From Acytostelium subglobosum LB1 (taxonomy: Eukaryota; Evosea; Eumycetozoa; Acytosteliales; Acytosteliaceae), in contig NW_012236490.1 in the NCBI RefSeq assembly GCF_000787575.1, forward strand, positions 1-49,592: DNA of 49,592 bases, in the 5' to 3' direction. Numbering within the stretch: position 1 is the stretch's first letter; each line of letters starts with the position of its first letter. The notes beneath the pieces were generated by a model. The model searched no databases, was not told where the DNA came from, and worked only from the letters and a program-made list of their open reading frames with translations. This document shows, in pieces, positions 1 through 49,592 of the stretch. A program made the translations under genes and the position numbers.

Positions 1-74
1 CCAGCCCACAGACTGTTTTCTTGGGGGGGGGGGGGGCGTGCGTTGGGCGAGCGATTAATAATAAGCGTCAAAAA
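1..74. repeat. Left copy of 74-bp perfect inverted repeat
   Basis: These 74 bases are the exact reverse complement of 15566-15639, including a run of 14 G (14 C in the other copy). The left copy begins at the window edge and the right copy ends at a 100-N gap, so the true repeat may be longer on both sides. It could be the terminal inverted repeat of a large element or an assembly duplication around the gap. Confidence 0.85.
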
Positions 75-414
75 CCTGATCAAGCCAAGCATTGAGCATT
101 TTAGACACAGGATATATGCCTATGCCTATCGAATAACATACGTAACATACGTCATACGATCAACATTTTTATTACTTATACTTTGTTGCCACCCTCGTAG
201 CCGGCGTGCTGCGCTTAGCCTATCTAAATAAAGTCCACAATTTATTTTTAGTTAGCCAGTTATTTATTATTAAAAAATGATGAATTGTAGAATTGTATTG
301 TCGTTTATATTATTGTATTGTATATATTGATTATATGACGTTCGTCTGTAGTCTGTATGTAGTAGTGTTCGTTTCTCTCATGTGAAATGGGACAGGTGGT
401 GGATTGGATGGGGA
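75..414. other. Intergenic, no gene seen
   Basis: AT-rich sequence between the terminal repeat and the 3' end of the first minus-strand gene. The only open frame here is short, low-complexity and starts inside the repeat. Nothing functional is recognisable. Confidence 0.5.
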
Positions 415-1446
415 CTATGAATCCATTTCAAGGAAATTGGCAGGAGGATTTGGAGCATTGAAGTTGAAGTCGTTGAGCACATAGCCATAACCACCATTGA
501 TGGGATAGTTATAGTTTGGGAAGGAATAAAGATGACTGTCTGGACCATTGAAAAGGGGCACAAGGTCATATGTATCTGTAGAGTTTGTAGTTGCTGTGAA
601 ATCGCGAGGACTGGTTTTAACGTTATAGGTTGTGACGTTGACCTTCCAAGATGGCTCTGTAGTGCTCTGCAAGTTGGTAAAAGCCAATACCCAATCAACC
701 CTGAATTGAGCATACCCATTTGGTTCGTTCGAGAGTCTTAGGGTTGTTAGATTTGCTGAGCCATCTGGAAGATAACCTGATTGTTGAGCGTATTGGTACC
801 ATGGGTACGTGTCATCTGTCTTATAGTCCTGCTGTAAGTTGAAGTTTGTGGTGTCTTGTTGATATCCAATACCAATTTTCAAAGTGCCAGAGCAGAGGGT
901 TGGTGTAGGGTAAGGACACTCGTCCGAAGGATGCAAGCCTGGGACGGTGCAACAAACATCATCGAATTTGTAATCCGACCACTTAATACGGTCTTTTCCA
1001 TACCAATGAGGAAAGGTTTCGAGGAGGATTGGGCAAGAGTCGTTGAAGTTTTGTACGTCAGATGCTAAACTTCGTTCAAATTGTATCGCCACGAGAGCTT
1101 CGTTGGAGCGCAGTATAGTACCGGTAGGTAATAGGATTGCTTCTCCAGTAGTCCAACATAAAATAAAAGGTCGTGGTACCGTTGAGCGCATTGTCTCCAT
1201 GCCAAAGAATTTGATGTTTGGAGCAGAGGATTGTGCCATGAAGTTTGGAGCAAAGAAATCAAACCTTATCGGCGTGTTAAAATTTGTTCCTAGGTTGTTG
1301 TCGCTGTCGATTACGGTTCGGTAGTCTGTATATTGTACGTGTCCAGTTTTGGTGTTGCTCATTGCTTTTTGCATCTCGGCACTATACTGATTGATGTCAG
1401 CAAATGTAGGTACGAACGATAAAGAAAGATCATTGCATATCAACAC
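415..1446 (-). CDS. Secreted-type dictyostelid protein, family unknown
   Basis: An open frame of about 343 codons on the minus strand. It is rich in Asn, Thr, Tyr, Pro and Cys and has several N-glycosylation sequons (NLT, NVT, NST), which suggests an extracellular or lumenal protein. I do not recognise the family. The listed 5' end is a TTG just after an in-frame stop, with no ATG or signal peptide there, so either a 5' exon is missing or the gene is truncated. Damaged pieces of the same family occur at about 16.39-17.47 kb, where the C-terminal PLFNGP and SHLYSFPNYN signature is repeated, so this is a multicopy family in the genome. It lies just outside the large inverted duplication. Confidence is good that it is or was coding and low for function. 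Confidence 0.6.
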   Translation of the reverse strand: MLICNDLSLSFVPTFADINQYSAEMQKAMSNTKTGHVQYTDYRTVIDSDNNLGTNFNTPIRFDFFAPNFMAQSSAPNIKFFGMETMRSTVPRPFILCWTTGEAILLPTGTILRSNEALVAIQFERSLASDVQNFNDSCPILLETFPHWYGKDRIKWSDYKFDDVCCTVPGLHPSDECPYPTPTLCSGTLKIGIGYQQDTTNFNLQQDYKTDDTYPWYQYAQQSGYLPDGSANLTTLRLSNEPNGYAQFRVDWVLAFTNLQSTTEPSWKVNVTTYNVKTSPRDFTATTNSTDTYDLVPLFNGPDSHLYSFPNYNYPINGGYGYVLNDFNFNAPNPPANFLEMDS

Positions 1447-1929
1447 TCAGTATCCTTTCCACCGTCGCTCATGAGTTTGGAACTGGGTCTCAATCATTTT
1501 ATCAAAGACTCTCAACACATAGCCAAGAGTTCCATCAAGAGTTTAACAATACCAACCCCATTTGCCATGGTCACATTGCCAACATTTGTACCTCTAAAGA
1601 AATTCGACGAAATCACATTGGAGTTTTATCAATCTTCGTCTTCATCTCGTTGCTCATCAATGGCAATGATGAATTCAACTGTGGTTTTCTATCTTTGGAA
1701 CTTTCTCAAGTATGCCAACACTATCATCCTGCGTCTACCTTCTTCCTACCATATAGAATGCAGGCTGATTGACATCGACACTGTGTTGTGGGTGTGCCAA
1801 AAGCACTCACATTTATACATCATCTCTCCTCAAACAATCCAAGCACAAAAAAAATCGATGACACTTGTCGTCCAATAAACAATAATCTCTGATTTGTCTT
1901 ACCAAAAATGAACACCATTCGTCCTGACT
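1447..1929. other. No clear gene; possible degraded coding sequence
   Basis: A plus-strand open frame of 135 codons (1471-1878) overlaps this stretch, but its composition is unremarkable and I see no motif, signal peptide or partner exon. It may be the damaged 5' part of the minus-strand secreted-protein gene, or unrelated debris. No product is claimed. Confidence 0.3.
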
Positions 1930-2191
1930 TGAGAAGAAATTAAGTACATATAAGGTGCTCTGTGCTCTTATATATAAGAGCAACTTAAAAGGGAACAAAA
2001 GAGCCAGCTTGTACAGCAATCAAACATTGTCATACCACCATAAAGACAGGTGTGTTACCATTATCAGGCCTGAGACAATAATGTGGACGGACCACCAAGA
2101 TAAAAAGGACAGGTTTGTTGTGTATATAGGACAACTATTTCCATCGTTGATTAAGAGGGCTACGTTGTGTACGTTATACGAATGAGTCTAT

Positions 2192-3217
2192 TTATTGTGT
2201 TGATTGGTTGGTTGTTGTCGTGGGCTTCACGATGATGTCCTTCTCGATCATGTCCAACAGGGCACACACTCTGGCAATGGTATCTTTGATCATGTCACTG
2301 GTCCACCTAAACTGAACCTTGACGGGGTGCACAAGCGTCGTGACATTGACAACACCGTCCGGGAGTACTTGTTGGAATTGCCACGTGATGCCATCGGTCA
2401 AGATACCATAGACAGCTTTGATGTCTCGTCCACGAGACAAAAAGATGTGATGTGCGCTTCCAATGACCTGTCGAGATCCTTTGTCGAACTGCTGATGCTT
2501 GACCTCTATCACACAGAGAGGTATGTCTCTGATAAAGATGATGTAATCCGCAACGCCTTGAAGGACTGTGCTAGGGAAAGCGTTCAGTGGGGATTCGGCA
2601 GAGACGCGAGCGATGGGTGGTCCACCGCTTGGTTTGTTGCACCTATTGAAGATGAGACAAGACCTGGATAGCAAGAGACTGACATGGATCTTCCTGGTCG
2701 CTTCGTTCAATGCATTGAGATGAAAGCCTGCGTCGATGAATCCATTCAAGGCTTTAAGTCAGAGATCGACATGGTCATCAGTGTCAGGGATGAAGTTGGT
2801 CGTATCGAGATCGAGCAAACCAGTTTTTCCCTGACTGTGCATATGAGTGCTAGTTAACGAACTGATTGCTATGGTTTTCTCCGTCGGTAGTTGATTCTTG
2901 TAGTTGACCTCTGCACGCTTGACGGGGGTGTATATATCTGGGTTGCTCATCACCTGATGGTCACCCATCGCCTTCTTGATCATTGTTTGGACCTGGCCAA
3001 TCTTCCTCCTTGTTCCCAATGCGACGTGAAGTTCTTTGAGGTCATCATCTGAAAGGATACAGAACACTTCGGCGTCCACCTTTTGTTGCTTCAACACTGT
3101 TGTTGTGTCCTCGTCAAACAGGGCAGTGGTCCATTCATAGAAGTCGTCGTCTTCCCATTCACTAAAGGTGCCATAGTCATAGGCTTGCTCCATTGTTCGC
3201 ATGTTTACTCCCAACAT
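2192..3217 (-). pseudogene. SAM + PD-(D/E)XK nuclease-like (Crinkler-like) gene with in-frame TGA
   Basis: Two reading frames in the same phase (3217-2759 and 2749-2192) are separated by one TGA at 2759-2761. The first half contains a SAM-like domain (residues about 20-85; motif LSDDDLKELHVALG). The second half has a PD-(D/E)XK nuclease-like core, with Asp68, then hydrophobic strand residues and IEVK (Glu82, Lys84 of the second half), followed by RQVIGSAHHIF. This layout resembles the nuclease module of eukaryotic Crinkler-type proteins, which are often transposon-associated. That is known family logic, not a database result. No splice signals bracket the TGA, so a nonsense mutation is the simplest reading. 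The gene sits in the left arm of the inverted duplication. The right arm keeps only its last about 130 bp. Confidence 0.6.
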
Positions 3218-3426
3218 TTTGTATGTGTTATTGTATTACATATCTCTATCCTGCTGTGATGTTTGCAATAGGGAGATGATCTCTCCAACGAATGGCAGTT
3301 CTTTAAACTTAAACTTTAATTTCGAAAAGTGGCGCGCAAAAAAGTTGTGGCTGAAGGTACCCATCAGCTTTGGTTGTCGTTTGTTGTCGGACTTGGATTG
3401 ATGTACAGGCCGACGGCAGGACACTA

Positions 3427-3723
3427 CTAGTTCCTTTTAATGGTCTTATACCCGGTGATCAATGACTCGTAGGCGTTCTTCATGAACTTGAATGCTTCTT
3501 GTATGCGAGCTAGTTGCTTGGCTGTTGTGCCTTGAGTGTTCTTGTCTGGGTGCAGGAACAGCGAGTATTTCTTGTAGGTCTTTGAAAGGGCACTAACTTC
3601 ATTGGCTGATCTGTGGTTGAAACTTGGTAAGGAAAAGACTCTTAGTGCATTGTTGTCCTTTAACATGAGCATCATGTGGATTCTTTGGATGAGAATGTCC
3701 TTTTCTGAAGGAGTCTTGATCAA
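3427..3723 (-). pseudogene. J-domain-like exon, truncated copy
   Basis: This encodes about 95 residues almost identical to the C-terminal exon of the gene at 11.1-12.1 kb. It includes a helix-II-like segment, the HPD tripeptide (FLHPDKN) and a helix-III-like segment ending NAYESL, the signature of DnaJ-type J domains. Here the upstream polyQ/acidic coding region and intron are missing. The sequence jumps from the codons for SPIDQDS-like residues straight to the J exon in a different frame, so the upstream part no longer reads through. A shortened protein could start at the TTG or internal ATG codons, but a decayed copy is more likely. Confidence 0.6.
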
Positions 3724-3919
3724 TTGGTGATGAGGGGTACACCACTACAAATAGTCTGCACCGAACTTACCCTAAGTTTTTTTTGAGTCTAAAGGTGTGT
3801 GAGTGTGATTGAGAGTGATCATTCTTCATCACTCAAACAGATATAATCAAACATATACACGTATATTGTTGTTATTAATGTTTGTTTGATGATCAACGAG
3901 TGTTGTAGTTGTTGCAACA

Positions 3920-4090
3920 CATCGCTTGCGTTCTGATGATGTCATCCACATCATCTTCTCTTGGAACAAAGGTCTTGTTGAGTCCAACGGTCTCAGCTCG
4001 TAGTTAACAACATTCTTCTTGAAGTATTGTACTTTTTGTGTGCAGTGCCATCGAAATGATGATACAAGGAATCACTGTCCATGATAAAAT
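3920..4090 (-). pseudogene. Remnant of integrase-type zinc-finger coding region
   Basis: On the minus strand this aligns with 11080-11265, the start of the HHCC/polyQ/J gene, including the codons for MDSDSLY and FVPREDDVDDII. A deletion has removed the codons between the Tyr-rich segment and TFVPRE. The sequence diverges completely after the DDVDDIIR codons. It cannot encode the full domain. Confidence 0.55.
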
Positions 4091-4130
4091 GTAGTTGTGA
4101 TAGTGAAGCTATAATAAGTAAGTATGTGAT

Positions 4131-4256
4131 GAAATTTATATGTGATGAAGTTTATGTATGTGATTAAATTTATGTATGTGATGAGATTTATGTATGTGAT
4201 GAAGTTTATGTATGTGATGAAATTTTTATATGTGATGAAGTTTATGTATGTGATCC
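4131..4256. repeat. Tandem satellite, 17-18-bp unit (left arm)
   Basis: About seven imperfect units of the form TATGTGATGAARTTTATG. It is the reverse complement of the satellite at 10871-11036, so the tandem array belongs to the duplicated unit and lies at the inner boundary of each arm. Confidence 0.85.
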
Positions 4257-4257
4257 A

Positions 4258-4810
4258 ATGTTTGTTCCAGTTGACCCTCTTGGAAGATCTTACACGAACT
4301 ATAATATCAACCTCGCCGGCCCTATTCTGAAATCACAGTTCATCACATTGCCAGCTTCTCCAAACGTATATTGTTTATCATTCGAGGGCATTGACCATCC
4401 AATTGAACTGAGAACCTGCACAAGTGGTGACTCTGCTCAAAGCTGGGAACGTATATCCTTGATGTCACAATAATACTTCATTAATGATCATACCAGGAGA
4501 TATCATGTCCGATGTCATGCTCAAAATCAAAGACGACGCCATCTACTCGTCGATAGTCTCGGTCTCGGATAATTCGACCTATTTGGAAATCCGACCAGTC
4601 ACTGGAACTAGCTACTTTACCATTGTTCATACAAGAACAAACATGTGCCTCCATACGTTCCTTTACGACGGTGTTTACCGCCCTCTCTTTGTGTCTTGCG
4701 ATGATAGCAGAAAATGGCAACAATGGGCTTTCAGAGGCGATTTACCAACAATCTCATCCAACAAAAATCAACAATCAACGATCAGCCTACCAACCGACAA
4801 AATAAGATAA
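4258..4810 (+). pseudogene. Degenerate carbohydrate-binding (ricin-B-like) fragment
   Basis: Two short open frames in different phases (4258-4473 and 4484-4810) look like pieces of one protein. Each has Cys-rich strands ending in a QxW-like motif: CTSGDSAQSWERI in the first and CDDSRKWQQWAF in the second, as in beta-trefoil ricin-B-type lectin repeats. The first frame ends in a stop 11 nt before the second starts, with no good splice pair between them. The first ATG lies inside the satellite. I infer a truncated, frame-broken relic. The lectin assignment rests on the QxW-like motifs alone. Confidence 0.35.
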
Positions 4811-4999
4811 GAATACAATAGGAATCACATCAATCAAACCCTACGCCTACATAATACATAACAACAATATAAATATAACTTAAACATTGGTTTGCTGCAC
4901 TACACTACTGATTCGTCATACCACCTCGTCGCGGCTCCGCGTGCTTGCCTCCTTCGGTGGGATAACCAAACCAAGCTCTTATTATATGGGTAACATTTA

Positions 5000-5065
5000 A
5001 TTAAACGTGACACACACTAAAATTAAACGTGACACACTCTACAATTAAACGTGACACACTATCAA
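5000..5065 (+). promoter_or_regulatory. Three 22-bp direct repeats upstream of a J-like gene
   Basis: The 16-bp core ATTAAACGTGACACAC starts at 5000, 5022 and 5044, an exact 22-bp period (two helical turns). The array ends about 50 bp before the ATG of the next gene. Regular spacing of an identical core suggests binding sites for a protein. The protein is unknown and the regulatory role is inferred. Confidence 0.6.
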
Positions 5066-5114
5066 AATTTAAAAAGTGACCCTCATCTCTCACTTCATTA
5101 GTTAATTTAACATT

Positions 5115-5753
5115 ATGAATAATAATACAGATACAAAGAGAGGAAGAGGAAGACCAAGAGTATCGAATGAAAGGAAGAAACAAAATAGTGTAGAACGATC
5201 AAAGAGATATAGAGAGAAGCACAAAGAAAAGGTCCTTGAAAATAACAGGCTGCACATGGCGAAGCTTCGTGCCAGTCTTCGTGCCAGTCGTCGCGCAGCG
5301 CGTGGTATCGTGGTTCGGTCTTCAAACAATCGAAAGGAGGAGGAGGAGGTTGAACATGAAGCAGACTCACCAATTGAAGACAGATTTCTGCTTCAATACG
5401 ATGAGGACACAAGCTCACAACATGACCCGCCAACTGATAACCAACCAGAAGATCAAGACGAGGTACCCATCATCGACAACAACAAGGATGACGTTAAATT
5501 TATCCAAGTACGACCCATGTCCGAGAAGGAAAGATTGATGTGGAGTATTAGGCTAGGCCAGAACTGTTTCAATATCTTTAGATTGACGTCAAACCCAACA
5601 TTTGAAGAGCTAAAGATGCTCAAGAAGAAGTACGTTCTATTGGTTCACCCCGATAAGAATAGTATGGAAGAGAAAGTCCTATTCACATCATACTTTCAAG
5701 TATTGAATAATGCTTATGAAGAGCTTTGTAAGAGTTATCTTTTTGAATTATAA
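5115..5753 (+). CDS. AT-hook + C-terminal J-domain-like protein
   Basis: A complete 212-codon frame with ATG start and TAA stop. Residues about 8-14 are RGRGRPR, an AT-hook-type minor-groove motif. They are followed by a strongly basic, helix-forming stretch up to about residue 65 (many Arg/Lys/Glu, coiled-coil or basic-region-like), then an acidic linker. Residues about 145-208 form a J-like domain with HPDKN near residue 178 and NAYEEL in the last helix. In ordinary DnaJ proteins the J domain recruits Hsp70 and is usually N-terminal; here it is C-terminal and fused to a DNA-binding-like region. The gene is flanked by 22-bp iterons and a Mutator-like fragment. A related J exon occurs twice in the surrounding inverted duplication. 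Nuclear, chromatin-linked function is inferred from the AT-hook only. Confidence 0.65.
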   Translation: MNNNTDTKRGRGRPRVSNERKKQNSVERSKRYREKHKEKVLENNRLHMAKLRASLRASRRAARGIVVRSSNNRKEEEEVEHEADSPIEDRFLLQYDEDTSSQHDPPTDNQPEDQDEVPIIDNNKDDVKFIQVRPMSEKERLMWSIRLGQNCFNIFRLTSNPTFEELKMLKKKYVLLVHPDKNSMEEKVLFTSYFQVLNNAYEELCKSYLFEL

Positions 5754-5805
5754 TAATAATAATAATAAAATAATAATAATAATAAAATAATAATAATAAT
5801 AATAA

Positions 5806-5853
<48 letters not shown>

Positions 5854-5856
5854 TAG
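5747..5856 (+). repeat. AAT microsatellite
   Basis: (AAT)n with occasional AAAAT interruptions, beginning at the stop codon of the J-like gene. Confidence 0.9.
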
Positions 5857-5977
5857 TTTGTTTTAATATTAATAACGAAGAGGTTTTTTTATTGGTGTTG
5901 GCGCCAAGTTGATCTTAATCTAATTGATACCTATCTACACTCTGTTCTCCAGGTTATGATCAAAAGTTACACAAGGA

Positions 5978-6522
5978 ATGTTTAATAATCTTTTTGTCTT
6001 TTCTTAGGCCTATCATTCGATAGCTTGAGAGTTGGGCTTTCTATATCTTGAGTTGTAGGGTAGTTGGTTGATGTTGAATCAAACAAAGTGGGGTCGCCAG
6101 ATGGTGATCTCGGCTGAGCTGATCGCTCAATTGATGCAGTGGAGAGTCTGTCTGGTCCTGCAGGTACAGTGGGTGGGTCTAATGGTATGGCTGGATTGGC
6201 TGGTGCACTTGGGACATTCTTTTTTTGGTCTTCCTCTCTTCTTCTTCTCTGTTGGTGGTGTAGGGAAGACTAGGAGGAGTCGAGGTGTCGCACTGCAGCG
6301 CAACGGATGTTGTAACATTAAGGCGGTCTCCAACGATGTGTTGATTGTCCAAACAATATGCTGTTATCTTGTCCGTCAACTCGCTTCTCTGGCACTGAGT
6401 GAGTGCTTGTCGTGCAAAGTTGGTTGCAAAGAGCTGACCAAAGGGTTCCAACACACCATGGCGATATGCTTGCAATAGTTTCCTCGATATCCACTCTTTC
6501 CGAGAGTAAATGATGGGCAATC
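5978..6522 (-). mobile_element. Mutator-like transposase fragment (SWIM finger, AT-hook), inverted copy A
   Basis: The 545 bp are the reverse complement of 29800-30344 with no net length change; the two copies pair at constant coordinate sum 36322. On the minus strand it encodes a SWIM-type zinc finger remainder (CPSFTLGKSGYRGNYCKH, the CxH half), then, after a frame change, an AT-hook (KKRGRPKK) and a CxxC-containing tail. SWIM fingers followed by AT-hook/zinc-knuckle tails are typical of the C-termini of MULE transposases. Here the 5' half, including the CxC of the SWIM finger and the DDE core, is absent. The segment directly abuts the 5' side of the next gene. Confidence 0.75.
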
Positions 6523-6584
6523 ACTCTGGCGCCTTGGTCGAGGTCGAAATGTCCTGTCCAACTCAATGAGGACAATCGAGCGTC

Positions 6585-9294
6585 TTGCTCAAGCGATGCA
6601 ACCTAAAGATGAAGCCAGAGGGTACTGTTTGGACGAGACGTGGCAAATCAGTACCAATGCCTGCACAGTATCGATTCAGTCAAGCCAAGCCTACCTTTCA
6701 TCAATGTCTCCAATTGCTTGCAGTCATGGTCAGGAGGGAAGATGGACTCACAGATCTCATTGAAGATGAAACTGAGAGAGTAAGACAATCGCCAGGCTCC
6801 AAGTGAGTGATTGATTGAGTGCATTAACTAATACTATCATCAACAACAACAACAAAAAGGCCAATGTAGTTAGACTCTGGGAGATGATATACAAGTTGGT
6901 TATCTTGCTACTCGATCACACCATTGTCATCAAGTCCTATCAATGGAGAGTGTTGTGTGAGAGGTTTGGCAGATTGCTAATCAATATTTACAACATTGAA
7001 CCTACCTCTTATCTTCACATCTTCATACATCATTCTGGCGAATATATGGAGCTGTACGGCTGCTTAATGATGTTGTGTAACATCGCATCTGAAGGTAAGC
7101 CATGTGTTAGTACTATCACTATTCATTCAATGCTCTGCGACCATTTTGGACTAATTGTTAACCCAAACCTTACAGCCAAGCATGGTTCCAACAACACAGC
7201 CATTAAGGCATCCAACAAACAGAGACGACCTGGACAGATATGCAAGCAACAGGTGACCAGGGATATGATCATGACCAAGCTCATTGAGATCTATCGAAAG
7301 GATGGAGTAGCACTTGCCAGCTATGTGAGCCACTCGAGGAAGTTCTATGAGGACAACTACAACAAACACATCAAGGGCCATATCAACAACTACATGGCCG
7401 ACGTTGCCTTCCGATCTACATTTGGCCTGGAGCCTGACGACTTGTCTCATCCACCACGCCCAACTGTCTTCAAGTTGAATCAGATGGTAACGGCAATGAC
7501 CAACGAAGAAGGCGACGATTATAAGAGCTGGTGGCCTGGTGAGGTTGTTGGCTATGACCCTGAGAATGTGACCTATGACATTCGATTCTGGTTTGTATTA
7601 TAGTCCGACATCATGTAGAGAGAGAGACAACATACACTAACACATACACTCCAATCAATGATCACAGTGTCAAAGGTCAAAGGAGGACATATCTATTTCA
7701 GACAGGAAATGACTATGTTATTGATAAAGGCATTTCCGAGGCCAACATCATAGAGCACATCATTCAAGAGTGTCAATCAATCAATAGTAGCCAAGTAAGA
7801 GATGGTCTTGTCTGTCTATTCCACGTACCTAAAGTCAAACACTACTATCGATCGACGCTACACTTGAATACTGTCGGTGGGAAGCAAAGACTGACGGCCA
7901 AGGTGATGGATGGCAAGTATGCCAACAAGAGCTATCCTGTGAACGATCTAAAGGGCATCTTCGCACCTTGGGATTGTGAAGTCACAAAGTTGCCAACTGG
8001 CCGCTCTGCCCGTGACTTGATAGACTCTGATGTTCCTCCATTCACCTATGATGACCTACCAGAGATCAAGGCCAAAGGTATATATACACACACCTGCTCG
8101 AAAGGAGTAACCAAACACATGATCAACAACTTACACCATGATATCCCCACAACAATAGTGAAGGCATCCATTCAAAAGCGACATGGTATCTCCAACAACC
8201 TTGTTCAGGATTGTATCCAGGAGCGTTTGGCCATCCTTGCTGTGAGGAATGACTTGTTTCATACACCTATGACAAGCAATCTTGATGTTGTTGATATTGC
8301 AAACAGGATCCGATCAATGATGACAAAGCTACCACCGACTACACACTTTGAGAACTCTATTGCTCCACTACCAACAATGTCAAACACAAGCAACCACAAT
8401 AGTAACAACGACGATGAATGTCTACTATTAGAGGAAATGGAGATTGACACATCAGACAGCGAGCATGGTGTCAACAACACCAGAAACACCAGCAGCAGCA
8501 GCAGCAGCAGCAGTACTACTACAACAACGACAACCACTACAACGACCACGACCAGCACCTCAACTACCAGCTCCAACAACAATGCATATCTATATGTGAT
8601 CATGACCACTGGAAGTCATCACTCTGTACTGATTGGCCACCAACAAGCAAGGTGTCTGATTCACTTGGACTCTTTGAACATGCATAAGTCCATTGCACAA
8701 TCCATCACCAACAAGTACAACGAGTCGGTTACAGATGATGATGATAGGTTCGTGCTGTACTCCAACACTGGAACAATCCAACAAGATGTATGGAGTTGTG
8801 GTCTTTGGTCAATCTTCTTTGTTGGATATGTTATCAAGAGGTGGAAATGCTTCCGAGGAAGGCAGTGTACACAACAAGTTCGTGGCATTATCAAGAAACT
8901 GGAGTCAAAGAAGCCTGAGCAGGTCATTGATTCTGTGCTCGACAGTTACTTGGCATCGTTCCTTGACAACCATCACACTTCTGGAGGCATCTATGACATT
9001 GCAAACGTGGACGAGACCACTCCAATAATGACATCAAAGAAGAGAAAGGCGATGGGATGCACTGCTATATCAGATACATCGACAAAGAAGAGTCGTACGA
9101 CAACCACGACAACAACAACTACTACACAAACAAAGAAACCAACAAGGTTGTCACTACTTCTCAACAACACCAGCAACAACAATAACAAGCAGCGAGTAGC
9201 GACGGACAAGGGCAAGATGACAGCCACCCAGAGTAAGGCGACACAAACAACAACAACAACTACTACAACAAAGAAAAGTGCTAATAAACATTGA
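6585..9294 (+). CDS. Multi-exon transposase-like protein with C-terminal Ulp1/C48 peptidase domain
   Basis: Five exons can be joined in phase by removing introns at about 6780-6859, 7095-7175, 7595-7675 and 8078-8158, all GT-AG and 80-81 nt. The N-terminal third has a His/Glu pattern seen in transposase-like proteins (FIHHSGEYMELYG ... ASEAKHGSNNTAIKA across the second intron). A WWPGEVVGYDP ... YDIRF segment resembles a Tudor/PWWP-type barrel. After Ser/Thr/Asn runs comes an Ulp1-like cysteine peptidase with SHHSV (His), LIHLDSL (Asp) and QQDVWSCGLW (Gln/Cys). C48 enzymes cleave SUMO-type modifiers, and such domains are carried by several transposon classes. The 5' end lies against the inverted MULE fragment and has an upstream stop, so the first exon may be truncated. 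Which transposon superfamily it belongs to is uncertain. Confidence 0.6.
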
Positions 9295-9430
9295 TATGAG
9301 TGGTGACAATGATCAGTCTGGTGGTGTTATGTATACTTATGTTGAATCATATCTATATTACATAACTCGACATTAACTATGTCTTCTACGTGTAGATAAT
9401 AAATAATGTTTGTTTAGAGTGATTGTGTGA

Positions 9431-9721
9431 ATGTGTGAAGTTGCTCAGCTTGTTGTATGTGGCGCCAGAGTGGGGTTGGGGTCATTTGTGGACCAATGTT
9501 TTGCCTTTTATGGTCAAAATATACCCTCAGACATCGCTGAAGTGTATGTCGAACTCTACGATGGCAACAACTACAGCACGATCACCCTCAAAGAGTTCAT
9601 CAAGAACAAGCGCAAGACCAAGTATCACCCTAAAGCAAACGTCTTTCTACTTTGCCATACACACTTCACCAGACAGTCGAACACCTCCATACCCCCATCG
9701 GACTCTAAAATGAATATCTAA
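9431..9721 (+). CDS. Small unrecognised ORF
   Basis: A 96-codon frame with a coding-like middle (IAEVYVELYDGNNYST, then a Lys-rich stretch and VFLLCHTHF). I recognise no domain. It may be a 3' exon of a broken gene, since the first codons overlap low-complexity TGTG sequence and no promoter-like context stands out. Confidence 0.3.
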   Translation: MCEVAQLVVCGARVGLGSFVDQCFAFYGQNIPSDIAEVYVELYDGNNYSTITLKEFIKNKRKTKYHPKANVFLLCHTHFTRQSNTSIPPSDSKMNI

Positions 9722-10010
9722 AGGCAAGGAAATGCCATTTGATGGCACTTGTTCATCAATAAAGATATTCCTGATTATCGAGGAGTGGTGAAAGGTCAAT
9801 TTTGACAATTTTGCAAACATTTATTGAGGTGGTGAGTGTGGGTGGTTCTGAAGAGGTGTGGGTGAAGAGGTGTGTGGGTGGTTCTGAAGAGGGTCAGTAT
9901 CATATTCTTTACAGATAATCATTCATTCATACAGATAATCACTCGTTCATACAGATAAACACAGACGAATATGTTACAGGTGAAATTTAATGAATATACA
10001 TTCAACATAT

Positions 10011-10878
10011 CTACTTGGTTGATCGATAACTTCTGGTGTACATTTGAATGATTTGTTCAACATTGTCAAAGTCTTCAGCATCTCTGCACTTCAGCTTTGT
10101 CATCGATTGGAGGTATTGGCACAAATGATCCTCACCAATGCTATCTGTTGATGCGATCATGCTGAGGAAGGACCTTACGAACTTGTACACATAGAGTCCA
10201 CATCGCCAATTACATGTCTGCACCTTATTCTGTAGGGTCTTGATGGGGATGGCTTCATACTTCTTCTTCTTGACAACATTCTTGTAATCATCATAGAAGT
10301 TGTTTGCGTAGTCTTTGTGGGACCCAAACAACAGAGAATCCAGATGCAAAAGATAGGCACGATCGTTGGCAGTGATGGTGAACATGACAGAGTGATGGCT
10401 TTGGATGGAGACGGTGATGATTCCAAACTTGGATGTGATCAATTTGGAGATTCCCCTAACGCAACTTTTGTAGTGACCTTCTGGTGTAACTTCTAGAGTG
10501 CGTACCAACTGTTGCAAACCCATCTCTTTGATTGTCGTCTCGACTAGGTCAGTAAGCAACACAGTGTTGAGGCCTTGAGTGTCTTTGAACCTAGAGAGGA
10601 GTTGACCTGAATAGTATGAACGACAAAGTTAGTAAAGTGAGTGGTGGCCACCTGTGTAATCATTCAGAGAGATACATACTCTTGTTAGAGATCATGGGAT
10701 TGAAGGCATACAGCCGTCCATGCTCCACTGGATGCTTGAGAAAGGCGTGGGCTGGAGGATTGAAGTTGGATATATGCTCAACACAAGTTTGAAATAATTG
10801 GGAAAATTTAATAAGGGAAGATGGGTTAGTGACTAACCTATTGTGGAAGAGGGTCAGCGAGAATGGAAATTTCATCAC
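10011..10878 (-). CDS. Ulp1/C48-like cysteine peptidase, two exons visible
   Basis: Exon 1 (10878-10680) joins exon 2 (10606-10011) across a GTATGT...TTCAG intron, with phase preserved (AAG A|GT CAA). The protein has the C48 order: SHHSV (catalytic His), LLHLDSL (Asp) and NKVQTCNWRCGLY (Gln-equivalent region and Cys). It is shorter than typical Ulp1 enzymes and lacks a substrate-recognition N-terminus, so more 5' exons may be lost: the apparent ATG lies at the edge of the satellite array. It resembles the peptidase end of the neighbouring convergent gene only in motif order, not closely in sequence, so they are not simple duplicates. Confidence 0.6.
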
Positions 10879-11036
10879 ATATAAATCTTATCACATATAA
10901 ATTCCATCACATATAAGTTTCATCACATATAAACTTCATCACACATAAATCTCATCACATATAAATCTCATCACATATAAATCTCATCACATATAAATCT
11001 CATCACATATAAATTTCATCACATATAAGTCACAAC
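10871..11036. repeat. Tandem satellite, 16-17-bp unit (right arm)
   Basis: About ten units of TCATCACATATAAATC with small variations. It is the inverted counterpart of the array at 4131-4256. There are no unique spacers, so it is not CRISPR-like. Confidence 0.9.
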
Positions 11037-11079
11037 TTATAAATATTTATTGCTTTCAACACCAAAGCCTTATTATAGA

Positions 11080-11503
11080 ATGGATAGTGATTCCTTGTAT
11101 CGTTATTTCGATGGCACAGGACACAAAGGTACACAATACTTCAGGAATAATGTTGTTAACTACGAGCTGAGGCCATTGAACGGCAAGCAGGTTGTATGGA
11201 ACAAGCTCAACAAGACCTTTGTGCCACGAGAAGATGATGTGGATGACATCATCAGAATCCATCACATGGGACAGGGCGTTCTCCTTCACAGAGGTGTCCT
11301 GGCCACTGTCACATCAATATCTCATCTCTACACCATTAACAGTATGTGCGACATCTCGATGATCGGCATCCTCTTCGGTATATATACCCACACTCACTTA
11401 TTACACAGACATCAACGTTAGGGTCCGTATGTTCATCAAGCTTTGTAATACTTGCCATGGTAGATCAACGCAACCTACTTCGAATCAACACACAGAGCCC
11501 TTG

Positions 11504-11569
<66 letters not shown>

Positions 11570-12139
11570 CCGGCCCCATCGCCAAACGAGGGGAGCAGCG
11601 ACAGTAGTTGTAACAACCACTCATCACCAATTGATCAAGACTCCATGGGGAGTGACAATACAGACGACGAACCGGAACATGGCGATGATGATGCTGATAA
11701 AGATGACGACAAACCGGACAATGATCCGATCTGCGCATATGGGGAACGTCCCATGTCGGGTATGTACTCAGTGCGACAAATCTCTCCCTCCACAAGGCAC
11801 AAGGCACAAGGCCCAAGGCCCATATAGCCATCTAATATAATCAATCACACCACCACCTTAGAAAAGGACATCCTCATCCAAAGAATCCACATGATGCTCA
11901 TGTTAAAGGACAACAACGCACTAAGAGTCTTTTCCTTACCAACCTTCAACCACAGATCAGCCAACGAAATTAGTGCCCTTTCAAAGACCTACAAGAAATA
12001 CTCGCTGTTCCTGCACCCAGACAAGAACACTCAAGGCACAACAGCCAAGCAACTAGCTCGCATACAAGAAGCATTCAAGTTCATGAAGAACGCCTACGAG
12101 TCATTGATCACCGGATATAAGACCATTAAAAGGAACTAG
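11080..12139 (+). CDS. Integrase-type HHCC zinc finger / polyQ / J-domain-like protein
   Basis: Exon blocks read in phase as a zinc-finger region, a polyQ run, an acidic region and a J-like exon. The start is ATG at 11080. Residues about 10-110 follow the pattern of integrase N-terminal zinc-binding domains: FVPREDDVDDIIRIHHMGQG, LHRG, then LCNTCHG supplying the Cys pair. A GT-AG gap at 11378-11408 restores the frame but is only 31 nt, so it may be a shrunken intron. A second intron (donor GTATGT after the GERPMS codons, acceptor CTTAG near 11855) is well phased and joins to EKDILIQ. The last exon is the J-like domain with FLHPDKN. No DDE catalytic core is present. Ginger/Tdd-type elements use this kind of integrase; the J fusion is unusual. 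Confidence 0.55.
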
Positions 12140-12456
12140 TAGTGTCCTGCCCTCTGTCGGCCTGTATATCAATCCAAGTCCCACAACAAACGACAACCAA
12201 AGCTGATGGGTACCTTCAGCCACAACTCTTTTTTGCGCGCCACTTTTCGAAATTAAAGTTTAAGTTTAAAGAACTGCCATTCTTTGGAGAGATCATCTCC
12301 CTATTGCAAACATCACAGCACCCCGTCAAGGTTCAGTTTAGGTGGACCAGTGACATGATCAAAGATACCATTGCCAGAGTGTGTGCCCTGTTGGACATGA
12401 TCGAGAAGGACATGATCGTGAAGCCCACGACAACAACCAACCAATCAACACAATAA
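12140..12456 (+). pseudogene. Deletion-fused tail of the nuclease gene
   Basis: After the J gene's stop, this stretch is the same spacer as 3236-3424 (inverted). It then switches directly to the last 45 codons of the nuclease gene (VKVQFRWTSDMIKDTIARVC). The apparent 104-codon open frame spanning the junction is a product of the deletion, not a gene. Confidence 0.7.
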
Positions 12457-12802
12457 ATAGACTCATTCGTATAACGTACACAACGTAGCCCTCTTAATCA
12501 ACGATGGAAATAGTTGTCCTATATACACAACAAACCTGTCCTTTTTATCTAGGTGGTCCGTCCACATTATTGTCTCAGGCCTGATAGTGGGTGGTAACAC
12601 ACCTGTCTTTATGGTGGTATGACAATGTTTGATTGCTGTACAAGCTGGCTCTTTTGTTCCCTTTTAAGTTGCTCTTATAAATAAGAGCACCTTGTACTTA
12701 TTACTTCTCAAGGCAGGATAGGATATGGTTATGTTCAAATTCTTGGAAGAGAATTGAAACATGTTGTCTCTGGGTCTAAAAAAAAATTGTTTAATAGTTT
12801 GT

Positions 12803-14670
12803 TTAGTGGTGTTGTTGGACAATGATTCTTCGATTAATGATTGTTTCTGCTGGATAGAATCCAAAATGAAAAGGGAATTTGGAAAACATGACAACTGTGT
12901 CATTGTCAATCATTCTGCAGGTGATGGTGGATGACATTTTGTTGTGGTGGGTACTGTTCTTTTTGTCGGTGTATTTGACTGCAACTCGAACAGTCAGGGC
13001 TGATTGTAGTGCTAGGATGAGATTGGGGGGAGGATTAAGCATGAAGTGGGATGGGTGCAGAAATACTGTCGGTTGTGACTCGAAGCTTCTGGCTATAATG
13101 ATCTCTTTGATCCTTCTCCTTTGTGACGGAGTTGGTAAAGATAAGGTGCGTTGGATGATGAGGGTGACAAGGTTGGGGAGTTGATCGATGATATGGTCCA
13201 ATCTGCCTGTGAATTTTGCACCAAGAGTCAATTTTGTGACTGATGGTATCGACTCTAGTGGAAGCGGCTGATTGAATTGATATGATAAGCAGAGGTTTGT
13301 CATCGAATGAGGTAAAGTTCCAGATATGAATGGCTGATTGTAAACACCATGTTTGCTGTTAAATGATAGTTTGATGAGAGAGTTTGGGATGCAACCTTTG
13401 AGCAATGGAAGGTTGTAAGACAGGCCTAGTATTAATTCTGTAAGTGAGGATGGTAATGCCCCAGGAAGAATATGTTGATTAAAATGATATCCAAATTCCA
13501 ACCTTGTTACTGAGGATGGGATAAATTGGGGGCGTATTTTTTGATTAAATCGATTCCCAAGGAGCAAATGTGTCACTGAGGAAGGAACACCGTGGAGGAC
13601 ATCCTTTGGGAAGTTCTGCTTGGGATTAAACTCTAATTCCAATGCAAAAACAGAAGAGGGAATTGATCCTGGGGGAATGTGATTTGGAGAGAACCAGCGA
13701 AGCTTTAAAAGTTTGACTGAGGAGGGAAGCACCCCAGGCGCAGGCTCACCACCATCGACTATTGTCGCGGATAAGGTGGCAACACTTGATGGAATGTAAA
13801 CTGTAGACAAAGAGAGGTCAATTCTCTTGCCGATAGTCAAGTCTGTAACAGAGCTGGGAATGCAACCTGGCAATAACTGTTGTCCAGCGCGAAAATCGAG
13901 TTGTGTAACAGATGAAGGGATTATGCCCGGTTTGATATCCAAACTAAACTCGCCGCGTAGTTGAAGTGATACAACGGATGGGGGGATAGATCCAGGCAGT
14001 AAAATGTTGTTACTGCTATGCTTGCCAAAAGATAGCTTGGTTAAAGACGATGGAAGATCACCTGGGTGAATGAGCTGATTGTGAATTGAAGCAAATTTAA
14101 GCTTGGCCACTGAGGAGGGAAAAAGACCTTGCGTAATTGGTTGTTCAATACAAGATTGTGTTCCAAAATTCAAGGATGTGAGTCCTTTGGGGAAGGTATT
14201 TTGGAAGGGCTTCTCGATATCGAGCACGACCTCTGCGACAGTGTTTTGGAGAGCGGTAATCTCTCCATTATCAGAGACGTATGTCTGATGAACATCTCGA
14301 GTTACAAAATACTTTGGGTAACCCAAATATCCATCTTTGTTGCCACTACTGCTTGGAAATGATAGATTGATTGATTTCTCTGTAGTGAGTGTGTTGTGTT
14401 TGTGATTGAGATAGGTGTTCAGAAGACAATCAGGTCAGATGGGTTTTTTTTGTCTAATAAAAGACAGATACGCCTGCCCATTTACTTACTCAAAAAATGT
14501 CGTAGTGTGAATGCAGATGCATTGCTATGTGGAATATTAAGAAGACTTCCTTGCAAGAAGGTATTTAGTTGCTTGCACACCAGAGAAATACATAGTCTGT
14601 CCATTTCGTCGAGCAATTTGAAAATATTCATAAGGGAATTCTGGCTCTGATGCAATAGTATGTGCAACAT
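12803..14670 (-). CDS. F-box / FNIP-repeat protein
   Basis: Two exons (14670-14490 and 14379-12803) join across a 110-nt GTAAGT...CTACAG intron in phase, giving about 585 residues. Exon 1 resembles an F-box helix pair (LLDEMDRLCISLVCKQLNTFL). Exon 2 carries about fifteen FNIP-type repeats of roughly 22 residues, recognisable by IPSSVTxLxLG and FNQ motifs. FNIP proteins are a hallmark expansion of dictyostelids and are thought to act as substrate adaptors of SCF ubiquitin ligases. The last about 100 residues, after the repeats, are unique. No frame damage is visible. A start at Met15 of exon 1 is also possible. Confidence 0.8.
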
Positions 14671-14967
14671 TGTTATTTGTTATTTGTTGGTTCTTTGTCC
14701 TGTGTCAGCTTGTGGTATGTGACTTCGTGTTGTACTTTTGATTTTTGATGTGTGATTGGTGATCAAAAAAACAAAAAGACAAGGAGTCATTAAAATATGT
14801 AAAACAATATTGTCCAGTTAGTTCAAGTCGTTGGGTAATTCAATTCATTTCGATTATTTGGAATTTTTCATAATTAATTTGGAAGTTCACTGCAAAACAC
14901 AGCATCATGCAGTCAGTCAGGTAGCTTGTACAGATAATAGTAATTGGCAAATACACTTGCTCATTGT

Positions 14968-15279
14968 TTATTCGTCCGATTTGGATGTATCACTGGAGTC
15001 TTTCCTGATGTAGGGAGCAAGCTCTTGTCTCTGGAGCATCTGGAGGTACGTGTCAAGCCGTGTCAGTCCGATGCGATGCTCCTCGATGTGGAAGCGCATT
15101 ATTTGCGCGATGTGCTCATAATACTCCACAACCTCCTGGAGTTTGTGGAAACTCAGCTCCTCAGTGGTGTAGTCTGACTGATTGAGATCGAGGGGCCCTT
15201 CTTTTCTGGCTCTCTTGACAGGACGAGCGGGCTCCTCATCGAGACTGATTGGTGCTTTTCGAGTGTCGAGAACAATCAT
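14968..15279 (-). CDS. Small protein with basic nuclear-localisation-like motif
   Basis: A 103-codon frame with ATG start (in-frame stop just upstream) and TGA stop. Residues about 20-28 are RPVKRARKE, a monopartite NLS-like cluster. The following region is helical and leucine/histidine-rich (FHKLQEVVEYYEHIAQIM ... TRLDTYLQMLQ), suggesting a coiled coil. It ends with an acidic/Ser tail. The product is not recognised. It lies between the FNIP gene and the first N gap, so an upstream exon in the gap cannot be excluded. Confidence 0.5.
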   Translation of the reverse strand: MIVLDTRKAPISLDEEPARPVKRARKEGPLDLNQSDYTTEELSFHKLQEVVEYYEHIAQIMRFHIEEHRIGLTRLDTYLQMLQRQELAPYIRKDSSDTSKSDE

Positions 15280-15329
15280 CTGTGATCTGTGACCACCATG
15301 TCAGTTAAAGTGTCAAAGTCCAAGGTCAA

Positions 15330-15357
15330 AAAAAAAAACTTAATTATAAAATAAAAA

Positions 15358-15389
<32 letters not shown>

Positions 15390-15565
15390 AAATAGTACTT
15401 AACTTGAGCTGCCCAAGATCGCCTACATCCGCTCTTATCTTGTCCAATTCGGGTCGGAGTGCCTTNNNNNNNNNNNNNNNNNNNNNNNNNNNNNNNNNNN
15501 NNNNNNNNNNNNNNNNNNNNNNNNNNNNNNNNNNNNNNNNNNNNNNNNNNNNNNNNNNNNNNNNN
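15330..15565. other. Homopolymer A tract and 100-N assembly gap
   Basis: A run of almost pure A (about 15330-15392) is followed by about 70 bp of ordinary sequence and then exactly 100 Ns (15466-15565), the usual placeholder for a gap of unknown size. The second gap in the window is also near a pure A tract, which suggests an assembly or read artefact. Confidence 0.8.
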
Positions 15566-15639
15566 TTTTTGACGCTTATTATTAATCGCTCGCCCAACGC
15601 ACGCCCCCCCCCCCCCCAAGAAAACAGTCTGTGGGCTGG
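15566..15639. repeat. Right copy of 74-bp perfect inverted repeat
   Basis: Exact reverse complement of 1-74, starting immediately after the N gap, with a C14 run. Confidence 0.85.
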
Positions 15640-15810
15640 CTGTGGAACAACAATCTGGGTTTAAAAATGTGCCCGCATATTTATACGTGTGACATGTGAG
15701 AAAAAACCATATTCAATTTATTCCCGCACAATGAAGTCAAATCCGCCGCATATAAAAATGCGAATAAATAATCCCCTTAAAAATTCAATTTATTCCCACA
15801 CATTTCTTGT
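15640..15810. repeat. Short dispersed palindromic element (copy 1, plus half copy)
   Basis: It contains TTTAAAAATGTGCCCGCATAT and ATTCAATTTATTCCCGCACA, both shared with 21973-22070. A second ATTCAATTTATTCCCACACA with ATTTCTTG follows at 15783-15810. The element's start appears to overlap the end of the 74-bp repeat (the CTGGCTG motif is shared with the other copy). Confidence 0.6.
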
Positions 15811-15896
15811 GGAATGTGGCACTGCGGCCCAGCGACTATATGATGAAACTAACTACGGGTCCCCAGTGATAATGACGTGATCTTGTCTCATGTAGA

Positions 15897-16100
15897 ATGG
15901 TTTCAATTGGGAAGCCGATGCAGACAACAACAATACAGTTATCAATAGTAATATTAATATTACTTGGTGCATGGTGTACATATGGCGTTAATGGAGCATG
16001 GCAAAGTGACGGGTATACATTGTTTAGCATAGCAAGCAAGCACTCGCAGTGCCAGTTCCGTCACCGTCAAGTTTTGACCAAGTGCAACTTTATCCAATAA
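15897..16100 (+). CDS. Signal-peptide-bearing 5' fragment
   Basis: A 67-codon frame. The ATG at 15918 begins a classic signal peptide: a short polar start, a hydrophobic core (LSIVILILLGAW) and a likely cleavage near YGVNGA. The mature part is only about 40 residues (WQSDGYTLFSIASKH). It probably represents the first exon or truncated 5' end of a secreted-protein gene whose remainder has been displaced. Pieces of a secreted family lie just downstream in mixed orientation. Confidence 0.4.
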   Translation: MVSIGKPMQTTTIQLSIVILILLGAWCTYGVNGAWQSDGYTLFSIASKHSQCQFRHRQVLTKCNFIQ

Positions 16101-16286
16101 GTTAGGGGAAATGAACATCTTCTGATTCCGTTCGTAGATCCAATCAAAAATGACTGGATCTGTAACGCACTGACAAACACTCTCGATGTCATTTCCATTA
16201 AGTGGTCGTATCCATCCACTCTTTGGCTGATATTTAAGGACTAAATTGATGAGATGACCCCATATTCGTTCGCCCTCCTTTCTCAC
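16020..16286 (-). pseudogene. Unrecognised coding fragment
   Basis: A minus-strand frame encoding a coding-like stretch (IWGHLINLVLKYQPKSGW ... DPVIFDWIYERNQKMFI). The spacing of DWIYER and hydrophobic residues recalls dictyostelid ankyrin-repeat-type multigene families, but this is only a resemblance. It overlaps the antisense signal-peptide fragment, so at most one of the two is functional. Confidence 0.35.
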
Positions 16287-16389
16287 GTTTTCTGTTGTCT
16301 CTTCGCTTCGCTTTCTTCTTCTTCTCCTTCATCCGATGCCATCTCTTCGCTTTCTCCTTCATCCTCAGTCTTCTCGAGGGATTGGGATT

Positions 16390-17466
16390 GAGGTTGAGGT
16401 TACTGTGAAACTACGAGGATCAGTATTGATGTTATCGGTTGTAACATTGACCATTGACCTTCCACTTCCAATCCAAGAGGGTGTTGGAGCGTTCAACACC
16501 AATCAACTCTCTGAACTGAGGTGGCGGAACCACTAGTAGACTATTAGTAGTTGTACGGGTACGGAGCCTGCATACCTCCTCCACTCATTTATTAACCAAT
16601 GACAAACAGAACTGGTGAGGTGATTGGCCTATGAACCAAATGTTGGTCAATGTTATCAGATCTAAGATAAATGATCAATGATCTGATCACAACTGATGAT
16701 AATAATCATTCCAAGGAAGGGGTATTGTCATGCTATCTTTGTTCCCATTCCATNCATTTTGGCTTTCACTCTATTGTTGATATCTATAGCTCTCCTCAAC
16801 AAACAGTTTTGTTCCTTTTCCTTGTTCCATGTTCCAGGGAATAAACAAACAACTGAATTTAGTTTGTAGTTTGTTCTCGCATTATAAATGAGGGCACATT
16901 TTGCTTCGATGGCAACTTTGACAGAGCCGTCGGTCATTTGCGGGCAATCATCCGATATCCATCAATCAATCAAGAACAATATCATAAATCAACACAGTCG
17001 CTGCATCCCCGCCCGCCAAACCAAACAATAATAAACATCAATCCATCCTCCATCCATCATTCATACAAATAGACAGAAGGTAATATATAATAAGCTCCCG
17101 TCTAGTCATTCTTCTAACGACGAACGACGCTTAATAATTAAAATTGTCAGTCAGTCATTATTGTCCTTTCCTTTGAACGATCTTTTTTCACCTCACCTCA
17201 CCTTGTATTGCTGCTGTTCCTCAAAGTATGTGAATCATGAATCATCTTCTGAGATGAGATGTCACCACCTAACCTATAACATCAATACTGATCCTCGTGC
17301 AGCAACCACCGACTCAATCGATAGATACATATGACATGACCTTGTGTGTGCCCCTATTCAATGGTCCCAGCAGTCATCTTTATTCCTTCCCAAACTATAA
17401 CTAAATAACTTCAATGACTTCAAACTTCAATCCAAATCCTCCTGCAGATTTCCTTGGCTTGGAATG
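16390..17466. pseudogene. Scrambled fragments of the secreted-protein family
   Basis: The plus-strand text at 16405-16475 matches that of 600-660 (minus-coding), including a TTGACCTTCCA block. The segment 17341-17466 matches the 3' end of the same gene but in plus-coding orientation (PLFNGP, SHLYSFPNYN, then a stop, then NFNPNPPADFLG). The two pieces therefore lie in opposite orientations with about 850 bp of unrelated sequence between them. One N occurs at 16754. Nothing in 16500-17330 looks like an intact gene. Confidence 0.6.
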
Positions 17467-17477
17467 GATTCACAGTT

Positions 17478-19850
17478 TCATTGTGTGTAATAGTGTGCAT
17501 ACGAATTATTTCGGTGGCTTTTGGTCAGGTTGTGAAGTGACTTTTGATCGAATTGCTCTGATAGCGTTATCTCTGTTGCTGCAGGGATGTCATGTTTTGC
17601 AATTACAACCCATGTATCAATGTCTTGAAAGTATCTCGTGGATGACTTGATGAGAGATGTAGCGTTTGGCTCATGGTTGCATGCACGTGTTGCATTCGTT
17701 GTGATGTCGCTGCACATCCTTACTTGATTACCTGCCCCTCCAAACATTATTGGCTTTGGTCGTGTGATAGATTGCGGCGGTAATAGAGGTATGCCATTGG
17801 TAATGACGCGATTATGCAGATCCAAGTGATGGAACGATGGAACGTAATATTGGGTGATGACTGTGCCAGCAGAAATATCAATTTTGCAGAATAAGCCGGC
17901 GAGTCCGGATTTGTTGTAATGGACATAGAGATTTCCGTCAAGATCGTCGTATGTGACTCCATAGATATCATACGGTCCCGCTCGGGTCGTGTAGTCTGTT
18001 GGGGATGCCTCTATAGCAATGGGTGCAGGTGCGGTAGTGGAAGTAGTAGGTGTACATGATGAGTCGGTTTGTGATTGCAAAGTTGGAGCTGATGGTGATG
18101 CCAATAGCTCCTTTCTGATCGTGTCAATTATAAAGGGATGATATTGATTCCCTGATCCATCTCGTAAATCTGAATTTGATGTTGCTATTTGCATTATTCT
18201 GTCATGACAGCTCGCCTCGCTTTCCATTGCAACGAACTCCAGCTTCTGATTTATGACCAACTGAATACTACCATGCGATTGATCGTAGTGACGGGGCAAT
18301 TGTGCCGTTTTCCGATGCATGAATGCTCTAATATTGTTTGTTGGCCACCTCTTCCTCGATGACCTATTGTTGTTATTATTATTATTGTCCGCCGATGATG
18401 ATGATTGTATACTGGGTGCGGCGGTATCAGCGGCGGTCAGTACCACCTCCTGTGATTGTGGTTGTGCCAATGCCAAATTGCCAGATGAAAAAGGATGAGG
18501 ATGCTTGATGTATGTATAGCAGGTATATGCACTTATGTTGTACTGTCTCTGCCATGAAGGGATGATGACTGGAGTAGGTAGTGCAAGCGCTACCAATGAA
18601 ACGAAACTGATATTTTCGCTGCTCCAAATACTGTGCAGCTTCAGAAGAATAGATCCAAGCAATGTGTACGCTATGGATTCTAGTGCAACTGGGCCACTAC
18701 TCGTTGGCACTTCCTTTTTGGAAAAGTGTGATGATAGCCAATGTAATGCCTGCTTCTTTAGTGAGACCACATCCTCTTTTCTTCCATTTGGGTTGATACC
18801 AGCTATACCCTCTTTTATGAAGTCCAAAATTCTTTTAAGGACTTGCATTGGTCTACACATGCTATCGACAGAGTCAGCGTGGGTGTGCTGGGCTTTGGTA
18901 TTGTTGGGAGAAGAATGAGGGGAGCTCTGGGTATATTGTCGGCTGGACTTGTTGATTCGAGATGATCCAGGACTGTAGTCATACTTGTTTTCAGTGAGCT
19001 CCCAATCAATGATTGTTGCCTCTAATGTATCACGAATAATGTACGAATGGGCGATGCCAGACACATCCAGTGAAATGAACTTATTGACTACCGCGAAGTT
19101 GATCACAACATTGTGCTCGTGGAGGTCTCTATGGAAGATGTTGGTGACATCCCCAATGACGATAATCTGATATACTAGTTGTAGTAGAACAGACTTCAGA
19201 ATGTTGAGGGAGATGAAGCGAATGGTGTTGTCATCTGGTTTGTCACAGGCATTCTTGTTAAGTAATGTATGTAGCGATATTCCACATCCGAGGGTGACCA
19301 ATGACCTCTGGGGGTCGAGTAGTGAAGTCTCATCAATATGATGGGGAATATCTTGACCATGAGCATGTTCAATGCGAATGCGACCAGCTTTGTTGTAATA
19401 GATGATGTCATGTGGGTTCATTATGAGCTGGATATTGTCACACACTGGCAGTAGTTTCTGTATGCGTCGTAGTGATTCGAGTTCATTGTGAGATCCACTA
19501 TGATTATCCATATGACTCAGTCTCGGTTGTGCGACATCATCGTCTGCCTCTCCCTCCTCTATTTGTCGCTTTAACTGTGGTGCACTCTCATTCTTCCTCT
19601 CTTTCCCTCCCCCTCCACCTTTTCTGCCTCCTTCTTTCTGTTTCATCTTCTCTTGTTGTTGGGGCGGCTGCTGTTGTGCTACTGCTCTTTCTTTGATAAA
19701 GATGGAGCTTATATGAGAAAAGCCGCATGGTATTGCCCTACTGATATGTTGCGATACATCTAGCTGTATAACATTGTTTGTACTGTTAGATACGTGAGCT
19801 GTATTTGATACACACAGATATGTGTGTGTGAATGATGTCATGTTGTTCAC
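17478..19850 (-). CDS. Haspin-like kinase region fused to SET-domain-like region
   Basis: One uninterrupted 790-codon frame with ATG start. Residues about 138-300 resemble the catalytic half of Haspin-type kinases: an LLQLV-rich helix leads to HRDLHEHN (240-247), and IIDWEL (280-285) stands where Haspins have their variant DYT motif instead of DFG. A clear glycine loop and ATP-binding Lys are not visible before it, so the N-lobe is divergent or an upstream exon is missing. Asn/Ser-rich linkers follow. Residues about 625-770 look like a SET domain: SGLAGLFCKIDISAGTVI, then RACNHEPNAT (the NHxxPN pseudoknot motif) and an EITL segment. Haspin phosphorylates histone H3 Thr3 and SET proteins methylate lysines, so a chromatin-modifying role is plausible. 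It is inferred only. Expression and activity are unproven. Confidence 0.65.
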   Translation of the reverse strand: MNNMTSFTHTYLCVSNTAHVSNSTNNVIQLDVSQHISRAIPCGFSHISSIFIKERAVAQQQPPQQQEKMKQKEGGRKGGGGGKERKNESAPQLKRQIEEGEADDDVAQPRLSHMDNHSGSHNELESLRRIQKLLPVCDNIQLIMNPHDIIYYNKAGRIRIEHAHGQDIPHHIDETSLLDPQRSLVTLGCGISLHTLLNKNACDKPDDNTIRFISLNILKSVLLQLVYQIIVIGDVTNIFHRDLHEHNVVINFAVVNKFISLDVSGIAHSYIIRDTLEATIIDWELTENKYDYSPGSSRINKSSRQYTQSSPHSSPNNTKAQHTHADSVDSMCRPMQVLKRILDFIKEGIAGINPNGRKEDVVSLKKQALHWLSSHFSKKEVPTSSGPVALESIAYTLLGSILLKLHSIWSSENISFVSLVALALPTPVIIPSWQRQYNISAYTCYTYIKHPHPFSSGNLALAQPQSQEVVLTAADTAAPSIQSSSSADNNNNNNNRSSRKRWPTNNIRAFMHRKTAQLPRHYDQSHGSIQLVINQKLEFVAMESEASCHDRIMQIATSNSDLRDGSGNQYHPFIIDTIRKELLASPSAPTLQSQTDSSCTPTTSTTAPAPIAIEASPTDYTTRAGPYDIYGVTYDDLDGNLYVHYNKSGLAGLFCKIDISAGTVITQYYVPSFHHLDLHNRVITNGIPLLPPQSITRPKPIMFGGAGNQVRMCSDITTNATRACNHEPNATSLIKSSTRYFQDIDTWVVIAKHDIPAATEITLSEQFDQKSLHNLTKSHRNNSYAHYYTQ

Positions 19851-20948
19851 TCAATACATACTCATTACAACTCGTTCTCTACAAGCCAGTATGCTCGCTC
19901 GTACGCATGCTCGTACGCTCGTACCTCGTACGATCATATGAAAAATTTTGGTTTTGGCGCCAACAAACAAAACCCACCTTTTTTTCTTTTTTTTTTTCTA
20001 ACTAACACAACCATGGACAAGGCTCCGATCCGACCGGATCGGATGACTGTTTCTCTCAAAATCCATCCTGATATTTGTATGAGAGTCCAAACAAGTTGTA
20101 TGATGAGATGACGATCGATCGGATATATATCCGTCATCGACGGATTCGGATCGGAGCCTTGACCATGGACCATGGCGAGTTCTTCGACCAGGCGAAAGAT
20201 CATACCATACGCCATACGGGATATGGGTGGTCCGGTCCGGTCAATAAATATGATATACTTATGTCAATACTGCCCTTGTTCCTATTGCATTTGTTTTCCT
20301 CATCGTTGCTATCTCTTGTCTTAATGTTTTGCTGTTTTGATTTCTTCTTAGGTGTGTCAGGGTCTGGCGATTGCCTTCCATCCTCAGAATCCTTCCTCTT
20401 GCTGTTGTCTTTGTCCTTGCCTTTCTTCACCATTCCTCGATGATCCTCTGAACTAGACAACTGGACACCACACCACAATCAGAAAAGTAGACACCACTAA
20501 GATGTAGTCTACAACAAGGAATAGCTGGAATATGATTCAAGTTGCGATAGATGCTGATGATCATAACAGTGCGTGCGCTACATAATATATGTCTTCAGGT
20601 AGGGTCAATCACGTGTCCTGTATCTGTTGTCCCGTATCTGTTTGTTCGTCTGTGTGTATTGCAATGATTATGATTATTTATGAACTACATGTCTGTTCAA
20701 ATTTTTTTGGTCAAAACACATTTAATTAATTATTATTGAGCCTTGAGCCAATAGTGTTAATGACTTTAGTGGCTGGCAAGTGGCAGGCATGGCTATTGTT
20801 GCTTACTCCTCTCCCACCACCACCAACTGTATCGACCACCCTATCCTATTGTCACAGACAGATATAAGATATATGCAGAGCAATGAGCTAAAATATGAAT
20901 CACGAGCTGTCGATATCCCCATCATTTGAATCATCAACAAATAACCTG
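19851..20948. other. Intergenic with one strong palindrome, no firm gene
   Basis: This is mostly low-complexity or AT-rich sequence. A minus-strand frame at 20434-20200 encodes a very hydrophilic Lys/Asp/Ser-rich peptide (VKKGKDKDNSKRKDSEDG), which could be a short exon, but no partner exon was found. A T-rich tract lies at 19979-19998. Confidence 0.35.
20011..20168. repeat. Inverted repeat, 22-bp arms around about 113 bp
   Basis: The arms at 20011-20032 and 20147-20168 pair with one mismatch (core AAGGCTCCGATCCG and its complement). CCATGG lies at both outer ends. The interior is rich in further CGGATC/GATCGG palindromes. It looks like a hairpin-forming or MITE-like insertion. Confidence 0.65.
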
Positions 20949-21197
20949 CTAATCTTCACTCCACTCGACTTTGTTGTGGTGTGCTATCCCGTGATCGAAC
21001 TTACTAAGATTAACAGGTTCTGGCTTGGGCACAGGGTACTTGATGTTGGTAGCAATTGATGGCAAGGTCGCAATGAACTTACGATCACCAAGGGTTGCCA
21101 GATATGTATGTAGCTGGAGAACAGGACCACGATCGTACAGGTACTGGATGCTGCTTGAAGGCTGGCTGGCGTACAGTGGCAAAACAGATACGGACAT
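20949..21197 (-). CDS. Small conserved-looking protein, unrecognised
   Basis: A complete 82-codon frame, ATG in an AT-rich context, ending in acidic residues (KVEWSED). It has no low-complexity runs, unlike its surroundings, and has balanced amino-acid use (GDRKFIATLPSIATNIKYPV). This suggests a genuine small gene, perhaps organellar or part of a larger complex. No signature residues identify it. Confidence 0.5.
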   Translation of the reverse strand: MSVSVLPLYASQPSSSIQYLYDRGPVLQLHTYLATLGDRKFIATLPSIATNIKYPVPKPEPVNLSKFDHGIAHHNKVEWSED

Positions 21198-21432
21198 ATA
21201 ATAACATTAACACATTGACATCAGTGGATTCTTCACTCGATGGGTGGGTACAATAGTGTCCTATACAGATAGATTATCATACAGATACGTACGTATCAGT
21301 ATAACACTGCAACTATACTACACTAGTATTATACATAACATAAATGTCTCCTCATCGATCATACAATCATACATTTATTACTTATTACAGATAAATCACA
21401 CATCACTTTATAGTTATAACTCATAACTCCAT

Positions 21433-21702
21433 TTGATTTACATATATAGTCGATACCATTCGATAGCACTTGTACTTGTTGTTGTGTACTTTACATTGAT
21501 GTCTATCATCATATTTATACGATCATTTATTACAGCAGATAAAAACAGAACGAGGCTTATCGACTATATCTCAACTTTGACACCTGATCCACAATCAATC
21601 GACATGGTGTCATTTCGCTCCACAAATCATATAATACTAGGCTGTTTAAGAGATTGCGATAAAGTCAAACAGACCACAGACTGTGACTGTCAAGACCTCT
21701 GA
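21433..21702 (+). CDS. Possible small membrane-anchored protein
   Basis: An 89-codon frame with one hydrophobic segment near the N-terminus (ALVLVVVYFTLMSIIIFI), then a polar, Cys-containing tail (CLRDCDKVKQTTDCDCQDL). It could be a signal-anchor or secreted peptide, or the last exon of a longer gene. No family is recognised. Confidence 0.4.
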   Translation: MIYIYSRYHSIALVLVVVYFTLMSIIIFIRSFITADKNRTRLIDYISTLTPDPQSIDMVSFRSTNHIILGCLRDCDKVKQTTDCDCQDL

Positions 21703-21972
21703 CGTTTGGTTGGCAATTAATATAAAGAAACAAGGTGAAGCAGTGTAATTAACCTTATCACAATTGCCTCATTAACTCGATTTGTGAACCACCGAGTTAG
21801 TCGATATGTAGATACTGATCGCTGATCGTATGATGTATGTATGACCATACCATTCGATGGTCGATGGCGATGGGTATATATCATGTGTCTAAATGCTTGT
21901 TGTTGGTACCTGTAGATCGATCCTTGTTAACAAGTTAATAAAGCATAAAGTAAAGTAATACTCTTCCCCTAC

Positions 21973-22070
21973 TGGCTGCGGGAATAATCTGTGTTTAAAA
22001 TGTGCCCGCATATAGAATGTGGGAACGAACTAAATTCAATTTATTCCCGCACATTTCTTGCCTCACAACC
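21973..22070. repeat. Short dispersed palindromic element (copy 2)
   Basis: It starts TGCGGGAATAA and contains the inverted complement TTATTCCCGCA near its end (about 22040-22050), so it can fold on itself. It shares TTTAAAATGTGCCCGCATAT and ATTCAATTTATTCCCGCACA with the copy at 15640-15810. It lies just upstream of the SET pseudogene. Confidence 0.6.
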
Positions 22071-22121
22071 ATCAATGCTTACATTCACTAAACAAATACA
22101 AATACATCTATCTAATTATCA

Positions 22122-22828
22122 ATGACTACTACAACCACCACTGCACCAATGACATCCGATTGGGTGGATGTCCCTCCAACGTACTCCACTCTAGCCAGTG
22201 CTGACAAGCAGCGCATGGACTTCATATACTACACGGAGCACGGAGAGCGTCACTGGGCAAGATGGGTATAGGATGATCGCTCGCAAGCGCACAATGTCAA
22301 AGTTGCTATCAAAAGGATGAAGAAGCTGGTCGCTCTCCATGGCCCACTCAACATCTGCACAGTGGCTCATTGTGTGGAACGCTGACCAAGTGCTGGACCT
22401 ACTGCAGCAAACATCTACGGGAGTGCTACTCACAGGTGAAGATGAGACGAGCAACATCCTACACGCTGGCCTCGGTCTCTTTGCCATACATTATAGCGAG
22501 ACTCCTCGACCCGCAAATACCTATATCGGTGGCCTCAACAAGAAGCCCAAGAAGAGTCCAGTGTTTGAGAAGGGAGCACACATAATCATGTACACTGGCC
22601 ACAATCTGACACCCACAGAACACAGAGCAATGATGGACGAGTTGAGACAGGTTGGCAAGCAGCCTGCCTGAGTACACATTGGAGATACCAAGTGCCAAAG
22701 ACAGGCCCAGGGTGTACGTCGATGCAAGTGATATGTTGCTATCATCTGTGGCTAGGTTCATCAACTTCCCGACACCAGGCCCACGTGGGAAGAGTGCCCA
22801 CTCGGTTTCCATCCAGCCATGTACTTGA
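22122..22828 (+). pseudogene. SET-domain protein, frame-broken
   Basis: Coding-like pieces lie in several frames. From ATG 22122: SDWVDVPPTYSTL ... HGERHWARWV, then an in-frame TAG at 22269. From about 22339 in another frame: GLGLFAIHYS ... KGAHIIMYTGHNLTPTEHRAM, which fits the first half of a SET domain (GxGLFA, then a turn and YTG). From about 22673 in a third frame: RVYVDASDMLLSSVARFINF, which fits the second half (usually ARFINH), ending TGA at 22828. The His and Cys normally following RFIN are replaced. No splice sites restore the frame cleanly, so I call a decayed SET gene. It is not a simple copy of the SET region at 17.5-18 kb. Confidence 0.55.
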
Positions 22829-22849
22829 CTAGGGGGGTGTTGTCTGTCA

Positions 22850-23522
22850 TCATTTGGTTATCTTCCTGGTGGGGATTCCAATGATTGTATATCTCTTTTG
22901 TTGTTCACCTGTCATCGGCGGTAACTCTTTGCTGTTATTTTGACAGGTGGTGAGGACACCTCGCAAGAGTGGATCGACATCCTTTCCTGTGCCATTGTGT
23001 TGAGGGTTGGGTTTGATGTCATCATCGTAATTGCCAGCCACCAACACTACTGGAGTCGGCACCCGAGTACTCATCATTGTCCTCATCCTCATCATTGTCC
23101 TCGTCTTCATTATCATCGTCCTCGTCATTATCGTTGTCTTCATCCTCGGATGAATCGGGTGTCGCTTGTCGCTGGTCTCGGTTTCCTTGGGTGACAGTTG
23201 CTTGTTGGCAGCAGCGGTAGTAGTGTTGTCGTTGACTGCCTTCCTTTTCTTCTTCACTTCACCAGATGCTTTGTGACGCTGTTTTTGTTGTCGTTGTCGT
23301 TGTTGTTGAGGTATGTGGTGGCGATGATGTGATATCATCGAATCCACCATCCATTGGGACCTGTCTATGATGATCGTTATCATTCATGAGCATTGTTGGC
23401 GCCTCGCGGATGGCACCGATGCGCTTGACCGCTTCAACCACCAGCTTGTTGGACTGACCAATCTTTGTGATGAGAGCTTCCCAGAAAGATGGTGGATGCA
23501 GACTGGGATGGGTTGGAGTGGA
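22850..23522 (-). pseudogene. Degraded coding sequence cut by the retrotransposon
   Basis: Minus-strand frames 23543-23259 and 23383-22850 overlap in different phases and read like one broken protein. It has a helical start (FWEALITKIGQSNKLVVEAVKRIGAIREAP), a basic patch (KKKRKAV) and an acidic GAN/GAC-repeat region that is open only in the wrong frame. The LTR retrotransposon inserted just upstream, so the 5' part is separated. No family is recognised. Confidence 0.4.
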
Positions 23523-23527
23523 GCAGG

Positions 23528-23823
23528 TGTTGGGCTTACACAATTATATATATATGGATAGATGACACGCGCCGAGCTGGCATCTAATAGAATTGTGTTC
23601 CAAAGCCAAGACTGTATATATGGCGTGAGTCTCCATCATAATGGCGAGAGTCATCATGATAGCGGAGACAACCGACTACACTAATCACACGTACGCTCAT
23701 GGATGACCGTACACAATAAATACCCGGGACTGTTAGTCACGACTGGACAACAATTACCCTTACCCCCTATTATCTGTCTATATTATTACTATCCACGCCA
23801 TAACTATACACTAAAGTCTTACA
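23528..23823 (+). repeat. 5' LTR
   Basis: 296 bp, TG...CA ends, preceded by GCAGG. It contains ATATATATGG and an AATAAATA (polyadenylation-like) sequence. Confidence 0.95.
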
Positions 23824-23840
23824 TGGTATCAAGAAGGTAC
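23824..23840 (+). promoter_or_regulatory. Primer-binding site
   Basis: TGGTATCAAGAAGG follows the LTR directly. TGGTATCA complements the CCA-bearing 3' end of initiator-Met-type tRNAs, as in many LTR elements. The exact priming tRNA cannot be fixed here. Confidence 0.65.
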
Positions 23841-23893
23841 TGAACCTATTATTATTATCGTTATTATATTACTATTAATTACTGCTATCAAAA

Positions 23894-26800
23894 ATGTCTG
23901 ATACTGCTTCCAATACTGATGTGGAAATGGAGGAGAAGCCGGGAGTTGAGAAGGCGACGGAGAAAGATGTTGTGAACGCCGAGAACGCCAACAAGTCGAA
24001 GGAGAGTGCGTCCGAGCCTGCTGCTGCTGGTGCCAATGCTGCTGTCAATGTCAATGATGATGATGAATTACCAAACAATGGAACCTCTATTACGACGACA
24101 ATCCAGTACGGAGCGGTCACGATGTCCGACACCCCGCCTGCTCAACCTGATGCCAGTCCTTCAGCTGCAGGATCCAAGCCTGCTCCAAAGGTTGCCAAAC
24201 CTGCGCCTACCATGCCCAAGAATGTGCCAACTGCGTCTACACCTGTNTCAACTGTATCCAAGGGAGCACCAACCGATAGTGGAATTCGTACGCGCCAACC
24301 TGACAACCGGTTCGCCCAACACNTGGACAACCGCGTCCAAGCGCTCGGATTGCAAGCCAGTGCCATGAGCCACGGTTACCCTATGACGCCTGCCTACCGA
24401 GACACGCCACGCACACCTGAGACGGAGATGGCCGACGACGAAGACTCGACCGCCAGNGAGAGGTTAGCAAACGCCATGTTAATCATTGCTGACAAGTCCA
24501 AGACACCGAACGAGAGAACGTTGGCCTTGAAGGGACTAATCGCGTCCCAACCGGGACTGACCACTTACATGGAGTGGGAGAAAAAGAACGAGCTGGTGGA
24601 GAGCGTAATGGGCGTAATTATGATATCTCCACATCCAGACAGGCTTGACGTTGTGGAACTGATTGAAAGGAGTGCCAGACAACTTTCCATGCCCACAGCC
24701 AAGTTGCCAAAGTTCACTGTTACTGATGACTTCAACAAGTACTTCGAGGAGAACTGCAGCGTCCTCATGGCCTTGAATGAAGTAATGCGCATATCCGCCA
24801 TCTGGAGTGCCATGACACCGGAGGCTCAGAAGTCTCTTGGCTTGGACATCCGTGTTACCAACTGGAACAAGTTCTCCAGCGCAATGATCAATCGCTTCGC
24901 TTCCCACAAACCACGCACTGAGTTGGTGAGGGAATTGACAAACTTGCGTTACACTGGTGATACCGATGTCTCTGCCTTCACCGAGAAGTTCAGGAAGGCC
25001 TGTGCAGCTGTCGAGTCATCGGGCGTCAAGGACCTCAAGACGTTCAAGACCGTCATGTTCACTTCCGCCTTCCCTGCTTCTGTCCGTAGCAATTTGCCAA
25101 GTGACCTGTATCTCAATGGTGCGGATTACACTGGTGAGTTAGCGCCGATGGTCACTGAACTGAGCAAGAGTGTTGCCAAGAACAACAACACTCCCAAGGG
25201 TGATAACAAACCTTTGACCAAGGATGCTATCAAGACGGCTACTGATAAGAAGAGAAAGCTGGAGCACACTTCCACGTCTACTCCCAAACCTGAGGGATGT
25301 TTCAGATGCAAGTCTCTCAAACATCAGGTGAGGAACTGCCCGTTGCCAGACGACCGCACTGAAGAGGAGAAGAAGGCAGCTGAGGAGAGGAAGGCACAAT
25401 GGATCAAGTCCAAACAACCGGCCAAGTCGACGTACCCTGGTACCAAGACACCAGGCAAGACCAAGGAGATTTCAACTGTTGCCATTGTTGATGACGACCG
25501 GCTGACCAAGGTCAAGATTGATTCGGGTGCTGACACCTCAGTCTTGCCTGCGCACTGGGCTCACAACATGCCATTGGAGAAGTCCGACACTGTACTTAGA
25601 GGATTCGATGGATCAACTGTAGCCTCTAAGGGCATAACTGTAAAGGAACTTAAAGTAAAGAACAAGTTTGGTCTTTATGTGTCTGTGTCTGTGTGTTTTG
25701 AAGTGATTGATTGTGATGAGAATGCCTCGATACTGATCGGTAGAGACCATCTTCAACACACCGCATCAACACTCGACTTTGGTTCAAACATCTGGTCATT
25801 TAATGATGACAAAGGTCGACGTCAGGAAGTACCTCTGGGTGATTCGAAACGAAAGACCTTTACTGTTTATGTGGGGGGTCAGCTGCATAGAGTATCTGAA
25901 ATATGCTATGCTGGCGAGGTGGCTTTCAACCCCACAGAAGATGGCACCAAAGCAATGGGCCGCAACATTTCAAAATTGTCAAAAACTATCGTGAATGAGT
26001 TTTGCACATTATTGGAATCAACTGGCAGAGAGAGAACGACTCTACCAGTGAGTCGACCTGGGTGGGACTATGAGATCTTCACCAATGGAGAGATACCTAA
26101 ACCTTCGATGTTTCCTGTACCCCACAGACTGAAAGGTGAGCTCAAAGCTCAACTGGAGGACTACTTGAGGAGGGGCTGGATCTCTCGCGCTGAATCACCT
26201 TATGGTGCTGCTGTGATGTTCATCAAGAAGCCTGGCACGAACAAGTATAGATGTGTGGTTGACTACCGAGCGTTGAATAGTGTCAGTCACTACTCACACC
26301 ACGCAATACCCAACATCTCTAAGTTGATCATGTCGACTAAAGGATACAAATTGTTCTCTGCCATTGACTTGGCTCGAGGATATCAAAAGAAAAAACTAAA
26401 AAAAAAAAAAAAAAAAAAAAAAACAGGAATGAGAACTGAGTTCGGTTCCTTCGTCTGGAACGTCGTGCCCATGGGCCTAGCCGGAACTCNNNNNNNNNNN
26501 NNNNNNNNNNNNNNNNNNNNNNNNNNNNNNNNNNNNNNNNNNNNNNNNNNNNNNNNNNNNNNNNNNNNNNNNNNNNNNNNNNNNNNNNNGATCGTCCATT
26601 CATATGCGACAGTGACGCAAGCAAAGGTGCGATTGGCTATGTGATCTACCAACTGGGTGATGATGGAGAGCGACGACACATTCTGTATGGGTCTAAGCGA
26701 TTCAACGACAGTCAACTTCGCTACACTGTGCTTGAGCGCGAGATGCTAGCTGCAGTAACTGCTCTGATTGATAATCATTATTTATTGTTTGGTTATCCAA

Positions 26801-28467
26801 TCACGATCAACTGTGATCACCGCAACATTGTATTCCTGTATGAGCAATGTAAATATCCGATCAGTGATCGTATTACTCGATGGATACAGATCCTAAGTAA
26901 GTACAATCCCAAACTGGAGTACATCAAAGGCTCGTCCAACATCTATGCTGATGCATGCAGTCGATCAATTGATGTCAAAGAGTTGATGGAGCGCGTCCGA
27001 TCAAACAAATCGATTGATGTGGATGATGACATCCCCATGCCAGATGAACCTGTACTCGCCAAACATATCGCATCTGTCGATAATGTGACCAACACAGCAA
27101 CTGTTGCTGCTGCCACCGCTTCCGCTCGCAGTATAGAGGAATTGTCCGAACTGAATATGCTCCACGCCTTTGATGATGATACCATCATTCCACTGATACT
27201 AGCTGGCTACGAGATAGAGGACAAGTTAGTCAACGAGAAAACGTTGCACCGTGATCAGACACCTTACACCGTCGATACCAGAGGCTTGCGCCTGACGAGT
27301 GAGAACAAGCTGATTGTTCCACGTGTGAAGAAGGTCATTCGCAAAGTGATATCCATCCACCATGATCACTGGCTAGGAGGACACTTTGATCACAAGAGAA
27401 CGAGCGAGAAGATTAAACGTAGATACTACTGGCTGACGATGAACGCTGACATCCTCAACTACGTACAGTCATGTGTCATTTGCAAGCTGTGCAGTGACCA
27501 TCCACCGAGGACGATGGGCTTGCTGGAGCCCCTAACCATTCCACAATATGTGTTTGAATCAATCACCATGGATATAATTCCAAAGCTGTCCACTCATACT
27601 ACTAAAACTGGTGTAGAGTATGACGGAATACTGTTGGTGTCCGATCGATTCTCCAAATTCACATGGTTGAAGCCATTGATCAAGGGTGCGAAGAGCATGG
27701 ACATCATTGATCTGTTACAAGAGATGTTCTGCACTTTTCCACGACCAAGTGAGATCGTAACTGATAACGATCCATTGTTCACAGCTCATGTCTTCGTTGA
27801 ATACATGAAGGCTAAGAAGGTCGAGATACACATGAGTCTACCGTATCGCCACAACCCTAATGGCCACTCTGAGATCAGAGTACGACTGGTAAAGAACGTC
27901 CTGCGCAAGATGTTGTTGCAACGTGAGTTGTTAGCAAGGTACTTGCATGATGATCCAACTGGGATCCTGGAGGAGATTGACCTCGACGATAGCATGACCG
28001 ACATACGTAAGAACTGGTTCGTGTGTTTGCCACTGATCCAATATGCCATCAATAACACACTGTCAACGTCTACTGGTATGACGCCTTACCGTATCATGTT
28101 TAACAGAGATGCCGAACCACTGACTGTTTCAACTTCGGATACAACACCGAAAACTGTATCTGTACATTTGAATGAATGGAACAAAACAATGAAGATTGTG
28201 CGTGATCACCTTCTGTTGGCAAGTAAAAACATGAAGAAGTATTATGACTCAAGGAAGAGGCCGACGAACATTCACCCTGGTGATTATGTGTTCCGTCGTT
28301 TGCACGACCACGAACGTTCAAAGAAGTTGGACGCGGTCTACACTGGCCCATATTTGGTTGTTAGAGTAAACAACAACAACATCACCTTCCTTGATGACAC
28401 TGTCGATCCAGCGATCGAGAAGACTGTACATGCTGCTCTACTCAAAAGGCTGTTCCAAGATCACTGA
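23894..28467 (+). CDS. Gag-Pol polyprotein (interrupted by assembly gap)
   Basis: The frame opens at ATG 23894. Gag ends with a CCHC knuckle near residue 468 (CFRCKSLKHQVRNC). The protease has IDSGADTSVLP near residue 543 and ILIGRDHL. The reverse transcriptase starts around residue 740 (RRGWISRAESPYGAAVMFIKKP, CVVDYRALN, AIDLARGYQ) and resumes after the A tract at MRTEFGSFVW. The 100-N gap removes the YxDD box. After the gap come RNase H (CDSDASKGAIGYV, DACSRSI) and integrase, with its HHCC finger ending CVICKLC, core Asp in TMDII, Asp in VTDND, Glu in GHSEIR, and a C-terminal GPYLVV module. Gag and Pol share one frame. The frame change at the gap reflects unknown gap length, not a real frameshift. 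Three single Ns lie in gag. Confidence 0.9.
26396..26589. other. Homopolymer A tract and 100-N gap inside reverse transcriptase
   Basis: Between ARGYQ and TGMRTEF the sequence is almost pure A and translates as a Lys run. It occupies about the length of the expected QIxIxPxxxxK segment. The gap 26490-26589 follows. A conserved catalytic domain would not tolerate this, so it is probably a sequencing or assembly error. Confidence 0.8.
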
Positions 28468-28508
28468 ATGATCTTGAAGATGAACAAGATGAGGACAATG
28501 TCGATCAA

Positions 28509-29084
28509 ATGAGCGAATCAGACGACGACACAGAGAACGAGAATGATGATGCTGATGATCATGATCACACATCAAACACTGATGAACCGATTGGATCACC
28601 GGACCAATCACCTCCAAGTTCACCGGAATCAACTTTGGAGTACCAGGATGAAGATAACCATGACGTTGTCGTTGGTCCTAAAGAGAAGGAGAAGAAGAAG
28701 GATGAACCACTGAGAATTCCATCCAAGGTCAAGAGACTACAACTGTACAAAACTGCTGTCGAGTATATTGATAACAAGGTGCCATACTGGAAACACCTGG
28801 ACAATCTCATAAAGTACGAGGAATCCGCTGAGTATTCTGACTGTGCCAATACTGTGGCCTCAACGCTGATTCAGAAGATACTGAAGTATTCATTGAGAGG
28901 AGTCCATTCTGATCTGTTCAGAATACTGGCCAAGAGGACAATACATCTCACTTCAGGTATTCGAGTGGAATACCTATTCCAAGTCTCACGATCAAGAGGA
29001 TGGTTGCGCAACCAAGTTGTTAGCCAATTCTATGCCACAGATATCACTAACTTCAACCAACGACTACAAGGAACTTCACAATGA
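28509..29084 (+). CDS. Third ORF of the retrotransposon, function unknown
   Basis: 191 codons between pol and the 3' LTR. Its frame (phase +2 relative to pol) is open back to 28398, overlapping the pol end, so it may be expressed by frameshifting or from its own ATG. Residues 1-75 are acidic and Ser-rich (SDDDTENENDDADD); residues about 80-190 are a basic, helical domain (KVKRLQLYKTAVEYID ... SLRGVHSDLFRILAKRTIHL). It does not look like a chromodomain, envelope protein (no signal or transmembrane segment) or RNase H. Intact length in a young element implies recent selection. Confidence 0.75.
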   Translation: MSESDDDTENENDDADDHDHTSNTDEPIGSPDQSPPSSPESTLEYQDEDNHDVVVGPKEKEKKKDEPLRIPSKVKRLQLYKTAVEYIDNKVPYWKHLDNLIKYEESAEYSDCANTVASTLIQKILKYSLRGVHSDLFRILAKRTIHLTSGIRVEYLFQVSRSRGWLRNQVVSQFYATDITNFNQRLQGTSQ

Positions 29085-29152
29085 TCAACTGGATCAATCA
29101 CTGCAATTAATGAACAAGACAAATACATCACTGGATGGGGGGGTCTTTCATT

Positions 29153-29163
29153 AAGAGGAGCAG
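29153..29163 (+). promoter_or_regulatory. Polypurine tract
   Basis: AAGAGGAGCAG directly precedes the 3' LTR, a purine-rich site suited to plus-strand priming. A G7 run lies 16 bp further upstream. Confidence 0.6.
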
Positions 29164-29459
29164 TGTTGGGCTTACACAATTATATATATATGGATAGATG
29201 ACACGCGCCGAGCTGGCATCTAATAGAATTGTGTTCCAAAGCCAAGACTGTATATATGGCGTGAGTCTCCATCATAATGGCGAGGGTCATCATGATAGCG
29301 GAGACAACCGACTACACTAATCACACGTACGCTCATGGATGACCGTACACAATAAATACCCGGGACTGTTAGTCACGACTGGACAACAATTACCCTTACC
29401 CCCTATTATCTGTCTATATTATTACTATCCACGCCATAACTATACACTAAAGTCTTACA
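29164..29459 (+). repeat. 3' LTR
   Basis: 296 bp, one substitution from the 5' LTR, followed by GCAGG. Confidence 0.95.
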
Positions 29460-29468
29460 GCAGGGGCT

Positions 29469-30344
29469 TTGGACTATCGGGAGCGGATGATGACAATGCT
29501 CTGTGGGCCTATAAAGCGATGTTCCGTCTCGACCCAGAAGGATGATGAACACTATAAATGCCCTACCACCATCGCCGATAAGATTAGGCTCACCGCTATA
29601 CTCATACTCAAGACACATGGGTCATATGTCCCCAGCAACAGCAGTGGTAGTAGTGTTGTCGTTGACTGCCTATGCCAAGAAGAACAAGTTGATGGAGATC
29701 ATGCAGATCAACAATCAGAAGACCAGTGTTACCATCTCCAGCATGTCACATTCACAGAGGCGTTGCTACAACATCAGATTGGAGAGTCAGATCACATGCG
29801 ATTGCCCATCATTTACTCTCGGAAAGAGTGGATATCGAGGAAACTATTGCAAGCATATCGCCATGGTGTGTTGGAACCCTTTGGTCAGCTCTTTGCAACC
29901 AACTTTGCACGACAAGCACTCACTCAGTGCCAGAGAAGCGAGTTGACGGACAAGATAACAGCATATTGTTTGGACAATCAACACATCGTTGGAGACCGCC
30001 TTAATGTTACAACATCCGTTGCGCTGCAGTGCGACACCTCGACTCCTCCTAGTCTTCCCTACACCACCAACAGAGAAGAAGAAGAGAGGAAGACCAAAAA
30101 AAGAATGTCCCAAGTGCACCAGCCAATCCAGCCATACCATTAGACCCACCCACTGTACCTGCAGGACCAGACAGACTCTCCACTGCATCAATTGAGCGAT
30201 CAGCTCAGCCGAGATCACCATCTGGCGACCCCACTTTGTTTGATTCAACATCAACCAACTACCCTACAACTCAAGATATAGAAAGCCCAACTCTCAAGCT
30301 ATCGAATGATAGGCCTAAGAAAAGACAAAAAGATTATTAAACAT
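29469..30344 (+). pseudogene. Mutator-like transposase fragment, copy B
   Basis: 29469-29640 encodes HYKCP ... IRLTAILILKTHGSYVP, resembling the zinc-binding N-terminal DNA-binding region of MULE transposases. The DDE core is missing. From about 29670 the frame starting 29542 reads YNIRLESQITCDCPSF followed by GNYCKHIAMVCW, a complete CxC...CxH SWIM finger. A third frame (29989-30195) gives KKRGRPKK and CPKC. The last 545 bp are the inverted twin of 5978-6522. The frames disagree, so the gene is dead. The 3' LTR of the gypsy element ends 10 bp upstream. Confidence 0.65.
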
Positions 30345-30595
30345 ATATATTACAATCAAAGTCATAATTGAGAGGTTATTATCTGTACTTTTCTTGATTG
30401 ACTTGGGCTCAAAACACTTTAAGTCCAAAGGTCGTGCACGATTCGACCCAATTGGGTTTGGAAAATGTTGTGGCGTGGGTTGAGAAATGTTATATTATGA
30501 TGATTAATTTTGTTCTTTATTGTCCTCATATTATCCTCATTGAAAACCTACATACACAATTTTGAAGTTATATAATATATCTCTTTCTTTCAGCC

Positions 30596-30598
30596 ATG

Positions 30599-30648
<50 letters not shown>

Positions 30649-31918
30649 AGATGTAAATGAAGTAGTAAACAAGGAGTCCACCAATGACGACGCCTCCAAG
30701 AAGTCTACTCATGATGCACCAATCTGCGACGACCATATACCTCCATCAACGGCTCATTCTATTCTCGCTCATTCATCTGCGACTCATCCCCACATCACAG
30801 AGTCAATGTCTATGCAAGTGCCCGTTCCCTCATCCACAGCAACTACTGCGCCCATATCCACGCTTCCCCAAGTGACACCAACACTGCCATCCTATATTGA
30901 ACACCTCCGCATTGCCCGTGGTACAGATCCAAACAATGTTCGAGTCAATCTTCATTCATTTAAGGGGATCCTATGTTCTAAACCTGGCGGCAATGACCGT
31001 TCTGGTTGGCTTGACCAGAAAGTCATGGCATACTTTGCACAAAGATTTCACTATGACATTTTCTTACCGTGGGTCAATACCAAGTCATACTGTGAATCTC
31101 CTTCGACCTTCCCGGTTCGCATACACGACACACATACATTGGCAATGCTCAAAGATCATCCAAACTCAGTGGTCAGCTATGGAAAAGAGGTTGAGATTCA
31201 CCTCCTACCCATCGAACTAGGCTGTCATTGGTCACTTCTCCTGGTGGTATCATCCCACAAACTGGCACAGGCATACATTCACATGGACACAATGGACACA
31301 ATAGGCACAAAGAACATGCACATACCCCCAGAGGTCTACAAATATATGGGCATTGATGACTCGCAAGTCAAAGGATATCCACTCTCATGTTGGCCAGTCC
31401 CAAACAACTTATACAACTGTGGTCCTGCAACGCTATACTCAATGGAACTGGTGCTTTGGATTATACGACATTACCTGACATCATCATCATCATCAGCCGA
31501 TGACATCCCACGTGTCCAGCTGCCCAAGAATGCTGGAATCTACATGGACATCGATCTTGACGCAGACATTGCATCTCAAAGAGACCACTATGGCCAGGTA
31601 ACTGAGAGTCTTGTGAATATTTTGCAGGTCTACAGGATGAAGAAAAACAACCGTGAATTCTCAATGCAATCCGATAATGATGTCAACCCTGTGCTATTCT
31701 TCGAGCGACACTACAGAAAGAAGATGATTATCTACTTTTTTCGCCATGAGGACCTCTCACCACTTTATGACCCGTCTGGGGCATTTAGACCTAAGAGCAC
31801 TGGACCATTTAGCAAGCCTAAGAGTATTGATCAGATCTACAATTTCTATGAGTCTCTACCAATACCAGAGGCATCCTTAAAGAGAAAGAAACCGGATTCA
31901 GATGACTTAGAGGAATAA
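30596..31918 (+). CDS. Ulp1/C48-like cysteine peptidase with N-terminal polyAsn
   Basis: 440 codons, uninterrupted. It starts with Met plus 16 Asn, then a Ser/Thr/Pro-rich linker. From about residue 100 a folded domain begins. WLDQKVMAYFAQRF (138-151) matches the conserved entry helix of Ulp1 enzymes. The catalytic series is His211 in GCHWSLLL, Asp231 in IHMDTMD and Cys275 in NNLYNCGPAT. The usual oxyanion Gln appears to be Asn. A splice-acceptor-like TTTCTTTCAG lies just before the ATG, so an upstream exon is possible. The C-terminus is basic and Ser/Pro-rich (LKRKKPDSDD). It is the best-preserved of the three Ulp1-like genes here and, like them, is adjacent to transposase debris. Confidence 0.7.
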
Positions 31919-32442
31919 GAAGAAGAAATAGCAGTAACCAAAAAGAGATAACAAACAATATTGAAGACGGTATTATTATTAACCAAGAGTTAGATGGAGA
32001 TATAAAAACAGATAATACAATGAAAGTGATCAGACCACGAGGTTGGTCTCACACGCTTGCGTAAACAGTTGTTCTTGTTTTCTGGTATTAAATGGAGAGT
32101 TGGACCTACTTTTGAACCCTGTCATATGACGTTTTATCTCATTTGTAATAACACAAGACTGTTTATAAGAGTCATATTACATATATATACATATATATAC
32201 ATACATAGTCGTTCTCCTTCAGGAGTGTATCAGTTGATCACTGGAAAGACTATGTCTGTACTGTCTAGTCCATTCGATACTCACCAATTCATTATGTTCC
32301 AAGGCAGTGAAACCAATGAATCACTCTGCGCGGAGCTGGATGCTACGACAGGACCTTGACAGGTTTAAAAGTAATTGCTGCAAGGTAAGTCATTGCAAGT
32401 GTGACGTTGTTGTTATTTATCATGTCTTTAAAGCTAACAAAG
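31919..32442 (+). other. Short coding-like piece, otherwise intergenic
   Basis: 32200-32359 encodes SPSGVYQLITGKTMSVLS followed by FDTHQFIMFQGSETNESLC and a stop. It reads like the end of a secreted or lectin-type protein. It may be related to the fragments at 4.3-4.8 kb, but I cannot align them. The rest is AT-rich. Confidence 0.25.
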
Positions 32443-33988
<1,546 letters not shown>

Positions 33989-35628
33989 ATGAAGATGACA
34001 AAAACAACGAAAACAAAGATGTTGCCGACAGTGACATGTTGACAACTACGATTATGATGATGACAGCAACGATGACCAACTCTATGATATATTTGTTTGT
34101 TGAGGCAAAGTTAGGAATTACTATCATCAATCAGTCGAACCACTTTTCCGTTGTGTTTACTTACATCGATGCCCTGTCCTGATATATTTCCTGCACTTGA
34201 TTCACTGGTGTTCACCCACAGGACTATGTCAAAGAGCTGCTAACTGCGATAACTGTCACCATTGTAAGATGATCGCGGCCACAAACATATGCCTATTACA
34301 GAATGATGGATGGCTTTTTATCAATGTGACAAGTTGCTGAAAGCGATCCAAGATAAAACTGAATATTTATAAATATGTAAATTTTAAAATATGTAAATAT
34401 ATTATTATATATTATTATAATTATACTTATTTATTTACATTCCTGTAACTCCAAAAACATTGCTGTCACAACGTCATCAGTCTGGAATGGAAAGACGAAC
34501 ATTATTTAAACACTAACAGTCAATAGACATTTAATTTTTTTATTTATCGAGTTCTAAGTTCAATATATCTTATAACCTGAGATAATCAAGTTGGGCAATT
34601 ATAATTTAGTGTAAGCAAAACTAATTTAGACTCGAAGTTCTGGACCATTTATCACAAACTCATTTTAGCGAACTTCAATGTAATCACATTTTTCTTTTTA
34701 CGCATTAATGTAAATTGTCTGTATTTTTATATCTAGATTTTGAATTATTTTTATTTAATTAACATTTAAATATTAGCAAAACAGCTCGAGAGAAGATTCT
34801 GCTCGTTTTTTAAAAATACTTAACACACTTTCGAGGGTACCCTTTTGAAAGTCATTCATTATGTTAATACAAATACTATTCTTTATCATAATGGACCCAT
34901 CCAATAGTAAGTATGATTGGTTGATTAATTAATTGTTAATTGTTAACTCTTATTAGTTCTAGAACCTTTCTTCAAATAGTTTCAATGATTTAAGTTAGAT
35001 CCTTTACCAAATAATCCCATTGATAGTTGTGCAATCCTTTTTCACAGAGTAGAATAGTAGCCGATATCAATTTTATTGATTATAGTCAATTCCAAGATGA
35101 TAGATTGTCCTCGTGAAAGATGTCAAGATCCAAGTGAAAGATACTTTTTTCCTAGTCCTCGAAAAGATAATAGATTGTCCTCGTGAAAGATGTTAAGATC
35201 CTCGTGAAAGATACTATCTTAGTCCTAGTGAAAGATGATAGTGGGGTGTACAGTGTACAATGTGTGCAATGTCCATCCTCAAACCCTTTGTCCATTACTT
35301 GTCTATGGATGATAGGTTTGAGGATATCTGTTTTCAACACGACAATATGCTTACTCATAGGTAATGCTAAAGACTGAGGCTCAGTTCAGTTTGAAAACCC
35401 TATCAACGCTGGAATAATAAAATAATATTATCAGAGCAAGTTGTTCATCTAAAAATATATAAATTAACCTGCTCAGGAGTTTAACCGTCAGTTCACGCTA
35501 TTGATGGGCAAATTTGGTCTTTTTTGTATCCCATTCATCCAATTTGGAAACAACAAGAAGAATATCAAGGAAAAACAAAGGATATTTACTTACCAATCAG
35601 AGGCTCGATATACACAATGGACACGTTG
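33989..35628. other. AT-rich region without genes
   Basis: This is the most AT-rich part of the window (especially 34330-35100). A partial repeat of the preceding acidic exon end (GATGACCAACTCTATGA, about 34069-34085) is the only coding echo. No ORF looks real. Confidence 0.6.
35101..35230 (+). repeat. 70-bp tandem duplication
   Basis: TAGATTGTCCTCGTGAAAGA starts at 35101 and again at 35171. Within each unit CTCGTGAAAGAT-like and AAGTGAAAGATAC-like submotifs recur, suggesting repeated slippage. Confidence 0.8.
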
Positions 35629-36891
35629 TTAGAGTCTAAGGTCAGTTGATGTTGTTGGGAACTTCCAAAATGATATGATTCCATCGCCGTGTGCCTCATT
35701 AACAGTCACAAATAGTGCCATCTCATTATCGAGAGGCCTCCAAATGGTCTCTAAATACACATGACATCCACTAATACCAAAGAATTGCCGAGTTATTGTT
35801 GGTGTCGATTTGAGCAAGTTCAAAAGAGAGACAGGGGCGACTTGACTGATTTTGATTGGTGTGTAGCCTGGCTTGATTTGGACAATGATGTGTGCAAGTC
35901 TGTTCATCTTGGTAAGAGAACCACTATTGAACTCTAGAAACGATGATGGATTGTGATGTCTTGGTTTATGGAGAATTGTGATTGTATTGGCTTTCATGGT
36001 CAGACGGGTGTGAGAAAGCCAAAGTTCTCAGGAGAGAACCGAGTGTTTTGAATCGACAGCGATATAATTGGTGGAATGTGCCCATTTGGGCGCATTACAG
36101 ACTGTGGTATATGCCCTGCTTGAAGTGGTTGCTTGATCAAAGCGATCCAATGAAAGCTGTATTACTGACTGAGGTATATATGTCCAACTTGAAGAGGTTG
36201 ATTGAAACTAGTCAATGATAGCTATAGATGTGTCACTGACTGTGGAATGTGTCCAACTTGAAGTGGTTGGTTGAGATCCACCAATGTTAATTGTGTCACT
36301 GACTCTGGTATATGTCCAGCTTGAAGTGGTTGATCGAGGCGGTATATGTCCAGCTTGTAGTGGTTGGTTGAAAGATGAGAGTGATAGATGTGTCACAGAC
36401 TGCGGTATATGTCCAGCTTGAAGTAGTTGATTGAAATATTGTAATGATAGATGTGTCACTGACTGTGGTATATGTCCAACTTGAAGAGGTTGGTTCAAAT
36501 GGACTGATGATAGATATGTGACTGACTGTGGGATACCACCATGAAGGAGATGGTGAGGGTAAGGATATATCAGCACTTGCAAACTTGTGACCCCCGAAGG
36601 GATTGAAGGAATCTGGACCAGATGAGCATTATTATGATGAGGTGGAGAGCCCTCAATTGTAAAGTGTGTCGCCAGCTGTCGATCTGAGTTAAGAATGTTA
36701 GTCAAGTGCTCAAGTGATCTCAAGTTGGTATTTGATAGTGTGGCGTAGTCACGGTAGTACTTCAATGATGGGACTATACTCTGTAGTTGAAAGAATATAC
36801 TTCTGTTTACTAGGAGATAACAAAGTATATCAATGTTATCAAGATGTGAAAGTGCGCGTCTTAAGATGTAAATAGGCAAAGTAGTGATCAT
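35629..36891 (-). pseudogene. F-box / FNIP-repeat gene with frameshifts
   Basis: It starts with an F-box-like helix (ILRRALSHLDNIDILCYLLV) and about four good FNIP repeats (FNQPLQAGHIPQSVTHLSL). Near 36340 the frame slips and the same repeat DNA is then read out of phase, giving TTSSWT-type peptides. A second slip and an in-frame TAG follow around 36220. The C-terminal unique part is open again at 35997-35629. The repeat DNA itself is well conserved, so the damage is recent or due to sequencing errors. Confidence 0.65.
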
Positions 36892-37201
36892 TCTTATTGC
36901 TCCTCTATGTGTTGTTTGTGCGTGTTGTCTTTCTTCTCTTTGTCAGTGCACTGATAAGAATGAGAATGATCCGCGCCACTTTCTTCACCCTGATGACATG
37001 AACTCTCTTCACATATATTACCTAAAGAGGAGATGGGACTCAACTCCAGCCATCAGTTATTATTTTTTTTGAATAATCTCAAACTTTGATTCATTACAGA
37101 TTCATTCATTCCTTCTTTCATTCATTCATTCATTGGTACCAACTGTATACATATATTCATATACATTGTCCATCGCATAGTATTGCTTTGATTCATTCAT
37201 G

Positions 37202-39819
37202 ATGAAGTTCTACGTTCACTTTGAAGGCCAGCCCGAGTACACATGTATCGTTCAACCTCTGTCGCAGCAGCAACAGTTGCAGTCCATCCTAGACTTGAAG
37301 TTGGTATGTATGTGAAGTTGAGTGATAAGTTGATTGAGTTGTACTCGTCACTTTGATCTGACTAACTAACTAACTTTACTCACTCATTCATTCATTCATT
37401 CGATCGATCAACCAAACAAAGTACTTTGTAAAAGAATACAGATCAGTTCATGGAGATAGTAATCAGATGACATCAAATTCAATCGATTTGAAGGATGTCA
37501 AGGGAAAGAAGTTGGTTGACTCTACTCATTTGCTCAAGGCCATCAAGAACATGGATGATGTATACGTTGTGAAGAATAACAACACTCCAACACCTGACCC
37601 TGTTGCTGATGTTGCAACATCATCAAAGTCATCAGAGGTTGTTGCTCCTGCTCCTGCTGCTACTGCTGCAAGCACATCATCATCAATCTCATCACAGTCA
37701 ACATCAAAAACTGAGACGACGTCGACGATATCATCTGCGTCATCTGCATCGTCCCCTTCCCAATCTCAATCCCCATCGACTTTGACATCATCATCGTCGT
37801 CAACATCATCGCCGGCAGCGAGCACACCCGACAAGAAGGTGCCTGTATCGATATCAACAGGCTGTGATCCAAAGTATCAGGCATTTGTGTTGAACCTGCT
37901 CGAGCAGGGCAACCAGCTGTACGACAAACAGTTGTACAGGGGCGCAGTGCAATACTATGAGAACGTGCTGCAAGTCCATCCAACCGAGAAGACAACACTG
38001 GTGCGAATGGCCACCATTTATCACAAGGCCGAGAAATGCGACAAGGCACTTAAGTTCATTGAGTCTGCCATTAAGCATCATTCAAAGGACAAGGATCACA
38101 TGCTCAACGTGCTGTACGGCAACATCCTTACCGGTGTGAAGGAGTTTGAGGATGCCGCTGCGCAGTTCAAGCTCGCCGCCAATATCATGGGCAAGAAGCA
38201 CAAGGACTATTTGACGACGCGCGCACTCATGGCCAAGGCGATGTACGACACGAGGATACAGTCCAACCAGCAGGAGGCATGCGAGGTGCTCAACGAGGTC
38301 AAGAACACCGACGAGGGCAACTTGCAGGGCCTCATTGGTTTCGCCTACGTTCTGATCGATAACAAGCGACACAATGATGCATTGTTGGTGCTGATGCAGT
38401 TGTTGTCGCGCATGGGCAACTCGGGCGATCGCAACCCAGTAGCCAACTACACCAAGGAGGCGCTGGCCGACTATGCCCGTGAGTTTGGAGCACAGCAGAT
38501 ACTCGTGCAGCTGAAGGACACGCTCAACACTGCGCCCGTGCTCGCATTCATGTCATCCGTGGTCAAGGAGTACGGCGCCATCGAGGCCTCGGTCGACTTT
38601 ATGAAGCAAGCGCTGCAAATGGACCCGACCAACGCCAACTACGCACACAACGTGCTACATGGACTCGAGGTGTGCAACAAGTACACCGAAGCCATCAATG
38701 TATTCATGAAGTTCTTGCAGACGAACAAGACACGCGGTCTCTCCAACTACAAGCTCACGAATGGCAGCATCCTGGCCATACTGCACAAGCAGCAACACAT
38801 TGACTATCTCAACAACCCTTTGTTGTCACTCAGCTACAAGCGAAAGATGCCAGACACTGGCCCCATCCCAGTGCCCAAGAACCTGTTGGACGTGGCACCA
38901 GACGATCAGCCCACGGACGCACCCTACACCAAGGACGACCTGGACCTCATGTCACTCTGGTTCACCATCGTCAAGATACTCTATGTGCTGGGCATTCTGG
39001 AGCCGCTGCCCGCGCTGATCTCGGCGCTGGAGCCACTGCGCAAGGACAGGAACCTGCATCTCACCGTCACGAGGAACGAGCAGGCCTACTTCATGTGCAT
39101 CTCGCAGCTGATGACATTCAGGGAGCTGCCCATCCCCAACTACCCACCCATTTACATCGCTGGAGACAGTCACTCGACTGTTCCCGCGTGGACCACTTGC
39201 ACAATCGATGGCAAGCCACGTCTATTCCATCCACTCCTGACGACAGGATTGAAGATGTGGCATCTTCGACCGAGCAGCAAGTTCTTCCCCAAGTTCAATT
39301 TCTATGCCGTCACCTGTACCGCTCCCAAAGGTTCCGAGATCGTCTTCCAATTCGGTGAGATTGATTGTCGCGAAGGTATCCTAGTGTCTGTTGATAAATG
39401 TCGATACAATGTATGTACTTCCAATCACTCAATGGAACCATTCCACTCACTCACTAACCCATTCAAATCAATCAATCAAGACTATCGAGGAAGGTATCGA
39501 AGTTACAATTGATATATATATTGCGGCACTGAAGGTATTGATACAGAAGTATAATTACAAGGCGTATATTCACCCTGTGGTACCAGTGTTGGACCAGACG
39601 AGGACAATGGTCAAGGCATTCAACAAGATATTCAAGGAGAAGGTGATGAAGGTTAAGGAGTTGGTATGGTTGGACTTCTTTGATGAGTTGTTAGACTCCA
39701 CTGGCAATGGTTTCAATCAAGAATATGCCATGGATGGTACACACATGAATCCATCCTATGTGCGACTAGTTGAGCGAACGATCAATGATCACTACAGGTC
39801 AAAACAATCAAATAAGTAA
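37202..39819 (+). CDS. TPR protein with C-terminal SGNH-hydrolase-like domain
   Basis: Three exons, 37202-37303, 37422-39410 and 39481-39819, joined by GT-AG introns of 118 and 70 nt in phase, give 809 residues. The N-terminal about 80 residues form a small domain (MKFYVHFEGQPEY ...). A Ser/Ala/Thr-rich linker follows, then about ten TPR-like helical pairs (residues about 170-450). The last 200 residues carry SGNH/GDSL blocks: GDSHS at 615-619 (nucleophile Ser617 proposed), FGEIDCR in the block III position, and DGTH with Asp782 and His785 as the catalytic pair. TPRs mediate protein contacts; SGNH enzymes are esterases or deacylases. The combination suggests an acyl-modifying enzyme on a scaffold, inferred only. 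The second exon boundary falls inside the hydrolase domain, which supports the splice model. Confidence 0.75.
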
Positions 39820-40333
39820 AGTAAAGAATAGTCATCACCGTCACCAATTCATCGTCACCATCATACCAATAGATCAATGACCGATCAATGACCATTTTTG
39901 GACTTTATACAAAGAACACGTTCTTTCTGTTGTTCAGAATGCCGTTTTCCTATTTAGTTCTCTGTTTGGACTTGGTCTGATGCCAATTATGAGGTGGACC
40001 TTGGCCCAGGGCCCAAAAACGACAAAAATATCTGTTTTTTGGTTTAAAACCTATTATTAATGGGAACTGTGATGTTTTGAATGACTGTTCAGTGATGATT
40101 CGTTTGAATTGAACGTCTCGTACATGCAAAGGATTGATGTTGTTGGAATTGGATGATGACAAGCCTGCCATCTTGAGAACGTCTAGACATGTCCAAGATA
40201 GATACTTAAAATCATAAATATCACAATCATTAAAATATCATCAACTTCATCTTATACTATTACAATCTACAAATAATACAATCCTAAGATCATATACTAA
40301 TACTTATTCATACATTTATTTATATATACAACA
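39820..40333. other. Intergenic, no gene seen
   Basis: 3' flank of the TPR/SGNH gene and an AT-rich 5' flank of the transporter gene (TATATATACAAC before the ATG). A minus-strand 73-codon frame here lacks any recognisable feature. Confidence 0.5.
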
Positions 40334-42361
40334 ATGGTCGACCATCTTGACATTGATTCAGAAGCAAATGATAATCGTTTGATACTACCCCAACATGTTG
40401 GTCAAGACGACGAAGAGGAGGAGGAGGAGGAAGATGAAAGGGCAATGATCATAGGTAGTACTCAATCATTACATTCCAACAGATCATTATCATTATCATT
40501 ACATGATAGTGGTGGAGCAGGCACCAAGGATGACCATGACCATGACCATGACCACAATGACAACATGTCCAAGGATAGTGGTAGTGGGGGTGGGGAGGGT
40601 GACGGCGCAACCCTGGAAATACATACTACGACCGAACAACCGGCAAAGTCTACGCCTTTGCCATGGCGCAAACTGTCTGGACCTTACGTGTTGCTGATCT
40701 GCGAGGCAATAGGCAGCACATCTTTGTACAGCTACATTGGATTCATGATCTTGCACTTTGGCATCACGACCGATCAGACCAAGGTCGGCTACTATGCCGG
40801 CTTCATCGCATCATCCTTCTCACTGGCACAGTTCCTCAGCAGCTTCTTCTGGGGCAAGATGAGTGATCACTATGGCCGCAAGCCTATATTGCTCATTGGA
40901 TCGACTGGCTCAATCATCTCGGTGTTGGCCGTGGGCCTCAGCGCCAACCTGCCCATGCTGATCCTAGCGCGTACAATCAATGGTGTGCTCAACGGAAATA
41001 TTGGCGTGGTCAAGACTTATATTGGCGAGATCACTGACAAGACTAATCAGATCGAGGCATTTGGATACATCGGCCTGACTTGGGGATTTGGAAGTATCAT
41101 TGGTCCGATGCTTGGTGGAGTCCTGAGTGAGCCCGCCAAGAACATGCCTGCATTGTTTGGAAATAATGTGTTCTTTGGAAAGATGTTTCCATTCCTGCTG
41201 CCCAACCTGCTCATTGCTGTGCTCACTTCAATCGGACTCGTATTTGTCTACTTCTTCATGAATGAGACATTGCGACCCGCGAGTGGCACTATCATTGCTC
41301 GTTCAGAACCAGCCTTCAACACCAACATGGTTGGTGAGGAGGTCGAGGGCGAGGGCGAGGGTACTGATCACTCGAGATCCACCATCGAACTAGAGTTAAT
41401 CCCCCAAGAACGATCAATTAACAACCAAAACGATAGGTTGGGTGCGGTCATCGTGGGAGATGACTCGCGGGACGAGATGGACCATGATGACCTCCATGCC
41501 TCATTGCGATCGAATGGTCAAAGAATGAAGGATGGCTTCACAGCCCTCTCAGGAAAGCTCATATTCTGGAAGAAGGGTGATGGACCCAGCAGAGGAACCA
41601 CCGACGCCACAATCCAGACACGAAAGCGCTTCAAGTTGCCCATTGACACCAACTTATTCAAGGACAAACAGATCATGGAGACAACAATACTCTACTCAAT
41701 AGTCGGAATGATATTCACAATGTATGATGAAGCATTCCCTATTTGGGCCATCGCGCCAAAGGACGAAGGAGGCCTTACATTCCAGTCGCGAGACACTGGC
41801 ATCTGTGGTGCCATCGGTGGTGCCACGGTGATCCTTATCCAACTGTTTGTGATCAAGCCAATTGGACGCAAGTATGGCATCATCAAGGCGTTCCGCTTGG
41901 GATGTCTGACGGCCGCCCTCTCCTTCCTGACAATCCCCATTCTCAACTATGTTGTGCCCCAGGTGACCGACCCCGTCACATCTCACTGGGTCCTCTTCTG
42001 GACGGTGACCACGCTGTTCTTGGCCTTCAGGAACCTTGCCGGCCAGCTCGTGTTCACGCCCGTGATGACACTGATCAACAACGCGGCAACCTCTCGCAAG
42101 AAGGGCGCAGCCAACGGTCTGGGCCAATCGATGGTCGCGCTGTGTCGTGCCATCGCACCCACTGTGGCATCAGTCGCCGTCGCCTGGTCGCTAACGCCTG
42201 GCCACCCATTCCCCATCAACGAATGGTTCATCTTTTTGATCATGTCCTTACTATGTCTACCGCCAGCCATCTACACATGGTACCTGCCAACCTCTCTCAA
42301 TCAACCGATCGATGAGACAGGAGAAGAATCACTACTTCACACTGCAATGCTTATGGAGTAG
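40334..42361 (+). CDS. Major facilitator superfamily transporter
   Basis: 675 codons, single exon. Residues 1-112 are a cytoplasmic-type tail with acidic and (DH)n His/Asp repeats (DHDHDHDHND). The first transmembrane bundle starts at about residue 115 (GPYVLLICEAIGSTSLYSYIGFM). The MFS signature loop GKMSDHYGRKP is at 174-184 after helix 2. A long charged loop (about 315-440) separates the two six-helix halves, and the second half resumes at TTILYSIVGMIF. The sequence resembles ZIFL/Tpo1-like sugar/drug/metal-complex MFS proteins. The His/Asp-rich N-terminus could bind metal. The substrate is not determined by sequence. Confidence 0.85.
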   Translation: MVDHLDIDSEANDNRLILPQHVGQDDEEEEEEEDERAMIIGSTQSLHSNRSLSLSLHDSGGAGTKDDHDHDHDHNDNMSKDSGSGGGEGDGATLEIHTTTEQPAKSTPLPWRKLSGPYVLLICEAIGSTSLYSYIGFMILHFGITTDQTKVGYYAGFIASSFSLAQFLSSFFWGKMSDHYGRKPILLIGSTGSIISVLAVGLSANLPMLILARTINGVLNGNIGVVKTYIGEITDKTNQIEAFGYIGLTWGFGSIIGPMLGGVLSEPAKNMPALFGNNVFFGKMFPFLLPNLLIAVLTSIGLVFVYFFMNETLRPASGTIIARSEPAFNTNMVGEEVEGEGEGTDHSRSTIELELIPQERSINNQNDRLGAVIVGDDSRDEMDHDDLHASLRSNGQRMKDGFTALSGKLIFWKKGDGPSRGTTDATIQTRKRFKLPIDTNLFKDKQIMETTILYSIVGMIFTMYDEAFPIWAIAPKDEGGLTFQSRDTGICGAIGGATVILIQLFVIKPIGRKYGIIKAFRLGCLTAALSFLTIPILNYVVPQVTDPVTSHWVLFWTVTTLFLAFRNLAGQLVFTPVMTLINNAATSRKKGAANGLGQSMVALCRAIAPTVASVAVAWSLTPGHPFPINEWFIFLIMSLLCLPPAIYTWYLPTSLNQPIDETGEESLLHTAMLME

Positions 42362-42676
42362 TCCCCAGTCAGTCAGTCAGTCAATAAATATCATTCACTT
42401 GATAAGTGATTGAGTATCCTATAGATGTCGCTTGAGAGATTGATTATTGATTGCCTTGAGTGGAAGAATGTTGTTTGTGTATGTATATATAATATCGTTT
42501 ATGTTCAACATTTGTGTCCTGTTATCTGATTGATTGATGGCTGCTACTATCGTACGGCTAATCAATGATCGATGATGATGATGCTGTTACTGATGCTATT
42601 GCTGCTTTGTTGTTGCCTGTTGATGACAACTGAGACGATTAAGGGTCCGGGGTCGGGGGGGTCGGAAGTATTCGCT
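42362..42676. other. 3' intergenic, convergent genes
   Basis: Short repeats (CAGTCAGTCAGTCAGTC at 42367-42383; GATGATGATGATG near 42571) between two convergent genes. No coding feature. Confidence 0.5.
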
Positions 42677-43150
42677 TTAATAGTACATAACCTCATTCTC
42701 AGAGCTGATCTTCTTGAGCTTGAACACCTGTCCACAGTCCAAACAGATGCATGGTCTCTTGTGGGAGACCTTGTGGAAGACGAGGTCGTGCTCCTCACCC
42801 TCACCACCCTCACATCCAACAGTTCTGTTGTCAAAGATCGACTCTACAATAACTGGGGCCTTCAAAGTTCCGAAAGCTCCAGTGAGCATCTCATGACCAA
42901 AGTCCTCTGTTTATATTCAATAATGATGATGATATTAATTTATATGATATATATGGTTAGTTATTCTGATCTGATTGATTGATTGATCATTTGATCACAT
43001 CTTGATAATGATCATACCTCTCTTGATGGCTCTTCTGGTGGCGTTCAACTCGGAAGCGTCGAGCAATGAGTTGCTGGATGGCTTGTGGAAGAACTCCATC
43101 GAGTGAGTCGGAGTGAACATCTCCTTAATGTACTTGATAAACTTGGACAT
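42677..43150 (-). CDS. Cytochrome c oxidase subunit Vb-type (zinc-binding)
   Basis: Two exons (43150-43018 and 42906-42677) join in phase over a 111-nt intron (G|GTATGA...AACAG|AG), giving 120 residues. The C-terminal half has the COX Vb (COX4 in yeast) zinc fold: TGAFGTLKAPVIVES, then GCEGGEG, and the Cys pair in CICLDCGQVFKL. This nuclear-encoded subunit of complex IV acts at the mitochondrial inner membrane. The N-terminus (MSKFIKYIKEMFTPTHS) is short and basic, consistent with import. The length matches the compact dictyostelid form. No oddities were found. Confidence 0.85.
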
Positions 43151-43617
43151 TGTATATTTATATTATATCTGTAGTGCGTGTGTGATGATTGATGATGTTG
43201 TGAATGAATGAGTGAGTGAATTGTGAGAATGAGGTACCAGGAAGAGTAAGTGGTCGGGTGGTCTGTTTGATCACATTCATATTTATTTTTTTCAAAAGTG
43301 GGTTTCGTTACTTTGAATATCAACGAAGTTCATTTGAAATCATTTCTATTTCCTTGAGCTGAAATAAAATTAAATTTAAATGCCCGTGCATTTATTTACA
43401 CGAACGAGGTGATTCAAGCACTCGACACACATCCCCTACTTCAACATCAACAAAGAGATTATAACTATCTTAGGTATGTATGGAAAGATCACAAACATCA
43501 ATCAACACACACTTAATAATATAGTAATCTTATATATTCATGTGAACAAGTTCAGATCAGATCTAGATATTTGTTACTATTACCAAATCTAGTAATTTTG
43601 GGGTGAATATATATAGA
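43151..43617. other. Divergent promoter region
   Basis: 467 bp between divergently transcribed genes: AT-rich, with an ATCAATCAACACACAC-type tract at about 43498-43513 and AGATCAGATCTAGAT at 43554-43568. No ORF. Confidence 0.45.
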
Positions 43618-45670
43618 ATGACGATTGGTGCAGAGTTATCTTTACAGATTTTACAAGAGGTACATGGTGGTGCACCTATATCACAGGTGGCAAGGAAGTA
43701 TAATATCAATGAGACAACAATAAGGAGATGGGGCAAGAAACAGATGGATAGGCAATCTATTCAACAGAGAGCGGCGAGACAGGGTAGGAAGCGCAAGGTT
43801 GCCAGCGATATTGAAAACAATGTGTTGCAATGGCTGTCTGGCACAAGATCTCCATCCTCCGCATCCACACCCACCCAGCCATCTACACCCTCGCCTGTCG
43901 GCGCCACACCCGCCACAACAGCCACTGTCTCTCAATCCTCCACTCCTACTCCGTCATCCCCTGCCACTTCCACGACTACTTCCACGACTACCTCAACTAC
44001 CACAACTACCACTACCACTTCCACTACCACTACTACCGACACTGCCAATGCAACTTCCACTTCCATCTCCGATGACTCATTGGCTCAACATAACATTGAG
44101 GAGCAACAGCAAGTGGAGGAGGAGCAGCAGCCACGAGAACAAGAACAAGAGCAACAACAAACGATTGAACTTGGAGTAGGTGGAGATGACACAAGTCCTG
44201 GTATAATATTGTCAGAGCAATTGGATGAGCGAAATGGTGGTGATAACGCAGACAAAGATGGTCAAGATAATGATGTGATAATGACAACCTGCACGCCAGG
44301 CCAAGAACAAGTCCAATATCAAGTACAAGTCCAAGTCCTAGACCAATCACAACAACAACAACAAGATCAAGATATTACACAACAACCTATTATATTGCAA
44401 GATCCGAATGAACCAGAGGCGGATATGACTCTGCCGCCTCAAGAACAACAAGTGATCACACATCCACCCCCAGAGGTGACATCGGACACCATCCAGCAGT
44501 ATATCATACAGAACTTCAATGTACACTTGACGCCAGGCTACATATCACAGATGATGCGACGAAACAATATACTATTGTCACGTCGAGCAAAGAGCACGAG
44601 CACGAGCACGAGCACGAGCACCAGCACAAACGCCAACACAACAAACGCCAACACAAACACAATCACACCAAGACAACCAAGGAGGAAGAAGGCTAGAGGC
44701 TCAACAACATCAACCTCCAACGACACCAATAACAATGACTATCAAGCTGCAAACCAGGAAGATGGTGGCCATGCGGAGCAACTTGAAGTCGATAATGAAG
44801 TGCAACAGCATCATCAACACCACCAACTGGAGGTTCACACAACACATAATGTCGTTCAGGAAGAGGAGCAAGTTCAAGGACATATACATATTGATGTGGA
44901 TCAATCCCAAGAGCAAGATCAACAACAACAACATGTACATGTTGTAGTNACAGGATCAAGAACAAGAGCATCATCAACAAATAGAGCAACATGTGGATGT
45001 TCAAATGGAACAGCACATGGAGCAACAACATCAACATCAAGAGCATATGGAACAGCACATGGAGCAACAACAATATGATGCACAGGATCAACAACATCAA
45101 ACCAACCAACTGGAGGAGATTATTGAGGAGGTCCAGCCAATGCAACAACAACATCAACAACCACAACAACATCGTGTCAATCAACCATTTGTAACATTTA
45201 GATCCATGCCCTTCCAAACGATGCCATTCCAATCAGTCCACTCCACCATGCAGACAAGGCCACCAGCTGCCAATCAAGACGATATTACATCACAAGACCA
45301 GTATGATGCTATCATCAACTCCCAACAACAAGACATCCAACAAGACATCCAACAACAAGATCTACAACATCAAGAACAATTACAAGAACACGAACAACTT
45401 CACCACCAACATCAAGAGCATCATCACCAAGTCCAAGACCAACATCAACATCAACAGGTATATGATGAGAACACTCATACATCAAACAACGAGACATTGA
45501 TGGATGAGCACCACCTTCATCAACATCATGAACAACACCAACATCAACATTCTTATGTGGATACCCAGGCCACCATCGATGTCCCCACCATTGTACATTT
45601 GCCAGACGTTAGCATCGCCATTGAGCATTCCTCAACGCCAAATACCAGAGATGATCAATCCTCAATGTAG
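43618..45670 (+). CDS. PolyQ protein with two helix-turn-helix regions
   Basis: ATG at 43618. Residues about 5-45 form an HTH of the transposase/pipsqueak type (LSLQILQEVHGG ... VARKYNINETTIRRWGKK), followed by a basic patch (RQGRKRKV). After Ser/Thr/Pro runs, residues about 290-328 are a second HTH-like unit (DTIQQYIIQNFNVHLTPGYISQMMRR), so the pair resembles a CENP-B/Tc5-type bipartite DNA-binding domain split by a linker. The remainder is Gln/His-rich. The frame changes at an ambiguous base (N at 44948). The following frame continues the same Gln/His composition to 45670, so a one-base sequence error, not a real frameshift, is likely. Probable nuclear DNA-binding protein, perhaps domesticated from a transposase. 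Confidence 0.7.
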
Positions 45671-45714
45671 ACAGCTTTGTTATCCAGCCCTGTCCATACC
45701 ATAAACCCAATCAG

Positions 45715-45972
45715 ATTTTGTGCAACTCAACCCTCGTGGAGATATCCTTCCCACAACAGGGTATCACTGAAGATGACTCCATTGAAACTAAACCAAACTC
45801 ATTGGTTCTCCCTCTTGAGGCTTCCAAATCAATCCAGCGCGTCAGACTTGCAAGGCATAATTACATGAGGAGCAGTAACGGCCAACTCATCCATGAGTTG
45901 GACCTGTTCAACCAAGAAGAGAGAAAGGCACATGATGATGGCGATGTCTGCAGGACTGATGGTGATGGATGA
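45715..45972 (+). CDS. Probable 3' exon of the helix-turn-helix gene
   Basis: It follows an acceptor-like CCCAATCAG. The frame encodes ILCNSTLVEISFPQQG ... RVRLARHNYMRSSNGQ and ELDLFNQEERKAHDD to a TGA, and has good protein character. The obvious donor (GTAGAC after codons for QSS at 45666) does not match in phase. Either another donor (such as GTTAGC near 45608) is used or there is another sequence error. Confidence 0.45.
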   Translation: MLCNSTLVEISFPQQGITEDDSIETKPNSLVLPLEASKSIQRVRLARHNYMRSSNGQLIHELDLFNQEERKAHDDGDVCRTDGDG

Positions 45973-46032
45973 CCAACACACTCACTAATAGGTGGTGGGG
46001 TTGAGGAGCTCCTCTCTATTTAATATAAACAT

Positions 46033-48710
46033 CTACAAGTGTATCAATGACCTCCTCTGTTGTGAGTCGGCAGCAGCGTGCTGTGAATAGATTCCGAAGC
46101 GTTGACTTTTGAGAAGGGTGTCGCCAGTGGCCTTGAAGTAGCGCTGCGAGTTGTAGCGACGTAGTTGTTTGTGGAAGGTGCGTCCAAGCTGAGGGGAGCC
46201 CTCGAGCAACGCATCCATCTTCATCCACTCGTGCCCCAGCACCTGGTCGGCCGTCAGTCGCTTGGCGGGGTCCGACTCGAGCATCTTGCCAACCAAATCC
46301 TTGGCCGAGTCCGATATGCTGTCCCACTCTGGCGACGCGAACTTTAGCTCATTCCTCATGATCAACGACATGATGATCATTGAGTTCTTGCCTTGGAATG
46401 GTGGATGTCCACACAATAGAATATACAATATGACGCCGCATGCCCATATGTCCACAGGATACGAGTATCCCTGTCGCTTGATCATCTCTGGTGCTGATGG
46501 TTGTGTGAGTACATGTTAGTTTATGGGATGGATGGGAATGATTCCTCGACAAATCGATCAATCAATCCATCACAGACATACCTTGGAACTCTGGCGTGCC
46601 ACAAACATCGACCAGTGCGCCCTTGTGGCAGAAGGATGCCAGGCCAAAGTCGATGATCTTGAGGATGGCAAACTCAGACTTGTCGTTGAACAGGATGTTC
46701 TCGGGCTTAAGGTCTCTATGTACAATGTTGTTCTGATGCAGGAATCCAACAGCCTTGATAATCTGTCTCAGTATATCACGTGCACTCCTCTCTGAATAGT
46801 TGGCTACGACCGCCGTCGCACTCGGATCAGCTGCATCACTACTGTTGCCTCCATCAATATTATCATAACTATCATCATTATTCTGTTTCTCTAGCTGGTA
46901 CAACAGTTCTCCACCGTCCAGACTACGCCAAGCGTACAAAGAGTTAGGTTAGTTAGTGTACGCAACGCAAGATCATTGATTGATTGATTGAATGAGTTGA
47001 TATACATACTACTCCATGACAATGTAATAGTAGGTGTCTGTTTCAAAGTGATCGACTAGTCCAATGATGTGTTGATGTGATAGGGAGTGAAGGATCTTGA
47101 CTTCGGTGTTGATGTCCAGCTCAGTATGTGCGGCAATCATCTGGACCAAGGACTTATCGATGACCTTCATTGCATAAAGTAAGTTGGTCTCCTTGTGTAT
47201 GCACAGATGTACGTCGCTAAATGTTCCACTATTCATCCAATCAATCAAAGTTAGTCACTACTTATCAATCAATCAATCAATCCAATCACACTTCCGATCA
47301 CTTACCTTCCAATCTTCTCCAGAAGAGTGTAGTTATGATGCTCCAACTTGTGTATCTCTACTGAGTTCCTTTGTGAACTGCCTGGTGATGGCATCGATGG
47401 CTCGTGAGGTGGGTACAACAAGTTGGTTTGATATCCATTGGATTGCTCCTCATCCGCCTCATATTGCTGTTGCTGTTGTTGTTTTTGCTCTTCCAATTGT
47501 GTAGCCATATAGTTCTTTGGTGGCAGGGGAGGTGGCTTGCGTCTAGGAGGTGGTGGCGGCTTATTGTTGGCGGCTGGTGCACTTTGTTGTTGTTGTTGTT
47601 GTTGTTGTTGCTCAGGTTCCTCAACCTGCGCAACTACATTATGTTGTTGTTGATGATGATGATTGTTGTTGTTGGTGACGGCAATGATTGGAATGTTTGT
47701 TACGATTGTCACTGGCTCGGCGTGTAGCTCTGGTGATGTTGGGGGTGGAGGTGGAGGAGGTTGTGCCTTATCCTTCTTATTGTTGTTGCTGCTACCGCTG
47801 CTGCTGCTGTTGTTGCCCTTCCTGTGTGTGATTGACTTGAAGAGCGAGTTGGCAGACTTGGACTTCCTGTTGTTGATCTTTGAGTCGTCCGATGCAGTTG
47901 GCTTGAATGTGGTGGTGGCGCCATCTTTTGTGGGGCGCTGGATGATGGTGAATGACTTGGAACGTGTTCGTGTGAGCACGGGACTGGCGCCGGCATCCTC
48001 GTCCTCCATGGACATTGATGCAAACGATGAATTAGTGCTTCCGACGCCGGACGACAGTGACACCAAAGAGTCCGACATGCTCCCATTCGTACTAAGATGA
48101 TCATCAATACTACTACTGCTGCTCATACTCATTGACTTTGAGTTGATCTTGCGTTGCATGAACCTTGGCTTGAGGCCATTGCTATGTTGTACTTGTTGTT
48201 GTTGTTGTTGCTTGGATGATGTTGATGTTGAGGAAGATGATGATGAGTTGTTCAAACTATTGTTATGCTTGGTGGTCGATGTTGAAGTTGTTGATGACGA
48301 TGATGATGTGATTGTGTTGTTGTCGCCATTAGTCGTTGTGAGTGGCAATGATGTGGTCAGCGCTGTGTTTGGCGTGGACGTTGTGGTAGTCGATGTCAAA
48401 ACTCCACCGCCGCCACTGCCGACATCCGCGGCGACATCATTATTGGCACCAGTCATGACTAGTGTAGTTCGCTTATCGTGATGTATAGTATGTCTCTTGT
48501 ATTTCCTACTCTCTTTTTCGCTCAATACATTGCTTGTCCTGTTCGTTTGATGATTGATTGATTGATTGATGTTAGACGGCAGACCGACCTGGTGAGAGAG
48601 TGAACCTGGACTAAGACCTACCTAATATTATTATTATTATTACTATTATTATTATTATTACTGCTGTTTATGTATTGTGAAGGGTCATCCTTGGACGCAT
48701 GCGCTCCCAT
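46033..48710 (-). CDS. CAMK-type Ser/Thr kinase, probably N-myristoylated
   Basis: Five exons, 48710-48622, 48538-47306, 47228-47010, 46922-46582 and 46493-46033, all GT-AG and phase-matched, give 780 residues. The start MGAHASKDD fits the MGxxxS/T N-myristoylation pattern, followed by an Asn run. Residues about 30-430 are Ser/Asn/Gln/Pro-rich linkers, including a PPPPPPP stretch and polyQ. The kinase domain is complete: glycine loop GSGTFSDV (440-447), Lys462 in [20 protein letters not shown] (582-589), DFG (605-607), CGTPEFQAPE, and subdomain XI Arg in [14 protein letters not shown]. The arrangement fits CaMK/CAMK-group kinases, but no clear calmodulin-binding helix is identifiable. An Asn/Asp/Ala-rich insert of about 40 residues lies in the hinge region before HRD. 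Membrane targeting is inferred. Confidence 0.85.
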
Positions 48711-49069
48711 GTCCACTGAATGATCGACGTAAAGATTGATTGATTGATGTTGATACTGCTGCTGTTGCAACGGTGATCGCGTTCCTTGTGATCTTGTGTA
48801 TATATTGAATGATGAATGAATATATGTATTATTACAATGTATGTATATGTTTATGTGTACAACTTTTGAATCAAAATGATCAGTTAGCCGGGTGATCGTT
48901 TGTGTGTGATTGAGTGAGTGTGTGAGTTTGTTTGATTGAAACGGTGTGGTAAGTGTGTGTGATTGATTGATTGGTGTGTGGTGTTGTGTGAATGACCAAG
49001 GTCGCAAATTGTATAGTTCTTAGTGGACCCCAGGTAGATGTCATTTGTTTCAAATTATTCTATTTATTA
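48711..49069. other. 5' flank of the kinase gene
   Basis: TGTG/TTGA-rich sequence upstream of the kinase and downstream of the next minus-strand gene. Minus-strand ORFs here are low-complexity. Confidence 0.5.
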
Positions 49070-49592
49070 TTAAATTTTGTTTTCAAGCAAATACTCTTGC
49101 AATTTGTCATTGTTAAGTGACTTTGAAGCAGCCACAATTATCACTCCCCACCAACGACGACCATGGTTGTCTTTGGTCACTGCTCTTATGCCCTTGTATC
49201 TCGGATCAATTGGGATCACAAGTATGTGTTGGTTAGACTTGGGGATGGCAATATGATCCATCTCATGTTGGTCAACTATGCCTTCCAAACAGTCCCTGGT
49301 AACATTGTTAGTTGACAGGCTCACCTCTACAGTATCCTTCTTATCACCAAGGACAGCTTGGACCACCTTAAAGTTGGCATAGGGAAAACAATAATGGATC
49401 TTGACAATACCAGGGCAACCAGTCACTCCAGAAAGATGGTGGAAGGGGTGGATGGTGAGAGAGGCAATTGATTGGGTGACCTCTGCCAATGGATCCATAT
49501 CATAATCATCATATATGTTCTCCTCACTCCTTCTGAACTTGAGAGGGGGTGACGCAGGGGTATCATCATCAATCACTAGAGCCGGTTGGGGG
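49070..49592 (-). CDS. Unrecognised protein, 5' end outside window
   Basis: An open frame to the window edge; at least 168 codons are visible. It has a Pro/Ser/Asp-rich start (DDDTPASPPLKFRRSEENIYDDYD), then a compact region with alternating hydrophobics (GIVKIHYCFPYANFKVVQAVLG, ILVIPIDPRYKGIRAV, RRWWGVIIVAAS). No low-complexity or transmembrane segments. No ATG is visible upstream of GTG 49576, so the N-terminus lies beyond the window. I do not recognise it; it could belong to a dictyostelid-specific or element-borne family. Confidence 0.5.
   Translation of the reverse strand, partial: PQPALVIDDDTPASPPLKFRRSEENIYDDYDMDPLAEVTQSIASLTIHPFHHLSGVTGCPGIVKIHYCFPYANFKVVQAVLGDKKDTVEVSLSTNNVTRDCLEGIVDQHEMDHIAIPKSNQHILVIPIDPRYKGIRAVTKDNHGRRWWGVIIVAASKSLNNDKLQEYLLENKI

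What the first reader, a model, noticed from the sequence alone, without database searches (positions are those of the whole stretch)
17478..19850. Single-frame fusion of a Haspin-like kinase and a SET-domain-like region
One 790-codon frame contains HRDLHEHN followed by IIDWEL in the Haspin arrangement, and separately a SET-like SGLAGLF...NHEPNA block. Haspin and SET enzymes are known histone-H3 modifiers, but I know of no standard protein joining them. If real, it would couple phosphorylation and methylation of chromatin in one polypeptide. Its location among transposon debris raises the possibility that it is an element-borne or recently captured chromatin effector. The kinase N-lobe is not obvious, so a pseudokinase or a missing exon is possible.
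Basis: partly seen in the sequence, partly recalled or inferred. Interest (0 to 1): 0.8.

Follow-up and report, generated by a model that had tools for sequence, protein, structure and literature searches.

The report
Haspin-like kinase joined to SET-like domain
A social amoeba carries a small family of genes that join a kinase resembling the chromosome kinase Haspin to a worn-looking SET (methyltransferase-type) domain, a combination we did not find elsewhere; the gene looks real, but neither activity has been shown.

Summary
In detail: window 17478-19850 (-) is one 790-codon frame with the named motifs. The host is Acytostelium subglobosum LB1. The SET match is significant (PF00856 E=9.9e-6, over cut-off). 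No Pfam kinase model matches, but a two-sequence profile of the kinase region ranks 8 Haspin sequences first in the PDB (E 0.024-0.086; 13 of 14 hits are protein kinases); one shuffled and one reversed control hit nothing. A second gene on contig C12, publicly annotated as one 692-aa protein, has the same order at 28-34% identity. A truncated third copy gives dN/dS 0.34 (0.22-0.54; NG86) over residues 1-228, with gaps in multiples of three. So this is a lineage-restricted Haspin-like-kinase/SET-like gene family in repeat-rich contigs. Catalytic D, N and D persist in both full-length copies; the SET part lacks the catalytic tyrosine here and has lost NHxPN in the paralogue. I read it as a probably active kinase with a probably non-catalytic SET module. 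A dual phosphorylation-methylation writer is not excluded but unlikely. No transcript evidence was available.

The parts
17478..19850 (-). 790-codon frame, kinase-like/SET-like fusion gene (P0001); first ATG codon starts at 19841
   Evidence: dN/dS 0.34 (NG86) against a paralogue over residues 1-228 only
19689..19709 (-). SSIFIKE (res 48-54), candidate beta3 with ATP-binding Lys K53; unproven
   Evidence: kept in close copy P0004; similarity to the region upstream of the C12 gene not better than shuffles
19512..19679 (-). low-complexity Q/K/G/E-rich insert, res 58-113
   Evidence: alignment with P0004; gaps there are multiples of three
19449..19490 (-). helix-C-like segment HNELESLRRIQKLL (res 121-134), Glu E123 invariant in 3 of 3 aligned copies
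18981..19223 (-). kinase C-lobe core (res 210-290): helix E, HRDLHEHN (240-247), strand pair, IIDWEL (280-285)
   Evidence: PDB profile searches, 8 Haspin sequences on top; positions
18036..18815 (-). linker region res 346-605 with few positions shared with the paralogue (e.g. RWP/KWP) and a poly-N tract
17562..17897 (-). SET-domain match, res 652-763
   Evidence: PF00856 E=9.9e-6 over cut-off; 1.5e-5 in the genome scan
17655..17687 (-). RACNHEPNATS (res 722-732), SET motif III-like
17550..17576 (-). TEITLSEQF (res 759-767), SET motif IV-like without the catalytic Tyr
19850..22900 (.). 5' flank with stretches repeated on contigs C3, C12, C46, C35, C56 and elsewhere on C14
17272..17463 (.). 3' flank similar (67-68%) to window 414-631 and to C12:32728-32936

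Best explanation
The frame is a real protein-coding gene of Acytostelium subglobosum, one of a small lineage-restricted family (two full-length genes, one 3'-truncated copy, one 5' relic). Its product has a divergent Haspin-like protein kinase domain (about residues 40-345, with a low-complexity insert in the N-lobe), a long poorly conserved linker, and a C-terminal SET-type domain. I propose that the kinase is the working part: the catalytic Asp (D242), the metal-binding Asn and Asp (N247, D282) and a helix-C Glu (E123) are kept in both full-length family members. I propose that the SET-like part is mostly non-catalytic and docks the kinase on a peptide or chromatin target. Shown: the frame, constraint on residues 1-228, the SET profile match, the Haspin-first ranking, the repeated fusion. 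Inferred: kinase activity, loss of methyltransferase activity, docking role, nuclear target.
For: Open frame. SET PF00856 E=9.9e-6. Kinase profile A2 (P0001+P0002) against 177,635 PDB sequences: 14 hits at E<=10, the top 8 all Haspin (0.024-0.086), then 3 CK1, 2 LAMMER kinases and 1 phosphofructokinase; with helix C and the third copy added, 8 Haspin and 3 CK1, nothing else; one column-shuffled and one reversed version 0 hits each. The alignment spans helix E, HRDLH..N, the strand pair and IID. hhalign of A2 to the genome's own Haspin-like P0005 (PF12330 5.6e-8) aligns helix E and the catalytic loop in register, E=5.7e-4, probability 30%. Paralogue P0002/P0006: kinase part 28% (E=3.6e-15) and SET part 34% (8.1e-10) in one frame; annotated as a single 692-aa protein across a 108-nt intron. 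P0004: dN/dS 0.34, bootstrap 0.22-0.54, all 8 gaps multiples of three.
Against: No Haspin or other kinase Pfam match for P0001 or P0006 at E<=10; the only Pfam hit of the paralogue's kinase fragments is a tRNA-synthetase model at 0.025-0.048, below its cut-off. PDB profile E-values are borderline one by one, and weaker with helix C added (0.063-0.23). K53 and the rest of beta1-beta3 show no significant similarity to the sequence upstream of the C12 gene (score reached by 1240 of 2000 shuffles). P0006 has no SET match; the SET pair profile finds 5 unrelated PDB chains (best 0.0097) and no SET protein; the SET fragment alone finds none. AlphaFold models failed (mean pLDDT 31 and 35). dN/dS covers residues 1-228 only and is 0.53 by YN00. 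G+C by codon position is nearly flat in the linker and SET part, so composition gives no extra coding signal there. No transcript evidence.
Confidence: 0.5

Rival explanations
1. Bifunctional chromatin writer: both the kinase and the SET domain are active and act on the same histone tail, coupling phosphorylation and methylation.
For: SET match above Pfam cut-off and NHEPN retained; kinase catalytic residues retained.
Against: Motif IV reads EITLSEQF with no tyrosine; no Cys after residue 724, so no post-SET cysteine cluster; the paralogue lost NHxPN and has no SET match. No substrate evidence.
Confidence: 0.12
2. Pseudokinase plus pseudo-SET: a structural or decoy protein of an expanding conflict-type gene family, neither part catalytic.
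For: Divergence from all Pfam kinase models, unproven N-lobe lysine, HDD instead of HRD in the paralogue, eroded SET, neighbouring frames with weak HSDR_N and SAM matches below cut-off and with a SUMO-protease-like region.
Against: Catalytic-loop D and N and the metal-binding D are kept in both copies despite 28% identity; helix-C Glu invariant in three copies.
Confidence: 0.2
3. The window copy is a decaying, unexpressed duplicate in repeat debris.
For: Repeat-rich flanks; a truncated copy and a 5' relic exist; no entry for this protein came up, although the C12 copy did.
Against: 790 codons without a stop; dN/dS 0.34 with 0 of 500 bootstraps at or above 1 over residues 1-228.
Confidence: 0.15
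4. Two unrelated neighbouring genes, or a chance frame; the Haspin resemblance is coincidence.
For: No Haspin Pfam match; borderline PDB E-values.
Against: Same order in a second, diverged, annotated gene; open-frame chance 8e-20; the first 8 PDB hits are all Haspin and both controls are clean.
Confidence: 0.03

Closest known systems
Haspin kinase family (PF12330; PDB 2vuw, 3dlz among the hits)
   Same: HRDLHxxN catalytic loop followed by a strand pair and IID, aligned in register.
   Different: Not matched by the curated family model; DWE in place of DYT (DYT as shown in the alignment); low-complexity insert in the N-lobe; a SET-like domain attached. The genome has a separate Haspin-like gene, P0005 on C21.
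SET-domain lysine methyltransferases (PF00856)
   Same: Profile match over positions 3-102 of 105; NHxPN-like block.
   Different: No catalytic tyrosine in motif IV, no post-SET cysteines; attached to a kinase-like domain.
SETMAR/Metnase (PMC9062482; abstract and start of text seen)
   Same: A SET domain joined to another module in a lineage-restricted fusion gene with a link to mobile DNA.
   Different: SETMAR joins SET to a transposase; the partner here is a kinase-like domain and Pfam finds no transposase in the frame.
HTH-SET-SUMO-protease-like frame P0003 on C12 of the same genome (our naming; the HTH is our reading)
   Same: SET domain fused to a second protein-modifying domain on a repeat-rich contig.
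   Different: Partner is a XopD/Ulp1-like cysteine protease; the two SET parts show no reliable similarity (hhalign probability 2.5%).

Membership tests
Haspin kinase | Match to curated model PF12330 over its cut-off | tested here: not met
   No match at E<=10 for P0001, fragments or P0006
Haspin kinase | Catalytic loop H-x-D-L-H-x-x-N | tested here: met
   HRDLHEHN in P0001, HDDLHIQN in P0002
Haspin kinase | Haspin-type strand pair between catalytic loop and IID; Haspin closest among solved kinases | tested here: met
   Top 8 of 14 PDB hits are Haspin, alignment through this segment; E-values borderline (0.024-0.086)
Haspin kinase | DYT in place of DFG | tested here: not met
   DWE (P0001), DWG (P0002); the Asp is kept
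Haspin kinase | N-lobe with ATP-binding Lys and helix-C Glu | tested here: inconclusive
   E123 invariant in three copies; K53 seen only in the close copy P0004
Haspin kinase | Phosphorylates histone H3 Thr3 (recalled) | not testable with these tools
   needs an assay
SET domain | PF00856 match over cut-off | tested here: met
   26.4 bits against 22.4; not met by the paralogue
SET domain | NHxCxPN block | tested here: inconclusive
   NHEPN present but shorter; absent in the paralogue
SET domain | Catalytic Tyr in motif IV (DY) | tested here: not met
   TEITLSEQF; motif recalled from general knowledge
SET domain | SAM binding / methyltransferase activity | not testable with these tools
   needs an assay
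Transposon-borne gene | Defined element ends around the gene in several copies | tested here: inconclusive
   Shared flanks and truncated copies; no common ends delimited; Pfam finds no transposase in the frame

The most novel reading that the evidence does not exclude
A repeat-associated family of mosaic chromatin effectors, in which SET modules are recombined with other protein-modifying enzymes (Haspin-like kinase here, SUMO-protease-like in P0003), includes an active dual writer that phosphorylates and methylates the same chromatin target.
Probability: 0.1. Interest if true: 0.85.

Novelty: new variant of a known kind. Interest (0 to 1): 0.5.

Why it matters
No relative outside this genome was found in the 5.8-billion-protein set (two of the three were capped at the candidates sharing most words), in viral contigs or in prokaryote genomes. 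Six paper searches listed no paper that describes a Haspin-SET fusion, judged by titles, abstract starts and term counts of the listed part only. If expressed, it would show a Haspin-type kinase and a SET module linked in one polypeptide in an amoeba whose stalk is acellular (recalled), and would offer a natural test of how a SET fold is reused once catalysis is lost.

Tried and rejected
Haspin by single-sequence scan: no Pfam match, no NCBIfam match for P0001 or P0006. In one search the paralogue's kinase fragments gave only a tRNA-synthetase model (0.025-0.048, below cut-off) and its C-terminal fragment only an Fn3 model (0.076, below cut-off). PDB by single sequence: 2 irrelevant hits; SET fragment none; SET pair profile 5 unrelated hits. 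Protein-set searches: region 120-790, 7994 candidates scored, none at E<=10; region 116-300, 264 candidates, none; profile A4, 1 hit (P0006) among 7998 scored. Searches were capped, so distant relatives could be missed. Viral contigs with A2 (251 pattern matches, none confirmed), A3 (87, none) and P0003 (no pattern match); prokaryote genomes with A2 (101, none). Two AlphaFold jobs gave mean pLDDT 31 and 35 with 3 and 4 sequences; I drew no conclusion from them and ran no fold search. N-lobe homology between P0001 residues 4-60 and the sequence upstream of the C12 gene was tested and rejected (1240 of 2000 shuffles reach the score). A proposed 85-nt first intron of the C12 gene gives an in-frame join but rests on my reading alone; the public model starts later. 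A missing exon in P0001 was looked for with one simple pattern (GTA[ATG]G..YAG, 50-250 nt, AT above 62%) and not found; other splice forms were not scanned. A Crinkler-effector reading of the neighbourhood was considered (listing only) and not pursued.

Full report
What is there. Window 17478-19850 on the minus strand is one frame of 790 codons, with the first ATG at residue 4. With the frame's own base frequencies, 790 codons without a stop have a chance of about 8e-20. G+C by codon position is nearly flat in the linker and the SET part, so composition adds no coding signal there. The window is the first 49,592 bases of contig C14 (88,011 bases) of a 30.7-Mb genome in 56 contigs. A profile search of the large protein set returned one entry, identical to the C12 paralogue over its whole 623-residue frame, on a contig of 41,299 bases (the length of C12), named a hypothetical protein of Acytostelium subglobosum LB1.

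SET part. PF00856 matches residues 652-763 at E=9.9e-6, over its cut-off, 1.1e-6 on the C-terminal fragment, and the genome-wide PF00856 scan lists the place at 1.5e-5. The NHEPN block is kept. The motif IV segment reads TEITLSEQF and has no tyrosine, and there is no cysteine after residue 724. In the C12 paralogue the C-terminal part is recognisably related (34%, E=8.1e-10) but has lost NHxPN and is not recognised as SET by Pfam. A profile of the two C-terminal parts finds 5 unrelated PDB chains and no SET protein, and the fragment alone finds none. The motif roles are recalled from general knowledge of SET domains. I conclude: SET-type domain likely, methyltransferase activity doubtful.

Kinase part. 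No Pfam kinase model matches P0001, two of its fragments or P0006 at E<=10. With a profile of just two sequences (P0001 and P0002), a search of 177,635 PDB sequences gives 14 hits at E<=10: 8 Haspin (0.024-0.086), 3 CK1-alpha, 2 LAMMER kinases and 1 phosphofructokinase. Adding the helix-C region and the third copy gives 8 Haspin (0.063-0.23) and 3 CK1, and nothing else. One column-shuffled and one reversed control give 0 hits each. The alignment to Haspin runs from helix E through HRDLH..N and the strand pair to IID. The genome's own Haspin-like gene P0005 (PF12330 5.6e-8; 7 PDB hits at E<=0.001, all Haspin) aligns with the profile in register over helix E and the catalytic loop (E=5.7e-4 but probability only 30%). 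The helix-C Glu (E123) is invariant in three copies. The ATP-binding lysine is not settled: K53 in SSIFIKE is kept in the close copy P0004, but the region upstream of the C12 gene does not align better than shuffles.

Is it one gene under constraint? Three facts say so. (1) A second locus, C12:25278-27149, holds the same order in one open frame, and the public annotation (SAMD00019534_125120, 692 aa) joins it to an upstream exon, which brings in the helix-C region; the intron removed is 108 nt. (2) A third copy on C12, truncated after residue 228, differs from P0001 with dN 0.18 and dS 0.53 by NG86 (0.21 and 0.39 by YN00); the NG86 ratio is 0.34 with bootstrap limits 0.22-0.54 and 0 of 500 at or above 1, and all 8 gaps are multiples of three. 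(3) Two copies at about 28-34% identity both stay open for more than 600 codons. The limit: the dN/dS test covers only residues 1-228. No entry for P0001 itself came up, so it may be unannotated in that set, or modelled at a very different length.

Family and surroundings. Search with P0001 gives 7 matches in the genome: itself, two parts of the full-length C12 gene, the truncated C12 copy, a 30-codon 5' relic on C3, and two at E 0.11 and 2.0 that I do not count. P0002 finds only itself and P0001. The 5' flank contains repeats shared with C3, C12, C46, C35 and C56, and the 3' flank has two partial relatives at 67-68% and one shorter match at 80%. The C3 relic is identical from the first codon of the frame for about 83 bases and then breaks off. 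By local BLAST, contigs C14, C12 and C3 share FNIP-repeat-type frames and SAM/HSDR_N-type frames (FNIP matches are strong; the HSDR_N and SAM matches are below their cut-offs). C12 also has a frame, P0003, with a SET domain (7.7e-5, just over its cut-off) followed by a cysteine-protease region; a profile of that region with window 30905-31600 finds only XopD SUMO proteases in the PDB (3 hits, 8.4e-4 to 0.023). Window 21974-22789 is 85% identical to C12:24006-24833, which covers the 5' part of P0003 and some sequence before it. So a SET module joined to another protein-modifying domain occurs in two gene types in this repeat-rich setting, though the two SET parts show no reliable kinship. I did not delimit an element that would carry the fusion gene.

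Reading. The most economical explanation is a lineage-restricted, constrained gene family whose kinase part is probably active and whose SET part is probably a docking or structural module. A dual writer remains possible. It works like a Haspin-type kinase by its catalytic-loop anatomy; it is not filed as a Haspin member because PF12330 and the DYT motif were tested and not met.

Literature. Genome paper PMC4334915 (passages): gene models came from ESTs, ab initio prediction and homology; the passages seen say nothing of this gene. Dictyostelium kinome PMC1420674 (passages) names Haspin among widely conserved kinases; the term 'SET domain' does not occur in its main text. SETMAR PMC9062482 (abstract and start of text). 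Paper searches for a Haspin-SET fusion or its parts listed 11 of 11, 20 of 151, 18 of 19, 11 of 11, 10 of 216 and 10 of 36 papers; none of those listed describes one, judged by titles, abstract starts and term counts.

Noticed in passing
L012:4094-5680 (-), C12; related stretch at window 21974-22789 (+): Frame P0003 with an HTH-like start (our reading), a SET domain (PF00856 7.7e-5) and a XopD/Ulp1-like cysteine-protease region: another SET fusion in the same genome.
   Followed up: partly
window 7579-9294 (+), 10011-10628 (-), 30566-31918 (+): Three frames with Ulp1/YopJ-clan-like His-Asp-Cys motifs (our reading); the third is 40% identical to the protease part of P0003, the second weakly matches PF03421 (0.0095, below cut-off).
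   Followed up: partly
window 2192-3235 (-): Adjacent frames with weak SAM_1 (0.053) and HSDR_N (0.0017) matches, both below cut-off, with relatives on C12, C3 and at C14:86418-86855.
   Followed up: partly
window 23879-28467 (+): Ty3/gypsy-type gag-protease-RT-RNaseH-integrase element interrupted by an N run.
   Followed up: no
window 12803-14434 (-), 36208-36942 (-): FNIP-repeat proteins, E=1.4e-62 and 5.4e-22.
   Followed up: no
window 5985-6602 and 29693-30337: Pair of stretches in opposite orientation whose translated frames are 100% identical, which suggests a recent inverted duplication.
   Followed up: no
G000 contig C48:22840-86466: 12 SET-domain matches within about 64 kb of one contig, an expanded SET family.
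   Followed up: no
L009 2200-2282 (C3): About the first 83 bases of the fusion frame are identical on C3, then the match breaks off abruptly.
   Followed up: partly
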